Shown here one piece after another: positions 1 to 64,000 of a stretch of 64,000 bases of DNA. Position numbers and translations under genes: made by a program. Every line of letters starts with the position of its first letter. Within the stretch, counting starts at the first letter, position 1. Origin of the DNA: Nostoc sp. NIES-3756 (GTDB taxonomy: Bacteria; Cyanobacteriota; Cyanobacteriia; Cyanobacteriales; Nostocaceae); the NCBI RefSeq assembly GCF_001548375.1, contig NZ_AP017295.1, positions 4,994,501-5,058,500 on the forward strand, read 5' to 3'. The notes below the pieces were generated by a model that was not told where the DNA came from, did no database searches, and saw only the letters and a list, made by a program, of their open reading frames with translations.

Positions 1-224
1 ATTCCAAGAAAGCACTTCAGCAGCAATTAAGCGATCGCCTACAAGCTACCTTTTATGGGATGATCCAAGAGAATCAAGGAAGGATTACAGTTTTAGGCTT
101 TGCCATGCAGTCACAACTCCCTACAGCCACTGCTAGGGAATATTTAGATAATAAAGCTAAAGAATTAAACGCTAATTTCAAAGTTAGTGAAGAAGGTTCA
201 GTATCATATCATTTTGATGTCTGA
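1..224 (+). CDS. Unknown protein, C-terminal part (start lies before the window)
   Basis: An open frame runs from the window edge to a TGA at 222-224 and gives about 73 residues. The tail reads as a small soluble alpha/beta segment (for example ITVLGFAMQS and VSYHFDV) with no membrane segment. It is followed after 27 bp by the DUF423 gene on the same strand, so the two could be co-transcribed. I do not recognise the family. A HIP1 octamer lies inside the frame, as is usual for genes of this genome. Confidence 0.5.
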   Translation, partial: SKKALQQQLSDRLQATFYGMIQENQGRITVLGFAMQSQLPTATAREYLDNKAKELNANFKVSEEGSVSYHFDV

Positions 225-251
225 TTCCCTATCTCTTGACAATTTAGTCTA

Positions 252-632
252 ATGACGCAGATTTTTTTAAGCGTAGCAGCCATTTTAGGTGGTTTATCTG
301 TTGCTGCTGGGGCTTTCGCTTCCCATGCCCTACGAGAGAAAATTAGTGAGCGATCGCTAGAAATTTTTGAAACTGGCGCTCGTTACCAAATGTACCACGC
401 TCTAGCACTCCTACTAGTAGCCGTCTTAATAACTCGCCTAGAAACACCACCAACAACCTTGATAGCAAGTGGCTGGTTATTTATTCTAGGCATTGCCATT
501 TTTTCCGGCAGCTTATATGCCCTCAGCCTAACTGGAATTAAAATTTTAGGTGCTATCACCCCACTCGGCGGTGTTGCCTTTTTACTTGGCTGGGGTGCTT
601 TAGCTGTCGCCGCCTTCAGTTTAAAGTTTTAA
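252..632 (+). CDS. DUF423 family small membrane protein
   Basis: 126 residues with about four hydrophobic segments (roughly 3-22, 48-66, 70-95 and 100-122). The family signature is visible as GAFASHAL near residue 20, followed by a YQMYHALALL segment near 46-55. This matches the DUF423/YgdD (TMEM256-like) inner-membrane proteins in length and motif order. The biochemical role of the family is not established. The ATG at 252 starts directly at the first hydrophobic helix, as in homologues. The gene is followed by a repeat-filled gap before lysC. Confidence 0.85.
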   Translation: MTQIFLSVAAILGGLSVAAGAFASHALREKISERSLEIFETGARYQMYHALALLLVAVLITRLETPPTTLIASGWLFILGIAIFSGSLYALSLTGIKILGAITPLGGVAFLLGWGALAVAAFSLKF

Positions 633-656
633 AAGCGTCAAAAATCAAAACCTCTT

Positions 657-722
657 CTCTTGTGTTCTCTGCGTCTCTGTGGTTAATAAAGTTTAAACCA
701 CAGAGGCACAGAGACACAGAGA
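657..722. repeat. Imperfect inverted repeat of the 'CTCTGTG' type
   Basis: The left arm (TCTGCGTCTCTGTGGTT) and the right arm (AACCACAGAGGCACAGAGA) are imperfect reverse complements around a short AT-rich loop. The sequence lies just after the DUF423 stop and may also end its transcript. Repeats of this type are common between genes of filamentous cyanobacteria. Confidence 0.6.
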
Positions 723-853
723 TTAAATTTTGAGTTATTAATAATCAAGCATCCTGCTCAATGTTTAGTAAACTAAATAACTAACAAGCCTTCAAAGCTT
801 CCTAGCCCGGCGGGAGCATTGAAAGAAGTAGGCAACTTGATTTACTTAAAGAT

Positions 854-2731
854 ATGGCGCTTATAGTTCAGAAATTCGGTGGTACATCTGTCGGTTCAGT
901 CGAACGCATCCAAGCAGTAGCACAGCGTGTCTATAAAACAGTACAAGCAGGAAATTCACTGGTTGTAGTAGTTTCCGCTATGGGGAAAACTACCGATGGA
1001 CTCGTCAAGTTAGCCAATGAAATTTCTCACAACCCTAACCGCCGGGAAATGGATATGTTGCTTTCTACAGGCGAACAAGTCACCATTGCGCTTTTGAGTA
1101 TGGCATTGCAGGAACTCGGACAACCAGCAATTTCCATGACTGGCGCACAGGTAAGTATTGTTACTGAAGCTGAACATACTCGCGCCCGAATTTTACACAT
1201 CGAAACTGAGCGCCTACAACGTCATCTAGATGAAGGGAAGGTGGTTGTCGTAGCTGGGTTTCAAGGCATATCTAGCAACGGTGAATTAGAAATTACCACC
1301 TTGGGACGGGGTGGTTCCGATACCTCAGCCGTAGCTTTAGCCGCCGCCTTACAAGCAAACTTCTGTGAAATTTATACAGACGTACCGGGTATTCTCACTA
1401 CAGACCCCCGCCTCGTTCCTGAAGCCCAGTTAATGGCGGAGATTACCTGTAATGAAATGCTAGAGTTGGCAAGTTTGGGAGCAAAAGTCCTCCATCCCCG
1501 CGCTGTGGAGATTGCCCGTAACTATGGTATGCCTTTAGTAGTCAAGTCTAGTTGGACAGATGATCCTGGTACTTGGGTAACTACGCCCAAACCCCAAGGG
1601 CGATCGCTCGTCAATTTAGAATTAGCCCGTCCAGTGGATGAAGTAGAATTAGACACAGACCAAGCCAAGGTAGCCTTATTACGTGTACCCGATAAACCAG
1701 GGGTAGCAGCAAGGCTATTTGGGGAAATTGCCCGGCAAAAGGTAGACGTAGATTTAATTATTCAATCAATCCACGAAGGTAATAGTAATGACATCGCCTT
1801 CACCGTCACCACACCTATATTAAAACGAGCCGAAGCCGTAGCAGCTGCGATCGCTCCCTCCCTCCGTAACCCCACCAACCCCAAATCTGACGAAGCCGAG
1901 GTAATGTTAGAACAAAACATTGCCAAAGTCAGCATTGCTGGCGCAGGTATGATCGGCCGTCCTGGGGTAGCCGCGAAGATGTTTGCCACCCTAGCCGAAG
2001 CTGGCGTGAACATCCAAATGATTTCCACCAGCGAAGTCAAGGTGAGTTGTGTAGTTGATGCCCTAGATGGCGATCGCGCTATTACAGCCTTACGCAAAGC
2101 CTTTGAGATAGAAGTAGGGGAAGGTAGGGGAGATGAGGAAGTAGGGGGAGTAGGGGGAGATAAACTATTTTATTTATCCCCCTCATCTCCCTCATCTCCC
2201 TCATCCGCCTCATCCCCCCCACCTCCCCCCGTTCGCGGTATCGCCCTAGACTTAAACCAAGCCCGTCTGGCAATTCGTCAAGTACCAGATCGTCCAGGGA
2301 TGGCGGCGCAATTATTCGGCATCCTGGCAAAGCACAATATCAGCGTGGACATGATTATTCAGTCCCAACGTTGTCGCATTGTTGATGGTGTTCCCCGTCG
2401 AGATATTGCTTTCACCGTCCCCCGCATTGATGGCGAAACAGCACAGCAATTACTTACCCAAGTAGCAGGACAATTAGGTTGGGGTGACGTAGTTTTAGAT
2501 AGTGCGATCGCTAAAGTTAGTATCGTTGGTGCAGGGATGGTTGGACAACCAGGCGTAGCCGCCAAAATGTTTGACGCATTAGCGAAACACCAAATCAATA
2601 TTCAGATGATTGCAACTTCGGAAATTAAAATTAGCTGCGTTGTCTCTCAAGAACAAGGTGTTCAGGCTTTGCAAGTCATTCACTCAGCTTTTGAGTTAGC
2701 AGGTAGTGAAAAGTTTGTCGTCCCTGCGTAG
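854..2731 (+). CDS. lysC: Aspartate kinase with four ACT domains
   Basis: Phosphorylates aspartate at the head of the lysine, threonine and methionine pathway. The N-terminal amino-acid kinase domain (about 1-245) shows KFGGTSVG at residues 7-14 and TTLGRGGSDTSA near 155. Four ACT-type modules follow (about 265-340, 345-420, 465-540 and 550-625); two are recognisable from GAGM(I/V)G-PGVAAKMF and two from VPD(K/R)PG-AA-LFG. This doubled ACT arrangement is typical of cyanobacterial aspartate kinases and implies allosteric feedback by end products. Odd feature: residues about 421-459, between the second and third ACT modules, are a Gly/Glu-rich then Ser/Pro-rich stretch encoded by a palindromic intergenic-type repeat. 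The frame is kept. The gene stands alone between repeats. Confidence 0.95.
   Translation: MALIVQKFGGTSVGSVERIQAVAQRVYKTVQAGNSLVVVVSAMGKTTDGLVKLANEISHNPNRREMDMLLSTGEQVTIALLSMALQELGQPAISMTGAQVSIVTEAEHTRARILHIETERLQRHLDEGKVVVVAGFQGISSNGELEITTLGRGGSDTSAVALAAALQANFCEIYTDVPGILTTDPRLVPEAQLMAEITCNEMLELASLGAKVLHPRAVEIARNYGMPLVVKSSWTDDPGTWVTTPKPQGRSLVNLELARPVDEVELDTDQAKVALLRVPDKPGVAARLFGEIARQKVDVDLIIQSIHEGNSNDIAFTVTTPILKRAEAVAAAIAPSLRNPTNPKSDEAEVMLEQNIAKVSIAGAGMIGRPGVAAKMFATLAEAGVNIQMISTSEVKVSCVVDALDGDRAITALRKAFEIEVGEGRGDEEVGGVGGDKLFYLSPSSPSSPSSASSPPPPPVRGIALDLNQARLAIRQVPDRPGMAAQLFGILAKHNISVDMIIQSQRCRIVDGVPRRDIAFTVPRIDGETAQQLLTQVAGQLGWGDVVLDSAIAKVSIVGAGMVGQPGVAAKMFDALAKHQINIQMIATSEIKISCVVSQEQGVQALQVIHSAFELAGSEKFVVPA
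2113..2233 (+). repeat. Palindromic G/C-strand-biased repeat inserted in frame in lysC
   Basis: The left half is purine-rich (repeats of GGGGGAGATGAGG type) and the right half is the pyrimidine complement (CCCCCTCATCTCC units), around a centre near 2165. The same words occur in non-coding gaps of this window (about 12125-12178, 26586-26640 and 48998-49025). Here the repeat encodes the linker between two ACT modules of aspartate kinase. Confidence 0.7.
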
Positions 2732-2799
2732 TTAGGGGAAGGGTAGTTTTGGGCTGATGAAATTAATGATTTCACTGCTTCACAGCCTACTAAACTATC

Positions 2800-3018
2800 C
2801 TATTCGGAAAAATTTTTTAACCTCTTCACAGGTAGAACCACTTGCGGGATTTTTTTGTAACTTTCTAAGCGTCGATCTAATTCTTGTTGTTGCGCTGCAC
2901 TCAAGGGAATCTCCTCTTGCTGTTCTAAGGTACGGTTCCATAAATCTTCAGCAAGTTGGATACGTTCTGCAACGGTGAGTTGAGAAATTTCAACTTTTAA
3001 CAGAGGATGAGAACCCAT
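2800..3018 (-). CDS. Addiction-module antitoxin-like protein, frameshifted near its 3' end
   Basis: The reading from the ATG at 3018 starts MGSHPLLKVEISQLTVAERI and continues with LAEDLW and LDRRLESYKK. This matches the putative addiction-module component family (TIGR02574 / Unstab_antitox, about 70-75 residues). After YKK the family normally continues with a NP-x-SGS-x-EEVK tail. Here that tail (NPASGSTCEEVKKFFRIG) lies in another frame. A run of seven A (minus strand, 2850-2856) lacks the one base needed to reach it, so the frame ends instead in an unrelated tail at 2800. No RelE/ParE-type toxin gene follows. The longer upstream start at 3087 is less likely because family members begin close to HPLLK. 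Confidence 0.6.
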   Translation of the reverse strand: MGSHPLLKVEISQLTVAERIQLAEDLWNRTLEQQEEIPLSAAQQQELDRRLESYKKIPQVVLPVKRLKNFSE

Positions 3019-3301
3019 GAGTACAGGAGTTAGGATTGAATTTTCAAAGATTCTACAACATTGCAGCTTGAAGTATTGGCAACGCAATTAGCGATCGCCA
3101 TTCACCTCTGTCAGTAATGTCAATATTGATTCTGGAAAATACCTTGACACCGCCACTGACCTAGAATACATTAAGAAATGTGTAATGCTTTAAGATTTTT
3201 TAACACTTTCTCTTTCAATTAATAATTTTCTAGCTAGTAATAATCTTTCTTAGGAGGTTAATACCGCTTTATTTAGTAGGTGCTTAACTAACCTTGATAA
3301 C

Positions 3302-3330
3302 CGAACGTGATTTATAATAACGAGCGTTCG
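3302..3330. promoter_or_regulatory. Candidate promoter and TetR operator
   Basis: Half-sites CGAACG (3302-3307) and CGTTCG (3325-3330) form an inverted pair just upstream of the TetR gene and flank a good -10 hexamer TATAAT (3313-3318). The inner CGAGCGTTCG is itself nearly palindromic. This is where an autoregulating TetR protein would be expected to bind. The rest of the gap 3019-3349 shows no gene. Confidence 0.4.
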
Positions 3331-3349
3331 ATATAAATTAACCGTAACC

Positions 3350-3952
3350 ATGCCTAAGATTGTTGATCATGACCAATATCGTAAAGAACTGCTCAATAAA
3401 TGCTTTGATTTGTTTGCCGAAAAAGGCTATGGTTCCGTCACCATGAGGCAAATTTCTCAAGGATTAAAGGTTTCTACAGGTACGCTTTATCATTACTTTC
3501 CCAGCAAAGAAACATTATTTGAGCAATTAGTGGAGGAAATAAGTAAACAAGATATCAGTGCAGCATTAGCGGAAATGGATGGTGCAAAAACCATAGAAGA
3601 AGCCATGACAGCATTAGGCAGATATTTAGTCAGAAATGAAGACTACTGCATCAAGTGGACATATATTTGGGTGAATTTCTGCCAGCATCAAGGCGCAAAG
3701 GAAGTACAAAATAACATTGTATTTAAACGGGTTAATCGCCGTTATCAGCAGGCTGTATGTGACTTTTTAGGTATACAAGATATGGTCATAGCTTCCTTTG
3801 TGTTGAGTTTAGTTAATGGCTTAATTTTAGAAAAACTTTGGTGTAATGAAACTATCGATATTCAAGAACAATGTGCATTATTAGGCAAAATGCTCAAGGC
3901 GTATTTGCAACAAAATCAAGTAGATAAAATGGCTAACTGCCACAACAACTGA
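3350..3952 (+). CDS. TetR family transcriptional regulator
   Basis: 200 residues. The N-terminal TetR helix-turn-helix spans about residues 10-55, with FAEKGYGSVTMRQIS and the recognition-helix region STGTLYHYF-SKE. The C-terminal ligand-binding part is divergent, as is normal in the family. It lies 33 bp upstream of a DevBCA-type exporter cluster on the same strand. The likely role is control of itself and that exporter in response to a small ligand; the ligand cannot be told from sequence. Confidence 0.9.
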   Translation: MPKIVDHDQYRKELLNKCFDLFAEKGYGSVTMRQISQGLKVSTGTLYHYFPSKETLFEQLVEEISKQDISAALAEMDGAKTIEEAMTALGRYLVRNEDYCIKWTYIWVNFCQHQGAKEVQNNIVFKRVNRRYQQAVCDFLGIQDMVIASFVLSLVNGLILEKLWCNETIDIQEQCALLGKMLKAYLQQNQVDKMANCHNN

Positions 3953-3985
3953 CAGCGTTAAATCAACTTATTTTGTGAGGGGATT

Positions 3986-5278
3986 ATGAGTCAAAAATTG
4001 CTATTCAAACCAGCAAATCAAGGTTTAATTGTATTAGTAATTGGTGCTACTGTAGTGACGGCTGGAATTACATTTTATGCGGTTTCTCAGTTTGGACAAA
4101 CTAAAACTACCGCATCTGACTCAGCACCAACCCAAGTAGCTACCCCGAAAATCACTGCCTTGGGTAGACTAGAACCGGAAACAGAGGTGATTAGTTTATC
4201 TGCACCATTGGCTTTAGATGGCGATCGCGTTGCCCAAATCCTCGTTCAAGAAGGCGATAGCGTCAAAGCTGGACAAATAGTAGCAATTTTAGACTCTCGC
4301 GCCCGTTTGCAAACTGCGGTATTACAAGCCGAAAAACAAGTACAAGTAGCCCAAGCCAAACTTAATCAAGTCAAAGCAGGCGCTAAAACTGGTGATATTC
4401 GCGCCCAGGAAGCCAGCGTAGAACGTTTACAAGCCCAATTACAAGGTGACAGAACAGCCCAACAAGAGACAATCGCCAGGGTAGAAGCCCAATGGGAAGG
4501 TGACAGAACAGCCCAAGCAGCCACAATTAAAAGGCTAGAAGCAGAACTCAAAAATGCCGAAGCTGAATATGAACGTTATCAGCAACTATACTCTCAAGGA
4601 GCCATTTCCAGTTCAGCCATTGATACTAGAAGATTAGCGGTAGATACTGCTAAACAGCAACTAGACGAAGCCAAAGCCGTACTCAACCGCATAAACTCCA
4701 CCGCCAGCAAACAATTATCTGAAGCCAAAGTTGCATTAAACAGGATTAACGCCACCAGCAATAAACAAATCAGCGAAGCCAAAGCCACCCTTAGCAGTAT
4801 TGCCGAAGTCCGTCCGGTGGATGTGCAAGCAGCCCAAACAGAAGTAGAAAATGCGATCGCCTCACTCCAGCGTGCCAAAACTGACTTAGCCGCAGCTTAC
4901 ATCAAAGCACCTATGGCTGGACAAATTCTCAAAATTCACACCCGTGTGGGCGAAAAAATTAGTGATAACGGCATAGCCGACTTAGCTCAAACCTCGCAAA
5001 TGTTGGCTGTTGCAGAAGTCTATCAAACCGACATCGGTAAAGTGAAACTAGGACAACCAGCAACAATCACAGGTCAAGCTTTTAGTGGTGAACTGCGAGG
5101 AAAAGTTTCTCACATTGGCTTACAGGTAAACCGTCAAAACGTATTTAGCAACCAACCGGGTGAAAACTTAGACAGCCGTGTTGTAGAAGTAAAAATTCGT
5201 CTCAATCCCGAAGATAGCAAACGAGTTGCAGGCTTAACTAACTTGCAAGTGCAGGCAGAAATCGAACCATCAAAGTGA
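3986..5278 (+). CDS. DevB-type membrane-fusion (HlyD family) subunit of an ABC exporter
   Basis: 430 residues. A single N-terminal membrane segment (about 14-34) anchors a periplasmic adaptor. The first biotinyl-lipoyl half (about 60-95, VQEGDSVKAGQIVAILD) is followed by a long alpha-hairpin rich in Ala, Gln and Glu (about 95-290) with internal repeats around GDRTAQ and LNRIN. The second lipoyl half and a beta domain (IKAPMAGQILKI onward) complete it. This is the order in DevB adaptors, which link a DevC/DevA pump to a TolC channel. A GAGGGG ribosome site precedes the ATG. A TetR gene lies upstream and DUF2834, DevC and DevA follow. No TolC gene is nearby. Confidence 0.9.
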   Translation: MSQKLLFKPANQGLIVLVIGATVVTAGITFYAVSQFGQTKTTASDSAPTQVATPKITALGRLEPETEVISLSAPLALDGDRVAQILVQEGDSVKAGQIVAILDSRARLQTAVLQAEKQVQVAQAKLNQVKAGAKTGDIRAQEASVERLQAQLQGDRTAQQETIARVEAQWEGDRTAQAATIKRLEAELKNAEAEYERYQQLYSQGAISSSAIDTRRLAVDTAKQQLDEAKAVLNRINSTASKQLSEAKVALNRINATSNKQISEAKATLSSIAEVRPVDVQAAQTEVENAIASLQRAKTDLAAAYIKAPMAGQILKIHTRVGEKISDNGIADLAQTSQMLAVAEVYQTDIGKVKLGQPATITGQAFSGELRGKVSHIGLQVNRQNVFSNQPGENLDSRVVEVKIRLNPEDSKRVAGLTNLQVQAEIEPSK

Positions 5279-5285
5279 GTGGATT

Positions 5286-5633
5286 ATGGTGAAAACAATC
5301 TATCTTTTGCTTTGCATCTTAGGAACAGTTTTACCTTATTCCCAGTTCCTACCATTTTTATTAGAACATGGTCTGAATATTCCCCTGTTTATCGAACAGC
5401 TATTTGCTAACAGAATATCTAGTTTCTTTGCCTTAGATTTAATTGTTTCATCTTTGGTATTTTGGGTATTTGTATTTTGGGAAGGTACACGCCTGAAGAT
5501 GCCAAACATCTGGGTTTACATAGCTTCTAATTTATTAGTTGGTGTTTCTCTCGGACTACCTTTGTTTCTATTAATAAGACACCAATATCTAGAACAGCAA
5601 ACTGATATTAAACTACGATTTAGAGAAGAATAA
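5286..5633 (+). CDS. DUF2834 membrane protein within the exporter cluster
   Basis: 115 residues with three hydrophobic segments (about 4-22, 48-66 and 77-97). The pattern LCILGTVLPYSQFLPF with later FFALDLIVSS matches the DUF2834 family of small membrane proteins. It starts 7 bp after the DevB stop, so it should be translated from the same mRNA. Its role is unknown. Its position between DevB and DevC suggests a link to the exporter, but this is inference; the second DevBCA cluster in this window lacks it. Confidence 0.8.
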   Translation: MVKTIYLLLCILGTVLPYSQFLPFLLEHGLNIPLFIEQLFANRISSFFALDLIVSSLVFWVFVFWEGTRLKMPNIWVYIASNLLVGVSLGLPLFLLIRHQYLEQQTDIKLRFREE

Positions 5634-5754
5634 TTAACCGCCGATAAATTGAAGATGTCTAATTCATCTTGCAACCAAATCTAGCCTTAGCCGAACTTTA
5701 TTGAGGTATTAACCTCATCCTCAAGTACGAAATATAAAGGTACAAGCCTAGCCG

Positions 5755-5787
5755 CAGGCAATTACGAATTACGAATTACAAATTAAA
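5755..5787. repeat. TTACGAA short tandem repeat
   Basis: Successive AATTACGAATTACGAATTACA units fill the space in front of the DevC start. The same word recurs near 12304, 12410, 56270, 58365 and 59228. Confidence 0.7.
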
Positions 5788-5791
5788 CATC

Positions 5792-6958
5792 ATGCTTACC
5801 AAAATGTTTAAGAAAACGCCGCTTGCATGGCGGCAGTTAATGAAAGAAAAGACTCGTCTATTAGTGGCAGTGGCAGGTATTACCTTTGCCGATATGCTGA
5901 TGTTTATCCAAATGGGATTTGAGAGTGCATTATTTGATGCAGCTATCAAACCTCATCGCAGTTTACAAGCAGATTTGGTGTTGATTAATCCTCAATTTCA
6001 AACGCTATTTTCTGTGAAAAGCTTTTCTCGTGAACGCATGTATCAGGCGTTAGGTTATGAGGGTGTAGAATCAGTCAGTCCTGTATATATTGGCACAGGA
6101 CAATGGCGGAATCCTGAAACTCGTCAGGATAGGGCTATTTTAGTATGGGGTATTGATCCAGCAAAATCTGCATTTGCAATTCCCGAAATTCAACAAAGTA
6201 TCGATCAAATTAAACAGTTAAATCAAGTTCTATTCGATCAGGCAGGTCGTCCAGAATACGGTGCTGTGGGTGATATTTTCAAAAAAACAAACAATTTTCA
6301 GACAGAATTGAATAGTATCAGCGTCAATGTCAAAGGAGTATTTAGTAATGGGGCTTCTTTTGCGGCTGATGGTAACGTTATTGCCAGTGATTCTACCTTT
6401 TTAAGACTATTTCCAGAACGCAAACCAGACCGGATCGAAGTAGGATTAATCACACTTAAGCCAGGGGTAGATGCAGAAAAAGTGCGATCGCAACTAGCAG
6501 CCAATTTACCCAATGATGTCAAAGTCTTAACACCAGAAGGGTTTGCCCAAACAGAAAAAGAATATTGGGCAACTGGTACAGGTATCGGCTTCATTTTCGG
6601 TATGGGTGTAGGTGTCGGCTTTATCGTTGGGATTGTGATTGTTTACCAAATTCTCTACTCCGACGTTTCCGATCACTTGCCAGAATACGCCACCCTCAAA
6701 GCAATGGGCTATACAGACCGCTATTTATTAGTAGCCCTACTGCAAGAAGCCTTATTACTTGCATTCTTTGGATATTTGCCAGCTTATATCTTCTCTTTTG
6801 GGCTGTATCAACTAACTTACGCTGCAACCATGCTGCCTATAGCTATGAAGCTAGACAGGGCAATTAATGTATTTATTCTTACCGTAATTATGTGTAGTGT
6901 TTCGGGTGCGATCGCTATGCGAAAACTCAGGTCTGCTGATCCGGCGGATGTGTTTTAG
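5792..6958 (+). CDS. DevC-type permease (FtsX/MacB family) of an ABC exporter
   Basis: 388 residues. An N-terminal membrane helix (about 25-45) is followed by a large extracytoplasmic domain (about 50-255, containing LVLINPQFQTLF and GVFSNGASFAADGNV) and three C-terminal helices (about 265-290, 310-340 and 355-378). This is the MacB-like mechanotransmission topology of DevC. Met5 is an alternative start. The stop is followed by a heptamer repeat and then DevA, so the three exporter genes read as one transcription unit with DevB. The paralogue at 29977-31149 shares the same blocks (for example GVESVSP, and YATLKAMG before the last helices). Confidence 0.9.
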   Translation: MLTKMFKKTPLAWRQLMKEKTRLLVAVAGITFADMLMFIQMGFESALFDAAIKPHRSLQADLVLINPQFQTLFSVKSFSRERMYQALGYEGVESVSPVYIGTGQWRNPETRQDRAILVWGIDPAKSAFAIPEIQQSIDQIKQLNQVLFDQAGRPEYGAVGDIFKKTNNFQTELNSISVNVKGVFSNGASFAADGNVIASDSTFLRLFPERKPDRIEVGLITLKPGVDAEKVRSQLAANLPNDVKVLTPEGFAQTEKEYWATGTGIGFIFGMGVGVGFIVGIVIVYQILYSDVSDHLPEYATLKAMGYTDRYLLVALLQEALLLAFFGYLPAYIFSFGLYQLTYAATMLPIAMKLDRAINVFILTVIMCSVSGAIAMRKLRSADPADVF

Positions 6959-6991
6959 TCATTAGTCATTGGTCATTAGTCATTAGTTATT
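6957..6991. repeat. GTCATTA heptamer repeat tract
   Basis: Tandem AGTCATT/GGTCATT heptamers fill the gap between the DevC stop and the DevA start. Confidence 0.75.
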
Positions 6992-7006
6992 GTTCCCTAA
7001 AAACCT

Positions 7007-7756
7007 ATGTTACAAGAATTTATACCTGCGCCTAATCCCTATTCCTCTGGTTTCGAGCCTGTGATTTCTGTTAATAATATCAATCATTACTTTGGTTCTG
7101 GCTCGCTGCGTAAACAAGTTTTATTTGATATTAATTTGCAGATTAACGGAGGTGAAATTGTCATTATGACAGGGCCTTCTGGCTCAGGAAAAACCACTTT
7201 ATTAACTTTGATGGGTGGCTTACGTTCTGCTCAAGAAGGGAGTTTGAAAATTTTGGGTGAAGAAATTTGTGGAGCCAGTAAGCAGAAGTTAACCAAATTA
7301 CGCCGTCAGATTGGTTATATATTTCAGGCGCATAATTTAATGACTTTTCTCACAGCTAAGGAAAATGTGCGGATGTCTCTTGAATTGCATGATGAGTATC
7401 TCAATCAAGACATCAACGCTAAAGCGATCGCTATGTTAGAAACTGTTGGTTTAGGAGATAGAGTCAATTACTATCCCGAAAATCTCTCTGGGGGACAAAA
7501 ACAACGAGTAGCGATCGCCCGCGCCCTCGTCAGTCATCCTAAAATTGTTTTAGCAGACGAACCCACAGCAGCCTTAGACAAGAAATCAGGACGCGATGTG
7601 GTGGAATTGATGCAGAAGTTAGCTAAGGAACAAGGCTGTACAATTCTGCTCGTTACCCACGACAACCGGATTCTAGATATTGCCGACCGCATTATATATA
7701 TGGAAGATGGTCAGCTAAAGAGTGATGATATAGATATTGCAGCTAGAATGCACTAA
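7007..7756 (+). CDS. DevA-type ATPase of an ABC exporter
   Basis: 249 residues. Walker A is TGPSGSGKTT (near residue 57), the Q-loop is IFQAHN, the ABC signature is LSGGQKQRVAIARAL (near 162) and Walker B is IVLADEPTAALD (near 183), with a switch His in LVTHDNR. It energises the DevC permease. The closest known relatives are heterocyst glycolipid exporter DevA and LolD/MacB-type ATPases. A second ATG does not fit better. A hairpin terminator follows 15 bp after the stop. Confidence 0.92.
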   Translation: MLQEFIPAPNPYSSGFEPVISVNNINHYFGSGSLRKQVLFDINLQINGGEIVIMTGPSGSGKTTLLTLMGGLRSAQEGSLKILGEEICGASKQKLTKLRRQIGYIFQAHNLMTFLTAKENVRMSLELHDEYLNQDINAKAIAMLETVGLGDRVNYYPENLSGGQKQRVAIARALVSHPKIVLADEPTAALDKKSGRDVVELMQKLAKEQGCTILLVTHDNRILDIADRIIYMEDGQLKSDDIDIAARMH

Positions 7757-7771
7757 AATTTTTGGCTTTCC

Positions 7772-7800
7772 ACCAGTACTTTATACTGGTATAACTCTTT
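7772..7800 (+). terminator. Intrinsic terminator of the first exporter cluster
   Basis: Perfect 7-bp stem ACCAGTA/TACTGGT (7772-7778 and 7784-7790) with a 5-nt loop, then a T-rich stretch ending in CTTTT. It lies just after DevA. Confidence 0.6.
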
Positions 7801-7831
7801 TCACCTGCTTGTGACTCCCTATTCCGCAAAC

Positions 7832-7946
7832 AAAAAGCCGACAGTCCTTTACAAAGGATGTCGGCAATTAGTGTGTTCCCTATTAATGACTCGGCTAGAG
7901 TTCAGTAATACTTAAATATTTCCATGTCCTAGATTCCACGTAAGCG
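7832..7946 (-). ncRNA. Candidate small RNA, defined by an orphan terminator
   Basis: On the minus strand a 7-bp stem GCCGACA/TGTCGGC extended by six inner pairs (7837-7865) is followed directly by TTTTTG, a textbook intrinsic terminator. No minus-strand gene lies to the right; the next gene there is purL on plus. A -10-like TATGAT (minus strand, 7953-7958) would give an RNA of about 115 nt. The start is a guess and no known RNA family was recognised. Confidence 0.35.
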
Positions 7947-7964
7947 ATCTTAATCATATATAAA

Positions 7965-7980
7965 TGTGATAAGAATCACA
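7965..7980. promoter_or_regulatory. CRP-type palindrome TGTGA-N6-TCACA
   Basis: The sequence TGTGATAAGAATCACA is a perfect match to the symmetric CRP-family consensus. Cyanobacteria carry cAMP-binding homologues (SyCRP1, AnCrpA) that use this consensus. It lies 274 bp before the chosen purL start and next to the candidate small RNA promoter, so the regulated transcript is open. The rest of the gap 7981-8253 shows nothing clear. Confidence 0.5.
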
Positions 7981-8253
7981 TTGTTTCTGCCCATAAGCTG
8001 TATGTGCTGTAATAAATTATTCTTTTGATATAGAAAATACTTATAAGTAAAATAAAAAACAGTTAATGACAATATCAACTGTGTAGACAGGTCAAACTAG
8101 CATCAATTTGTCGATTTTAAAAGTGGATTAATAGTTTGGCATCATCCTTTGGTTGTGTTCTAGGACATCAACGACTTATGGAACTGTTAGAGGAGCGCGC
8201 TAATCGCACCTGAAATCGATACAATAATGCTCTGTCCTGTTGGTGCATTTTCC

Positions 8254-11200
8254 ATGACTGCCACATCCCCTACACCTTTTTCCCCTCAAGAAATCGCTGC
8301 TGAAGGTATCAAACCAGAAGAATACACAGAAATTGTGCGACGACTAGGCCGTCATCCGAATAAAGCTGAACTGGGAATGTTTGGGGTGATGTGGTCAGAA
8401 CACTGCTGCTACAAAAACTCCCGTCCCTTACTCAAACAATTTCCCACAACTGGCCCCCGTATTCTCGTAGGGCCTGGAGAAAATGCAGGGGTTGTAGATT
8501 TAGGTGAAGGTCTGCAACTAGCATTTAAAATTGAGTCTCATAACCATCCCTCAGCCGTTGAACCCTTTCAAGGTGCTGCCACTGGCGTGGGCGGCATTCT
8601 CAGAGATATTTTTACAATGGGTGCGCGTCCCATTGCTTTATTAAATTCCCTCCGCTTCGGTTCCCTAGAAGACCCCAAAACTCAAAGGTTGTTTTCTGGC
8701 GTAGTTGCGGGGATTTCACATTATGGTAACTGCTTAGTCAGTGATGAAACCTTTATCTGGAAAAATCAAGAGGGTGTGCATTTCGACACAATTGGTAACT
8801 TTGTCGAATCAAGGTTAACAGGCGATGTCACCACCTTAGAACTTGATGATGCTATTGCAGTCCAAACCTTGTCCTTAGACCCAGATAATCATACTGTTTG
8901 TTGGCAGCGTGTACGCCGTATCTTCAAGCGTCGTAGTCAAAATTTGGTGACTATCCGTACAGCCCTTGGGCGTACCTTGATTGTCACACCAGACCATCCT
9001 ATGCTGATTCGCTCACAAGGTACATGGGATATTGCTGTGGCACAGTCATTACAAGTAGGTAATGAAATCCCCATTATCACTGCATTACCAGAATTAGCTG
9101 TAGGTGAAAGCCAAGACGCAGCCCTAGATTTACTAGCAGCCACAAACCCAGAAGATGTTAGCGGTCAAGATGTTTACGTACAAATACCCCAGAATTGGCA
9201 AGTCACAGAGGTTGTACGTGCAGGTTTACGATTAATTGAACCTTCTCTAAGGAAGCGTCATCAATATTTGTCCACTGGTAGATTTCCCCTGGCACACTTT
9301 CTCGCTTTAGAACTGCTGTTAAATGTGTCGCGTAGCGATATCCGCTTATTCCGTCGCGGTAAAGCTAATTACATGAAGGCAGTAATTCAGCCTAATGATT
9401 TATTTGCCCGCTTAATCGGCTATTTTCTGGCAGAAGGCTGTGTTTCTCAAAATGGCAACACATATAAGATTATTTTCACCTTTGGGCATCATGAAACAGA
9501 GTATGTTGAGGATGCGATCGCCGGATTAAAATATTTGGGTTTACGCCCTTGTGTGGAAAAACGCGCTTCAACTATTGCTGTTTACGCTACTTCCTGGTTA
9601 TTGGGGCATTTTCTCAAGAATGTTTGGCAGTGCGGCACTGAGGCAAGTAATAAAGCCTTCCCTGCTTTTGTCTTCCAATGGTCACAACAATTGCAGTATG
9701 AAGCCCTTAAAGGTCTATTACGTGGTGATGGTTGTATGACTACCAAAACTAATGGTAATCACGCCAAAATTAGTTTTGCCACCACCAGCCACAAATTATT
9801 TGAGCAAGCAGTCCTACTACTGCAAAGCCAAGGCGTGATGCCTTATATCTATCGCCAAGGCGCAACTAACGGAGAAATTCAAGGACGCAAGCACATCCGC
9901 AAACCATTGTGGCAATTAGAAGTTAGTAATTTTACTGCCTTAAAATCCTTAACCACTGTTTTCAGTCAACAGCGTAACGAAGAATTGGCTGTGGCTTTAA
10001 ATCGTTACAATGGCACAAAATATTCATTCCCACGTTTTACCCAATCAACTCAAGATGTAGCTGTTGTCAAAATCAAAAGTATTGAATGTCAAACAGTGGA
10101 TGAATGTGATGTGTACGATGTAGAAGTAGACAACACTCATCTTTTCATCACTTCATCAGGTATTGTCACACACAACTGCGTCGGCGTGCCGACAGTTGGC
10201 GGTGAAGTCTACTTTGACCCCGCCTATTCAGGAAATCCCTTGGTAAATGTCATGGCTTTGGGATTGATGGAAACCCCAGAAATCGTCAAATCTGGGGCAT
10301 CTGGTATAGGTAATCCTGTACTATATGTAGGTTCCACCACTGGGCGCGATGGCATGGGTGGTGCTAGTTTTGCTAGCGCAGAATTAACGGATGAGTCAAT
10401 AGATGACCGTCCAGCCGTGCAAGTGGGCGATCCTTTTTTAGAGAAGTCATTAATTGAAGCTTGTTTAGAAGCATTTAAAACAGGCGCAGTGGTAGCAGCC
10501 CAAGATATGGGTGCTGCGGGGATTACCTGTTCTACTTCCGAGATGGCAGCTAAAGGCGGTGTTGGTATCGAATTAGATTTAGACAAGATTCCTGTACGGG
10601 AAACAGGCATGGTTCCCTATGAATATTTACTGTCAGAGTCTCAAGAGCGAATGTTGTTTGTTGCCCACAAGGGACGGGAACAAGAATTAATTGATATTTT
10701 CCACCGTTGGGGCTTACAGGCTGTGGTTGCTGGTACAGTCATTGCCGAACCTATCGTCAGAATTTTCTTTCAGGGTGCAGTCGCCGCCGAAATTCCGGCT
10801 GATGCGTTGGCGGAAAATACTCCACTTTATGAGCGTGAGTTACTAGCACAACCACCAGAATATGCTCGTCAAGCTTGGCAATGGTCGTCGGATGCTTTAC
10901 CTACTTGTACAACTGCGGGTATTGAAATTCAAAGAAATGTACAGAGTTGGCACGATATTCTGTTAACTTTACTGAATACCCCAACGATCGCCTCAAAAAA
11001 TTGGGTATACCGTCAGTATGATCACCAAGTGCAAAATAACACTGTCTTCCTTCCAGGTGGGGCAGATGCGGCAATAGTACGTTTACGTCCTCTGGAAGAA
11101 ATTCAAACTTCGACCGTCAAAATTCAAAATTTTAATTCTGGTGTGGCGGCTACCGTTGACTGTAATTCTCGATACGTTTACCTTGATCCCTATGAGGGAG

Positions 11201-12060
11201 CTAAGGCAGTGGTGGCAGAAGCAGCCCGGAATCTCAGTTGTGTGGGTGCAGAACCTTTGGCGGTGACAGATAACCTCAATTTTGGCAGTCCAGAAAAACC
11301 CATCGGTTACTGGCAATTGTCAGAAGCTTGTCGTGGTTTGGCGGAAGGTTGTCGAGAATTATCTACGCCTGTAACTGGTGGGAATGTCTCTCTATATAAC
11401 GAAACTGTTGATACTCAAGGTAATCCCCAACCTATTTACCCAACCCCCGTGGTGGGAATGGTGGGGTTAATTCCCGACTTAACAAAAATTTGCGGTCAAG
11501 CTTGGCAAACTGTTGGTGATGTGATTTACCTATTGGGATCGTCCACAACCAGTTTAGGCGCATCTGAATATTTAGCTACTATCCACGGCACTATAGCAGG
11601 TAGACCGCCACGGGTTGATTTTGATTTGGAACGCCGTGTGCAGAAAGTTTGCCGTGATGGTATTCGTTCTGGTTGGGTGCGTTCAGCCCATGACTGTGCT
11701 GAGGGGGGTTTAGCTGTTGCTTTAGCTGAATCTTGTGTAGCTGGTAACTTAGGGGCGGAAGTACGTCTGGAAATTTCTCCAACTCAGTTTCAGCGCTTGG
11801 ATGAAGTGCTGTTTGGTGAGGGTGGGGCGAGAATTTTAGTGTCTGTAGCTGCAACAGACACAGACATTTGGGAATCCTATTTACAGGAACATCTAGGGCA
11901 AGATTGGCAAAAATTAGGTATGGTTGAAAATACCGAAACAGGTTTGGGGGTTTTAACCACTGATAACCAAACCTTAATCCGCGCTAGGATCGAAGATATG
12001 AATGATCGCTATCAAAATGCGATCGCTCAAAGGTTAGCTATCTCTAACACTACCACCTAA
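8254..12060 (+). CDS. purL: Phosphoribosylformylglycinamidine synthase II, interrupted by an intein
   Basis: Makes FGAM from FGAR with ATP and glutamine-derived ammonia, the fourth step of purine synthesis. The precursor has 1268 residues; removing the intein at residues 160-641 leaves 786, the normal PurL length. Visible PurL motifs are [11 protein letters not shown] and [18 protein letters not shown] in the N-terminal part and [15 protein letters not shown] and [10 protein letters not shown] in the C-terminal part. The intein sits after SHYGN, and the extein resumes as [16 protein letters not shown] chose the ATG at 8254 because homologues begin close to the [10 protein letters not shown] segment; ATG 8227 would add nine residues. 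Function should depend on splicing. purF follows after a repeat-rich gap. Confidence 0.95.
8731..10176 (+). mobile_element. Intein (482 aa) with LAGLIDADG homing endonuclease in PurL
   Basis: Block A begins with Cys1 ([10 protein letters not shown]). Block B carries TPDH in LIVTPDHPM. Two dodecapeptide endonuclease motifs are seen, LIGYFLAEG and LKGLLRGDG, each ending with the acidic residue plus Gly needed for catalysis. Block F is [13 protein letters not shown] and block G ends in IVTHN, followed by extein Cys+1 (TGC at 10177). All splice-junction residues (Cys1, His-Asn, Cys+1) are present, so it should splice, and the endonuclease motifs look intact. Insertion is at the conserved GN/C(V/I)G(V/I)PT glycine-rich site of PurL. 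Confidence 0.95.
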
Positions 12061-12084
12061 ATTTTATGGGAGATGTAGCTTTAG

Positions 12085-12450
12085 CTTTCCTACGGAACGC
12101 TACCGCGTACCCGCAGGGTAGGGGATAAGGGAGATACAAATTTTTCCCCTACCTCCCCCACTTCCTCATCTTCCCCAATCGAGAATTTTCCCAAATCAAT
12201 AGAATCTTTAAGCACAATTAAGGTACTGTGTTAATAGATAGTTAAAGATATATTAAGAGAAGTCAGCAACTGTCCCTAGACATATATCCCAGTGACCAAA
12301 TAATTTCTAATTCGTAATTCGTAAATCAGCTCCCTAGATTCATTGATGGGGAGAAAAATGAAAATTCTGTTTCTCGACTTCCAGCACCAGCAATTAATTA
12401 GGCACTCATAAATTACGAATTATGGATTACGAATTACGAATTATTTTGAC
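12085..12450. repeat. Repeat-filled gap between purL and purF
   Basis: The gap 12061-12479 has no gene. It holds a palindromic segment near 12090-12122 (ACGGAACGCTACCGCGTACC), a pyrimidine-rich CTACCTCCCCC tract (12133-12178), and TTACGAA repeats near 12304-12324 and 12410-12444 that run up to the purF leader. Confidence 0.6.
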
Positions 12451-12479
12451 TTGATACCCCCACCAGGAGCAAAGCTAGC

Positions 12480-13979
12480 ATGATTCCCATTGATTCCGTC
12501 ACTTCGGATGAATACCCTAATCAGACTACCAACCCAAGCCATAGTCACGAAAATCGCCCCGACAAGCCAGAGGAAGCTTGCGGCGTTTTTGGCATTTATG
12601 CCCCAGGAGAAGATGTTGCTAAGTTAACTTACTTTGGATTGTACGCCCTGCAACATCGGGGTCAAGAATCTGCTGGTATTGCCACGTTTGAGGGGACAAC
12701 AGTACATTTGCACAAAGACATGGGCTTGGTGTCTCAAGTATTTAACGAGTCGGTTTTACAAGAGTTGCCCGGTGATATCGGCGTTGGTCACACACGCTAC
12801 TCTACCACTGGTTCTAGCCGCAAGGTAAATGCCCAGCCGGCTGTATTAGACACTCGCTTAGGTAAGGTTGCTCTAGCACATAACGGTAATTTAGTCAATA
12901 CTGTACAACTGCGCGAAGAATTACTGCAAAGCAACTGCAATCTCGTGACCACCACAGACTCAGAAATGATTGCATTTGCGATCGCCGAGGCAGTAAACGC
13001 AGGTGCAGATTGGTTAGACGGCGCGATACAAGCGTTTCATCGTTGCCAAGGAGCCTTTAGTTTAGTCATTGGTACACCTGTAGGCATGATGGGTGTGCGT
13101 GACCACAATGGCATTCGTCCTTTGGTAATTGGTACATTACCAAGTAATCCAGTCCGTTATGTATTGTCGTCAGAAACTTGCGGTTTAGATATTATCGGCG
13201 CTGAATACCTGCGCGATGTGGAACCTGGTGAAGTCGTTTGGATTACTGAAGAAGGTCTAGCTTCTTACCACTGGAGTCAACAGCCCCAGCGCAAACTATG
13301 TATCTTCGAGATGATTTACTTCGCTCGTCCTGATAGCCAAATGCACAACGAAAGCTTATACAGCTATCGGATGCGTTTAGGACGGCAACTAGCAGCCGAA
13401 TCTTTTGTAGAAGCAGACATCGTTTTTGGTGTACCTGATTCTGGTATTCCTGCTGCCATTGGATTTTCCCAAGCATCGGGAATTGCCTATGGTGAAGGAT
13501 TGATTAAAAATCGCTACGTTGGTCGTACATTCATTCAGCCAACCCAAACCATGCGCGAGTCCGGCATTAAGATGAAACTTAACCCCCTTAAAGATGTACT
13601 GGCGGGTAAAAGAGTAATCATCGTTGATGACTCCATTGTCCGAGGAACTACTAGCCGCAAACTAGTTAAAGCCCTACGTGATGCAGGTGCAGCAGAAGTA
13701 CATATGCGGATTTCTTCCCCACCTGTAACTCATCCCTGCTTCTACGGTATTGATACTGATTCTCAAGACCAGCTAATTGCTGCTACCAAATCTGTAGAAG
13801 AAATTGCCAAGCAATTAGAAGTTGATACCCTAGCCTACCTTAGCTGGGATGGGATGTTAGAAGCCACTGGAGAAGACAAGAATAGTTTCTGTTCTGCCTG
13901 TTTTACTGGAAATTATCCTGTTACTATTCCTGAACAGGTAAAGCGGTCTAAGTTGATTTTGGAAAAAGCCAGAGTTTAA
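12480..13979 (+). CDS. purF: Amidophosphoribosyltransferase
   Basis: Catalyses the committed step of purine synthesis, PRPP plus glutamine to phosphoribosylamine. The mature N-terminal nucleophile is Cys34 (EEACGVFGIYAP), so residues 1-33 are a propeptide, as in the Bacillus-type enzyme. The glutaminase domain shows LQHRGQESAG and GHTRYSTTGSS. The PRPP site is VIIVDDSIVRGTT (about 378-390). Cysteines in HPCFYGID and FCSACF fit the 4Fe-4S cluster of this type. The total length of 499 is normal. A CAGGAGC ribosome site lies before the ATG. purL lies upstream on the same strand, making a purine pair. Confidence 0.97.
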   Translation: MIPIDSVTSDEYPNQTTNPSHSHENRPDKPEEACGVFGIYAPGEDVAKLTYFGLYALQHRGQESAGIATFEGTTVHLHKDMGLVSQVFNESVLQELPGDIGVGHTRYSTTGSSRKVNAQPAVLDTRLGKVALAHNGNLVNTVQLREELLQSNCNLVTTTDSEMIAFAIAEAVNAGADWLDGAIQAFHRCQGAFSLVIGTPVGMMGVRDHNGIRPLVIGTLPSNPVRYVLSSETCGLDIIGAEYLRDVEPGEVVWITEEGLASYHWSQQPQRKLCIFEMIYFARPDSQMHNESLYSYRMRLGRQLAAESFVEADIVFGVPDSGIPAAIGFSQASGIAYGEGLIKNRYVGRTFIQPTQTMRESGIKMKLNPLKDVLAGKRVIIVDDSIVRGTTSRKLVKALRDAGAAEVHMRISSPPVTHPCFYGIDTDSQDQLIAATKSVEEIAKQLEVDTLAYLSWDGMLEATGEDKNSFCSACFTGNYPVTIPEQVKRSKLILEKARV

Positions 13980-14150
13980 GAATTAAATACTGGGGAGAAG
14001 GCGAAAATTAAAGAATTTCTCCGCAGTATCTCTACTCTTGATGTTGCTGAAGGTCACGCCACTGAGATGTAGCAGCCCAAGCTAAAATAGGTGAATATCT
14101 AAACAGCGATAGTTTTTAAACTAAACAACCACAGAAAAAGTTGTCATTTG

Positions 14151-14192
14151 TACCTCAAACAAAACCTGCCAACGCGGGTTTTGTTTGAGGTA
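14151..14192. terminator. Bidirectional terminator between purF and asnS
   Basis: Arms TACCTCAAACAAAACC (14151-14166) and GGTTTTGTTTGAGGTA are perfect reverse complements around a short loop. The two genes converge here, and the A/T-rich arms supply T stretches on both strands. Confidence 0.7.
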
Positions 14193-14196
14193 AAGA

Positions 14197-15588
14197 TTAA
14201 AACTCGGCGTTTTGTGGTGTACGAGGGAAGGGTATTACATCCCGAATATTCCCCATACCTGTGATAAATTGCACGAGTCTTTCAAAACCTAAGCCGAAAC
14301 CAGCGTGAGGCACTGTACCATAACGGCGTAAATCGAGATACCACCACAAATCTTCAGGCTTCATCCCTTGCGCTAAAACACGGCGTTCTAGCACATCTAA
14401 CCGTTCCTCCCTTTGGGAACCGCCGATAATTTCCCCAATTTTGGGTGCTAAGATATCCATTGCGCGGACGGTTTTTTCATCGTCGTTTAGGCGCATGTAG
14501 AAGGCTTTAATCTGCGCTGGGTAGTCAGTAACAATCACTGGTTTTTTAAATAATTGTTCTGCTAAGTAACGTTCGTGTTCTGATTGTAAATCTAAGCCCC
14601 AACTTACAGGATATTCAAACTTGAAATCGGCTTTTTCTAATAGTTTGATGGCATCTGTATAAGTCAAACGCTCAAATTGATTGTTAATGATATTCTCGGC
14701 TGTTGCTAAGACTGTATCATCAATGCGTTGGTTGAAAAATTCCATATCTTCCGGGCATTTTTCCAACACAAAGTTAAAAATGTGTTTGAGAAACGCCTCG
14801 GCTAAATCCATATCACCTTCTAAGTCACAGAATGCCATTTCTGGTTCCACCATCCAAAATTCTGCCAAGTGGCGGGAGGTGTTGGAGTTTTCTGCACGGA
14901 AGGTAGGGCCAAAGGTGTAGACGTTGCTAAACGCCATCGCCATGACTTCGGCTTCTAGTTGTCCACTTACAGTTAAGTAGGTGGGTTTGGCGAAGAAGTC
15001 TTGGCTGTAATCAATCTCTTGGTTTTCTGTGCGAGGAACATTCTTTAAATTCAAGCTGGTGACGCTGAATAGTTCCCCTGCGCCTTCGCAGTCGCTAGCG
15101 GTGATAATGGGGGTGTGTACCCACAAAAAATCCCTTTCTTGGAAAAATTGGTGAATAGCGGCGGAACAAGCATTTCTGACGCGGAAAACTGCACCGAAGG
15201 AATTGGTGCGAGATCGCAAATGTCCAATACTGCGTAAAAATTCAAAAGAGTGGCGTTTCTTTTGCAAAGGATAAGTTTCGGGATCAGCCTCACCGTAGAC
15301 TTTCACTGTCTCGGCTTTCAACTCAATACGCTGTCCTTTCCCTTGGGAAGCCACCAACACGCCAGCCACTTCCACTGACGCACCTGTATTTAATCGTTTA
15401 ATAATTGCTTCGTAGTCTGGCAAATCCTGATTGATGACAGCTTGCAAATTAGCTAGGGATGACCCATCATTAACCTCAATAAATGCAAACCCCTTGAGTT
15501 CACGCTTCGTTCTTACCCAGCCTTGAACTACCAGAGACTCATCAGGTTGACCATTCCGTAATATTTCTGCAATCCGTCGATTTACCAT
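14197..15588 (-). CDS. asnS: Asparaginyl-tRNA synthetase
   Basis: 463 residues from the ATG at 15588. The N-terminal OB-fold anticodon domain (about 1-110, with [16 protein letters not shown]) is followed by the class II catalytic core. Motif 2 is seen as [21 protein letters not shown] and motif 3 as [12 protein letters not shown] near the end. The AsnRS-type [10 protein letters not shown] segment is present. It charges tRNA-Asn. The gene converges with purF across a shared terminator. A TTG three codons upstream is the only alternative start and is unlikely. Confidence 0.97.
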
Positions 15589-15697
15589 ATCATGCAATTT
15601 CTAATTCGTTAATACAGGGAATACAGCTATTCTCAGAATGTTAACAGCTAACTCAATCCAAAATCCAAAATCCAAAATTTAAAATCTAAAATCAGAC

Positions 15698-16063
15698 TCA
15701 CCCAGCATAAGACTTTAATATCCAGCCTATAATAACGCCCATTCCACCAAAGCGGACGGCTTGCCAGAAAGGTTTTTTCAGACTACGCCAAGAAAACAAC
15801 TGGCTTTCTAAGTTTAGTTCTAGCATTTCTAGTTGCTGTTTGATTTGCCGTAACTGGGCTTTTATTTCCGGGGTCTGAGATTTATTTTGCTGTAATTCTT
15901 GATGGCGTTGTTGCCATTGTGCCTGTTGTTCGCGATCGCGCGTTACTTGAGCATACCTTTCTTGGAGGCTCAATAGCGATCGCTCTACTTCTGCTAATTC
16001 CTGTTCAAAATCTGGTTCTTGATTATTCTCTGGCAGTTGGGATGATTTTTTCGGCGGCTTCAT
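15698..16063 (-). CDS. Small coiled-coil protein with C-terminal membrane anchor
   Basis: 121 residues. The first 20 residues are polar (KPPKKSS). Residues about 20-90 are rich in Glu, Gln and Leu with heptad spacing, suggesting a coiled coil. Residues about 98-116 (AVRFGGMGVIIGWIL) form one hydrophobic helix near the C-terminus, so the protein is probably tail-anchored. It is divergent from the gene at 16118, with a shared 54-bp promoter gap. I do not recognise a named family. Confidence 0.7.
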   Translation of the reverse strand: MKPPKKSSQLPENNQEPDFEQELAEVERSLLSLQERYAQVTRDREQQAQWQQRHQELQQNKSQTPEIKAQLRQIKQQLEMLELNLESQLFSWRSLKKPFWQAVRFGGMGVIIGWILKSYAG

Positions 16064-16117
16064 TTACAAGTAGTAAAGTATAAGGTAAATGTCACTGCTG
16101 CCAATAGTTATCTATTT

Positions 16118-16414
16118 ATGTCTCAACCTAGCCAGCTTTCTAAAACCACTCAACTTAATGAATTTAGCGACTTGGAACTAGCCCAAGCTCTCATGGAAAG
16201 GCTGAGTATTTCGCCTAACGATTGGCATCGCCTCAAGTCTAACCGCAATTCTCGCGCTAGTGAACAATTAGCAGCCGCTATGGTATTTTTGCTTAAAAAT
16301 CAACCACAAGAAGCTCTTGCTAGACTAGAACAAGCTGTTGGTTGGTTAAATCGTTCTATCTCCGCCCCTCCTTGTCCTTCTCATGGTGATAAGGGAGTAA
16401 GAAGTGCCGAGTAA
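16118..16414 (+). CDS. Small conserved cyanobacterial protein (possibly DUF6439)
   Basis: 98 residues, mostly helical, with LELAQALMERLSISPNDWHRL followed by an Ala/Leu-rich helix (AAAMVFLLKNQPQEALARLEQA). The layout resembles short cyanobacterial proteins grouped as DUF6439, but I am not certain. The last 15 or so residues, after the conserved-looking helix, are probably variable. A short repeat tract follows the stop. Function unknown. Confidence 0.65.
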   Translation: MSQPSQLSKTTQLNEFSDLELAQALMERLSISPNDWHRLKSNRNSRASEQLAAAMVFLLKNQPQEALARLEQAVGWLNRSISAPPCPSHGDKGVRSAE

Positions 16415-16499
16415 TGAGTTTTGAGTGCTGAGTATTTACTTAGCACGGGCTAAACGCCCCGCTACCACTAACAAAACTCAGCACTCATCACTAACTTCC

Positions 16500-16949
16500 T
16501 TATCGCCGCAGGGACAGGCGGGGGCGGTTTTCCATTTGTTTACACAGTCTTAATTCTGTGCCTTTACGGTTCCACTCTACTTGGTCAAAAATTTGGTGGA
16601 GAAGGCACATTCCGCGACCATTTTCTGCCTCATCGGAGGGTAAGTAATCTGTAGGATCTTCAGTATGACTAGTAGTGGGGTTAAAACCTTCGCCTTGGTC
16701 GGATATCACCCACCAATACTGATTATCTATGAGGGAAAAACGGACTAAAACTGTTTTGCTAGGGTCAAGATTATTGCCATGTTTGGCTGCGTTTACTAGG
16801 GCTTCTTGTAACCCTAGCCGCAGTTCTGCTTGTAGTTTGGCGGGAATTTCCGCCAAGAGTAAATCTAATATAGGACAAAGATAGAGAGTTGAGGCGAAAC
16901 TAATAGTACCCCAATAGCGTCCAACTGGACGGAGCGAAATGGTTATCAC
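16500..16949 (-). CDS. Anti-sigma-factor-type ATP-binding kinase (RsbW/HATPase_c_2)
   Basis: 149 residues forming a single GHKL ATPase domain. The N box is LGLQEALVNAAKHGN, the G1-like box is VISDQGEGFNP and a later glycine motif is NGRGMCLLHQIFD. These motifs are those of Ser/Thr kinases that bind and switch off anti-sigma antagonists. No partner antagonist, phosphatase or sigma gene is adjacent, so the target is unknown. The start is taken as GTG at 16949, which gives a normal family length. Confidence 0.85.
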   Translation of the reverse strand: MITISLRPVGRYWGTISFASTLYLCPILDLLLAEIPAKLQAELRLGLQEALVNAAKHGNNLDPSKTVLVRFSLIDNQYWWVISDQGEGFNPTTSHTEDPTDYLPSDEAENGRGMCLLHQIFDQVEWNRKGTELRLCKQMENRPRLSLRR

Positions 16950-17370
16950 GAGAGAAACCCCATAGCTTTCAGTTAGCTAGACATCAGTTTGCTTCTATAG
17001 GCACCCTGATAAAGATGGAGGTGGTCATGCTGCCTTCAAACTTGCGTCTTTATTACTAAGTTTTGAAAATGCTGGGGAGCATTAACCCTAATTATGAGGT
17101 TCGATTGCTGATACATAAATCGGCTTTAATAGAGTGTGCTATTAGGATTAGCTATGAAATAAATTTAAAGATTATGAGGGTTTTTACTCCTCTTTGGATT
17201 GCCGATTAGTATTTTGAACAATCTTGCTCATTTGGTGTTAGAGCTTATGCAACTTTAATGATTTTAACAAAATTATTTCTATTTTTAGGTTAATCCTATT
17301 TTAGCATTTCTACTATGCAATAGACTACAAATTTGAAGTGAAATTTTTTTAAGGACTAAGTATCCTTGCC
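16950..17370. other. Intergenic gap with no recognised feature
   Basis: 421 bp between the anti-sigma-type kinase and rlmD (both minus strand). It is AT-rich with stop codons in all frames. A weak AAGGA/TCCTT hairpin (about 17351-17367) lies just after rlmD. No gene, tRNA or strong repeat was found. Confidence 0.5.
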
Positions 17371-18738
17371 CTATTGTGATAGCTCCAGAAAAGCCGCAGC
17401 TTCCACATGAGCTGTTTGGGGGAAAAAATCGGCGGGTTGAATACGTTTAATTGTATATAGGCCATCTTCACAAAGTAGTTTAAGGTCACGGGCAAGAGTG
17501 GCTACCTTACAGCTGACGTAAACGATGCGGGCAGGTTTCGAGGCTAATAAAGATTCGATGACAATGCGATCGCACCCTTTACGTGGCGGGTCTAGTATGA
17601 CCACATCTGGTATTATTCCCATCTTTGGCAGTAATTTCTCAACTGCCCCGACTTGAAATTGCACATTATTAATGCCATTGTGTTGAGCATTGGAAATTGC
17701 CTGTTGTACAGCTTGGGGTTGCAACTCTAATCCTATAGCTTGGTGTACGTGTCTAGTTAAAGGCAAGGTTAAGGTGCCAATGCCACAGTAGGCATCAACT
17801 AGGGTTTCATGACCTTGTAAATTCAGTTCAGATTGAATGACCTCTAATAACGCCTCAGCCGTTTCTGTGAAGACTTGGAAAAATGTATCCGGACGGACTT
17901 GAAATTCCAACCTAGCAAAAATTTCTCGCAGATAAGGAACCCCAGCAATACAACGGGTTTCTCTACCAAAAATTGCATTGGTGCGTTCAGGGTTACGATT
18001 TAATGACACTCCTACCAACTGAGGATAGCGCTGTAACCATTCTTGGGCTTGTTGTTCAATTCCTGGTAAATTCCAGTCCTTGACTACCAAAGTTAATAAA
18101 ATTTCACCTGTACGCCGTCCAATGCGTAACCCCAGATGACGAATTTGTCCTTGATGACGATTTTCATTGTAAATAGACCAGCCGCGTTGTTGGATATCCT
18201 GCTTAACTTCTGCGAGTAAAGGATTTAAGCGGGGATCTTGGACTGGACATTGATTTAGGTTCACTAAATGATGGCTACCCTTTTGGTAATACCCAGCTTG
18301 CACTTGACCTGTAGCGGAAATATCCAAAGGATAGGTAGCTTTATTGCGATAACCCAAAGCTGAAGCAGCTACTAATACAGGATCTACAGGAGGTTCAGCA
18401 AAACCGCCTATACGTTGTAAAGCTTGGATAACTTGATTGCGTTTAGCAATCAGTTGATATTCATAATCAATATGTTGCCACTGACAACCGCCGCACTTAT
18501 CCGCCACAATACAACCCGGACGAATGCGGTGAGGCGATGGTTCTAGTATCTGGTGCAGCTTTGCGTGGGCATATTTAGGTTTAACGTGTACCAAGCGTAC
18601 CATTAGGCGATCGCCCGGTACAGTATCCGGAACAAACACCACCCGTTCCTCAAAACGTCCCACCCCATCACCAGTATCACTCAAGTCGCTAATAGCAACC
18701 TCAATTAATTCACCCTGAAGCCAAGTAGATTTAGTCAT
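17371..18738 (-). CDS. rlmD: 23S rRNA (uracil-5-)-methyltransferase RlmD/RumA family
   Basis: 455 residues. An N-terminal TRAM domain (about 1-65) precedes a 4Fe-4S cysteine set (CIVADKCGGCQW, with a further Cys in NQCPVQD). The SAM site is DAYCGIGTLTLPL, the catalytic region is LDPPRKGCD, and YVSCKVATLARDL holds the nucleophilic cysteine. These identify a TrmA/RlmD-family m5U methyltransferase. Cyanobacterial members could act on 23S U1939 or U747, or on tRNA U54, so the exact site is not settled. Heptamer repeats begin immediately before its start. Confidence 0.92.
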   Translation of the reverse strand: MTKSTWLQGELIEVAISDLSDTGDGVGRFEERVVFVPDTVPGDRLMVRLVHVKPKYAHAKLHQILEPSPHRIRPGCIVADKCGGCQWQHIDYEYQLIAKRNQVIQALQRIGGFAEPPVDPVLVAASALGYRNKATYPLDISATGQVQAGYYQKGSHHLVNLNQCPVQDPRLNPLLAEVKQDIQQRGWSIYNENRHQGQIRHLGLRIGRRTGEILLTLVVKDWNLPGIEQQAQEWLQRYPQLVGVSLNRNPERTNAIFGRETRCIAGVPYLREIFARLEFQVRPDTFFQVFTETAEALLEVIQSELNLQGHETLVDAYCGIGTLTLPLTRHVHQAIGLELQPQAVQQAISNAQHNGINNVQFQVGAVEKLLPKMGIIPDVVILDPPRKGCDRIVIESLLASKPARIVYVSCKVATLARDLKLLCEDGLYTIKRIQPADFFPQTAHVEAAAFLELSQ

Positions 18739-18786
18739 TTGTCATTTGTCATTTGTCAACAGTCAATAGTCCATAGTTAGTCATTT
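18737..18786. repeat. GTCATTT/GTCAACA heptamer repeat tract
   Basis: Tandem heptamers (TTTGTCA, CAACAGT, CAATAGT, CCATAGT) begin right at the rlmD start codon. Confidence 0.75.
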
Positions 18787-18807
18787 TCCCTATCTCCCCC
18801 CACTACT

Positions 18808-18900
18808 GGTTGGTGAATCTCGACTCCGCTCGATTACCGCGTAGCCGTTCGCGGAGCGTCTGTCTCCGACACGCTACGCGAACGCAGAGAACCACATCTC
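18808..18900. repeat. 93-bp nested palindromic repeat, copy 1
   Basis: Begins GGTTGGTGAATCTCGACTCC and ends GAACCACATCTC, with internal palindromes around CGTTCGCGGAGCG and ACGCTACGCG. Its reverse complement occurs at 53921-54013 with one difference by eye, and a 31-bp version without the core lies at 26601-26631. Confidence 0.8.
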
Positions 18901-18983
18901 TCTCATCTCCCTGATCTCCCCTTCCCCTCTGTACCTCCAAGTCGTTAAACTAGCTAATAATATTTCGCGTGATTTACATAATC

Positions 18984-19469
18984 ATGACTGTAATTAGCCA
19001 AGTTATTCTCAAAGCCGACGACGAACTGCGTTACCCCAGCAGTGGCGAACTCAAGAGTATCAGAGAATTTTTACAAACCGGGGTACAAAGAACCCGTATC
19101 GCTGCTACCTTAGCAGAGAACGAAAAGAAAATCGTTCAGGAAGCAACCAAGCAACTTTGGCAGAAGCGTCCTGATTTTATCGCACCTGGTGGTAACGCTT
19201 ACGGCGAACGTCAACGTGCGTTATGTATTCGTGACTTTGGTTGGTACTTACGTTTAATCACTTACGGGGTACTAGCTGGAGATATTGAGCCAATTGAAAA
19301 AATTGGTATTATCGGTGTGCGGGAAATGTACAATTCTTTGGGTGTTCCTGTACCTGGAATGGTGGAAGCCATTAATTCTTTGAAAAAAGCCTCTCTTGAC
19401 TTATTAAGTGCAGAAGATGCAGCCGCAGCCGCACCTTACTTTGATTACATCGTTCAAGCAATGTCTTAA
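18984..19469 (+). CDS. apcD: Allophycocyanin alpha-B subunit (phycobilisome terminal emitter)
   Basis: 161 residues from the ATG at 18984. The globin-like phycobiliprotein fold is complete, and the bilin-binding cysteine is Cys81 in [15 protein letters not shown]. The sequence [20 protein letters not shown] is characteristic of ApcD rather than ApcA. ApcD sits in the phycobilisome core and passes energy mainly to photosystem I. It stands apart from the other apc genes, as is normal for apcD. A GTG at 18969 would add five residues and is not favoured. Confidence 0.97.
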
Positions 19470-19646
19470 TCCAAAGTTTGTGCTATTTCAAGGGGTACTT
19501 CTGGTTTAGTAAATTGAGTGTTAGGTAATAACCTCATAGATCCATAAGATTCTCTTTTGATCATAACGTCCCCATGTCTGGTAGTGACTCTGGCAAGCTC
19601 TCCATGTCAAGTTACAACCCTGATGTGGGGAAATTTTATTTGGTAA

Positions 19647-19883
19647 TTGTTTCAGGTAAAAAAAACTGCTGTATGGTCGTCATTCTTGTTGGTATTGTGG
19701 GATGAAACAAATCTTAATCCTGCAATTACCTCTGCTCTTTTTCACTCTGAGCGAACATTACAGCAAACTTGTTCACTGGAAACCGGAGAAACCTACATCG
19801 AAGGTTTTCACTTCTGGGATCATACGGCTATCTTGGAGGAGAAAATCCTTTTTTACAGGCTGGGTAAGGTGGATAAATGTTAA
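19647..19883 (+). CDS. Possible small protein overlapping the first cheW
   Basis: A 78-residue frame (TTG start; ATG 19702 lies in another frame) ends with TAA at 19881-19883, overlapping the cheW ATG at 19877 by seven bases. The reading includes SETGETYI-like polar stretches (TCSLETGETYIEGFHFWDH) and looks protein-like, but no family is recognised. The overlap would fit translational coupling with cheW. It may be chance. The gap before it (19470-19646) shows no other feature. Confidence 0.3.
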   Translation: MFQVKKTAVWSSFLLVLWDETNLNPAITSALFHSERTLQQTCSLETGETYIEGFHFWDHTAILEEKILFYRLGKVDKC

Positions 19884-20341
19884 TTTTACCCCTTTACATA
19901 AATAATCAACGTTACGCTCTAGCTAGTCAGCAGGTTATAGAAGTTGTACCACTCGTCACTCTGACTACCCTTCCTCATACACCTGAGTATTTTGCTGGGG
20001 TGTTTAACTATCGAGGACGAGTGGTTCCTGTGTTGGATTTATGTCAGTTGATGCACGGTAAGCCTTGTTCGCAAAACTTGAGTTCTCGAATTATTTTGGT
20101 GAACTATGGGGGAGATATTGCAACTTCATCTGTTGTGGGTTTAATGGCAGAGCGAGTTGTGGAAACATTGCATAAATCGGACTTAAAATTAGTTGATGCT
20201 AACGTCCAGATAGGTGCGGCTCCTTATTTGGGTAAGATGATTCTAGACGAGCAAGGCATGATTCAATGTCTGCAAATTGAGTATTTATTGTCAGAGTGCG
20301 AACAGGTGTTTCTTTTACCAACTAATATCAAGTGCGGTTAA
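19877..20341 (+). CDS. CheW-like adaptor, first of the Wsp-like cluster (WspB position)
   Basis: 154 residues forming a single CheW domain: LPLYINNQRYALASQQVIEV at the start and FAGVFNYRGRVVPVLDL in the middle, the hallmark segment. CheW adaptors connect a methyl-accepting receptor to the CheA kinase. It begins a unidirectional cluster of seven signalling genes. The ending without an extra domain, and its length, resemble WspB. No ribosome site is obvious. A conserved IVLV-type repeat (TTGGTAATTGGTAAT) fills the gap to cheR. Confidence 0.9.
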   Translation: MLILPLYINNQRYALASQQVIEVVPLVTLTTLPHTPEYFAGVFNYRGRVVPVLDLCQLMHGKPCSQNLSSRIILVNYGGDIATSSVVGLMAERVVETLHKSDLKLVDANVQIGAAPYLGKMILDEQGMIQCLQIEYLLSECEQVFLLPTNIKCG

Positions 20342-20470
20342 TTAATTACGATATGGTTGGTTGAGTTGGTAATTGGTAATAGAAAATTGGTAATTGTTTT
20401 CTACCATTACCCATTACCAACCTTCACGAGATGGTGGACATGATATAACTAAAGACTGTATTTGCTGAAC

Positions 20471-21673
20471 ATGACGTATTCTGATGGTGAGGCTTTATTA
20501 AGGCGTAAAATTGGTCTAGATGCAGGTTCAATAGGCTCTGTTAGTATTGCTAAAGCTATTGACCAGAGGATGGCAGATGGCAAAATTACAGATATAGCCA
20601 ACTATTTGGAACAAGTTCAGAAATCTCATCTGGAATGGGAAGCTTTGGTGGATAGTGTGATTGTTCCAGAAACTTGGTTTTTTCGGGAGCGAGAATCTTT
20701 TAAGTTTTTGCAACAATATATTCAGTCTGAGTGGTGGAAGACTCAGCCTAAAAGAGTATTGCGGATTTTGAGTGTGCCGTGTTCTACTGGGGAAGAGCCT
20801 TATTCAATTGCGATCGCTCTTTTGGAAGCTGGGTTAAATCAGGCTAACTTTCACATTGATGCTATTGATATTAGTAAAAAGTGTTTGTTAACGGCTCAAA
20901 GGGCAATTTACGAAAAATATTCCTTTCGTGGCAATAGTTTATCTTTTCAAGAACGGTATTTTCAATTAACCGAGGCAGGATACCAACTGTGTGAACAGGT
21001 AAGAAATTTAGTGCATTTTCGCCAAGCTAATTTAGCTGATAGCGATTTTATGCTTGGTGCAGCACCCTACGATATTATCTTTTGCCGCAACTTGCTAATT
21101 TATTTTGACCGCAGTACCAAAGAACGCACTATCCGCACTTTGGAGCGTTTACTGATTTCGGAGGGTTTGTTATTCGTTGGTCATGCGGAAACGGGTTTGT
21201 TACTGAACTCCCGCTTTACTATGGTTCCCTACCCTTTGACTTTCGCTTATCGCAAAGGGAATGTTTCTCGTCCTGTAGGAAAACATTGTAGTTTAAGCGA
21301 TCGCCAAAAGCACCGTCCAATTCAAGCAAAACAGCGCATCACTCACAAACCGCAGCCACAACAGCAGCCAAGCTTGCTAGATACTGCCAAAACTTTAGCT
21401 GACCAAGGCTTCCTTGCACAAGCCTGCCAATTGTGTCAAGACTATCTCAATACCAATTTGGTTTGCGTTGAAGCCTATTTACTGCTTGGTCAAGTGCAAC
21501 AAGCTATGGGTGAAACTGAACAAGCAGCTGCATCTTTTCAAAAGGCAATTTATCTACAACCAAATCACGAAGAAGCTTTAATTCATTTAGCATTACTACG
21601 AGAACATCAAGGAGATACAGCAAATGCTCATCTCCTTTGGCAACGCATTCAACGAATACGTGATAGGCAATAA
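20471..21673 (+). CDS. CheR-type methyltransferase with C-terminal TPR (WspC-like)
   Basis: 400 residues from the ATG at 20471. The CheR domain (about 1-265) shows VPETWFFRE, SVPCSTGEEPYSIAIAL (SAM site), DIIFCRNLLIYFD and FVGHAETG. A Pro/Gln-rich linker leads to TPR helices (about 310-395, LGQVQQAMGETEQAAASFQKA). It should methylate glutamates of the neighbouring receptor. The CheR-TPR fusion is typical of Wsp-type and other alternative-function chemosensory systems. Confidence 0.92.
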   Translation: MTYSDGEALLRRKIGLDAGSIGSVSIAKAIDQRMADGKITDIANYLEQVQKSHLEWEALVDSVIVPETWFFRERESFKFLQQYIQSEWWKTQPKRVLRILSVPCSTGEEPYSIAIALLEAGLNQANFHIDAIDISKKCLLTAQRAIYEKYSFRGNSLSFQERYFQLTEAGYQLCEQVRNLVHFRQANLADSDFMLGAAPYDIIFCRNLLIYFDRSTKERTIRTLERLLISEGLLFVGHAETGLLLNSRFTMVPYPLTFAYRKGNVSRPVGKHCSLSDRQKHRPIQAKQRITHKPQPQQQPSLLDTAKTLADQGFLAQACQLCQDYLNTNLVCVEAYLLLGQVQQAMGETEQAAASFQKAIYLQPNHEEALIHLALLREHQGDTANAHLLWQRIQRIRDRQ

Positions 21674-21873
21674 ATTATGAATCATGGTGTAGTAGTACTT
21701 GCCAAAAGTAATGAATTGTTAAGTTATCTATTATTTGTTTACAAATTGTTTGCCTGATGCTTTGTATGGGAAAGCTTGCAGTTACAAGACATTTGTCTTA
21801 ACTATCTGTTTGTTAATTACAGAAATTTTCTCAACTAAATTAATGTGGCATCGCTTGAGGTAAATCTAAATAT

Positions 21874-23508
21874 ATGCAACAAGGCTTAAAACTTAATCAA
21901 TTTGTAATCCTTGGCTCTAGCTTGATAATTATATTAACCTGTATTACTACTTACATTACAAAAAGAACAAATCAAGAACTAGTAAATAATGCTAATGTAG
22001 TCAGCGAATCTTACTTTTTACAAGTCAATTTGAAAGACTTAGAGAAACTTATATTAGATGCTGAAACAGGACAGAGGGGATTTATTATTACTAACAAAGA
22101 AGAATACTTGGAGCCATTTTATAAAGCCAAAGAACAGTTAAGCAATCGTTTAAACGAAATTAATCGGCAATTAAAAAATAGTAATAGAAAAGTTGATAAT
22201 TTTTATAAAATTGAAGAATTGTCTATGGAAAAAATTAAAATTTCTGAAGATACGATTCAACTGAAGAAACAAGGAAAAGAAAAAGAATTGATGAATTATT
22301 TTTTAGTAAATAGGGGCAAAAAAATAACAGATGCAATTAACAAAGAAGTTGATAGTATTCTAGAAAAAGAGAATGAAATTTTAGAAGGGCGGCAAAAGCA
22401 AGTCAATCAAATGCAAGCTTTCTCTGACATAGTTATCTGGATAAGTTTTTTACTTCTTGTTTTAACAGTAGTCACAGTTTGTCTTGCTATTATTTTAATT
22501 CCTGGACGCGCTTTGAACAATTCTTTACAAAATGCTTTCACTCTAGCAGAAAAAGTTTCTAAAGGTGATTTAACAGTTGAGGTAGAAGCAAGTACAAATG
22601 ATGTCATTGGTAAGCTGATGCTGACTTTAAAAGATATGGCAAAAAACCTCAGTAATCTTATCAAACAAGTACAACAATCTGGTATTCAAGCAACATCTTC
22701 TGCAACACAAGTAGCAGCATCAGGTAAACAACTAGAAGCAACATTAACAGAGCAAGTAGCATCTACTAATGAAGTGGCGGCGGCGGCAAAAGAAATTTCT
22801 GCTACTTCCAGAGAACTGGTAAAAACAATGGAAGAAGTCGCTGTTATGTCACAAAGTACGACAATAGCAGCCAGCGACAGCCAAAAAGATTTGTTACGCA
22901 TGGAAACAACGATGCGCCAACTAGCAGAAGCCACTAATTCTATTGCGGCTAGGCTCGGAGTAATTAGTGAAAAGGCTAACAATATTAATAATATTGTGGT
23001 CACAATTACTAAAGTTGCAGACCAAACAAATTTACTTTCTTTAAATGCGGCAATTGAAGCAGAAAAAGCAGGAGAATATGGTTTGGGTTTTGCTGTGGTG
23101 GCTCGGGAAATTCGCCGTTTAGCAGACCAAACCGCAGTCGCTACTCTGGACATTGAACAGATGGTTAAACAAATGCAATCTTCTGTTTCTACAGGAGTGA
23201 TGGAAATGGATAAGTTCGCCACAGAAGTAGGACGGAGTGTGGAAGATGTAGCTAATATCAGTACTCAGGTAGGACAAATTATTGAGCAAGTACAAGATTT
23301 AACACCAAGATTTGAAGTTGTCAGTCAAGGGATGGAAACTCAATCTCAAGGAGCGCAACAAATTAGTGAGGCGATGACGCAATTAAGCAATACTTCTGTT
23401 CAAACTGCTAGTTCTTTGAGGGAGATTAATAATGCTATTTCTCAACTCAATCAAGTTGCTCATGGTTTGAGACAAGAAATTTCTCGGTTTAAAGTTATTG
23501 GTCAATAG
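21874..23508 (+). CDS. Methyl-accepting receptor with CHASE3-like sensor (WspA-like)
   Basis: 544 residues. The first membrane helix (about 10-28) and the second (about 187-210) bracket a helical sensor domain of about 155 residues with [21 protein letters not shown], the CHASE3 signature. HAMP follows (about 211-265), then the methyl-accepting signalling domain with the hairpin tip [22 protein letters not shown] and [12 protein letters not shown]. The receptor senses an unknown stimulus at the membrane and controls CheA. It lies between cheR and the second cheW. Confidence 0.93.
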
Positions 23509-23563
23509 TTAATAGTCATTGGTTATTAGTCAACAGTCAACAGTCAACAGTCCATAGTTCAAA
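23505..23563. repeat. GTCAACA/GTCATTG heptamer repeat tract
   Basis: Tandem heptamers from the receptor stop codon to about 23563, then an AATTTTG triplicate before the cheW start. Confidence 0.75.
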
Positions 23564-23624
23564 GACAGAAGGCAGAACTCTTTAATTTTGAATTTTGAAT
23601 TTTGAATTGATTACTCCCTCTGCT

Positions 23625-24293
23625 ATGAATAATTGTTATCATCTTATCGGTATTGCTGGCGATCGCACTTGTCCAGAGTTAGCGAATTTTATCCATTGTC
23701 GTAACTGTCCTGTTTATTCAAATATTGGTCGTCAGTTATTAGAGCGTCCCATATCAGCAAATTATCGTCATGAGTGGAGTGAGCTATTTTCTGAGAAATG
23801 GGGAAAGTCTGACACCTTAACTACGACAGAAACTCTTACAGTTGTTATCTTTCGTTTGCAAAGGGAATGGTTGGCGCTTTCTGTGGGAGTTTTTCGAGAA
23901 ACCATATCACCTAAATCAATTCATACCCTACCCCATCGCAGTAACCAAATATTGCGAGGCTTGGTTAATATTCGGGGTGAATTACAATTGTGTGTTTCGT
24001 TGACTCACTTGCTGAATTTGGCAACGACTGATACCTCTGTGACAGCCTTAAGTCCTGTGGTGTATCCGCGTATGGTGGTAGTAGAGAAGGCTGGTAGTGT
24101 TTGGGTATTTCCTGTAGATGAACTCTACGGTGTACAGCGATTTTATCCCCATGAATTACGAGATACACCAAATAGCTTGACGGCAACAAATCACAGCTTT
24201 ACTAGAGGATTTTTCTATTGGCAGGGTAATAGTTTGGGTTATTTGGATGAGGAATTATTATTCACCACCTTAGATAAAAAGGTTTGGCGATGA
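23625..24293 (+). CDS. CheW-like adaptor with N-terminal extension (WspD-like)
   Basis: 222 residues from the ATG at 23625. An N-terminal extension of about 80 residues contains a Cys-rich segment (CPELANFIHCRNCPVYSN), followed by a CheW domain (about 85-215, with ILRGLVNIRGELQLCVSL). The length and the Cys-x-x-C-x-V-Y extension resemble WspD. Its TGA overlaps the cheA ATG (ATGA at 24290-24293), so the two are translationally coupled. A longer TTG start (23595) falls inside a repeat and is not favoured. Confidence 0.9.
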   Translation: MNNCYHLIGIAGDRTCPELANFIHCRNCPVYSNIGRQLLERPISANYRHEWSELFSEKWGKSDTLTTTETLTVVIFRLQREWLALSVGVFRETISPKSIHTLPHRSNQILRGLVNIRGELQLCVSLTHLLNLATTDTSVTALSPVVYPRMVVVEKAGSVWVFPVDELYGVQRFYPHELRDTPNSLTATNHSFTRGFFYWQGNSLGYLDEELLFTTLDKKVWR

Positions 24294-26539
24294 CAAAAGA
24301 AATAGATTACAGTCAATTTTCCTTGCTGGATTTATTTAGTATGGAAGTAAAAACCCAGGTTGCTATTTTAAACGATCACCTACTGTCACTGGAAAATCAA
24401 CCCCAACCCCAGGAAGAATTAGCAGCTTTGATGCGTGCAACCCATTCTATTAAGGGTGCAGCGAGGATTGTACAACTAAATTCCGTCGTCACCTTGGCGC
24501 ATGGGATGGAAGACTGTTTTGTTGCCGCGCAGGCGGGGGAAATTCAGCTAACGCCTGCGGATATTGATGTGCTACTAGCGGCGGCGGATATGTTGTTACA
24601 TATAGGTGAGGCTTGTGAGGGTAACTCTCATCCTCAATTGCCAGAGGAAGACAGTATACAATCTTTAGTTAATGCGATCGCTAATATTGGTAAGTCTTTA
24701 CCTGTTACACAACCACAAACACTACAAGAATCTTCTTGGGTTGTACCTCCATCTCAAGTTTTTGATGTGGGGGAAAAACCAGATGTGCAGAACAGAGTTG
24801 TGCGGGTGGGTGCAGACAATCTCAATTGCTTGATGGGACTAGCTGGAGAATCATTAGTTCAAGCTAAGTGCTTGGAAGGTTTCACAGATTCTTTATTGAA
24901 ATTAAAAACTACGCAAACACAGTTATCTGGCTTATTAGAAGGGTTGCAGGAGCTATTAAATAAACGTTCTGGAAATTTAATAGAACGCCAGATACAAGAA
25001 CAAATCAGTGCGATGCGGCAAACAGCTAGTGAATGTCAGCAGCTATTAAGCGATCGCCATAATGAATTAGAGTTATATTCTCAGCGTTCTACTAACCTTG
25101 CAGACCGCCTCTATCGCCAAATCATCGCCACACACATGAGTCCCTTTGGCGAAGGTGGACAAGGTTTTCCTCGGATGGTGCGGGACATGGCCAGACAATT
25201 GGGTAAACGCATCAAACTAGAAATTGTTGGTAAGTCCACCCTCGTAGATAGGGACATTCTCGAACGCCTAGAAGCGCCTTTAACTCACATTCTGCGTAAC
25301 GCCATAGACCACGGTATTGAGACACCCCAAGAACGTTTAGCTGTAAATAAGCCAGAAACAGGCACAATTCACATAGAAGTTGTCCATCGTGCGGGAATGC
25401 TGTTAATTACAGTCTCTGATGATGGTCGAGGGATAGATTTAGAATTGCTGCGTCAGGGAATTGTGAGCAAAAACCTGACTACTCCAGAAATGGCAGCAAA
25501 ACTCACTGAAGCCGAGTTGATGGAATTTCTATTTTTACCTGGATTTTCCACAGCTAAGACAGTGACAGAAATTTCTGGTCGTGGTGTAGGGTTGGATGTA
25601 GTATTCAGTACAGTCCGCGAAGTTGGCGGCAATTTACGAGCGACTTCTCAGGTAGGTGTTGGTACGAGCTTTTACCTACAACTACCCCTCACACTATCAG
25701 TATTGCGTACTCTAGTAGTAGAAATTGCTCATGAACCTTACGCTTTTGGTTTAGCACGTATTGATCAGGTGTTGATGGTTCCCAAGTCGGCAATTGTGGT
25801 ATCTGAAAATCAGCCGTTTTTCATGGTGAACGACCAAGCTGTGGCTTTAATCTCAGCACATCAAGTTTTAGAATTGCCAGCGCAGCTAGTACATACCGAA
25901 TTACTCCCTGTAGTTATTATTAGCGATCGCCTCAATCGCTATGGTGTAGTTGTTGATAAATTTATTGGTGAGTGCAGTTTAGTCGTCCGTCCCCTCGACC
26001 CCCGTTTGGGCAAAGTTCCCAACATCAGCGCCGCCGCCTTACTTGATGATGGTTCGCCAGTACTAATTATCGATATTGAAGATTTAGTTCGTTCCATCGC
26101 CAAACTACTTTCTAGTGGACAAATCAGCCAAGTAAATCATTCCTCTCAGCAAGAAATCACCAAAGCTTACAAACGTGTGTTAGTAGTTGATGATTCGATT
26201 ACAGTCCGCGAAATGGAGCGGAAACTATTAGAAAATAAAGGTTACAAAGTTGAAGTAGCAGTCAATGGTATGGATGGATGGAATGCCATTCGTAGTAGTG
26301 AGTACAATTTGGTAATTACAGATATTGATATGCCAAGGATGAATGGTTTTGAACTGACCAGCCAAATCAAAACCCATGAAAAGTTAAAGCATATACCTGT
26401 AATTATAGTTTCCTACAAAGACCGGGAGGAAGATAGAATAAATGGCTTAGAAGCAGGCGCAAACTACTACCTGACCAAAAGCAGTTTTCATGATGACACT
26501 TTGTTACAAGCAGTCATTGACTTAATTGGAGAGGCGTAG
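24290..26539 (+). CDS. CheA-REC hybrid kinase (WspE-like)
   Basis: 749 residues from the ATG at 24290. HPt domain with phospho-accepting His52 (RATHSIKGAARI). The CheY-binding P2 domain is short or absent. Dimerisation region about 195-275; HATPase with HILRNAIDHGIE (N box), DDGRGID (G1) and SGRGVGLDVV (G2). The CheW-like P5 domain follows (about 470-605), then a receiver domain (about 630-749) with VDDS, phospho-Asp in ITDIDMPRMNG, and a Lys in YLTKSSF. The fused receiver is the WspE/FrzE architecture. The ATGA start overlaps cheW. Confidence 0.95.
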   Translation: MTKEIDYSQFSLLDLFSMEVKTQVAILNDHLLSLENQPQPQEELAALMRATHSIKGAARIVQLNSVVTLAHGMEDCFVAAQAGEIQLTPADIDVLLAAADMLLHIGEACEGNSHPQLPEEDSIQSLVNAIANIGKSLPVTQPQTLQESSWVVPPSQVFDVGEKPDVQNRVVRVGADNLNCLMGLAGESLVQAKCLEGFTDSLLKLKTTQTQLSGLLEGLQELLNKRSGNLIERQIQEQISAMRQTASECQQLLSDRHNELELYSQRSTNLADRLYRQIIATHMSPFGEGGQGFPRMVRDMARQLGKRIKLEIVGKSTLVDRDILERLEAPLTHILRNAIDHGIETPQERLAVNKPETGTIHIEVVHRAGMLLITVSDDGRGIDLELLRQGIVSKNLTTPEMAAKLTEAELMEFLFLPGFSTAKTVTEISGRGVGLDVVFSTVREVGGNLRATSQVGVGTSFYLQLPLTLSVLRTLVVEIAHEPYAFGLARIDQVLMVPKSAIVVSENQPFFMVNDQAVALISAHQVLELPAQLVHTELLPVVIISDRLNRYGVVVDKFIGECSLVVRPLDPRLGKVPNISAAALLDDGSPVLIIDIEDLVRSIAKLLSSGQISQVNHSSQQEITKAYKRVLVVDDSITVREMERKLLENKGYKVEVAVNGMDGWNAIRSSEYNLVITDIDMPRMNGFELTSQIKTHEKLKHIPVIIVSYKDREEDRINGLEAGANYYLTKSSFHDDTLLQAVIDLIGEA

Positions 26540-26581
26540 TCAGTTGTCATTAGTCAACAGTCCATAGTCCACAGTCAAAAG
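26538..26581. repeat. GTCAACA/GTCCATA heptamer repeat tract
   Basis: Tandem heptamers between cheA and cheB, followed by a CTCATCTCCC word. Confidence 0.7.
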
Positions 26582-26600
26582 TTATTCTCCCTCATCTCCC

Positions 26601-26631
26601 GGTTGGTGAGCGCAGTCGAACCACATCTCCC
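26601..26631. repeat. Core-less 31-bp version of the 93-bp repeat
   Basis: GGTTGGTGA and GAACCACATCTC, the two ends of the 93-bp repeat at 18808-18900, are here separated by only GCGCAGTC. It looks like an empty or deleted form. Confidence 0.6.
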
Positions 26632-26642
26632 CCACTCCCCAT

Positions 26643-27620
26643 ATGAGAATTGCCATTGTCAACGACATGGGTATGGCTGTAGAAGTGCTACGGCGTACCA
26701 TTGCCAACATCCCAGATTATGATGTGGCCTGGGTGGCTTATGATGGCGTGGAAGCTGTGACCAAGTGTGCAATTGATACGCCTGACTTAATTTTGATGGA
26801 TGTGCTAATGCCAAATATGGATGGAGTTGAAGCCACAAAGCACATCATGAATCAATCGCCTTGTGCAATTATGATGGTGACTGCCAGCGTTAACCGTTAC
26901 GCTGGTAAAGTTTTTGAAGCAATGGACTATGGCGCAATAGATGCCATCAATACACCCATTGAGGGTAGTACAGGACTGTTAAAGAAAATCTCTACTATTG
27001 CCAAATTAATTGGTAAATCGTCTCGTCCCAAGATAGCAAACACGCCAAATAATTTACCATTGCTGATGGCGATTGGTGCTTCTACAGGTGGCCCTCAAGC
27101 TTTAGCTAGAATTATCTCTCAATTTCCCTCAAATTTCCCGGCTGCTATAGTCATCGTCCAACATTTAGATGCTCAATTCACACCTAGTTTTGCTGCTTGG
27201 TTAAACGAACAAACTCCTCTATCTGTGCAAATAGCCAACCCTGGTTCCAAGTTAGAAACAGGTAAAATTTTCCTGGCTGGTAAAAATCAGCATCTTGTGC
27301 TGCGTCTTAACTTTACCCTTGACTATGTACAAGAACCCTTGGCTTGTTCCTACCATCCATCAATTGATGTCTTCTTTAAAAGCGCGGTTCAAAACTGGAC
27401 TGGTAAAGGCGTAGGAGTATTGTTAACAGGTATGGGTAGAGATGGCGCTCAAGGGTTGAAAATGATGAGAGATGCTGGTTGGCATACTGTAGCCCAAGAT
27501 CGCAGAACTTGCGTTGTGTACGGTATGCCCAAAGCGGCGGCAGAATTAAATGCGGCTGTAGAGATTTTACCAGTGGAGGCGATCGCATCAGCTTGTATGA
27601 AGTCTTTGTCAGCTTGGTAA
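26643..27620 (+). CDS. CheB-type methylesterase (WspF-like)
   Basis: 325 residues. The receiver domain begins [18 protein letters not shown]; the usual first Asp of the acidic pair is Asn, as in WspF, while the phospho-acceptor Asp remains in [12 protein letters not shown]. The methylesterase domain has the catalytic Ser in GASTGGPQ (about 149), His in IVQHLD and Asp in [12 protein letters not shown]. It should demethylate the receptor and reset the system. The ATG follows the core-less repeat by 11 bp. Confidence 0.94.
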
Positions 27621-27864
27621 TTCAACTTATTGTTATAACTAGAGGGTTCAGCGAAAACACTTGTTTTATTTTTAAAGCTTTAATAAAGCAACTCAATTAT
27701 TAGCAAATACCCTAATGATTTAACTAATAAAAACTATCTAAATAGATATAAAACTGTTGAAAACACTAATTTTTACAAATTAATACAAAATTGTAAATTT
27801 ACTAAAAACCTATTTAATATAGTATTAATAATCATCTATTTTTTATTTTTAAATAAATAGGGCA

Positions 27865-29238
27865 ATGCAAATAGAAACTATTACGCAATCCCCACACCCT
27901 TACTGTTTATTACCTAATTATATTACTGATAAAGTACCTGACTCTATCTTATCTGTAGGAAATGTAGATACAGATAAAGCCACAGTAATGTTAATTGACG
28001 ATCAGCTAATAATTGGTGAAGCAGTTTGTCGGATTATCTCTGGTGCGTCAGATATTTCTTTTCATTATATCAGCGATCCAACCCAAGCCATTCAACAGGC
28101 GATCGCTATTTCCCCAACCGTAATTTTACTGGATATGGTAATGCCAGATATGGATGGCATTATGCTATTACGTTGGTTTCGTTCTCATCCAGCAACCCGT
28201 GATATTCCCATTGTCATGCTATCTGGAAAAGAAGAAGCAAAACTAAAAGCAGATGCCTTTGCTGAAGGTGCAAATGACTATCTAATTAAATTACCCGACC
28301 CAATCGAGTTAATTGCTCGTATTCGCTATCACTCTAAAGCCTACAATAATATTAAAGCACTTACCAACGCCACCATCAATGCTCAATTACAAACACAGAA
28401 ACTAGAGCATACTGTCAGACAATTACAAGCAACGCAAGTACAATTAGTACAGACAGAAAAAATGTCTGGTTTAGGTCGTATGGTTGCAGGTTTAGCTCAC
28501 GAACTTAACAACCCAATAAATTTCATCAACGGTAACTTCAAACATATCAATAGTTATATTGAAGCTTTAGTAGAGTTAATTAACCTTTATCAGCAAGAGT
28601 ATCCAGAATTAACAGATACTCTGCAAACAAAAATTGCAGATATTAACCTAGAATTTATCTTGGATGATATTCCTAAAGTCCTCTCATCAATGAAACTCGG
28701 AACTGAACGTATCAGTGAAATAGTTTCATCATTACGGAATTTTTCGCGCTTAGACCAAGCTGGCAAAAAAACTGTAAATATTCACGATGGGATCGAAAGC
28801 ACACTATTGCTTTTAAAACATCGGATCAGGCAAGATGTGCAAATTATTAGAGAGTATGGAGAATTACCTTTAATTGAATGCTACCCAGCAGAACTTAATC
28901 AGGTATTTATGAATATTCTCAACAATGCCATTGATGCGGTGCTAGAAGAACAGGATAAATTTAAGGAAAAACAAATTTTAATCAAAACGGAAATCATTAA
29001 TTTACAGATAGTCAAAATTACTGTTATAGATAGTGGTGTTGGCATTAAGGCAGAAATCCAAAACAAAATATTTGACCCTTTCTTTACCACTAAACCAGTA
29101 AATAGAGGAACGGGGTTAGGATTATCAATTAGTTATCAAATAATTCAAGAACACCAAGGCGATATCAAGGTAAAATCTAAACTTGGGCAAGGCACAGAGT
29201 TAACTATTGAGATTCCAATACATTTAACTAAACCTTGA
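27865..29238 (+). CDS. Response regulator fused to histidine kinase, last gene of the Wsp-like cluster
   Basis: 457 residues. An N-terminal receiver (about 35-160) has VMLIDDQ, phospho-Asp in ILLDMVMPDMDG and Lys in YLIKLPD. A coiled coil leads to a histidine kinase whose phospho-His is in MVAGLAHELNNPINFI, then HATPase with NNAIDA, DSGVGI and GTGLGLSISYQI. It occupies the place of WspR, whose output is a GGDEF diguanylate cyclase. So the phosphorelay probably passes on to a further, unlinked regulator. A 244-bp AT-rich gap separates it from cheB, so it may have its own promoter. Confidence 0.92.
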   Translation: MQIETITQSPHPYCLLPNYITDKVPDSILSVGNVDTDKATVMLIDDQLIIGEAVCRIISGASDISFHYISDPTQAIQQAIAISPTVILLDMVMPDMDGIMLLRWFRSHPATRDIPIVMLSGKEEAKLKADAFAEGANDYLIKLPDPIELIARIRYHSKAYNNIKALTNATINAQLQTQKLEHTVRQLQATQVQLVQTEKMSGLGRMVAGLAHELNNPINFINGNFKHINSYIEALVELINLYQQEYPELTDTLQTKIADINLEFILDDIPKVLSSMKLGTERISEIVSSLRNFSRLDQAGKKTVNIHDGIESTLLLLKHRIRQDVQIIREYGELPLIECYPAELNQVFMNILNNAIDAVLEEQDKFKEKQILIKTEIINLQIVKITVIDSGVGIKAEIQNKIFDPFFTTKPVNRGTGLGLSISYQIIQEHQGDIKVKSKLGQGTELTIEIPIHLTKP

Positions 29239-29264
29239 GTGTCAACAAACCCCTTTTACAAACC

Positions 29265-29957
29265 TCAGCCAGTTTCCTTAATTAGCCTACCATCTTCTAT
29301 ATGAATGATGCGATCAGATATGTCTAAAATTCTACTATCATGAGTAACCATTAAAATGGCACAATTTTGCTCCTTGGCTAATAACTGCATCAGGTCAACA
29401 ACATTTCTACCTGATTTACTATCTAATGCCGCAGTCGGTTCATCAGCCAGAACTAATTTAGGATGCCGTACTAAAGCACGAGCAATAGCTACTCTTTGCT
29501 TTTGACCTCCAGATAGTTGAGATGGATAGTAATTTATTCGATTCCCTAATTTAACAGTATGCAGCATAGCTTCGGCTTTTCTACAAGCTTCCCTGGAAGA
29601 AATATTATTTTCTAAATCCAATGCTATTTGCACATTTTCACGAGCAGTTAAAAAATTAAGTAAATTATGAGATTGAAAAATATAGCCAATCTGCCGACGT
29701 ACTTGTAGTAACTGCTCATTATTAGCTCCATAAAGCTCGTGATTGATAAATTTTATATTTCCCTTCTGCACAGAACGTAATCCACCAATTAATGTAAGTA
29801 AAGTAGTTTTACCTGAACCTGATGGGCCAGTCATAGTAACAATTTCTCCAAATTTTATTTGCATGTTAATATCAAATAAAATTTGCTTTTTCAACCTTTG
29901 TTCACCAAAGTAATGGTTAACATGTTTGATGTCAACAATAAAATTTGTTCTGACCAT
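29265..29957 (-). CDS. DevA-type ATPase of the second exporter
   Basis: 230 residues. Walker A TGPSGSGKTT, signature LSGGQKQRVAIARAL and Walker B LVLADEPTAALD are all intact. It is a close paralogue of the ATPase at 7007-7756; the segment HVNHYFG-LKKQILFDIN aligns with HYFGSGSLRKQVLFDIN there. There is no C39 peptidase domain, so it cannot itself cleave double-glycine leaders. Last gene of the minus-strand DevB-DevC-DevA operon, 26 bp from the convergent REC-kinase. Confidence 0.92.
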   Translation of the reverse strand: MVRTNFIVDIKHVNHYFGEQRLKKQILFDINMQIKFGEIVTMTGPSGSGKTTLLTLIGGLRSVQKGNIKFINHELYGANNEQLLQVRRQIGYIFQSHNLLNFLTARENVQIALDLENNISSREACRKAEAMLHTVKLGNRINYYPSQLSGGQKQRVAIARALVRHPKLVLADEPTAALDSKSGRNVVDLMQLLAKEQNCAILMVTHDSRILDISDRIIHIEDGRLIKETG

Positions 29958-29976
29958 ACTAAATTATATAAATAAA

Positions 29977-31149
29977 TTAAAAAATATCTGCTGGATCTAC
30001 ACTACGCAGTTTATTTGTACATATAAAACCAGAAGCAAAGCACATTAAGATTATAAAAACTAGCACTAAACTTGCTTTATCTATACTCATAATAACTGGT
30101 AGGTTAGTCGCATCTTCTGCTATGTCATACAAAAATAGAGATAAGATAAAACCAGGTAGATAACCGAAAAAAGATAAGGACAAAGATTGGTTAAAAATTA
30201 TATTTAACAAATATTTATTTTTAAAACCCATTGCTTTAAGAGTTGCATATTCAGCTAAATGGCTAGCGATATTACTATAAAGAATTTGATAGACAACTAC
30301 TATACCAACAATGAATACCATAATCACCATCAATTGAAATACAAAACCTATAGGCGCTCGTGATTTCCAGTATTTTTTTTCCAAATCAATAAAATCTTGA
30401 TGCGTAATTACTATTACATCTTTAGGTAATTTAGCTGATAACTCATTTAAAACCTGCTGAGTGTTAGCATTAGATTTTAGTTTAATTAAGCCTATATCTA
30501 TATTTTTTCCTGAACGTTCTGGAAATATTTGAAAAAAACTAGAAGTACTTAAAATTAAATTTCCATCCACTCCAAAGGATGGGCCTAGACTAAATAAACC
30601 AGCAACTTTTACCTTATAACCAATTGATGAAGAATAGTTAAATAGCTCGACAATAACAGTTTTACCCTGATTAAACTCTTCAGCTATTGGGCCAAATTCA
30701 GTCCTGGATTTCTTATCAAATAAAACCATGTTTGGTAGTTGTAAGAGAATAAATTCTTGTTGAGAGATAGATATTTTTAAACTATTGCTAAATGGATCAA
30801 TAGCTAGAATGTATATTGGTGCTTTAATTCCATTAACCGAATTTTTTAATTTGGCGAACTGCATATATAACGGACTAACTGATTCCACACCATCACAACC
30901 TAATATCTGATATAAATACCAACGTGGAAAACTTTGATTTAAAGTCAAAGATTGATATTGATGACTCAGAATAAATAAATCACCCTGTAAGTTCTTATGT
31001 AGTTGCGTAGCACTAGTGTATAAAGCATCTTGAAAACCAATTTGTATAAACATTAATACCGTAATAAAAGCTATTCCTGTCAACGCTACGCAAAAACGAA
31101 CTTTTTGCCGAGCGAGTTGTAACCAACCTATAGGTATAGTTAGAATCAT
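29977..31149 (-). CDS. DevC-type permease of the second exporter
   Basis: 390 residues with the FtsX/MacB topology: one N-terminal helix (about 18-38), a long extracytoplasmic domain (about 40-262, with GLFSLGPSFGVDGNL) and three C-terminal helices (about 267-290, 312-342 and 360-382). YATLKAMGFKNKYLL marks the region before the last pair. Paralogous to 5792-6958, and the order with DevB upstream and DevA downstream is the same. Base composition is more AT-rich than the first copy. Confidence 0.9.
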   Translation of the reverse strand: MILTIPIGWLQLARQKVRFCVALTGIAFITVLMFIQIGFQDALYTSATQLHKNLQGDLFILSHQYQSLTLNQSFPRWYLYQILGCDGVESVSPLYMQFAKLKNSVNGIKAPIYILAIDPFSNSLKISISQQEFILLQLPNMVLFDKKSRTEFGPIAEEFNQGKTVIVELFNYSSSIGYKVKVAGLFSLGPSFGVDGNLILSTSSFFQIFPERSGKNIDIGLIKLKSNANTQQVLNELSAKLPKDVIVITHQDFIDLEKKYWKSRAPIGFVFQLMVIMVFIVGIVVVYQILYSNIASHLAEYATLKAMGFKNKYLLNIIFNQSLSLSFFGYLPGFILSLFLYDIAEDATNLPVIMSIDKASLVLVFIILMCFASGFICTNKLRSVDPADIF

Positions 31150-31207
31150 CCTTAAAATCCAAAGTCATAAAGATATGATTTATAATAAAAATAATTGAAA
31201 TTACTAT

Positions 31208-32395
31208 TTATATAGTAATGTTTACCTGCACTTGTAAGTTAGTTAAAGTAGTGATTTTCTGGTTTTCTTTCATATTATTAATCCGAATTTTGACTTCAAT
31301 TACTTTGTTATCGGTATCAGTTTGTAAATTGTTGAAAATATTTTGTTTACCGAGTTGTAAACCAATATCTGTAACAGTTCCATGCAATTTCGTTGGTAAT
31401 ACATCACTTGTAATAACAGCTGACTGACCTAGACGTATTTTTTTTATATCGGTCTCATAAATTTCTGCTACTACATACATTTGCTGTGTACGCCCTAAGT
31501 CGGCTATTCCTATATTGCTGATAATTTCTCCAGGACGAGTATTAATTTTGAGAAGTTGTCCAGTGATAGGCGATCGCACAGTACTTAATTCCAACTCTGC
31601 TTGAGCTTGCTTAACCGCAGCTTTTGTACTTTCAACAATAGCTTGAGCGGCTTCCACATCAGCCAAACGAACCTCTGTCATACTCTTCAACTTGGCTTTT
31701 GCTTCATTTAACTGCTGTTGAATAGTTTTGAGAGTCCGATGATGAGAAGCTTTGGCTTCCTGATATTGCTGTTGAGCGACTTTTAGCCGTAAATACTTTG
31801 CTTCGGCCTCAGAAGCCGAAATTGCTCCTAATTTGTATAATTGTTGATATCGCTGATTTTCACTGTCAACATTAGCTAACTCAGCCTCTAGGCGAACTAT
31901 TGTTGCTTGTTGTACAGAAGTTGCTCCATCTAAATCGGCTTCTAGACGAGCTATTGTTGCTTTCTGTGCAGAAATATCACCGGCTTTAGCCCCTGCTTTC
32001 ACTTGATTAAGACTAGCTTGTGCAACTAAGACCTGCTTTTTTGCCATTTCTAAAGCAGCAAGACGGGAATAATAACTATCAACAATAGCAACTATTTGTC
32101 CTTGACGTACCCAACTTCCTTGGTTGAAAAAAAATTTTGCTACTCGAACACCCCCTTGGGAATTAGGCGCAGATAGACGAATTACTTCTCCTTCCGGTTC
32201 TAAATAGCCTAAAGCAGTCACAACTTTTATGGTAGGTGAACTAGTAGGTGTCGGTGAGTCTACGTTTAATTTCAACTGCGATCGCCAAAAGCTATAGAGA
32301 GAAACTGTACTTGTAATGACAGCGATCGTAGCTGTCAACATTACTGACCACCAGACTAAAGGTTTTGTTGATGACTGTCTTTGTTTGTATACCAT
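31208..32395 (-). CDS. DevB-type membrane-fusion subunit of the second exporter
   Basis: 395 residues. One N-terminal membrane helix (about 14-34), a first lipoyl half (FFNQGSWVRQGQIVAIVD), a long Ala/Gln-rich hairpin (about 95-260) and a second lipoyl half (STVRSPITGQLLKINTRPGE). It is the periplasmic adaptor of the exporter and would dock to an outer-membrane TolC channel encoded elsewhere. The double-glycine peptide gene at 32647-32922 lies 251 bp upstream on the same strand, and two more peptide genes are divergent. Confidence 0.9.
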   Translation of the reverse strand: MVYKQRQSSTKPLVWWSVMLTATIAVITSTVSLYSFWRSQLKLNVDSPTPTSSPTIKVVTALGYLEPEGEVIRLSAPNSQGGVRVAKFFFNQGSWVRQGQIVAIVDSYYSRLAALEMAKKQVLVAQASLNQVKAGAKAGDISAQKATIARLEADLDGATSVQQATIVRLEAELANVDSENQRYQQLYKLGAISASEAEAKYLRLKVAQQQYQEAKASHHRTLKTIQQQLNEAKAKLKSMTEVRLADVEAAQAIVESTKAAVKQAQAELELSTVRSPITGQLLKINTRPGEIISNIGIADLGRTQQMYVVAEIYETDIKKIRLGQSAVITSDVLPTKLHGTVTDIGLQLGKQNIFNNLQTDTDNKVIEVKIRINNMKENQKITTLTNLQVQVNITI

Positions 32396-32646
32396 AATTA
32401 TTTATTCCTAGTTAGTGAGATTTTTAAGATTAATTCAAAAATTAAACTACTTAATGTCTTCATCTCATAAAACTAAGTTAATGAGTATTTAAGTTGCATA
32501 AAACCAAGGCTAAAGCCTTTACTACAAACCAATCAGCCTCGTAAAATAAATGATGATGAGCTTATTAACTGTCTTTCATTCTTACTTCTTGGCGGTTAGT
32601 AACTAAATCTATTGATTATTTTTATTTAGAAAATTTTATGCTCTAT

Positions 32647-32922
32647 TCATATTAGCCAGCGTAGAATTAATGCTTCTGCCTCAGATAGCATAATGACCCA
32701 ATTGATAGTTAATCGGGAAAAATCAAAAGTAAAGAGTTTATTATTATCGACATTAACTAGGCTAGGAAATGTATTGGATAAATTATTAATTCCATCATGA
32801 ACAGTGCTGAGTTCAACAATAGTATCACCCCCTAGCACAGTCTCAGCTTGCACATGATGTATCTCGTGGAAGAAATCAGACATACTAATTTCATGCAAGC
32901 CATAGATGTTTTTCTGATTCAT
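32647..32922 (-). CDS. Double-glycine leader peptide 1 (upstream of the exporter)
   Basis: 91 residues from the ATG at 32922 (AAAG before it); an upstream start at 32991 would break the leader alignment. The leader is exactly 32 residues, with Phe17 and a hydrophobic residue at 21, and ends ETVLGG. The 59-residue core begins DTIVELSTVHDGIN and holds DNNKLFTFDFSR-x4-NW, shared with peptides 2 and 3, then an extra hydrophobic tail (VIMLSEAEALILRWLI) that the others lack. It is a putative secreted peptide, reading toward DevB. No cysteine is left in the core, so lanthionine or disulfide rings are unlikely. Confidence 0.7.
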   Translation of the reverse strand: MNQKNIYGLHEISMSDFFHEIHHVQAETVLGGDTIVELSTVHDGINNLSNTFPSLVNVDNNKLFTFDFSRLTINWVIMLSEAEALILRWLI

Positions 32923-33372
32923 TGTTATCTTTCTGTAATTAAGAGTAAGGTGGATTTTTTCTACACAATGTTCTGCAATGATTAGACTCAAATAATAATT
33001 ATATTTTTATTGCTTGTGTTGCAACCAATTGTAAGCGAATATTTTTGAGAAGTCATTTCCGAAATCTGTAATATTTCGTGAAATATATTTTTAAAAATTT
33101 GTTTGAAAAATATTACCGATAACATCAAATTCTCTCAGCAAGCACAATATGTAATTAAAAGCCTAAGTTATTAAATAAATACTATTTATATAGAATAAAT
33201 CAAATTCTGAACTAGAATATGATTAAAAAAGTTAAAATAAATATCATTACATGAGACAATAAAGTTTTATTTGTGTCTTAAAAATTATTCAAAATAGTAG
33301 ATTTAGAAAAGTTATTTAGATATAATTCCATTAGATTGTAGTAAACCTATTAACTATAATTAAATCAAAATT
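32923..33372. other. AT-rich divergent promoter region of the peptide genes
   Basis: 450 bp between peptide 1 (minus) and peptide 2 (plus). It is very AT-rich with stops in all frames and many TATAAT-like words (for example near 33195 and 33352). It probably holds promoters for both directions. No operator repeat was clear. Confidence 0.5.
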
Positions 33373-33633
33373 ATGTCTAAAATTATAATTTCAGACTCAC
33401 CTTGTAATCGTATCAATACATTTATCCAAAAGCTAACTCCAGAGGAAGCAGACACTATATTAGGAGGTATGTATCCTTATGGATTTAAGATAATTAATAT
33501 TACCGATAGCGTTTCAATCAACACTGTCGGAGGAGATAATACAGTTGAAGCTGGTACAAATTCAATCAGTTACCACGATAATAAAATTCATACCATAGAC
33601 TATTCAAGGTCTAATATTAACAGATTTTATTAG
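33373..33633 (+). CDS. Double-glycine leader peptide 2
   Basis: 86 residues. The 32-residue leader shows Phe17 and ends LTPEEADTILGG, a classic double-glycine processing site with acidic residues before it, as in bacteriocin and Nif11-type leaders. The 54-residue core starts MYPYGFKIINITDSV and has HDNKIHTIDYSRSNINRFY at its C-terminus, matching peptides 1 and 3. The core has no Cys. It is divergent from peptide 1 and followed by peptide 3. Cyanobacterial proteins annotated as CTB-family bacteriocins have similar leaders, but I cannot confirm membership. Confidence 0.7.
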   Translation: MSKIIISDSPCNRINTFIQKLTPEEADTILGGMYPYGFKIINITDSVSINTVGGDNTVEAGTNSISYHDNKIHTIDYSRSNINRFY

Positions 33634-33765
33634 ACTTTAATCATTCCTGTTACTGAATTTCAAAAAGTTACTCATATAATTATTACATTCAACTGGGAGG
33701 AATAAAATCGATAATTATACTAAAAGTTATATTGCAGAAAAAATCTAATTATGTAACTTAAGACA

Positions 33766-34011
33766 ATGACTCAGATAGCAATTCCCTCAGCAATTTTTAC
33801 TAATTTAGGATTATTTTTTTACTACCTGTCACCATGTCAATCTGAGGCTATATCTGGAGGTTATACTTCTTTTACAGTAATGAACATAACTGATGGTATC
33901 AACACAGTTAATAATACATACAGAGGTGATTATTCGTTTAACTTCCACGATAATAAAATTTACACCGTAGATTATTCCAGATCCAATTACAATTGGTTTT
34001 TTGTCTGGTAA
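33766..34011 (+). CDS. Double-glycine leader peptide 3
   Basis: 81 residues. The leader is again 32 residues (Phe17; LSPCQSEAISGG). The 49-residue core begins YTSFTVMNITDGIN and ends with HDNKIYTVDYSRSNYNW followed by FFVW. Alignment with peptide 2 is clear along the core's second half, and peptide 1 shares the DGIN and NT(F/Y) steps too. It lies 132 bp after peptide 2 on the same strand and probably arose by duplication. Function unknown; export by the neighbouring DevBCA-type pump is an inference. Confidence 0.7.
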   Translation: MTQIAIPSAIFTNLGLFFYYLSPCQSEAISGGYTSFTVMNITDGINTVNNTYRGDYSFNFHDNKIYTVDYSRSNYNWFFVW

Positions 34012-34084
34012 CTGATGCGATTTGTTTCTTATTATGAAATATATATAGTAGTAGCGTGGCAAGGCTAATACTTAGATTTTTCAG

Positions 34085-34178
34085 AAATAAAATCGGATTA
34101 TTATATGTTGTTAATTGACAATTAGTAATGGTAACAACCAATGACCAATTAGCTATTACCCATTACCAATTACCATCT
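34085..34178. repeat. AATTACCAATTA-type repeats
   Basis: Words such as GACAATTAGTAATGG and CATTACCAATTACCA recur here; a related tract lies at 20352-20425 between cheW and cheR. Confidence 0.5.
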
Positions 34179-34179
34179 A

Positions 34180-35919
34180 TTAGTGAATATTTACTTCTTG
34201 CAATTGAGTTTCAAACTGCACATTTTCAGACATCCAAGACTTAGCTTTTTGATTTGCACTAATCACACTATAAGCTATCTTTTGGCTTTGGGGCTGTGGG
34301 CGTAACTTTTGCGTGTACTCATTGAGTTTAGCCTGGGCTTGAGCATATACAGGCGTATCTTGGGGAATTTTGTGCAGATACTTAACAGCTTTGTCAAAAT
34401 CACCAGCTAATGCTTGTTTACGGGCTTGGTGTAAAAAGTAAGCGGCTCTAATTTGACGTTTTTGATTATACTCAGCCAATTTTTTTTGTACTAAAGCACC
34501 AGCAGAACTTTCTTGAGGAATTTGGCGTAAATATTCTAATGCTGCGGAAAAGTCTCTAGCTTCGGCTTTGGCGTAAGCTTTGGCTAATAAGTCTTGTGTT
34601 TGTGCTTCAATATTGACATTGGCTTGTTTGACTAAATCGTTAATTTTAGTTTGCCAGTATGCAATATCTGGAACTTCGTTAGCAACACTGAGAACATCTG
34701 ACCATCTACTCTCAAGTAATGCTTGTTCAGCTAATGAATATTGTTTTGCTGCTGTTTGCCATTGTTGTTGCCATTCTTCGATGGTGGCTTGAGCATCTGG
34801 ATATACATTACTATGAGATGGGATTAATTTAGCAAGGGCGATCGCTTGTTGCAAATCCCCATCTTGATATTCTTTTGTAGCTTTATATAAAATTTCTGTT
34901 TCTGTATTAGCTGGAGAGTTACTCAACAATGAATAGGTTCCCAGTCCCATTAATATAGTGTTAACCGCCAAGCCGACTTTCATTCCCGTCAGTAGCGGTG
35001 ATACTGATTGGGAACTTGGTTGTACTGGGTTTTGTTCTATTTGCTGTGTTTGCAGTAGTTGCGGTAGGGAAGTTTCCCATTTCATCTGTTGAATTGCACG
35101 CAACACCTCAGCCGTAGACTGGAAACGTTCTTGGTAATTGTAGCGAACCATTTGGCTTAAGATAGCCGCCAAATAATCACTCACAGGTGTATCAGGAGTA
35201 CGCCAAATAATCTCATTACTATAAGGGTCTATTTTTAGTTGCAGTGGTTCTAAGCTGGTTAAAGCTTGAATTGCAATCATCCCTAAAGCATAGATATCAC
35301 TATTAATCTGCGTTTGCCCAATAAATTGCTCTGGGGGTATATATCCTAAGGAGGTAGCAGGAACCTGATAAATAGATAGCTCTTGGTCTATACCAAAATT
35401 GACTGACTGAATAGAACCAAAGTCAATCAAGACTAACTTACCATTAACAGCACGTCTAATTAAATTTTCTGGCTTAATATCGCAATGGATGACACCTTGC
35501 GAGTGAATAAATTCTAAAATAGTCAACGCATCTTCTAAGAATGAAATTACTTCATCTTCACGCCACAACGAACCCCAATTTTGAGCAATAGGCAATTCTG
35601 CTGTTAAAGCGTGTCCGGCGATGTACTCTTGTACCAAGTAAAAGCGCTCGTTTTCCTCAAAACAATTGATGAAGTTAGGAATTTGTGGGTGTTGTCCTAA
35701 ATGCTTGAGGGTTTCAGTTTCTGTAAGAAAACGTAGTCTAAGCGTATCTAGGTGGCTAGATAGAATACTATTAACCTTAAGTTGTTTAACAACACATTTA
35801 GGTTGATGTGGGTAATTTATATCTACAGCAATATATGTTTGTCCAAATACTCCTGAACCCAGGTTTTGGACAATTTGGTAGCGTGCTTGCAATACTTTCC
35901 CGATCATGTGGTGGTTCAT
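34180..35919 (-). CDS. Serine/threonine protein kinase with TPR-like C-terminus
   Basis: 579 residues. The kinase domain (about 10-275) has GSGVFGQTY (glycine loop), Lys in CVVKQLKV, a catalytic loop HCDIKPENL (Cys in place of Arg in HRD) and DFGS. A membrane helix (about 310-330) is followed by an Ala/Gln-rich helical region (about 335-560) with repeats such as AARDFSAALEYLRQIPQ and AGDFDKAVKYLHKIPQ, which are TPR-like. This is the common cyanobacterial receptor-kinase layout. The substrate is unknown. ATG 35907 is an alternative start. Confidence 0.9.
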   Translation of the reverse strand: MNHHMIGKVLQARYQIVQNLGSGVFGQTYIAVDINYPHQPKCVVKQLKVNSILSSHLDTLRLRFLTETETLKHLGQHPQIPNFINCFEENERFYLVQEYIAGHALTAELPIAQNWGSLWREDEVISFLEDALTILEFIHSQGVIHCDIKPENLIRRAVNGKLVLIDFGSIQSVNFGIDQELSIYQVPATSLGYIPPEQFIGQTQINSDIYALGMIAIQALTSLEPLQLKIDPYSNEIIWRTPDTPVSDYLAAILSQMVRYNYQERFQSTAEVLRAIQQMKWETSLPQLLQTQQIEQNPVQPSSQSVSPLLTGMKVGLAVNTILMGLGTYSLLSNSPANTETEILYKATKEYQDGDLQQAIALAKLIPSHSNVYPDAQATIEEWQQQWQTAAKQYSLAEQALLESRWSDVLSVANEVPDIAYWQTKINDLVKQANVNIEAQTQDLLAKAYAKAEARDFSAALEYLRQIPQESSAGALVQKKLAEYNQKRQIRAAYFLHQARKQALAGDFDKAVKYLHKIPQDTPVYAQAQAKLNEYTQKLRPQPQSQKIAYSVISANQKAKSWMSENVQFETQLQEVNIH

Positions 35920-36130
35920 GAGCTGGTTACTGAGTTAGTCCTTATATAAGTTTCGGTTTATTGTCTGCTGTTTCCGGAATAGCTCAAAGACAAATCGTTC
36001 TTATATAGAATCTTAAAATGCCAGCTTAGTTCCTTAAGTATTGTTACTCTCAGTAGACTGATTTTAATACTAAGCTTACCACCTATCTTTGGTTAACTGT
36101 CGCTTACGAATTACTACTATCGATAGACTA

Positions 36131-36162
36131 AATAGGAGTATACATCTAGTTGTACACCCCTA
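36131..36162 (-). terminator. Weak hairpin after the secreted protein gene
   Basis: Arms ATAGGAGTATAC and GTACACCCCTAT pair with G-T wobbles about 20 bp past the stop of the minus-strand gene at 36181. No long T-run follows, so it is only a possible terminator. Confidence 0.3.
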
Positions 36163-36180
36163 TCTATCTATAATTGATAA

Positions 36181-36648
36181 TTAAAACTGCACAGATTGAG
36201 CAGTACCTTCCAAATGAGTGATTTGATAGAATTGTGCTTGTCCTTGGCTGTACTTAGGTATGGTGTTAAAGCCATTAGTAGTGGTAATACCTTCAGTCAC
36301 AACTTTGGCTTGGTTAGTTTCTCCTAAGTTGACTGAAGGGATCAGCACGCTAAATGTACTAGAGCCAGTAGTTACCATAGGAGGGATTGTTACTGTGACT
36401 AATGTGCCAATTTTCAAGCCTACAGTCTGGATTTGATCTCCGGCAAATTGTAGTGTTTGTTTTCTATCTTTATACGTGAAGCGGGGACTACCATCAAAGC
36501 TAGAGGTTGAGTAGATAACTGTAATTCCGCCCCCATTTAGTTCATACAGATTCGGTGTATTTACTTCTAACGCATGAGATGGAGCCAGGGGTATTGTTGC
36601 CAAGCTGACACCGAGAGTTAATAGAGGAACTAAGTTTTTTGTTTGCAT
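36181..36648 (-). CDS. Secreted protein of unknown function
   Basis: 155 residues from the ATG at 36648. The first 27 residues form a signal peptide (LVPLLTLGVSLATIPLAPSHA, cleavage after SHA). The mature part is rich in Thr, Ser and Gly with alternating hydrophobic residues (TVGLKIGTLVTVTIPPMV), suggesting an all-beta domain. The longer start at 36705 would bury the signal peptide and is not favoured. No family was recognised. A MITE-like palindrome lies upstream. Confidence 0.7.
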   Translation of the reverse strand: MQTKNLVPLLTLGVSLATIPLAPSHALEVNTPNLYELNGGGITVIYSTSSFDGSPRFTYKDRKQTLQFAGDQIQTVGLKIGTLVTVTIPPMVTTGSSTFSVLIPSVNLGETNQAKVVTEGITTTNGFNTIPKYSQGQAQFYQITHLEGTAQSVQF

Positions 36649-36774
36649 ATGAAAAAATAGTTGGTTAACTTCGACACAACGAAATTGTTGGTGTCTAGTA
36701 ATCAACAGGAGTTTTAGATAAAGTTATGCTACTTATACTTAATTCCTTTAACCGTAAAAGGAACTTATGCGCTA

Positions 36775-36894
36775 ATCTGACTTTTCACGTCATGTAGAAA
36801 AGCTAACGCCAAAAAGGGAACAAGTAGAGACATTGCATACAAAGTCTCTACATTTGTAGTAGAGAGGTTTTTCAGATACTGCGAAAAGTCAGAT
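36775..36894. repeat. 120-bp MITE-like element with 12-bp terminal inverted repeats
   Basis: Ends are ATCTGACTTTTC (36775-36786) and GAAAAGTCAGAT (36883-36894), perfect inverted repeats. Inside is GTAGAGAC...GTCTCTAC, a degenerate form of the GTAGAGACGTTGCATGCAA repeat common in Nostocales, and CTCTAC/GTAGAG. There is no coding capacity and no clear target-site duplication. It fills most of the gap 36649-36960. Confidence 0.65.
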
Positions 36895-36960
36895 GTGTAA
36901 GTCCTACCTTAATTCAGTAATGTCGTGATTTTTATTCAAAATCTGAATGTGACTATGCAA

Positions 36961-37647
36961 CTATGCAGATTGAATAGTTTTTTGTCTACGTTTCATCCAA
37001 AACCCTATAGCCGCAACAACCGCTATCCCACTAACAGAAACAGGTTCAGGGGTAGCTTGAAGTTCGCTTGTAACACTCGTGACATAGATTCCGTTCCCAA
37101 AGTCGTCTTCAAAACGCAAAAGTGTCCCAACGGCTAACTGTCCATCTTCTTGCTCGAATAAATTTCCTGTTCCTATACCTGTAAAATCAGAGTTAAAATT
37201 CAAGCCCAACAATGTAGTGACAAAATTATCTTCACTGATTTTCTCATCCTCTACAAAAACAAGAATATCACCACTAAATCCAGGTAGTTCAGGAAATATA
37301 AAAGCTTCAGCTAAGTCAGTTAGCGCTAAATCAGACAAAGTTCTTACAATATCGTTATTAGAATTACGTAAGTTGATTGTCCAAGATTCAAGGTCTACAA
37401 TATCATCATTTGCTGGCAACTGGTCTACATCGACTACGTAAGTACCATCAAAAGAACCACCTGCCAATTGCGAAATTAGCCCATCTACATCAGTAGAAAA
37501 AGGTTCATTGGCAAATGTTCCACTCAACTTAAATTGTTGGAAATTTGCAGCACTAGCAGCGCTCGTCATAGCGGCAAGAATCGAAATACTTACAGATGTA
37601 GCCGCGATCGCTTGATATAATTTTTTTATGTGTGTAGTGATAGTCAT
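36961..37647 (-). CDS. PEP-CTERM sorting-domain protein
   Basis: 228 residues from the ATG at 37647. An N-terminal signal peptide (about 1-36, ending ASAA) is followed by a beta-rich domain and a C-terminal PEP-CTERM tail: TPEPVS, a hydrophobic helix (GIAVVAAIGFWM) and a basic cluster KRRQK. Such tails are handled by exosortase, and the mature protein is anchored or released at the surface. The mature domain has no recognised function. A 5' extension to 37701 is possible but would precede the signal peptide. Confidence 0.85.
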   Translation of the reverse strand: MTITTHIKKLYQAIAATSVSISILAAMTSAASAANFQQFKLSGTFANEPFSTDVDGLISQLAGGSFDGTYVVDVDQLPANDDIVDLESWTINLRNSNNDIVRTLSDLALTDLAEAFIFPELPGFSGDILVFVEDEKISEDNFVTTLLGLNFNSDFTGIGTGNLFEQEDGQLAVGTLLRFEDDFGNGIYVTSVTSELQATPEPVSVSGIAVVAAIGFWMKRRQKTIQSA

Positions 37648-37783
37648 ATATTTGGTTATTTCAACAGTAAAGTTCAAAAATCGCTTTAATGCAGTTTCCA
37701 CAAACGATGCTACCAGTATTCTTACTAGTAATTTTTTAAATATTTCTTAAGTGTAGCCACTTAATTTAACTTGAGTTCTACAG

Positions 37784-39343
37784 TTACCGTAATTCTTCTT
37801 GGTGATTCTGTTCATCAAGCACTTCAGTTCTATCTTGTAACGGTTTCACTACACGCGCGATCGCTTCGGCGACAAATGCTTTAATAAACTCATCCCGGCG
37901 ATTGATTTGAAACTGTCGCTGCACTACTTCCGTCATTCCGCCATCACCCCAATCTTGATCATGACGAAAATATTCAATAAAGCTTTTACCTGCAATCCTA
38001 GTTAAATAAGCAGCTGTTACCCCTTGAATGGCTCTACCAATAATAAAAGTAGCCACATTTAATTGCAAAGCTGTAGATAGTAATTCAATTGCTCCCTTCA
38101 CAATACCCAAACTAGCGATCGTCTTAGCTAAAGACAGGGCTAATTCCCGTCCCCGTTCCATATTCAATTCACAGCCGTAGACTCTACCAATTTCTACCAC
38201 CATCTGGGCATTTACAGCCGCCGTTGCTAGTAAATCTACCATAGGTAAAGGCGTGACTGATACCACACCAGCACCAATCCACTGAAAACGCTCGACAATC
38301 TTATCTGCTTGACGGCGGCGTTGTGCATCGATGAGTTTACGGGCTTCTTCGCCTAACCGCAGAGATTGCAAGAGGATATTATCTGCTACTAAATCCTCAC
38401 CTTCAGCCCGTAGAATTGCCGCCATTCGTCGTAGTAAGGGGATTATATCTGGTTCTGGTTGGAAGGTTTCACCCGTTTCTAATTGTGCAGTTTCTGGGTT
38501 AGCGGCGATCGCCACCACATCATTTGTAGCAATAAATCCCCGCACCCTTTGGCGTAACCGTGCTAAGATAACCTCTTTATCCTCATCTGTATATAGGTCG
38601 GTTTTGTTGAGAACAAGAAGCGATCGCTTCCCAATTTCCGCTAACCCCTTCAAAGGCTCATATTCGGAACGCCGTAAATCATTATCCACCACAAATAACA
38701 GTAAATCCGCCTCTGTTGCCAACGCCCTGGCTAATTGTTCCCGTTCCGTTCCCGCTACCCCAGCCTCTAAAATTCCTGGCGTATCTGTAATTAAAATCTT
38801 CCTCTCCAACCCCTTCAACCGCAAACAATAAGTTTCCCCCACCTTGGTTGTTCCCATTGGTGCATCAACCCTACCTACCATCCGCCCCATAATGGCATTG
38901 ACTAGAGAAGTTTTTCCTGCACTCCCCGTACCAAACACCACTACTTGAATTTCTCCCCGTGCCAAATTGGCTTCAATCTCTTGGGAACGACTTAATAAAG
39001 CCTGACGTGTGACTTCATCTTGAATTTGTGCTACCTGTTGCCGCACAGCCTGTAAGGTAGAAGAAGCTGCATCAGACTTAGCAGCCGGAATTTGCGCTGC
39101 TGTCACCCGCCGACGGTTACGGCGAGTACGCTGTTCACCACCCTGCAACACCATCACATAATACACGAACGCCGCCACTAAACAGCCAATGAGGACAATC
39201 AGCAGTAGCAACAGCAAATTACCCAAAAATGGTGAGTAGGATAACTGCCAGTAAAGGCGTGAAAGGGAATCAATCAGCCACAGGGAAAGTCCCAAAATGA
39301 CGATTAAACCAACAATCAGCGTAACGATGCGCGACACAGGCAT
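37784..39343 (-). CDS. Membrane-associated GTPase with DUF697 domain
   Basis: 519 residues. Two N-terminal membrane helices (about 7-28 and 38-66) are followed by an Era-like GTPase domain: GTGSAGKTSLVN (G1), DTPGILEAG (G3) and LNKTDLY (G4). The C-terminal region (about 345-480) holds the DUF697 helices (VVSVTPLPMVDLLATAAVNAQ). Cyanobacteria keep several such YcjF/slr1462-type proteins; their role is not settled. An Arg-rich linker between membrane part and GTPase (RRTRRNRRR-like) is notable. Confidence 0.88.
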   Translation of the reverse strand: MPVSRIVTLIVGLIVILGLSLWLIDSLSRLYWQLSYSPFLGNLLLLLLIVLIGCLVAAFVYYVMVLQGGEQRTRRNRRRVTAAQIPAAKSDAASSTLQAVRQQVAQIQDEVTRQALLSRSQEIEANLARGEIQVVVFGTGSAGKTSLVNAIMGRMVGRVDAPMGTTKVGETYCLRLKGLERKILITDTPGILEAGVAGTEREQLARALATEADLLLFVVDNDLRRSEYEPLKGLAEIGKRSLLVLNKTDLYTDEDKEVILARLRQRVRGFIATNDVVAIAANPETAQLETGETFQPEPDIIPLLRRMAAILRAEGEDLVADNILLQSLRLGEEARKLIDAQRRRQADKIVERFQWIGAGVVSVTPLPMVDLLATAAVNAQMVVEIGRVYGCELNMERGRELALSLAKTIASLGIVKGAIELLSTALQLNVATFIIGRAIQGVTAAYLTRIAGKSFIEYFRHDQDWGDGGMTEVVQRQFQINRRDEFIKAFVAEAIARVVKPLQDRTEVLDEQNHQEELR

Positions 39344-39399
39344 GGGTGGCAGAGGTAAATATTAAATAAGCAGATGCTTATGATCTTAATGGTTCTTGT

Positions 39400-39451
39400 T
39401 AGTTGTTAGTTGTCAGTTGTTATTAGTCAACAGTCCATAGTCCATAGTTAT
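39400..39451. repeat. GTTAGTT/GTCCATA heptamer repeat tract
   Basis: Tandem heptamers upstream of the DUF697 GTPase gene. Confidence 0.7.
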
Positions 39452-39494
39452 TCCCCTCTTGGGAGGGGCTACGGGTGGGTTACTCCCCCTACTC

Positions 39495-40208
39495 TCACTC
39501 ATGAACTCTACCATCAGGCATAATTGCCCCTTTCAGTTCGGTGTTGGTGAGAATTGCGCCTGTTAAGTCGGCTCCTTGTAAATTGGCTTTTCGCAAAACG
39601 GCGCTATCTAAATTTGCATAGCTTAAATCTGCACCTTGCAAACTAGCCTCAGTTAAATCTGCCGCCAGATTTCCCCACTGTATTGTTCTTCCCAAATTTG
39701 CCCGACACAGCTTTGCTCCATCTAAGTTGGCGTGATGTAATGAAGCGGCTCTTAAGTCAGCGTAGCTTAAGTCTGCCCCAGTCAATAAAACATATCCTAA
39801 ATCTGTGCGCTGGTTGGAACTGGGGCGCAAATCCGCTTGAATAAGTAAGCAACGGGAGAGATCAGCACCATTCAAATTAGCACCGCATAAACTGGCTCTG
39901 ATTAAATTAGCTTCTTGTAATCGGGTTTTAACTAATTTTGCACCTGATAAATCTGCTTCTCGGAGGATGGCACGGTACAAGTCTGCTTGGCTCAAATCTA
40001 TTCCCCAGAGGATAGCTTCGCTTAAGTCTGCTGCTTGTAAACAGGTGTGGCTGAAGTCGCTTTTACCAAGTCGTGTCTGACGTAAATCAGCATGGCTCAA
40101 ATCTGCACCTGTGAGAGTTACATTGGTTAACTCTACCTCTTGCAGTTTGATATGTTGAAAGTTGCGTTTGCCAGCAGCATAATGTTTAAGAATTTCGCCC
40201 ACATTCAT
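39495..40208 (-). CDS. Pentapeptide-repeat protein
   Basis: 237 residues. After a short N-terminal segment (NVGEILKHYAAGKRNF) almost the whole protein is A(D/N)Lxx pentapeptide repeats (for example ADLSHADLRQTRLG and ADLSYANLDSAVLRKANL), which fold as a right-handed quadrilateral beta helix. No signal peptide or enzymatic domain is seen, so it is probably cytoplasmic. The function of most cyanobacterial members is unknown. A perfect 11-bp inverted repeat lies 26 bp upstream of the start. Confidence 0.9.
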   Translation of the reverse strand: MNVGEILKHYAAGKRNFQHIKLQEVELTNVTLTGADLSHADLRQTRLGKSDFSHTCLQAADLSEAILWGIDLSQADLYRAILREADLSGAKLVKTRLQEANLIRASLCGANLNGADLSRCLLIQADLRPSSNQRTDLGYVLLTGADLSYADLRAASLHHANLDGAKLCRANLGRTIQWGNLAADLTEASLQGADLSYANLDSAVLRKANLQGADLTGAILTNTELKGAIMPDGRVHE

Positions 40209-40233
40209 AAATAATCAAATTAAATAATTAATA

Positions 40234-40266
40234 AATTTAAAGGGTATAATACCAGCCCTTTAAATT
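40234..40266. promoter_or_regulatory. Perfect 11-bp inverted repeat upstream of the pentapeptide gene
   Basis: AATTTAAAGGG (40234-40244) and CCCTTTAAATT (40256-40266) enclose an 11-nt spacer containing TATAATACC. It could be an operator or a 5' leader hairpin. Confidence 0.4.
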
Positions 40267-40676
40267 CGTTTTCCTCTAATTCGCGGCCTTTCTAGATGCC
40301 CTGTCTAGTATTTTTCATCATATTAAACTTTAATGGTATGAGTTCGAGCGGGTTCTGTCATCAGTTCAGCGACGGAGATGAGGCGATTGGTAAACATCAA
40401 TATCCATCGCATTCTGAATCGAATCGAAGACCGGACTCCAGGCCCGAAGCGAAAGACTTTTGATGGTATCAAGTTGGCTATCTTGGTATGGTTCAATTCA
40501 CATAGAGTATTGTGTATTTGCACTGTAAGACAGATTTAATACATTAAATCGTTTAGTTTTTTTGGCATCGTCAGCTGATGAAGCTGATAGATTCTACAAT
40601 TTACTAGAGGTGGGACGAGCAGACAGCACTGTTAAAAATCTACTAAGTATGTAGACACAATTATTTAGAAGATGCA

Positions 40677-40867
40677 TTTCGACTACTTCTCTGCGAGACG
40701 CTCCGCGAACGACTACGCTCAGTACAAGTGCGCTCAATGCTCGATCCCAGAGAAGACGAGGGTTGAGTTTCGACTACGAGGTAATCGAGCGTAGTCGAGA
40801 TTCAACTTCCGCGCAGTGGTCACTGAGCTTTGTCGTTCGCGGAGCGTCTCATAGAGAAGTGTCGAAA
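40677..40867. repeat. 191-bp nested palindromic repeat
   Basis: Perfect 19-bp arms GAGACGCTCCGCGAACGAC (40695-40713) and its complement (40832-40850), extended outward with few mismatches to TTTCGAC...GTCGAAA. The interior holds CGAGCGTAGTCGAGATTCA words shared with the 93-bp repeats. It lies in the gene-free gap 40209-40910. Confidence 0.75.
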
Positions 40868-40910
40868 CCCGGCAACTTCTTTTTTAGTTTAATTTAGTGC
40901 TTCTACTTAT

Positions 40911-42095
40911 CTAAGAATCGCTACTAGGAACAAACCCTGTTTCTTCGAGTAACTGTTGTAGTTTTGCATGAGGAAACTTTATATTCTTGTGGCTATTTGT
41001 ACACATATCAGCAAAAAAGTTTTGCATCAGTGCAATAATGCTACGGTATTTGACAATATTAGTGACGTAGAATTTATCCAAATTCATGACTTTATCAGCA
41101 TATAACTGCTCGATGTTATCCAATAATTTAGCTCCCACTTTATAAGGTTTTAAATCTTCTTTTATGTCATATTTTTCTCTGATTCTGCGTTTATCGTTTT
41201 CAGAACAAGAATCATACGATAGACAAATAAGATGACCAAGATTCCGTAAGATTTCTCCGTAGTCATAGAATTGATTCTGCTGAAAAAAAGACTCTTCATC
41301 TTTAGTTAAAGAAAAGCTTTTGTCAAGTACCAAACCAAAATCGCTTAAATATGTCTGCTTGCCGTCTGTGAGGATATTGTAAAAATGTGCATCAAAGTGA
41401 ATAATTCCCTGATTATTCAAAAAGGTAATTGTCTTGTGTAATTCATCCAGACATTTCTGGAGTTTGTTGGGATTTTCTGGCAGCCATGTTGCCAGAACAT
41501 GGGGTATGTACTCTAAAAACAGAATCAATTCATAGTTGGCATTGGCTCTATCTAATACATAATTTCCAATAGTGGCACTATTACCCCAATACTCCACAAA
41601 GCTTTGATAATTTTCCATATCGATATCTTCACGCACTCCAGAGAACGGAATAATTCGATAATGGTACATTAGAGGAAATGAGGCGATCGCACCTTCTAAT
41701 ACCCAGTTAGTGGTCTTGATATGTGTCACAAGTTCACGGAATACATTTAAACCAATAGACCCTACACCATAATTAAAATGAGTTGGTAAGTTATACAAAT
41801 TCTTAGTAGAAAATAAGTTATCGTATTCGATGTTAGTAACCCAAATACGTTTGACAAAAACTTGGGATTGCCCAAGGACAATGGTGTAATTTCGACTTGA
41901 ATTTAAACTTGATGTACCTAATTCAAAATCGTTCAACAAAGAATGTAATTGTGCATTATCTAAACCAGCAAGTTGTGAACTAAGCTTGAAGTAGCTTTTG
42001 GTTCTAAGTTCTAGATCGTTCTTAGGCATGTTCTTGGGTTTAGGTATAGTTTCACTGACGACAATACCAATTGTAAATATTTTGACTGTTGACAA
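40911..42095 (-). CDS. Atypical protein-kinase-like protein
   Basis: 394 residues (ATG 42029 would give 372 and may be the true start, since the first 22 residues are hydrophobic and repeat-free only in part). Kinase-fold residues visible: Lys in VFVKRIWV, acid in helix C unclear, hinge LILFLEYIPHVL, catalytic loop GIIHFDAHFYNIL (HFDAHxxN) and DFGLVLD. The glycine loop is degenerate. These catalytic residues suggest activity on protein or a small molecule, as in aminoglycoside-phosphotransferase-like kinases. No sensor or membrane part. Neighbours are repeats and long gaps, so context gives no help. Confidence 0.65.
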   Translation of the reverse strand: MSTVKIFTIGIVVSETIPKPKNMPKNDLELRTKSYFKLSSQLAGLDNAQLHSLLNDFELGTSSLNSSRNYTIVLGQSQVFVKRIWVTNIEYDNLFSTKNLYNLPTHFNYGVGSIGLNVFRELVTHIKTTNWVLEGAIASFPLMYHYRIIPFSGVREDIDMENYQSFVEYWGNSATIGNYVLDRANANYELILFLEYIPHVLATWLPENPNKLQKCLDELHKTITFLNNQGIIHFDAHFYNILTDGKQTYLSDFGLVLDKSFSLTKDEESFFQQNQFYDYGEILRNLGHLICLSYDSCSENDKRRIREKYDIKEDLKPYKVGAKLLDNIEQLYADKVMNLDKFYVTNIVKYRSIIALMQNFFADMCTNSHKNIKFPHAKLQQLLEETGFVPSSDS

Positions 42096-42129
42096 ATAGC
42101 GTTATTTTCTTCATGAGTTGACTAGAGGA

Positions 42130-42514
42130 TTTTTTACAAACTATTGTTACTTATACGTAATTAAAATAACTGAAGCGCCAGATGATAGATATAAATGCTT
42201 CACATTCATATAGTGTTATTACTATACGGTAGCTCCTACGGTACATAAGCTTTACTTAGGTTTTTTAAGCTATTTGAAGGTTTTTATTGTTAACTTTTCC
42301 TTACTTAAGGAAATTTAACAGGAGTAAAAATACTAACTATCGAGGTTTTTATAAATTTTGGGCAAAAATTCAGTATATTTACGGCAATGATTTGTGGAGT
42401 ATTCAGATAAACTCTATTCACTCCTTAAATTATTACTTACTTAGTTTTACAGAGTAGTACTCATTCTGTAATTGCCTAAATCTTGCACCTACTTGTTAGG
42501 TGCATTTGCTTTTT
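42130..42514 (+). ncRNA. Possible plus-strand small RNA ending at an orphan terminator
   Basis: A strong intrinsic terminator at 42484-42514 on the plus strand has no plus-strand gene before it; the nearest gene (40911-42095) is on minus. The upstream stretch contains a TTTCCTT-ACT-TAAGGAAA hairpin (about 42296-42310). No open frame longer than a few codons is seen. The 5' end given is a guess. Confidence 0.25.
42484..42514 (+). terminator. Intrinsic terminator without an obvious gene
   Basis: TGCACCTA (42484-42491), loop CTTGT, TAGGTGCA (42497-42504), then TTTGCTTTTT. It lies in the 832-bp gene-free gap 42096-42927. The rest of that gap (42515-42927) is the leader region of the hybrid kinase and shows nothing else. 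Confidence 0.65.
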
Positions 42515-42927
42515 CAGTAGTTTACTTACCTAAGCCAAGCCGATAATATACAAACATGGTTGGCTAAATTAACTTGTAAATGAATTTTTCTGTACGGATA
42601 ATAGTTGCTTGACCTCAATTAAGCGGTTTCCATAGCGTCCCGTTTGAGCAATTAATCTGGCTACAGATAGAGCTAATTATTGCCCTTTGTTGGCTGGAAA
42701 GAAAAAGATTATTAGCTATGCTGATGTTAGGGCTTACACATGAAAACGGAACGTGGAGCGTTTTGGCTGGGATATATATGTTAAAACCCTTAGACTCTTC
42801 CTTCTTACTGCGTAAGTTCCTTGATGTCTAAACTCTTAAGTCGTGTTACTTGTTTAAGTGCTAGTTGACCCTAATTTATCACATCCGCTTGGTGATAATT
42901 TTGCCTTATCTGCTCCGTAATTCTTGT

Positions 42928-45900
42928 ATGACCTTTGAAGATCCTGTTGCCGCACCTGTGAATAAATTGGTTTTATCCGAAGAAGCCTTTTTCTTTGAGC
43001 GATCGCTCGATATGCTAACGGTGATTGGTCTAGATAGCCATTTTAAGCGGTTCAACCCTGTATTTATCAAAACTCTCGGTCATTCCCCAGCAGAATTATT
43101 AGCCCACCCTTTTATTGATTTTGTGCATCCAGACGACCACACCGCCACATTAGCAGAAATGGAGAAGTTAAAAGCAGGCGCACCCACACTCTATTTCGAG
43201 AATCGTTACCGGACGCAGGATGGGCGCTACCTATGGTTGGCATGGACAGCATCGCCGCAGCTTGACCAAGGGGTAATATACTGCGTTGCCCGTGACGTAA
43301 CAGGGCAAAAACAGATGGAATCCGCCCTACGCGCAAGTGAGGAACGCTGGCAGTTGGCTCTTAGAGGTAGCAATGATGGCATCTGGGATTGGAATGTGCA
43401 AACCAATGAAACATTCTTCTCAGCCCGTTGGAAAACGATGTTGGGTTTTGAGGAGGAGGAAATTAGCAACCATTTGGACGAGTGGAAAAAGCGGGTACAT
43501 CCTGAGGATATCGCTCAGGTAATACAGGTTATCCAAGAGCATTTTGAGCAGAAAACCCCCTTTTACATTTCCGAACACCGACTGCAATGCAAGGATGGCA
43601 GTTATAAATGGGTTCTAGATCGTGGTCAGGCAATCTGGAATGAAACTGGCGAGGTTTTGCGGATGGTGGGTTCTCACACCGACATTACAGAACGTCGGCA
43701 GTTGGAAGCTGCTTTACAACGTGCCAACCAGGAACTAGAACAGCGCGTTGCTGAACGCACTGCCCAGTTAGAACAGGTCAATGCGGCACTACGAGAAAGT
43801 GAGGAGCGCAACCAGTTGGCAATGGAAGTGGCGCGGATGTTTACCTTTGAATGGGAGCCAAACACCGATGCCGTCAAGCGATCGCCTCAATCTGCTGCTA
43901 TTTTGGGGTTAAGTGCGATATCGGCAGAACATGATACAGGTACTGGTTATTTTCAACGAGTGCATCCTGATGATCGCGATCGCTTTCTAGCCGAATTACA
44001 TGCACTAACACCCGAAAATAGTACTTACAAAATTACCTATCGAGTTGTGCGCCCAGATGGACAGATCCTCACCTTGGAGGAAAGTGGACGCGCCCTGTTT
44101 AAGGGGTCGGGACAGTTAACTAGGCTAATTGGGATCACGGCGGATGTGACCCAACGTAAACTACTAGAAGCGGAATTAGAAGCAAGTCGAGCAACTTTAC
44201 ACAGGCAACTGGCAGAAATTGAAACTATCTACCAGTCTGCCCCAATTGGGTTGAATGTCCTCGATCCTGAACTGCGTTTTGTGCGGATTAATCAAAAATT
44301 GGCAGAAATCAACGGTTTTTCTGTAGAAGAACACATCGGGCGGACAGTTAGAGAGTTATTGCCTGACATCGCAGATACTGCTGACAAGTTGCTGCGCCCC
44401 ATCTTTGTAACAGGAGAAGCACTATTAAACGTAGAAATTCGTGGGGAAACTCCAGCACAACCAGGAGTAGAACGAATCTGGTTAGAAAGTTTTTTGCCGT
44501 TGAAAGAAGGCAATCGCGTGATTGGCATCAATACTGTTTGCGAAGAAATTACCGATCGCAAAAAGATAGAGGAAGCCCTACGGGAGAGTGAAGACCGTTT
44601 ACGGATGGCAATCGCCTCTGCCGAATTAGGAACCTGGGATTGGAATTTAGTCACAGGGGAATTGAAATGGGATATTGCCTGTAAGGCAATGTTTGGTCTA
44701 TCGTCTGATGTCGAAGCTAGCATGGAGGTGTTTTTTAGGAGCTTACATCCTGATGAGCACGATCGCCTCCAGGAAATGATTCAAGTAGTACTCGACTCAT
44801 CATCGGGCGGTTCTTTTGACACTGAGTATCGAACTATCGGCATTGAGGATCGAGTTGAACGCTGGCTGAAGGCGAAAGGACAAGCTTATTATGATGCTGG
44901 GGGAAAACCGCTACGTTTTAGTGGTATGGTGCTGAACATTACCGAGCAAAAACAAGCCGAAGCCCAAAAAGAAAAATTATTCCAACAAGAACAAACAGCA
45001 CGGGAAGCGGCAGAACGTGCCAACCGCACTAAAGATCAATTTCTGGCCATTCTTTCTCATGAACTGCGGACACCGCTTAACCCTATTTTGGGCTGGGCTA
45101 GCATACTTCAATCGCCCAATGTCAGTGCCGAAAAACTCCAAATCGGGTTAACCACCATCGAGCGCAATGCCAAGCAACAGGTGCAACTAATCGAGGATCT
45201 CCTAGATATTTCTCGCATCATCCGTGGACAACTTTCCCTGAGCTTTGCCGCTATCGATTTATCTGAGCCAATTATGGCAGCTTTGGAAACCGTGAATTTA
45301 GCCGCACAAGCTAAAGAAATTCACATTGAGGTGTTGCTTGACTCATCTGTGGGGCAGGTGAGAGGAGATGCAGGCAGGTTACAACAGGTGATCTGGAATT
45401 TAGTCTCGAATGCGATTAAATTTAATTTTCCAGGGGGACGAGTGACAGTGCAACTTACCCAAATTGACCGCTATGCACAAATTCAGGTAAGTGATACTGG
45501 CAAGGGCATTGAATCCGAATTTTTACCCCATGTATTTGAGTTATTCCAACAACAGGATAGTTCTACTACTCGTTTTTATGGCGGGTTGGGCTTAGGGTTA
45601 GCGATCGCCCGTCAGATTGTCGAAGCCCACGGTGGTACAATTACGGCTGCGAGTCCCGGCGAAGGAAAGGGGGCAACCTTTACCCTCCAGTTACCTTTGA
45701 TACCTACTACCCACAGCAATAATTTTGATGCCTTCAACCAGCCAACACTAAATTTAGAGAATCGGCGTGTAATTATGGTAGACGATGAGCCTGATTCTCT
45801 AGAACTAGTGAAGGTGATTTTGGAGGAGGAAGGCGCGACTGTATATTCAGTCTCCTCCGCTACCGCAGCCCTACGTCTACTTACTCAATCTCAATTTGAT

Positions 45901-46131
45901 TTACTCATCAGCGATATCGGGATGCCAGAAATGGACGGTTACACCTTGATTCGTCAGGTACGTGGTTTACCGCCTCAATTTAACCGAGATATTCCCGCGA
46001 TCGCCCTCACCGCCTATGCAGGTGATACCAATCGGCGTAAAATCCTTATTGCTGGCTTTCAGTCCCATTTAGAAAAACCCATCGAACCGCAAAACCTCCT
46101 AGATGCGATCGCATCGGTTATTATTCCCTAG
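42928..46131 (+). CDS. Multi-PAS hybrid sensor histidine kinase
   Basis: 1067 residues from the ATG at 42928. Five PAS/PAC modules are seen in order (about 25-130, 135-260, 300-410, 415-545 and 550-680), with a coiled coil after the second. Then HisKA with FLAILSHELRTPLNPI, HATPase (NLVSNAIKFN, DTGKGIES and GLGLGLAIA), and a C-terminal receiver with VDDEPDSLELV, phospho-Asp in LLISDIGMPEMDG and Lys in HLEKPIEP. No membrane helix, so it is soluble. The ligand or cofactor is not evident. No regulator gene is adjacent. An upstream TTG (42865) would extend the frame, but homologous PAS starts favour the ATG. Confidence 0.92.
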   Translation: MTFEDPVAAPVNKLVLSEEAFFFERSLDMLTVIGLDSHFKRFNPVFIKTLGHSPAELLAHPFIDFVHPDDHTATLAEMEKLKAGAPTLYFENRYRTQDGRYLWLAWTASPQLDQGVIYCVARDVTGQKQMESALRASEERWQLALRGSNDGIWDWNVQTNETFFSARWKTMLGFEEEEISNHLDEWKKRVHPEDIAQVIQVIQEHFEQKTPFYISEHRLQCKDGSYKWVLDRGQAIWNETGEVLRMVGSHTDITERRQLEAALQRANQELEQRVAERTAQLEQVNAALRESEERNQLAMEVARMFTFEWEPNTDAVKRSPQSAAILGLSAISAEHDTGTGYFQRVHPDDRDRFLAELHALTPENSTYKITYRVVRPDGQILTLEESGRALFKGSGQLTRLIGITADVTQRKLLEAELEASRATLHRQLAEIETIYQSAPIGLNVLDPELRFVRINQKLAEINGFSVEEHIGRTVRELLPDIADTADKLLRPIFVTGEALLNVEIRGETPAQPGVERIWLESFLPLKEGNRVIGINTVCEEITDRKKIEEALRESEDRLRMAIASAELGTWDWNLVTGELKWDIACKAMFGLSSDVEASMEVFFRSLHPDEHDRLQEMIQVVLDSSSGGSFDTEYRTIGIEDRVERWLKAKGQAYYDAGGKPLRFSGMVLNITEQKQAEAQKEKLFQQEQTAREAAERANRTKDQFLAILSHELRTPLNPILGWASILQSPNVSAEKLQIGLTTIERNAKQQVQLIEDLLDISRIIRGQLSLSFAAIDLSEPIMAALETVNLAAQAKEIHIEVLLDSSVGQVRGDAGRLQQVIWNLVSNAIKFNFPGGRVTVQLTQIDRYAQIQVSDTGKGIESEFLPHVFELFQQQDSSTTRFYGGLGLGLAIARQIVEAHGGTITAASPGEGKGATFTLQLPLIPTTHSNNFDAFNQPTLNLENRRVIMVDDEPDSLELVKVILEEEGATVYSVSSATAALRLLTQSQFDLLISDIGMPEMDGYTLIRQVRGLPPQFNRDIPAIALTAYAGDTNRRKILIAGFQSHLEKPIEPQNLLDAIASVIIP

Positions 46132-46154
46132 TACTAGCACAGGAGGCAGTGGTA

Positions 46155-46222
46155 TGGCTAAACGCCACGCTCCGCGAACGACTGCGCGGTAATCGAGCGG
46201 AGTCGAGATTCACCACCCAGGC
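46155..46222. repeat. Partial copy of the CGAACGACT...GAGATTCACC palindromic repeat
   Basis: CACGCTCCGCGAACGACT followed by GCGCGGTAATCGAGCGGAGT and CGAGATTCACCACC matches the right part of the 93-bp repeat at 53921-54013. Confidence 0.65.
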
Positions 46223-46242
46223 AGGAGGCAAAGGATAATAAA

Positions 46243-46303
46243 TATTGACTATGGACTGTTGACTGTTGACTATGGACTATGGACTAATGACTAATGACTA
46301 ACA
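46243..46303. repeat. TTGACTA/TGGACTA heptamer repeat tract
   Basis: About eight tandem heptamers just before the SemiSWEET gene. The same heptamers occur inside the M16 peptidase gene. Confidence 0.8.
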
Positions 46304-46313
46304 AATATATTGC

Positions 46314-46568
46314 ATGGATTTTGTGACAATTCTCGGCATAGTTGCCGCAACATTAACTACAGTTGCCTTTTTGCCGCAAGTGTGGCGAACGTGGAAAACA
46401 AAGTCAGCAAAAGATGTTTCTTTTATCATGCTGATTGCCTTTATGAGTGGTCTTGTTTTGTGGTTAATTTATGGAATTATTCTTAATGCTTTGCCAATTA
46501 TTCTAGCTAATAGTATCACTTTAGTTTTAAATTTTATAATTTTATGGCTTAAAATTAAATATAGATAA
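46314..46568 (+). CDS. SemiSWEET family sugar transporter
   Basis: 84 residues with three membrane helices (about 3-22, 38-58 and 60-80). Sequence features of the MtN3/SWEET fold: LPQVWRTWKTKSAKDVS between helices 1 and 2, and the following FIMLIAFMSGLVLWLIYGI. Bacterial SemiSWEETs dimerise to form a passive sugar pore. The substrate cannot be told. It is followed after 21 bp by the radical SAM gene, which may be co-transcribed. Confidence 0.9.
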   Translation: MDFVTILGIVAATLTTVAFLPQVWRTWKTKSAKDVSFIMLIAFMSGLVLWLIYGIILNALPIILANSITLVLNFIILWLKIKYR

Positions 46569-46589
46569 ATATGTTTTCATACAATACCT

Positions 46590-48224
46590 GTGACATCTTC
46601 TTTGTTTAGCTCTGAACACCTGTTATTTACACCTGCTACACCAGAAAATAACGCCATACCACTGATATTTGCGTTTCCTAACGAATATACAGTGGGAATC
46701 ACTAGCTTGGGTTATCAGGTAGTCTGGGCAACTTTAGCAATGCGTAGTGATGTCCAGGTTAGTCGATTATTTACTGATACTTACGAACCGTTACAAAGAA
46801 ATCCAGAAATTGTTGGGTTCTCCATTTCTTGGGAACTAGATTATGTAAATATTCTCAATTTACTAGAATCTTTATCAATTCCCATCAGCACAATTAATCG
46901 TGATGATTCTCACCCCATAGTTTTCGGTGGAGGCCCTGTCCTTACAGCTAACCCAGAACCTTTTGCCGATTTTTTTGATGTCATTTTGTTAGGGGATGGA
47001 GAAAATTTATTAGGTAATTTAATTGATACTTATAAAGAAGTAAGAAATGCTTCTAGGGAAACTCAACTGCTAGCACTTGCACAAGTACCAGGAATTTATG
47101 TTCCTAGTTTGTATACGGTGGAGTATGCAGCAGCAGACGGGCCGATAAGTTCTATTAAACCAATTTCGGCAGAAGTTCCGGCAGTGGTGCAGAAGCAGAC
47201 TTATCGGGGAAATACCTTATCAGCATCAACTGTAGTTACCGAAAAGGCGGCTTGGGAAAATATTTTCATGGTGGAAGTGGTGCGCAGTTGTCCAGAAATG
47301 TGCCGCTTTTGTTTAGCTAGTTACCTTACATTACCCTTTAGAACAGCTAGTTTAGAAGGTTCGTTAATTCCAGCGATTGAGAAAGGTTTACAGGTAACAA
47401 ATCGTTTAGGATTATTGGGTGCTTCTGTAACTCAGCATCCAGAATTTACTGCCCTGCTAGATTATATTAGTCAGCCAAAGTATGATGATGTGCGCCTCAG
47501 TATTGCCTCAGTACGCACGAATACGGTAACAGAACAATTAGCGGCAACTTTAGCAAAAAGAGACACGCGATCGCTTACCATTGCTGTAGAAAGTGGTTCA
47601 GAAAAAGTCCGGCAAATCGTTAACAAAAAACTCCACAACGACGAAATCATTCAAGCCGCCGTCAATGCCAAAGCTGGTGGTTTGTCAGCCTTGAAACTCT
47701 ACGGCATGGTAGGTATACCAGGAGAAGAACCAGAAGATTTAGACGCAACTGTAGCGATGATGCGGAGTATTAAAAAGGCTGCGCCAGGGTTACGGTTAAC
47801 TTTGGGTTGTAGTACCTTCGTCCCTAAAGCCCACACACCGTTTCAATGGTATGGGGTGAATCGCCAAGCAGAAAAACGCTTACAGTCCTTACAGAAACAA
47901 TTAAAACCTCAAGGGATAGATTTTCGCCCAGAAAGCTATAATTGGTCTATAATTCAGGCTTTAATATCCAGAGGCGATCGCCGTATTTCCCAACTACTTG
48001 AACTCACCCGCAACTTTGGCGACTCCTTGGGAAGTTACAAACGTGCCTTCAAACAACTCAAAGGTCAAATTCCTGACTTAGAATTTTACGTTCATAGCGA
48101 TTGGTCAAGTGAGCAAATATTACCTTGGAGCCACTTGCAAGGGCCGCTACCACAGTCTACACTACTAAAGCATTTGGCTGAAGCCACTAGTCATTTCCGC
48201 AAAGAACTACAGCCATTAAATTAA
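46590..48224 (+). CDS. Radical SAM protein with B12-binding-like N-terminal domain
   Basis: 544 residues (GTG start). The N-terminal part (about 20-170) resembles a cobalamin-binding/Rossmann domain (FAFPNEYTVGITSLGYQVV and VFGGGPVLTANPEPFADFFD). The radical SAM core follows with cluster cysteines in RSCPEMCRFCLAS (Cx3Cx2C). SAM-binding regions AVESGSEKVRQIV and LKLYGMVGIPGEEPEDLD are clear. This is the pattern of the cyanobacterial B12-binding radical SAM family (TIGR03960-like N-terminal half). The reaction is not known. It is followed after 14 bp by the CPXCG protein. Confidence 0.9.
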   Translation: MTSSLFSSEHLLFTPATPENNAIPLIFAFPNEYTVGITSLGYQVVWATLAMRSDVQVSRLFTDTYEPLQRNPEIVGFSISWELDYVNILNLLESLSIPISTINRDDSHPIVFGGGPVLTANPEPFADFFDVILLGDGENLLGNLIDTYKEVRNASRETQLLALAQVPGIYVPSLYTVEYAAADGPISSIKPISAEVPAVVQKQTYRGNTLSASTVVTEKAAWENIFMVEVVRSCPEMCRFCLASYLTLPFRTASLEGSLIPAIEKGLQVTNRLGLLGASVTQHPEFTALLDYISQPKYDDVRLSIASVRTNTVTEQLAATLAKRDTRSLTIAVESGSEKVRQIVNKKLHNDEIIQAAVNAKAGGLSALKLYGMVGIPGEEPEDLDATVAMMRSIKKAAPGLRLTLGCSTFVPKAHTPFQWYGVNRQAEKRLQSLQKQLKPQGIDFRPESYNWSIIQALISRGDRRISQLLELTRNFGDSLGSYKRAFKQLKGQIPDLEFYVHSDWSSEQILPWSHLQGPLPQSTLLKHLAEATSHFRKELQPLN

Positions 48225-48238
48225 TAGTTGGAAATTGA

Positions 48239-48427
48239 ATGCAAAATACAGCTGAATTTTACTGTGCCTATTGTGGGGAACCCAACCTAACTTTTATTGA
48301 TTTAAGTGCAGGTGGACAACAATCTTATGTTGAAGATTGCCAAGTTTGTTGTCGTCCAAATATTTTGTATGTGAGAGTTGACGAAGATACCCTAGATATC
48401 GAAATTGATACAGAATATGAAGGCTAA
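48239..48427 (+). CDS. CPXCG motif small zinc-ribbon-like protein
   Basis: 62 residues. Two cysteine pairs (FYCAYCGEPN near the start and CQVCCRPN in the middle), with acidic C-terminus. This is the Cys-rich CPXCG family (PF14255), thought to bind zinc; here the first pair reads CAYC, not CPXC. It starts 14 bp after the radical SAM stop and is likely in the same operon. Function unknown. Confidence 0.85.
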   Translation: MQNTAEFYCAYCGEPNLTFIDLSAGGQQSYVEDCQVCCRPNILYVRVDEDTLDIEIDTEYEG

Positions 48428-48539
48428 TGGTAGTAGGAGAGACAAGGTAGACAAGTGAGAAAATGCTTGTTCTATTCTCTCATCTTCCTCATCTGTATGA
48501 CTCAGCTAAATTTTGAATTTTGAATTTTGAATTGTTTCC

Positions 48540-48983
48540 ATGCTGCACTTTCAACATTCCTCAGTTATTAATGCTTCACCGGAAGTAGTTTGGAAATTCC
48601 ACGAAAGACCGGATATTTTGCAACTACTGACACCGCCTTGGCAACCAGTGCAAGTAGTTCGCCGGGAAGGAGGGTTAGAAGTAGGCGCAATTACAGAGTT
48701 TAAGTTATTTCTTGGCCCTGTTCCCTTAACTTGGTTAGCTCGTCATACTGAATGTGAAAAATATCGCTTGTTTACCGATACACAAATATCTGGGCCTTTT
48801 GAATCTTGGATACATCGCCATCGATTTGAATCAGAAAATGGTAAAACCAAGCTGACTGATGATATTTCCTATGTTATGCCCGGTGGAGATACCGTAGAGT
48901 TTATAGGCGGCTGGCTAGTACAAGCACAATTAGAAGCAATGTTTCGCTATCGCCATTTTGTAACTAAACGGGAATGTGAGTAG
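48540..48983 (+). CDS. SRPBCC (cyclase/dehydrase-like) family protein
   Basis: 147 residues covering one START/Bet-v1-like ligand-binding domain: FQHSSVINASPEVVWKFHERPD at the start, and later GPFESWIHRHRF and a C-terminal helix. These proteins bind hydrophobic ligands. The specific ligand is unknown. An AATTTTGAATTTTGAATT triplicate repeat precedes the ATG; a purine-rich repeat (AGTAGGGGGAGATGAGG) follows the stop. Confidence 0.85.
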   Translation: MLHFQHSSVINASPEVVWKFHERPDILQLLTPPWQPVQVVRREGGLEVGAITEFKLFLGPVPLTWLARHTECEKYRLFTDTQISGPFESWIHRHRFESENGKTKLTDDISYVMPGGDTVEFIGGWLVQAQLEAMFRYRHFVTKRECE

Positions 48984-49044
48984 GGAATTAGCCCTAGGGA
49001 GTAGGGGGAGATGAGGAAGCAGGGGAGAACAACTGTCAACTGTT

Positions 49045-51939
49045 TTACTTAACACCTTGTCTGGCTACCATAGAAGGCCCAACTGTTACCACTACCACTT
49101 GTTCTGGGTGAAGTAACTCACGGGCTGCTTGATTGACTTCGGCTAGGGTTACTTGCTCAATTTTTTGATTATAAGAGTGCAGTTCGCTCTTATCTAACCC
49201 ATAGACATGATTCATTAAAATTTTATGGGTTAATTCTTCTGGGTCTGCCAAAGAAACATTATAGTTACCAATCAATGTACGTTTGGCTGTGTCTACTTCT
49301 AATGCGGTTACACCTTCTTGGTTAATTTGTGCAAGCACTTTTTGGGTACTAGTTATCGCTTTATTCGTGTCTTCAGGACTGGTTTGCATTTCAATCCAAA
49401 ATGTGCCAAAGTCTTTTTCAGCTAAAAAGTCGCTATAAATGCCGTAAGTTAAACCTTGGCGATCGCGTACTTCTGAACCTAATCTACTAGATAGGGTATC
49501 TCCTCCCAAAATTTGGTTTAACACTTGCGCGGCGTAAAATCTTGGATCTTGGCGTTTAATACCTGTATAACCGATGTAAGTAATAGCTTGAGTTTTCCCA
49601 GGAAGGACAGGATTTACCCTTGTGATAGTTTTTGGTAAGGGTACTTGGGGATATTTTATACTTGGTAGTTCTCCATTAGCGTGCCAATTAGCAAACTCTG
49701 CCTCAATTTGCGATCGCACTTGGGTAGGTTCAAAATCTCCTACTAGCACCAACACGGTAGTATCTGGACGATAATATTTTTGATTAAAAGCAATCACATG
49801 TTGACGGCGAATCTTGCGTAAACTCTCCACCGTCGGGAAATCATGCAGAGGATGTTTTTTAGGATAAATTGATTGTAAAAATATCCTTCTAGCAACTTCT
49901 GCGGGGTCGTCTAATTCCATTTTTAAGGAAGTTAAAGCTTGTTGGCGATTCAGTTCCAGTTCTTTTTGGGGGAATGAACTATTTTTCAGCGTATCCGCTA
50001 ATGTCTTAATCACCACCGGAAAATCTTCAGCCAAACTATCCCCTTGGATTCGCATTCCATTACGGTATGCAGCAAAATCTAAAGTAATACCCCTATCATC
50101 TAGAACTTTAGCCAGAGTAGAGGCATTTTTACTCTTAGTACCGCTCATCAAGCTATCTGCTACTAAAGAGGCTAACCCAGCTTGCCCATCTGGATCAAAT
50201 TCCGTACCAGCTTTGATATATCCACTCAAGGTAACAGTGGGTGTACTTTTATCAGGTAGTAAAAATACTTGTAAGCCATTAGCTACAGTAAACTGCTGTG
50301 GTAAACGTGTTGAAGACTTATGCTCAGTTGTATCTGTTGGTTCGAGAGATGGTAAATACTTCATCACCTCCGATGATGCCACAGATGAGCCACTAGTAAG
50401 ATTCTCTTGTGTTTGGTGTGCTTGTTTTTTACTATTAATTTCTTTTTGCTGATAGGATGTTGGTGTAAAAATACCTACTTTTCGTTGAGATTTCTGTAAG
50501 TATTTGTTAACTACACGCACTACATCTTGTGATTGTACCTGCCTAATAGCGGCTAAATAATAGTCAGTAAAACGATAATCACCAGCCGTTGTCTCATCAT
50601 TACCTAACTGCGTGGCTTGGTCAGTTATGGTGCGGTTACTCAAAATAATGCCAGCTTCTAACTGCCTTTTAGCTCTGGCTAATTCCTCCGCTTTTACACC
50701 AGTGCGGGAAAGATTTGCGATCGCCCCCTTCAATACAGAATCAATTTTACCTAAATCTTGGTCTGGATCTGCCGTCACCAACAACTCATACCAGCCAGCC
50801 TCCCGCAAACCACCAACCGAAGCGTCCACATCACTAGCTAAACCCGATTCTACCAATGCTTGGTACAGCCGAGAATTGCGCCCCTCGGTTAAGATATAGT
50901 CTACAACTTCCAAAGCTGGTATATCTGGGTGAGTCACCTGTGGTAATGGGTAAATCACTTGCAATAGTCCCGCACCTCCTGGTTCGCGTAAAACAATGGG
51001 ACTGTTGACTGTTGACTGTTGACTATTGACTATTGACTGTTGACTATTGACTGTTGACTGTTGACTATTGACTATTGACTGTTGACTATTGACTGTTGAC
51101 TGTTGACTGTTGACTATTGACTGTTGACGCTTAGGTATATTACCAAATATCTCTTTTACCATTGCCAAGGTTTTTTCGGCTTGGCAGTCGCCGACAATTG
51201 TTAAGACGGCGTTATCAGGACTGTAATAGTTTTGATAATATTTTTGTACTTGCTCAACTTGGAATTTTTCTACATCTGCTTTAATCCCGCCTACAGGTAA
51301 GCCATAAGGATGATTGGGAAACACGGCTTGCATGACTGCACGATTGAGGCGGTATTCTGGGCTATTTTCGTAACCTTGTAATTCAGAAATTACTACTCGC
51401 TTCTCACTGGCTAGTTTCTCTACATCAATGACCGCATTTTGCATTCTGTCTGCTTCCAGCACTAGCAACGCTTTGAGCTTTTCTCGTTCTACTGTGCCAT
51501 AATATGCTGTCTGGTCGTAGCTGGTGAAGGCGTTGGAGTCGCTGCCTAATGCACTAAATAAAGTGCCAAATTGGATAGGACGGCTTTGTGTACCTTTGAA
51601 CATCATGTGTTCTAGTTGATGGGCTATGCCGTTGTCTCCTGGTTTTTCGTGGCGCGAACCAAATTTGTACCACACCTGTACACTTACAACTGGTACAGTA
51701 TTTACTTCTTTAATTAATACGGTTAAACCATTGTCCAGCAATGTCTTGTGGACATTTTCTGTAACTTGAAATTGATGGGGATTATTTGCCACTAATATTG
51801 TTTGGGAATTGTCTCGACTCAATGTAGTTCTATATTGGCTTTCAGCAGGCTGATTACTAGAAGATAATACTGTCACTAAAGAAATACATAACAAGAAAAC
51901 ATAAAAACGGTAACGGTACCAGATAGACGATGCAGACAT
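49045..51939 (-). CDS. M16 family zinc peptidase, two-domain, with an internal heptamer-repeat insert
   Basis: 964 residues. A signal or anchor segment (about 10-27) implies periplasmic or membrane location. The first M16 domain has the inverted zinc motif HQLEH (His107, Glu110, His111) and the downstream Glu in VISELQGY. The second M16 half (about 545-955) lacks the zinc motif, as in pitrilysin-type pairs. Odd feature: residues about 272-313 are six copies of a 7-residue unit QQS(I/T)VNS, encoded by 18 tandem heptamers identical to the intergenic repeats of this genome. The frame is kept because 18 is a multiple of three. Normal homologues should run directly from the IPKR segment to PIVLREPGG. 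Confidence 0.93.
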   Translation of the reverse strand: MSASSIWYRYRFYVFLLCISLVTVLSSSNQPAESQYRTTLSRDNSQTILVANNPHQFQVTENVHKTLLDNGLTVLIKEVNTVPVVSVQVWYKFGSRHEKPGDNGIAHQLEHMMFKGTQSRPIQFGTLFSALGSDSNAFTSYDQTAYYGTVEREKLKALLVLEADRMQNAVIDVEKLASEKRVVISELQGYENSPEYRLNRAVMQAVFPNHPYGLPVGGIKADVEKFQVEQVQKYYQNYYSPDNAVLTIVGDCQAEKTLAMVKEIFGNIPKRQQSIVNSQQSTVNSQQSIVNSQQSTVNSQQSIVNSQQSTVNSPIVLREPGGAGLLQVIYPLPQVTHPDIPALEVVDYILTEGRNSRLYQALVESGLASDVDASVGGLREAGWYELLVTADPDQDLGKIDSVLKGAIANLSRTGVKAEELARAKRQLEAGIILSNRTITDQATQLGNDETTAGDYRFTDYYLAAIRQVQSQDVVRVVNKYLQKSQRKVGIFTPTSYQQKEINSKKQAHQTQENLTSGSSVASSEVMKYLPSLEPTDTTEHKSSTRLPQQFTVANGLQVFLLPDKSTPTVTLSGYIKAGTEFDPDGQAGLASLVADSLMSGTKSKNASTLAKVLDDRGITLDFAAYRNGMRIQGDSLAEDFPVVIKTLADTLKNSSFPQKELELNRQQALTSLKMELDDPAEVARRIFLQSIYPKKHPLHDFPTVESLRKIRRQHVIAFNQKYYRPDTTVLVLVGDFEPTQVRSQIEAEFANWHANGELPSIKYPQVPLPKTITRVNPVLPGKTQAITYIGYTGIKRQDPRFYAAQVLNQILGGDTLSSRLGSEVRDRQGLTYGIYSDFLAEKDFGTFWIEMQTSPEDTNKAITSTQKVLAQINQEGVTALEVDTAKRTLIGNYNVSLADPEELTHKILMNHVYGLDKSELHSYNQKIEQVTLAEVNQAARELLHPEQVVVVTVGPSMVARQGVK
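51001..51127. repeat. 18 tandem heptamers inside the M16 peptidase gene
   Basis: Continuous ACTGTTG/ACTATTG heptamers on the plus strand (CAACAGT/CAATAGT on the coding strand). 126 bp equals 42 codons. Confidence 0.9.
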
Positions 51940-52052
51940 TTATTTGGTAGATGTTTTGAGTTTATTCATTTTTATTAACAAACTCAGTTTAATGCTTTTA
52001 AGCGTGGGTTACAAAGAAAACACATAGCTCGTATATAAAAATACAAACAATT

Positions 52053-52481
52053 TTAATTAATTTTACTTAAAACTCTGATAAATTCTAGTGGTAAACCATC
52101 GGTGTCGGCAATAAAAGCCACTTCAAAAATGCGATCGCCTATTTGCTGCTGTGTCGGCTCTAAAAGAATTTTCAGAGGTGATAATTCTGCAACTTCATAT
52201 ACACGTTCTTGTAAATTTGTCAACCAACTAGGTAAATCTGGTGTAGTTTGGGTTAAATCAAACGACAAGTGATAATAACCCACATAATGCTCATCTGCAA
52301 AAGCATCTGGGGCTGGTTTTGGTTCAGGTATTTGGATGAGTTCAATTCTGCCGCCTAGTCCTTCCATCCAGCAAGCTAGGGTATAGCCTGTTGTGAAGCG
52401 TTCACAAACTGTAAAACCTAGTATCTCGTAAAAGGCGATCGCTCGATGGATATTCGCAGTCCGAATAGAGGCGTGGTGCAT
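52053..52481 (-). CDS. VOC superfamily (glyoxalase-like) protein
   Basis: 142 residues. The vicinal-oxygen-chelate fold is seen from HHASIRTANIHRAIAFYEI at the start, GGRIELIQIPEP, YYHLSFDL and FIADTDGLPLEFI at the end. Metal ligands would be His3 or His2, Glu in RIELIQ, His in YYHLS and Glu in PLEFI. The substrate is unknown; it could be a glyoxalase I or dioxygenase relative. Heptamer repeats lie directly upstream of its start. Confidence 0.87.
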   Translation of the reverse strand: MHHASIRTANIHRAIAFYEILGFTVCERFTTGYTLACWMEGLGGRIELIQIPEPKPAPDAFADEHYVGYYHLSFDLTQTTPDLPSWLTNLQERVYEVAELSPLKILLEPTQQQIGDRIFEVAFIADTDGLPLEFIRVLSKIN

Positions 52482-52486
52482 AAATT

Positions 52487-52556
52487 AGTCATTAGTCCAT
52501 AGTCATTAGTCCATAGTCATTAGTCATTAGCCTGTACTGTGGACTTTTGACTGTGG
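52487..52556. repeat. GTCATTA/GTCCATA heptamer repeat tract
   Basis: About ten tandem heptamers, interrupted at the right by a nested palindrome (52571-52610) and continuing to 52626. Confidence 0.75.
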
Positions 52557-52570
52557 ACCCTTACGGGTTC

Positions 52571-52610
52571 GCCAGTTCCCTACGGCGGGAAACCCGCCTA
52601 CAGGACTGGC
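52571..52610. repeat. Nested palindrome inserted in a heptamer tract
   Basis: Inner GGCGGG-AAA-CCCGCC and outer GCCAGT/ACTGGC. Heptamers (GACTGTGG before, CTATGGACTATG after) flank it on both sides. Confidence 0.6.
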
Positions 52611-52630
52611 TCACTATGGACTATGAACTC

Positions 52631-53143
52631 TTATTCAAATAATCTGAAATAAGGGTAGCGCACAGGAACACCCGGTTCTTTATCCAAATCGAAATTAATC
52701 ACTTCCCAACAGGGGTCTTCTGATGAGTCGGGACTAAATTCTACAGGTAAGCCGTATAATCTTGCCGATGAGGTTTCCGGTTGTCCAGAACGCCAAGGAG
52801 TGCTGCGTTCTAAATAACCACTCATCAATTCCTGATAACGCTTGGCAATAATTACCTTTGTAGCTCGATACCCTTGGGTGTATAGCTTATCTAAGGCTTC
52901 GTGGATTTCAAACCGAATACCATCGGGATGAGTATGCTGTCGATACCATTCGTTATTCCATCTCCGCCAATGGCGACCAGATTGTAGATGAACTAATTCT
53001 CCATTTTTGGGATTAGCTTCAAAAGCGCCATGACGGGGACACAAATAGGTATCAGTCAGTGTCAGCGCCGGAATCGTTTGGCGACAATGGGGACACTGTA
53101 TATCAGGGCCAAATATAGGGTACTGCAAGCCTGGATTCATCAT
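52631..53143 (-). CDS. TIGR02652-type cyanobacterial conserved protein
   Basis: 170 residues. An N-terminal zinc-ribbon-like segment (IQCPHCRQTIPAL and YLCPRHGAFEANP) is followed by an aromatic-rich domain (RHWRRWNNEWYRQH, VPVRYPYFRLFE). This is the pattern of a family conserved in cyanobacteria and annotated as TIGR02652. Role unknown. Its ATG overlaps the stop of the small gene at 53140-53373 in an ATGA arrangement. Confidence 0.85.
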   Translation of the reverse strand: MMNPGLQYPIFGPDIQCPHCRQTIPALTLTDTYLCPRHGAFEANPKNGELVHLQSGRHWRRWNNEWYRQHTHPDGIRFEIHEALDKLYTQGYRATKVIIAKRYQELMSGYLERSTPWRSGQPETSSARLYGLPVEFSPDSSEDPCWEVINFDLDKEPGVPVRYPYFRLFE

Positions 53144-53373
53144 GAAGTGCGTACAAACATAATTTCGTAATCACCAGCACCAGTGGGTTGGATTTTACAC
53201 TTCGGCTCCACCATTCTGGGGGATTTGTTCACTGCTGCACGGGTAAAGTTTTGCGGCAGAAACAATTTCACCGTTGTCTTCCTCAACTTAGAGGTTGGAC
53301 ACTGTGATATTCTGGTTTTGCAACCAGCCTCCAAGGATGGAGTTATTCCAGTGTTCCTGGGTACCATATTCAT
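53140..53373 (-). CDS. Possible 77-residue protein coupled to the TIGR02652 gene
   Basis: A frame of 77 codons with an ATG at 53373 ends in TGA at 53140-53142, overlapping the ATG of the next gene by the classic ATGA arrangement. The protein is basic and contains Thr/Lys-rich stretches (KLRKTTVKLFLPQNFTRAAV) and ends DYEIMFVRTS. No family recognised. The overlap suggests coupling. Against it, the gamma-carbonic-anhydrase gene starts only 8 bp away on the opposite strand, leaving no room for separate promoters. Confidence 0.45.
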   Translation of the reverse strand: MNMVPRNTGITPSLEAGCKTRISQCPTSKLRKTTVKLFLPQNFTRAAVNKSPRMVEPKCKIQPTGAGDYEIMFVRTS

Positions 53374-53381
53374 ATTCTATC

Positions 53382-53915
53382 GTGTCTACCACTTCTTACT
53401 GGCCTTCTCCCGATTTTTCTCACGCCGCCTTCATCGCCGCCAATGCTGTTGTTATAGGTTCCGTCAAAATAGCAGCAGGAGCAAGCATTTGGTACGGTGC
53501 AGTAGTTAGGGGAGATGTGGAAAGCATTGACATTGGTGAATGCACAAATATTCAAGATGGAGCAATTTTACACGGTGATCCCGGTTTGCCAACAGTATTG
53601 GAAGACCATGTTACTGTAGGACACCGTGCTGTAATACATTCTGCCCATATTGAGCGCGGTAGTTTAATCGGCATCGGCGCAGTCATTTTAAATGGAGTCC
53701 GCGTAGGCGCTGGTAGCATCATAGGTGCTGGATCTGTTGTAACTAAGAATATACCCCCCTTATCTCTAGTTGTGGGTCTTCCAGGGAAAATTTCCCGTCC
53801 CGTCAGCCAAGAAGAAGCCGCAGACCTCATCAAACATGCGGAACGTTACAAAAAGTTAGCATTAGTTCACGCTGGGAAAGGTAGCGATATTGGCTTTTAT
53901 AAGAGTGCTGAGTGA
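53382..53915 (+). CDS. Gamma-carbonic-anhydrase-type hexapeptide-repeat protein
   Basis: About 177 residues from the proposed GTG at 53382. The left-handed beta helix is made of hexapeptide units (VVIGSVKIAAGASIWYGAVVRGD, with VTVGHRAVIHSAHIERGSLIGIGA). Three histidines that would bind metal are visible in ILHGD, TVGHRA and IHSAH. The C-terminal helix is LIKHAERYKKLALVH. The family includes gamma-carbonic anhydrases and relatives; cyanobacterial CcmM is a different, larger protein. The start is uncertain because the frame continues open upstream to 53295 (ATG 53337 is another option), but homologues start near SYWPSPDFS. Confidence 0.85.
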   Translation: MSTTSYWPSPDFSHAAFIAANAVVIGSVKIAAGASIWYGAVVRGDVESIDIGECTNIQDGAILHGDPGLPTVLEDHVTVGHRAVIHSAHIERGSLIGIGAVILNGVRVGAGSIIGAGSVVTKNIPPLSLVVGLPGKISRPVSQEEAADLIKHAERYKKLALVHAGKGSDIGFYKSAE

Positions 53916-53920
53916 TGAGG

Positions 53921-54013
53921 GAGATGTGGTTCTCTGCGTTCGCGTAGCGTGTCGGAGACAGACGCTCCGCGAACGACTACGCGGTAATCGAGCGGAGTCG
54001 AGATTCACCAACC
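53921..54013. repeat. 93-bp nested palindromic repeat, copy 2 (inverted)
   Basis: Reverse complement of 18808-18900 with one difference (GAACGACTAC here; the other copy reads GAACGGCTAC in this orientation). It begins GAGATGTGGTTCTCTGCG and ends GATTCACCAACC, just after the carbonic-anhydrase-type gene. Confidence 0.8.
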
Positions 54014-54037
54014 GGGAGATGAGGGAGAAATTATTAA

Positions 54038-54067
54038 CTCCTGACTAATGACTAATGACTAATGACT
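54038..54067. repeat. GACTAAT heptamer repeat tract
   Basis: Three to four heptamers run into the stop codon region of the minus-strand gene at 54052; its final codons and stop lie within the tract. Confidence 0.7.
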
Positions 54068-54672
54068 TTTGGTGCGTCTACTTGTAAAATCATTTGGTCA
54101 TAACGCACAGTAAGAAAAGGTTGATTGAAACCTACGCTGGAAAAAGGACTGGTATTAGGTACTTCTAAATTAGCGCCTACAAAACCCATTAAACCCTCAA
54201 ATTTAGCTGTAAAGGTTAGCAAATTATGATCAAGCTTACTGAAACCGGGTGCAGCTAATGTTTGTCGCCATGCGAAGTTGGGTTGGCTAAAGTTTAAAGT
54301 ACACAGATTTTGATTTCCTTGGTGGACTGTAACGGATTTTTCTTGCCAAGTGAATTGTGCATATTCTTTTGGTAATCCCCAAATTTCTCTACCACCAGCA
54401 ACAGAATTTTCATTATCTACATAAATGTGAGAAATCCAACCACCAAATCCTTTATCAGCCGTTACAGCTAAGGCTACAATTAACTCGCTGTATTCCATTA
54501 CAGAATCAGAACTGTAATACGATAAATATACGCTAGCGATCGCTTTACCAGGCCATAGAGAAAATAAATTTAACTCAGAGGGAATAAGTGATCTTACTTG
54601 GTCTATGTCCACTAAATGCAGAGTTTGGATAGCATAACCTTTTAGTGTCCAAGGTGCTGCGGGATATTGCAT
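54052..54672 (-). CDS. Acetoacetate-decarboxylase-family protein
   Basis: 206 residues. The fold of the ADC family is suggested by VDIDQVRSLIPSELN, VYLSYYSSDSVMEYSELIV and GGREIWGLPKEYAQFTW, which match ADC-like beta barrels. A catalytic Lys (in the EIWGLPKEYA segment) is present. Many cyanobacterial members are not true acetoacetate decarboxylases, so the reaction is uncertain. The last codons read into a GACTAAT heptamer tract. It is divergent from ogt with a 69-bp gap. Confidence 0.8.
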   Translation of the reverse strand: MQYPAAPWTLKGYAIQTLHLVDIDQVRSLIPSELNLFSLWPGKAIASVYLSYYSSDSVMEYSELIVALAVTADKGFGGWISHIYVDNENSVAGGREIWGLPKEYAQFTWQEKSVTVHQGNQNLCTLNFSQPNFAWRQTLAAPGFSKLDHNLLTFTAKFEGLMGFVGANLEVPNTSPFSSVGFNQPFLTVRYDQMILQVDAPKVISH

Positions 54673-54741
54673 ATAAATATTTTCATTAGCTAGGAATATT
54701 TCCGTTTGCTCACTAAATTTATGTCATAAATATTGAACTAA

Positions 54742-55281
54742 ATGAACTACCCTAAGACTAGTTGTATGGTTAGCTCGGTGAAACTCTTTATTGATAAGAT
54801 AAGTTCGGAAATCGGCACGATTTTAATTGTCAGTAATGGAGAAAAACTTTGCGCTCTTGATTTTGCAGATTATGAGCCAAGAATGTGTAAACTATTGCAA
54901 AAGCGTTATCCTAGCTTCTATTTTCAAGAGACAAAGAATCCGCAGGGTTTCAGTAGTCTAGTTAAAGCTTATTTAATAGGCGATCGCTACAGCTTAGAAA
55001 ATATTCCTGTAGATACTGGCGGAACTCCTTTTCAACAGCAAGTATGGCTTGCGCTGCAAACTATCCCTTGGGGATCTACTATTTCCTATGGTCAATTAGC
55101 AGCCAAAATTAATAAGCCGACTGCTGCTCGTGCTGTCGGCTTGGCAAATTCACTTAACCCAATTGCGATAGTCCTTCCTTGTCATCGGGTAATTGGTTCT
55201 AACAATGTACTCACAGGATACGCAGGAGGACTAGAGCGCAAGCGTTGGTTGCTCAATCATGAAATGGTCATTCTTCCTTGA
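54742..55281 (+). CDS. ogt: Methylated-DNA-protein-cysteine methyltransferase
   Basis: 179 residues. The acceptor Cys147 is in IAIVLPCHRVIGS, the family signature. The DNA-binding segment GSTISYGQLAAKI and ARAVGLANSLNP precede it. An N-terminal domain of about 85 residues is present. It repairs O6-alkylguanine and O4-alkylthymine by suicide transfer. ATG 54766 is another possible start. The 3' end overlaps the convergent desC gene by 25 bp. Confidence 0.93.
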   Translation: MNYPKTSCMVSSVKLFIDKISSEIGTILIVSNGEKLCALDFADYEPRMCKLLQKRYPSFYFQETKNPQGFSSLVKAYLIGDRYSLENIPVDTGGTPFQQQVWLALQTIPWGSTISYGQLAAKINKPTAARAVGLANSLNPIAIVLPCHRVIGSNNVLTGYAGGLERKRWLLNHEMVILP

Positions 55282-56129
55282 TTTATACTTTTTGTTGGTG
55301 GTAAAACTACTTTCTTCGCTAAACCTAGAGTTTGTAATAATTTAATACTCCACCAAGTTACATCAATCTCCCACCACTGGAACCCAGCTTTTGCTACGTT
55401 AGGGTATGTGTGATGGTTGTTGTGCCAACCTTCGCCATAAGTAACGATAGAAACCCACCATAAATTTCTTGCATTGTCGTCAGCATCAAAGGTGCGATAA
55501 CCCCACATATGGGTAGCAGAGTTAACAAACCAAGTGGAATGCCATAGTAATACTGCTCTGAGAACTACACCATAGATTACAAATGACCAGCCTCCCAAGG
55601 CATAAAGCACTAATCCTAAAGGAATTTGCAACAAGAGGAAGTAACGATCTAACCAACGATAGAAAGGTTGTCTAGCTAAGTCTGGTGCGTACTTTTGATA
55701 GATTTCATAGTCGAAAAATTCTGACCGGGGATACATAATCCATAACATATGGCTCCACCAAAACCCGCGCTCAGAAGAATATGGATCTAGGTGGACATCT
55801 TCGGTGTGTGCGTGATGCTGGCGGTGTCCTCCAATCCAGAAAATTGGCCCTCCCTGCATAGCTAATGCGCCGATAGTGGCGATCGCATATTCTAACCATT
55901 TGGGTACTTGAAAACTCTTGTGACTAAGTAGTCTGTGATACCCTAAACAAATACCAATACTGCCGAACAACCAGTGGAGAAACAAAAGCAAACCCAATGC
56001 TGACCAGGAAAAAAACCAAGGAGCCAACAAAGCTACAGCATGAAATGAAGTAAAAAATAATACGTTTATCCAACGTATGCGCAATGGTTTCTCTGCATCA
56101 GGTGCGATCGCCAGATGTTTTGCAGTCAT
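55257..56129 (-). CDS. desC: Delta-9 acyl-lipid desaturase
   Basis: 290 residues. Three histidine boxes bind the di-iron centre: HRLLSH (65-70), HRQHH (102-106) and HNNHH (about 238). Hydrophobic segments at about 20-62 and 165-195 form the membrane anchor. It introduces the first double bond into stearoyl/palmitoyl groups of membrane lipids, an adaptation to low temperature in cyanobacteria. It is divergent from the TetR/recombinase-like fusion gene, and the two share the promoter gap 56130-56413. Confidence 0.95.
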   Translation of the reverse strand: MTAKHLAIAPDAEKPLRIRWINVLFFTSFHAVALLAPWFFSWSALGLLLFLHWLFGSIGICLGYHRLLSHKSFQVPKWLEYAIATIGALAMQGGPIFWIGGHRQHHAHTEDVHLDPYSSERGFWWSHMLWIMYPRSEFFDYEIYQKYAPDLARQPFYRWLDRYFLLLQIPLGLVLYALGGWSFVIYGVVLRAVLLWHSTWFVNSATHMWGYRTFDADDNARNLWWVSIVTYGEGWHNNHHTYPNVAKAGFQWWEIDVTWWSIKLLQTLGLAKKVVLPPTKSINQGRMTIS

Positions 56130-56269
56130 AACAATTCCTAATTAATGGATCAGGTTGCGATTTGCTCTTGTAGCTGGTAATTTTTAATGCCCGACAGGAA
56201 TTGACCAATTCATAATTAATTGCAATTTTTCAAGATTCATGACAAACCCTGGAAGAATCTGACTGTCTT

Positions 56270-56302
56270 AATTACGAATTACGAATTATGAATTACGAAT
56301 TA
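56270..56302. repeat. TTACGAA repeat tract
   Basis: AATTACGAATTACGAATTATG units in the gap between desC and the TetR gene. Confidence 0.7.
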
Positions 56303-56341
56303 GTATTGCCTATCTAGACTCATGCGTTACAGTAAATTAGA

Positions 56342-56404
56342 GCAAGTATCACTTACATTTGTCATCCTAGCACCTATTTTTGTTTTATTGCAAGTAGCAC
56401 TTGC
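56342..56404. promoter_or_regulatory. Two candidate operators before the TetR fusion gene
   Basis: GCAAGTATCACTTAC (56342-56356) and GCAAGTAGCACTTGC (56390-56404) have starts 48 bp apart. The second is a perfect inverted repeat (GCAAGT-AGC-ACTTGC), and both are followed by ATTT. They lie just upstream of the ATG at 56414, and the second lies only 9 bp before it, fitting autorepression. Confidence 0.6.
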
Positions 56405-56413
56405 ATTTTATTT

Positions 56414-57643
56414 ATGGCCTCTCAACCGCTTTCAGCTCGCCAACGCTTGATTCAAGCAGCACTGGAATTATTTACTGCTCAGGGAGTTAGTGGAACTACC
56501 ACCCGTCAAATCGCTGAAAAAGCGGCAGTCAATGAAGTGACGCTGTTCCGCAATTTTGGTAATAAACATGGACTGCTGTTGGCTGTATTAGAAGAATCAG
56601 CCGCTTTTATTAATTTAGGTGAGTCTCTTGTACAACGGGCTAATCCTCCGGGGGATGTTTACCAAGCTTTAAAAGACTATGCAAGTGCTAGCTTACACGC
56701 ATTAGAAAGAGTGCCAGATTTGGTCAGGTCTGTGGTAGGTGAAGCTGACCAATTTCCGGCAGAGAATCGCCGCGCCTTGGGACGAGGCTTAACAGAGGCT
56801 AACCGCTATGTAGCTCAATACTTAGCCACAGTAATTCAACAGGGAGATTTAAACACCTATCTACCCGCAGAAAAATTAGCCAGTTTACTCAACGGCATGA
56901 TTTTGGGATATGCCGTTATCGAGTTTACCAGCGAATTTCATCAACTGTGGGAAAGTCGGGACGATTTTTTAGAAAACTTAGTGGAGTTATTTCTTCACGG
57001 AACGATGTCACCCGCAATAAAATTAGCTCACAATAGCTTAGAAATCAGAGAAATACCTCAAGACGTAGCGGATATACCTGCGGTGTTAGTTCATGAAATT
57101 CTCCGACAAGCTAGAAAATCTGGCATACAGGATTACGCAATAGCATATGTTTTGTTTGCGGCTGGCTTATCCGCTACAGAAATAGTTAACTTACAACGAA
57201 ATCATCAAATTTATGACTCCCACGGTCACTTCCTACAAATTACCATCCCCGGATTCGTCCGCCAAGTCCCGGTAAACCAGTGGATTTTAGGGAAACGCTA
57301 TGGTTCCTATACAGACAATCCCTTAACTAAATGGTTGAAAAGTCGTAAAGATAATCATGCCGCCATGTTTATTAACGCGACAGGGGAACCACTTTCTGAA
57401 TCTGAGGTTTTAACCTGTTGGCAAGCCTGCACTCAAGCATTATTAACCCCTCAAGGACAACCACCTCAAATTGACCAAGCAAAACATACTTGGCGTGTAG
57501 AGATGTTAATGCGAGGGATGAGTTTAGAGAATTTAAGCATTATTACAGCCTGCGATCGCACTCAATTACAACCCTACGCCCACAGGGCTAAAGAAAAAGC
57601 AGCCCTTGAACAGGCAACTCGTTTGGATCAAAAGCCAGTTTAG
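56414..57643 (+). CDS. TetR regulator fused to a tyrosine-recombinase-like domain
   Basis: 409 residues. The N-terminal TetR domain (about 5-205) has LELFTAQGVSGTTTRQIAEK and VNEVTLFRNFGNK. The C-terminal half (about 225-395) resembles the catalytic core of phage-type integrases: YVLFAAGLSATEIVNLQRN (as in GLRisEll-L), KHTWRVEMLMRGMSLENLSII (as in HtlRHtfat-l...g) and a final PYAHRAKEK with a tyrosine in the place of the nucleophile. The usual R-H-R set is not clearly kept, so it probably binds DNA without recombination. Some cyanobacterial TetR proteins of PfsR type may be relatives. It is divergent from desC. Confidence 0.85.
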   Translation: MASQPLSARQRLIQAALELFTAQGVSGTTTRQIAEKAAVNEVTLFRNFGNKHGLLLAVLEESAAFINLGESLVQRANPPGDVYQALKDYASASLHALERVPDLVRSVVGEADQFPAENRRALGRGLTEANRYVAQYLATVIQQGDLNTYLPAEKLASLLNGMILGYAVIEFTSEFHQLWESRDDFLENLVELFLHGTMSPAIKLAHNSLEIREIPQDVADIPAVLVHEILRQARKSGIQDYAIAYVLFAAGLSATEIVNLQRNHQIYDSHGHFLQITIPGFVRQVPVNQWILGKRYGSYTDNPLTKWLKSRKDNHAAMFINATGEPLSESEVLTCWQACTQALLTPQGQPPQIDQAKHTWRVEMLMRGMSLENLSIITACDRTQLQPYAHRAKEKAALEQATRLDQKPV

Positions 57644-57670
57644 GGGTGTAGGAGTGCAGAGGAGAAAAAC

Positions 57671-57714
57671 TATGGACTATGGACTATGGACTAATGACTA
57701 ATGACCAATGACTA
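57671..57714. repeat. TGGACTA/TGACTAA heptamer repeat tract
   Basis: About six tandem heptamers between the TetR fusion gene and the NUDIX gene. Confidence 0.75.
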
Positions 57715-57828
57715 TATTAAAGTTAATAAGCTAAAACATAAATTAATAAAAATTAATCCTCAATCTGTGGCTAATATTTCAAAGTAAAGATTGTACATGG
57801 AAATTATTACTCAGAGGAGACAATTCTG

Positions 57829-58266
57829 GTGAGACGAAAAGTTACTAAAGTTTTGAAACAGTCTGGGGTAATTCCTTATAGAGAGAAGGATGGAAAGATT
57901 GAGATACTATTGATTACAACACGCGATCGCCAAGAATGGGTAATTCCCAAAGGTGGGATTGTTAATGGTATGACTCCCCCAGCATCAGCCGCCAAAGAAG
58001 CTTGGGAAGAAGCTGGAGTCATCGGACAGGTAGATGATAATGAATTGGGTACTTATAAGTATCGTAAACGAGGCAAAATCTACCGAGTTAAAATGTATTT
58101 ATTACCAGTTGAGAGAGTAAGCGATTATTATCCAGAGGCTGATAAAAGATACCGAAGATGGCTAGATGCAAATCAAGCTATCAAACTAATAAAAAAAGAC
58201 TCTCTCAAGCGCATTTTCAAAGGATTCCTCCAAGCAAAAGTACACTCTTGTGCATCATCTCTTTAG
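57829..58266 (+). CDS. NUDIX hydrolase
   Basis: 145 residues with a GTG start behind an AGAGGAGA ribosome site. The Nudix helix region is GGIVNGMTPPASAAKEAWEEAG: it keeps the EEAG core but replaces the first conserved Glu and the Arg with Met and Lys. A leading WVIPKGG is typical of the diphosphoinositol/dinucleotide polyphosphate-type branch. It should hydrolyse a nucleoside diphosphate linked to another moiety; the substrate is unknown. A perfect palindrome lies 12 bp after the stop. Confidence 0.88.
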   Translation: MRRKVTKVLKQSGVIPYREKDGKIEILLITTRDRQEWVIPKGGIVNGMTPPASAAKEAWEEAGVIGQVDDNELGTYKYRKRGKIYRVKMYLLPVERVSDYYPEADKRYRRWLDANQAIKLIKKDSLKRIFKGFLQAKVHSCASSL

Positions 58267-58277
58267 CAACGTTGAAT

Positions 58278-58302
58278 ATTGACCGTTAACAGTTAACGGT
58301 CA
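58278..58302. repeat. Perfect 25-bp palindrome
   Basis: TTGACCGTTAAC-A-GTTAACGGTCAA, with a single central base. It also contains GTTAACA-type heptamers, so it may derive from the repeat family or act as a binding site. It lies between the NUDIX and Uma2 genes. Confidence 0.6.
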
Positions 58303-58427
58303 ACCAAAATAAATATATAGAACTGAGATATTTACAAGTTACAAATATGCTGACAATTGCCTTTCGTAATTCGTATTTACGAATTACTCTTATCCTTGAA
58401 TAATCAACTCATTTGGGAGTAGACTTT

Positions 58428-59240
58428 ATGTCAATGGAAACTACACAACTACCCCAAGACCCTAAAGTAGAATCCTTGGAATGGGAACCACCCATGCCAC
58501 CCACGGATTTAATTTTTGACGACGGAGAACCTTTGGAAAGTAACCGCCACCGCATCGCCATGAATTTATTAATTCGTTCGCTTAAACATCATTGGGCAGA
58601 ACGAACTGACTTTTTTGCTGGCGGTAATATGTTTATTTACTACAGCAGTAAACAGGCAAGAAATAGAGATTTTAAAGGCCCTGATTTTTTTGTAGTTTTA
58701 GATGTAGAACATGACCCCACACGGTTGGGTTGGGTAGTTTGGGAAGAAAATGGTCGCTATCCCGATATGGTTGTGGAATTACTTTCCGACTCAACAGAAG
58801 CCAAAGATTTGGGTGAGAAAAAACGTCTTTATGAACAAGTATTTAAAACTAAAGATTATTTTGTATTTCATCCGTTCAAAGTAAATTCTCTGCAAGGTTG
58901 GCATTTAGATAGTGATAAAGGCTACCAACCAATTAACACTAACCCTCAAGGCTGGTTGTGGAGTCAGAGTTTAGGCTTGTGGGTAGGGACTTGGCAAGGT
59001 CAAGTAGAAGATGACAATGCTGTTTGGTTAAGGTTTTACGATGAGGCGGGTAATGTAGTTTTGCTACCAGAAGAAGCACAAAAACAAAGGGCTGATGCTG
59101 AACAGCAAAGGGCTGATACTGAACGCCAAGCTAGATTAAATGCTGTATCTCAATTACTAGATATGGGTATGAGTCACGAACAGGTCGCACAAATCCTTAG
59201 TTTGACTGTAGCAGAGGTGGAAATAATTCGTAATTCGTAA
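58428..59240 (+). CDS. Uma2 family endonuclease-like protein
   Basis: 270 residues from the ATG at 58428 (TTGGGAG precedes it). The restriction-fold core shows a catalytic-type D/E-x-K pattern: GPDFFVVLDVEH, then RYPDMVVELLSDST and KKRLYEQVFKTKDYFVF. This is the Uma2 (DUF820) family, which is greatly expanded in cyanobacteria and whose cellular role is unknown. A Gln/Arg-rich coiled segment with repeats RADAEQQ/RADTERQ lies near the end. The last codons (IIRNS) and the stop are made by a TTCGTAATTCGTAA repeat. Confidence 0.88.
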   Translation: MSMETTQLPQDPKVESLEWEPPMPPTDLIFDDGEPLESNRHRIAMNLLIRSLKHHWAERTDFFAGGNMFIYYSSKQARNRDFKGPDFFVVLDVEHDPTRLGWVVWEENGRYPDMVVELLSDSTEAKDLGEKKRLYEQVFKTKDYFVFHPFKVNSLQGWHLDSDKGYQPINTNPQGWLWSQSLGLWVGTWQGQVEDDNAVWLRFYDEAGNVVLLPEEAQKQRADAEQQRADTERQARLNAVSQLLDMGMSHEQVAQILSLTVAEVEIIRNS

Positions 59241-59280
59241 TACCCTATGAGTAGGATAACGTCTACATAATTTGTGATTT

Positions 59281-59724
59281 TTAAGAATAGGATTGGGTTT
59301 GTAAATTTTTTTGTAAGAAATATCTTTGATGTCCTGGAGGGAAGTTCTCTAGAACGCCAAATATTTCGTATCCCAAACGTTGGTAAAATCCTAAAGCTTG
59401 AAAACTAAAAGTATCGAGATAAGCATAACTACAACCGCGTTCATTAGCTGCTTGTTCAGCTTTAAGTAAAAGTTGCGTTCCATAGCCTTGACCCCGCAAT
59501 CTCTCATCTACCCATAGGTAAGATACAAACAGCCATCCCCAATGTATTTTTCCAACTAAACCGCCTACAATTTCTACCTCAGTATTTCGGATTAAAACGC
59601 TGATAGAGGAAGCAATATCTTTATATTGAAGGCTATTATTGTTAAATTCAATAATTTTGCTAATTACAGCTTGAACATCCTTTGAATCGGGGTTATCCTC
59701 AATGCTAAAAATGAAATCTGTCAT
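59281..59724 (-). CDS. GNAT family N-acetyltransferase
   Basis: 147 residues. The acetyl-CoA-binding motif is VDERLRGQGYGTQLL (R/Q-x-x-G-x-G/A), preceded by LVGKIHWGWLFVSYL and followed by ANERGCSYAYLDTFSFQALGFYQRLGYE. The fold is complete. Substrate not identifiable. It converges with the Uma2 gene. Confidence 0.9.
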   Translation of the reverse strand: MTDFIFSIEDNPDSKDVQAVISKIIEFNNNSLQYKDIASSISVLIRNTEVEIVGGLVGKIHWGWLFVSYLWVDERLRGQGYGTQLLLKAEQAANERGCSYAYLDTFSFQALGFYQRLGYEIFGVLENFPPGHQRYFLQKNLQTQSYS

Positions 59725-59970
59725 TTATTTTAATAAATTTAATGACAATACAATAACAGCAAATTATTACTTTAGGCCTATGCCTATGCCCTAGCGGTTG
59801 ATTACCCTATAGCTTTGCTAATATTACTGTGTCTTTTCCAGTAATAAAAAAAGCAAAATTTTTGTTAAATTTGCCACTATCTCAAGATAGAAGTGGTGTG
59901 ACGGATTGTATGAGCCTGGAAAAGAAAATGCTGGTGTCCAAAATAAGCCTGTAACATTTGTAATATTTTT
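59725..59970. other. Promoter gap upstream of agrE
   Basis: 246 bp, AT-rich, with no gene. It holds the start region of the GNAT gene and the leader of agrE. No NtcA-type GTA-N8-TAC site was obvious by eye. Confidence 0.4.
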
Positions 59971-62082
59971 ATGACCTCTCGGATTCGTTTTTTGATGTGT
60001 CCTCCTGACCACTACGAAGTGGATTATGTGATTAACCCTTGGATGGAAGGGAATATTCATAAATCTTCACGCGATCGCGCTGTAGATCAGTGGCAGGGAC
60101 TATACCAAATTCTTAAAGAACACGCCATTGTAGATTTAGTCACACCTGAAAAGGGCTGGCCGGACATGGTGTTTACTGCCAATGCTGGCTTAGTCTTGGG
60201 TGACAATGTTGTCTTGAGTCGCTTTTTACACAAAGAGCGTCAAGGTGAAGAACCATACTTCAAACAATGGTTTGAAGGCAATGGTTATAAAGTTTATGAA
60301 TTACCAAAAGATTTACCCTTTGAAGGTGCAGGTGATGCGCTGCTAGATAGAGAAGGGCGTTGGCTGTGGTCTGGCTATGGTTTCCGTTCAGAATTAGATT
60401 CTCATCCTTATTTAGCTAAATGGTTGGATATTGAAGTTCTATCACTGCGCTTGATAGATGAGCGTTTCTATCATTTAGATACTTGTTTTTGTCCATTAGC
60501 TAACGGCTATTTACTCTACTACCCTGGTGCGTTTGATTCTTACTCCAACCGCTTAATTGAAATGCGAGTTGCACCAGAAAAGCGCATAGCCATTGCTGAA
60601 GCCGATGCTGTGAATTTTGCTTGTAATGCGGTGAATGTTGACAGCATCGTCATTATGAACAAAGCCAGCGATGCTTTAAAACAACGTCTATCCGATGTTG
60701 GTTTCCGCGTATTGGAAACTCCCCTTACCGAATTTCTTAAAGCAGGTGGTGCGGCGAAGTGTCTCACCTTGCGGGTAACAGAACCAGTTAGGGACGAAGT
60801 TCACGCCAACGTATCCGTTGAAAGCCGAATTATCCGCATCGAAGGACATTTACTTGATTCTGGCTTGATTAACCGCGCCTTGGATTTAATTGTCGATACT
60901 GGCGGTAGTTTCCAAGTATTAAACTTCAACTTGGGTGAACAACGGCAAAGTACATCCGCCGCCGAGGTGAAGGTTTCTGCACCTTCTCACGAGGTGATGG
61001 AAGAAATCCTCTCCCAATTGATTGACTTGGGTGCGGTAGATTTGCCTCAAGATGAGCGCGATGTCAAACTTGAGCCTGTAATTCAAAATGGTGTCGCCCC
61101 TGATGATTTTTATGTAAGTACGATTTATCCTACCGAAGTCCGCATAAATGGGCAGTGGATTAAAGTAGAAAATCAACGGATGGACGGTGCGATCGCCATT
61201 ACGCAAACTGCCAATGGTCTAAGAGCAAGGTGTAAAATACTACGTGACCTAGAAGTAGGCGAACAAGTTGTAGTCGATGTGCAAGGTATCCGCACCATCC
61301 GCAAAACCGAATCGCGGGAACAAAGGAACACCCAAGAGTTCAGCTTTATGTCGGCGGGAGTTTCCAGCGAACGCCGCGTAGAGTTGGTGGTTGAACAAGT
61401 TGCTTGGGAATTGCGGAAAATCCGTGATGCTGGCGGTAAAGTAGTTGTCACAGCCGGGCCTGTGGTGATTCATACTGGCGGTGGCGAACACCTATCTCGA
61501 TTGATTCGTGAAGGTTACGTACAAGCCTTACTTGGTGGAAATGCGATCGCAGTCCACGACATCGAACAAAATATCATGGGTACATCCTTGGGTATGGACA
61601 TGAAGCGGGGTGTAGCCGTCCGTGGAGGACATCGCCATCACCTGAAGATAATTAACACCATCCGCCGTCATGGTAGTATCGCCAAAGCTGTGGAAGCAGG
61701 GGTAATTAATAGCGGTGTCATGTATGAATGCGTCCGCAATCAAGTTCCGTTTGTTCTAGCTGGTTCCATTCGGGATGATGGGCCGCTACCAGATACCCAA
61801 ATGGACTTAATCAAGGCGCAGGAGGAATACGCCAAACACCTCGAAGGTGCGGAGATGATTTTGATGTTGTCATCAATGCTGCACTCGATTGGTGTGGGGA
61901 ATATGACCCCATCTGGTGTGAAAATGGTTTGTGTGGATATTAACCCGGCTGTGGTAACTAAATTGAGCGATCGCGGTTCCATAGAATCAGTCGGCGTAGT
62001 TACCGACGTAGGTTTATTCCTCAGTTTGTTAATTCAGCAACTAGATAAGTTGACAAGTCCCTATGTGTCTAAGGTAGGTTAA
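59971..62082 (+). CDS. agrE: Arginine dihydrolase / ornithine cyclodeaminase-type bifunctional enzyme
   Basis: 703 residues, the length of Anabaena AgrE (alr4995) and Synechocystis ArgZ. The N-terminal guanidine-modifying domain (about 1-275) carries PDMVFTANAGLV, FEGAGDALL and the nucleophile Cys264 in GGAAKCLTLR. It converts arginine to ornithine, CO2 and two ammonia. The C-terminal part (about 280-700, TIGR00300-type LOR/SDH region with GPVVIHTGGG) is thought to convert ornithine to proline. The enzyme links cyanophycin breakdown to nitrogen release in diazotrophic filaments. Confidence 0.95.
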   Translation: MTSRIRFLMCPPDHYEVDYVINPWMEGNIHKSSRDRAVDQWQGLYQILKEHAIVDLVTPEKGWPDMVFTANAGLVLGDNVVLSRFLHKERQGEEPYFKQWFEGNGYKVYELPKDLPFEGAGDALLDREGRWLWSGYGFRSELDSHPYLAKWLDIEVLSLRLIDERFYHLDTCFCPLANGYLLYYPGAFDSYSNRLIEMRVAPEKRIAIAEADAVNFACNAVNVDSIVIMNKASDALKQRLSDVGFRVLETPLTEFLKAGGAAKCLTLRVTEPVRDEVHANVSVESRIIRIEGHLLDSGLINRALDLIVDTGGSFQVLNFNLGEQRQSTSAAEVKVSAPSHEVMEEILSQLIDLGAVDLPQDERDVKLEPVIQNGVAPDDFYVSTIYPTEVRINGQWIKVENQRMDGAIAITQTANGLRARCKILRDLEVGEQVVVDVQGIRTIRKTESREQRNTQEFSFMSAGVSSERRVELVVEQVAWELRKIRDAGGKVVVTAGPVVIHTGGGEHLSRLIREGYVQALLGGNAIAVHDIEQNIMGTSLGMDMKRGVAVRGGHRHHLKIINTIRRHGSIAKAVEAGVINSGVMYECVRNQVPFVLAGSIRDDGPLPDTQMDLIKAQEEYAKHLEGAEMILMLSSMLHSIGVGNMTPSGVKMVCVDINPAVVTKLSDRGSIESVGVVTDVGLFLSLLIQQLDKLTSPYVSKVG

Positions 62083-62092
62083 GAATTATCTC

Positions 62093-62166
62093 ACGCAGAG
62101 GAGCCAGTGCGTTTGGCGACTCTGCCGACTTAAAGCAACTGGCGTAGCGCAAAGGCGCAAAGGAAA
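62093..62166. repeat. CACGCAGAGGCGCAAAGG-type repeat
   Basis: CACGCAGAGG and GCGCAAAGGCGCAAAGG words flank an unrelated core (GAGCCAGTGCGTTTGGCGAC). The sequence fills the gap between agrE and the DUF2085 gene. Confidence 0.55.
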
Positions 62167-62170
62167 GAAG

Positions 62171-62674
62171 ATGCAAAAGGTGGCTTTAACACAAGAGTTA
62201 CAGGTGAATTGGGTAAGTTTTTTTGCTGATTTCCTATTGGTGGGAATGGTGTTTGGGCCTCCTTTTGCTCCTTTTTTGGCTGCGTCTGGTGTTTGGTTGC
62301 TTGGGGGTATTGCGGACATCATTTACTTTATGGGTAATCATGTATGTCCGCAGCCTACTATGGGTTTAGAATTAGCACCGCCATTCATCATGGCTGTATG
62401 TATGCGCTGTTATGGTACAGTTACAGGTTTGTTAATTACCCGCCTGCTTTATGCTGTCACTGGTGGTAAGGGTGGTTATTGGCTGAGTCAGTATGGTTGG
62501 AGTGGTGCGGCTTTAGCCACTGTGTTGATGATGGCTTATCCTGGGGAATTAGCAGCGCAAATTTTTGGTTTATGGAATTTTAATAATTATTTAGTCACGC
62601 CTTTTGGTTTGATTACAGGTTTGGCTTGGGGCTTGTTTATGATGCCGATTTTGCATTCTCGGAGGCTAGTTTAA
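62171..62674 (+). CDS. DUF2085 family membrane protein
   Basis: 167 residues with four hydrophobic segments (about 15-50, 72-100, 107-128 and 140-163). The family pattern is visible in FMGNHVCPQPTMGLEL and MAVCMRCYGTVTGLL, with Cys pairs near the second helix. Role unknown. It follows agrE on the same strand but a repeat separates them. Confidence 0.85.
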   Translation: MQKVALTQELQVNWVSFFADFLLVGMVFGPPFAPFLAASGVWLLGGIADIIYFMGNHVCPQPTMGLELAPPFIMAVCMRCYGTVTGLLITRLLYAVTGGKGGYWLSQYGWSGAALATVLMMAYPGELAAQIFGLWNFNNYLVTPFGLITGLAWGLFMMPILHSRRLV

Positions 62675-62739
62675 AGATAAGCTAACATGAAAGTTAGGTA
62701 ACTATCTTTAAAGTATTGTTCACTGATAAGGTTCAGTAA

Positions 62740-62979
62740 ATGCAAACTCTAATTCGGCTCAAAGTTGAAAGATTTATTGAAGATGAACAGGAATATTTTG
62801 TAGCCACAAGTGATGATTTAGAAGGGCTAGTGGCAGAAGGCAAAACAGTACAAGAGGTTATAGAAATAGCTGAAGATGTAGCTAAGGTATTATTGGAATT
62901 AGAGAAAGAAAACAATCATAATTTTTATCTGCAAGATGTACCTTCTCAATTTGAATATCCTCTAATCATGGATGTATAA
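62740..62979 (+). CDS. hicB: HicB-like antitoxin (type II)
   Basis: 79 residues. A short DUF1902/HicB-like fold: KVERFIEDEQEYFVATSDDLEGLVAEGKTVQE resembles the partial RNase-H-like HicB domain that contacts the toxin. No C-terminal DNA-binding domain is present. Its TAA overlaps the ATG of the toxin gene (TAATG at 62977-62981). It should neutralise the HicA that follows. The antitoxin-first order differs from the E. coli hicAB layout. Confidence 0.85.
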   Translation: MQTLIRLKVERFIEDEQEYFVATSDDLEGLVAEGKTVQEVIEIAEDVAKVLLELEKENNHNFYLQDVPSQFEYPLIMDV

Positions 62980-63200
62980 TGGGCAGGCTAGCGGGTTTTT
63001 CTTATCGAGAAGTAACTAGAAAGTTAGGAAAAATAGGTTTTGAGTTTTACCGTGCAGCTAAAGGAGACCATGAAATTTGGTTTAATGCTGAAACCAATCA
63101 GAAAACTACTATTCCTCATCATCGAGAAATTAAAGAGGGAACGCTGCGAAGTATTTTAAAACAAGCTCAAGTTGATGTTGATGTTTTTCTTGAGCTTTAA
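62979..63200 (+). CDS. hicA: HicA-like mRNA interferase toxin
   Basis: 73 residues with the double-stranded RNA-binding-like HicA fold: YREVTRKLGKIGFEFYRAAKGDHEIWF, then TIPHHREIKEGTLRSILKQ. The catalytic His is in KGDHEIW. It should cleave mRNA and slow growth when HicB is lost. It is translated by coupling with hicB (TAATG overlap). Confidence 0.88.
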   Translation: MGRLAGFSYREVTRKLGKIGFEFYRAAKGDHEIWFNAETNQKTTIPHHREIKEGTLRSILKQAQVDVDVFLEL

Positions 63201-63246
63201 GGTTTATAGATTTACTTTATTAACGAAATGTATAGAAAAATGAACA

Positions 63247-64000
63247 TTAATTAGGAGATTTAGCATCATCTGGCAAAATAGCCCCAGCCAAGTCTGCACC
63301 GTCCAGGTTAGCATCAGATAAGTTAGCACCAGTCAGATCAGCACCACGCAGATTAGCATATTTTAAATACGCGCCTTTCAGGTTAACATTACGCAAGTTA
63401 GCTCCCTGTAAGTCAAATCCTGTACAACCACCTGTACGACTAAAACCACGTAGGTCTGCACCACTAAGATTAGCCCCGTTGAGACGAGGACAACCACGAG
63501 CGCCTCTGAGATTTACACCCGTTAAATCAGCCCGTTCTAAGTCTGCACCACCCAAGTCAACACCAACTAAATAACAATTTGAGCATTTCTTAGTTTTGAC
63601 TAAAGTTTCCAAATTCTTACTTGCATCATCAGGCGAACCATTAATATTATTTGCAGAAGCTAAAGGCGTAGAAGTAGTCTGATGTGGTTTTGAAACAGAG
63701 GGAGTTGCAGCACTAGTAGGAATTGGTTGAACCTCTGGTTTGCCTGATTGTTGAAATTTTATAATTCTAGTTCTGGTTTGTTCATTTTCTAAGTTAATAA
63801 TGAAGTTCTGAGTTGGATAGTTTTGTTTACTCAAGTTGACATTAACATCCCCCTTACTAGGGATGATAACTTTAGCATAACCATTACTATCAGTGTACTG
63901 AACTTCAGGCGCTCCTTGAGAAATAAACTGAAGTTTAACTCCATCTAAAGCTTCACCAGTTTCTTTTTGTGTAATGAGTTCTACTATTGCTTTTGGAACT
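63247..64000 (-). CDS. Pentapeptide-repeat protein with N-terminal Ig/CarboxypepD-like domain (5' end beyond window)
   Basis: The open frame continues without a stop from 63247 to the window end, so the gene starts outside. The upstream part reads [20 protein letters not shown] and [20 protein letters not shown], which looks like a carboxypeptidase-regulatory or Ig-like beta domain. A Pro/Ser/Thr linker follows, then pentapeptide repeats ([35 protein letters not shown]) that end the protein. A TTG at 63834 is not a true start because the frame is open above it. Role unknown. Confidence 0.8.

Follow-up and report, generated by a model that had tools for sequence, protein, structure and literature searches.

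Double-glycine peptides of an unnamed two-type family encoded beside a separate branch of DevBCA exporters in Nostoc sp. NIES-3756

This work presents three precursor genes with double-glycine (GG) leaders, pep1, pep2, and pep3, that lie beside genes for a DevBCA exporter in Nostoc sp. NIES-3756. The window (the whole stretch of 64,000 nucleotides that was analyzed; contig NZ_AP017295.1, positions 4,994,501 to 5,058,500) contains the following features at this locus, with coordinates counted from its first base:

29265..29957, minus strand: devA, ATPase subunit (NCBIfam TIGR02982, 364 bits, cut-off 296; Pfam ABC_tran)
29977..31149, minus strand: devC, FtsX/MacB-type permease (NCBIfam TIGR01185, 435 bits, cut-off 290; Pfam FtsX and MacB_PCD)
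31208..32395, minus strand: devB, membrane-fusion subunit (NCBIfam TIGR02971, 305 bits, cut-off 129)
32647-32922, minus strand: pep1, type B precursor of 91 aa (leader 32, core 59), the first gene before devB
33255..33277, no strand assigned: 23-bp inverted repeat GACA-N15-TGTC, a weak copy, 118 bases before pep2
33373-33633, plus strand: pep2, type A precursor of 86 aa (leader 32, core 54)
33766-34011, plus strand: pep3, type A precursor of 81 aa (leader 32, core 49)

The start of pep1 was placed at the ATG at 32922; the open reading frame (ORF) listing runs on to a TTG at 32991. A gap of 252 bases separates pep1 from devB on the same strand, and pep2 and pep3 are transcribed the opposite way, which is the layout described by the original prediction for this DNA (one peptide gene reading toward devB, the other two divergent). 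At some distance in the window, positions 8227-12060 hold a purL-type gene whose 1277-aa protein contains two inserted domains, one for intein splicing and one that is LAGLIDADG-like.

The peptide features that had been predicted were seen in all three translations: each leader has 32 residues, with Phe17 and a final Gly31-Gly32, and the cores of 59, 54, and 49 residues contain no Cys. Six residues near the C-terminal end are invariant among the three peptides (N70, K71, T74, D76, S78, and R79 in pep2 numbering). The shared motif, first written with DN-K, is real overall but needs loosening for pep1, where DNNKLFTFDFSR fits "DN-K" only approximately. When the 64-kb window was scanned in six frames for ORFs of 55-130 aa from an in-frame ATG, exactly three had GG at positions 31-32, namely pep1, pep2, and pep3; as the sole ORFs of this kind, they are more than a chance occurrence. 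The identity proposed for the exporter held up, all three proteins exceeding the NCBIfam Dev cut-offs. DevA had been described as free of a C39 domain; a Pfam search found neither C39 nor any other peptidase domain in DevA, DevB, or DevC.

The proposed search of cyanobacterial genomes was carried out with a family profile built from 52 members, which gave matches in 63 of the 217 genomes of the window's own family (taken to be Nostocaceae); the pep2 query alone had found homologs in 18 of 99 relatives. Nostoc sp. NIES-3756 itself encodes a fourth member (C1:3155764-3155994). Against 5.8 billion proteins, the profile returned 82 matches. Every organism printed for these is a cyanobacterium, any source name printed is "hypothetical" or "uncharacterized protein," and none bears a Pfam domain. 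A search of Pfam and NCBIfam with pep1-3, including the NHLP/Nif11 precursor models, gave no family over its cut-off (the best subthreshold model was PF04604, type-A lantibiotic, on pep2, with 12.9 bits against a cut-off of 21.7). The best candidate for a relative of solved structure had an E value of 0.35, which is chance level. No paper in the PMC literature was retrieved for four family locus tags and one guessed neighbor tag, and among the papers listed by further searches, no title or abstract presents the peptide-DevBCA pairing. In sum, pep1, pep2, and pep3 are members of an unnamed peptide family with two types.

Type A cores carry HDNKI.T.DYSRS and an aromatic end, and type B cores carry NKLFT.DFSRLTIN and a hydrophobic end. 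A total of 78 stretches were mapped; one (L048) was without a family member, leaving 77 clusters, drawn from 51 genomes in 19 genera, which derive from the matches listed and are therefore not all clusters of the 63 genomes. Among the matches listed, these clusters hold 119 type A and 62 type B members (181 altogether), with type labels assigned automatically and retained even where some "A" members look B-like by eye (L047, L154-L156, and L165). Both types are present in 46 of the 52 clusters that have at least two members. Label shuffles of these 52 clusters gave a mean of 32.7 and a maximum of 42 mixed clusters, with 0 of 5,000 shuffles reaching 46; the shuffles ignore relatedness, and a mixed cluster nevertheless occurs in 18 of the 19 genera. 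The co-encoding of two different peptides, a criterion used for class IIb bacteriocins, was thus found in 46 of 52 clusters. For the leader, upstream, and motif analyses, three of the 181 typed members were dropped for want of a clear leader, leaving 178 (118 A and 60 B).

The C-terminal extension of pep1, whose relatives lie at loci L031, L032, and L111 (the last a paralog), is common to the other DevBCA-linked type B peptides and is also found at L033, L037, and L111. Selection was gauged by comparing the window, L031, and L032, with the L111 paralog added for pep1. The dN/dS values, for which several dS estimates are near or at saturation, were 0.24-0.53 for pep1, 0.34-0.47 for pep2, and 0.20-0.21 for pep3; those of devB and devC were 0.14-0.22. 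Core dN was lower than leader dN in 11 of 12 pairs, identifying the core as the part under stronger constraint. AlphaFold2 yielded no usable fold for either peptide modeled, confidence being low for both pep1 (45-sequence alignment; mean pLDDT 47.5, pTM 0.17) and pep3 (75-sequence alignment; mean pLDDT 45.1, pTM 0.22). The pep3 alignment comprised 75 hand-chosen sequences from 89 nonredundant type A sequences, and eight "YCQ" variants were omitted from both alignments.

Exporter context was assigned by hand, by checking the surroundings of each cluster for proteins resembling P0012, the HlyD and PpiC that go with it, and DevA, DevB, and DevC. Among the matches listed, 22 of the 77 clusters adjoin HlyD/C39-exporter genes, 10 adjoin devB-devC, and 45 adjoin neither, a class that may miss linked genes where stretches stop at contig edges. 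Two assignments deserve mention: L035, which has a DevA-like ATPase (38%) in its vicinity, was placed in the unlinked class, and L049 has PpiC and HlyD on a contig that ends before any C39 exporter. Within the C39 class (n = 22, among the matches listed), HlyD is present in all 22 clusters, a long C39 ABC exporter in 21, and PpiC in 14. This corresponds to the group II set of a long C39 exporter with a CAP_ED domain, HlyD, and SurA/PpiC, which stands beside precursors elsewhere (e.g., at L034); near the window cluster, neither a linked C39 exporter nor such a C39(CAP_ED)/HlyD/SurA-PpiC set was found. The three genera with DevBCA-linked clusters and the eight with C39-linked clusters do not overlap.

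The 10 DevBCA-linked clusters include devA in nine cases. All seven loci of genera g7 and g27 have the order B-devB-devC-devA-A on one strand; in genus g1 (the window, L031, and L032), the B gene stands immediately upstream of devB, with the A genes on the opposite side. At eight loci, the peptide genes have two conserved neighbors, one encoding a protein with sigma-70 region 2 and the other an unnamed protein of 234 aa (L114 4187-5688, with equivalents at L033, L037, L131, L133, L135, L137, and L142), and L152 shows the sigma gene only, near the edge of its stretch. The predicted pairing of these peptides with DevBCA therefore stands for 10 genomes in three genera, with a full operon in seven and a DevB/DevC clade of its own. 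As a general rule it is not supported, in that 67 of the 77 clusters among the matches listed are without linked DevBCA. Homologs with no exporter nearby, which had been named in advance as a finding that would speak against the pairing, make up part of the family (the 45 clusters with neither exporter).

Phylogenies built from 50 DevB and 50 DevC sequences place the ten peptide-linked copies together in a single clade (FastTree support, 1.0), nested among DevB and DevC proteins of 58-69% identity. A census in which the best 8 candidates per genome were scored found DevB of at least 73% identity in 10 of 217 genomes, in each of them next to the peptide genes, with the next match at 70%. Genomes G008, G182, G188, and G194 carry both kinds of DevB. 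The co-occurrence check that the original prediction had called for thus recovered one clade found only with these peptides (10 of 10), and on this genomic evidence the link between DevBCA and the peptides is real, with only the DevB clade of at least 73% identity taking part in it. We had also considered co-occurrence with window-like DevB (at least 58% identity) across 99 relatives as a measure of the link; this was rejected, as core-profile members numbered 0 in 25 further stretches (L081-L105). The window contains a second DevBCA set at 3350-7756, after a TetR-type regulator and with no family peptide near it.

Polyketide synthase-like genes adjoin the DevB relatives in some of the stretches L081-L105, and 6 of the 19 maps listed for the 58-69% set show devB next to a very large gene; the two of these genes that were tested are polyketide synthases. 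Canonical DevBCA exports heterocyst glycolipid (PMC8277102). With the peptide-linked clade nested among relatives of this kind, DevBCA might export a lipid-like partner and the peptides might function together with it, for instance as part of a layer of the envelope. We consider this improbable, because inspection by eye of the first ORF residues revealed no polyketide synthase gene in the ten peptide-linked stretches and because the 67 clusters noted above carry these peptides with no DevBCA linked to them.

Three loci lack part or all of devBCA. At L031 (4466-5760; genome G004), devB and devC adjoin the peptides, and another, unrelated gene occupies the place expected for devA. No devA was detected at an E value of 1e-10 or better in this 20-kb stretch or in its named copy, L169, so the pump at L031 would need an ATPase from elsewhere. 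L033 and L037 retain the flanking order c18-sigma-A-B-A seen at the g7 and g27 loci, yet they are without devBCA, and tblastn for devBCA remnants gave no match below an E value of 0.5 at either one; the peptides therefore persist there without the pump. In a tree built from the short B peptides, the L033 and L037 copies fall among the DevBCA-linked ones, a weakly supported placement (group support, 0.43) that would mean loss of devBCA at these two loci. The same gaps, devA at L031 and devBCA at L033 and L037, can be held in favor of an inherited chance neighborhood in which peptides and pump have no joint function, as can the confinement of all ten cases to one clade, since they may then go back to a single joining event. 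The recurrence of the pair in three genera and two arrangements with a same-strand order makes such an accident very improbable, as does the census of 217 genomes (best 8 candidates each), in which no clade member was found away from the peptides.

The leaders bear on how the peptides might be processed. GG occurs exactly at positions 31-32 after an in-frame Met in 115 of the 181 members, and 89 of these 115 have Phe17, so the equal leaders of pep1-3 are largely a family trait; among DevBCA-linked members, 27 of 41 have GG at 31-32. Using members picked by GG at 31-32 alone, we counted hydrophobic residues at the positions relevant to C39 recognition. DevBCA-linked leaders are hydrophobic at -4 in 27 of 27, at -12 in 27 of 27, and at -7 in 18 of 27 cases; the corresponding counts are 20/21, 21/21, and 15/21 for C39-linked leaders and 63/67, 66/67, and 53/67 for unlinked leaders. 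Residues 19, 25, and 27 are hydrophobic in 0 of the 27 DevBCA-linked leaders. A different way of choosing leaders favored 32 residues and C39-like features, and its larger counts were set aside for that bias. Judged by their GG end and hydrophobic -4, -7, and -12 positions, the leaders have the makeup of C39 substrates. The earlier suggestion that the peptides may keep their leader appears disfavored, since the DevBCA-linked copies retain these C39-type features.

An unlinked C39 peptidase, which had likewise been proposed as something to look for, was readily found, with nine C39 matches in the Nostoc sp. NIES-3756 genome that are unlinked to the peptide locus. The exporter at C1:2491828-2494830 (cluster L075), 2.5 Mb from the window, has C39, ABC, and cNMP domains over the Pfam cut-offs, and its stretch also encodes HlyD, PpiC, and six other GG peptides. 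The L075 peptide cores that are printed contain no Cys. A HopA1-domain protein and an APH-like kinase are encoded near GG peptides of another core type in this stretch (15159-16415 and 16423-17592) and at L034 (4326-6820), a pair resembling the one that dehydrates Ser/Thr in class V lanthipeptides and thioamitides. All 12 genomes that were checked encode a C39 exporter with 78-88% identity to the group II reference away from the peptide locus, and the genomes of L033 and L037, with no devBCA at the locus, both retain a group II C39 exporter.

These observations weigh on the idea that DevBCA alone exports the peptides, the leader being kept or cut by some other protease. A dedicated clade and an operon would suit such a pump. 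Darobactin, a modified heptapeptide of ribosomal origin, is carried by DarBCD, an ABC pump of the same general kind, and the model for its ATPase DarD (NCBIfam NF038007) ranks near the top of the named models when DevA is scored, with 188 bits, far below the cut-off of 375; because this model scores on DevA, peptide export by such a pump has a precedent. Retention of C39-type leader features, the C39 exporters in all 12 genomes checked, and the lack of a peptidase domain in DevA, DevB, and DevC nevertheless make unaided export by DevBCA an improbable account.

The inverted repeat upstream of pep2 recurs across the family, mostly about 105-150 bases upstream of many type A genes. It is present upstream of 42 of 118 A genes, 4 of 60 B genes, and 17 of 3,560 first-order resampled upstreams, and its total length is 23 in 40 of the 46 cases. 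With a pattern defined by a spacer of 11-17 plus a fixed edge, the repeat precedes 15 of 22 C39-linked, 22 of 65 unlinked, and 5 of 31 DevBCA-linked type A genes. Looser spacing (total length, 19-23) recovers it before 9 of 31 DevBCA-linked A genes, in 8 of 10 clusters. A weight matrix, whose background windows were drawn from the same loci and may include true sites, is passed by 0 of 10 DevBCA-linked, 17 of 22 C39-linked, and 17 of 45 unlinked clusters; the pep2 copy scores 14.7, a value reached by 0.9% of these background windows. Common control with the C39-linked copies is thus weakly indicated, as the strong repeat is missing from all 10 DevBCA-linked clusters, where only a degenerate form is seen, and a single regulator common to all clusters was rejected as a strong claim. 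A stricter pattern has four distinct matches in the Nostoc sp. NIES-3756 genome, including the pep2 copy, against 0 for a reversed-pattern control. Of the other three, the first falls within an ORF of 459 aa, the second has no ORF of at least 55 aa less than 400 bases away, and the third sits at a distance of about 1 kb from a small ORF of GG type. No site was found before the three L075 GG genes tested, out of six. NtcA sites (GTAN8TAC) occur upstream of 6 of 178 family genes.

The repeat was also observed upstream of GG-peptide genes whose cores are of other families, at a distance of about 110-160 bases and at 11 of 12 sites inspected (the exception being L154 9654):

L036: 1207 and 2059
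L037: 4808
L039: 1676 and 2496
L113: 1295
L116: 2478
L139: 4791
L144: 15017 and 15618
L147: 4241

This distribution suggests that one regulator may be common to several GG-peptide families.

Taken together, the best explanation at present, which we favor tentatively and rate at somewhat below even odds, is that a C39 protein cuts the precursors and DevBCA then expels the mature A and B peptides. In this relay, the distant C39 exporter, or another of the nine C39 matches, would cleave after Gly32 and the same exporter would carry the core across the inner membrane; DevBCA, presumably with a TolC-type outer-membrane channel, would then clear the periplasm or envelope of the mature peptides of both types by expelling them. 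The A and B cores would probably act jointly outside the cell. We regard the relay as the simplest reading because the leaders are C39-ready, the pump is without a peptidase of its own, and every genome checked encodes a C39 exporter. In Escherichia coli, MacAB-TolC reportedly secretes a peptide from the periplasm (PMC8277102), and for HetC, release of the substrate into the periplasm has been proposed (PMC10986499). Against the relay count the 45 of 77 clusters (among the matches listed) with neither exporter, the loci L033 and L037 without devBCA, L031 without devA, the lack of the strong repeat in the DevBCA-linked clusters, the low confidence of both structure models, and the possibility that a single joining event accounts for all ten links. 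The predicted combination of pump and separate peptidase is partly upheld: conserved linkage and unlinked C39 matches favor it, most clusters are without DevBCA, and DevBCA is a candidate transporter of the peptides. In other genera, a linked HlyD-C39 exporter would perform both steps. Since these genera carry the same peptides beside a one-step exporter, the exporter would be exchangeable. A fuller scenario, possible but more doubtful than the relay as such, is that a single recruitment event turned a DevBCA lineage whose relatives export lipids into a pump dedicated to these leader-processed peptides, forming a two-stage relay of C39 exporter and tripartite MacB-type pump in which the exporter can be exchanged.

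The C39 exporter might instead do all the secretion, with DevBCA serving as an immunity pump that clears peptides lodged in the producer's envelope. The two-peptide set recalls two-peptide bacteriocins, the C39 exporter is kept in 12 of 12 genomes, and the absence of devBCA at L033 and L037 fits an accessory role. MacB-type pumps, moreover, act on periplasmic substrates (PMC8277102). Purifying selection on the cores and several paralogs per genome are nonetheless unlike an arms race, and 22 C39-linked clusters (among the matches listed) do without linked DevBCA. We know of no antimicrobial activity for these peptides, and on balance we find the immunity pump rather unlikely. Conserved cores and many paralogs lean weakly toward a structural or signaling role. 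Candidate roles are a matrix protein as for EbfG (PMC4997328 and PMC9981879), a two-peptide antimicrobial, or a signal.

Several known systems resemble the arrangement in part. The cyanobacterial "bacteriocin" clusters of group II (Wang, Fewer, and Sivonen, 2011; PMC3140520) have GG precursors of similar size, and 22 of the 77 family clusters (among the matches listed) adjoin exporter genes of that group; the window cluster, in contrast, has no such gene nearby. Group II cores are described as having very little conservation, unlike the conserved, A/B-paired cores found here. DevBCA is not named in the first parts of that paper, and its supplementary precursor lists may include single members of the family. 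In Synechococcus elongatus, the biofilm proteins EbfG1-4 are likewise several small GG proteins encoded together, and they are secreted via a C39 exporter, PteB (PMC4997328 and PMC9981879). According to PMC4997328, mature EbfG has no homologs among the proteins of other cyanobacteria. A motif like the EbfG amyloid hot spot (A-Phi-N-I-small) is only weakly enriched in A cores, with 23 of 118 against 11.4 in shuffled sequences for a narrow form and 32 of 118 against 11.2 for a wider one; the narrow form occurs in 2 of 60 B cores against 7.7 shuffled.

On the exporter side, the window proteins resemble the heterocyst glycolipid exporter DevBCA-HgdD in passing the three NCBIfam Dev models and differ from it in that the window pump belongs to a clade of its own, found next to peptide genes. 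The genome encodes a further DevB, different from this clade, that outscores the window DevB on the NCBIfam model (428 versus 305 bits). HetC of Nostoc PCC 7120 is a long C39 exporter with a cyclic-nucleotide-binding domain, like the exporter in the window's own genome (PMC10986499). It has no known substrate and is one candidate among the C39 exporters, the peptides pointing no more to it than to another.

GG peptides are reported to be prevalent in cyanobacteria (PMC4997328). Few cyanobacterial GG peptides have a known job, and this family offers conserved cores and a regular A/B pairing. The sequence comparisons suggest a peptide secretion arrangement, not yet described, beside a DevBCA branch of its own. 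The family also constitutes a natural experiment, in which the same peptides occur with a C39 exporter, with DevBCA, or with neither, and one locus exists with and without devBCA. The locus bears on a question already raised for HetC, namely, the fate of peptides released into the periplasm. Should the pump indeed carry these peptides, recruitment for peptide export would have befallen a family of exporters otherwise associated with lipids and drugs.
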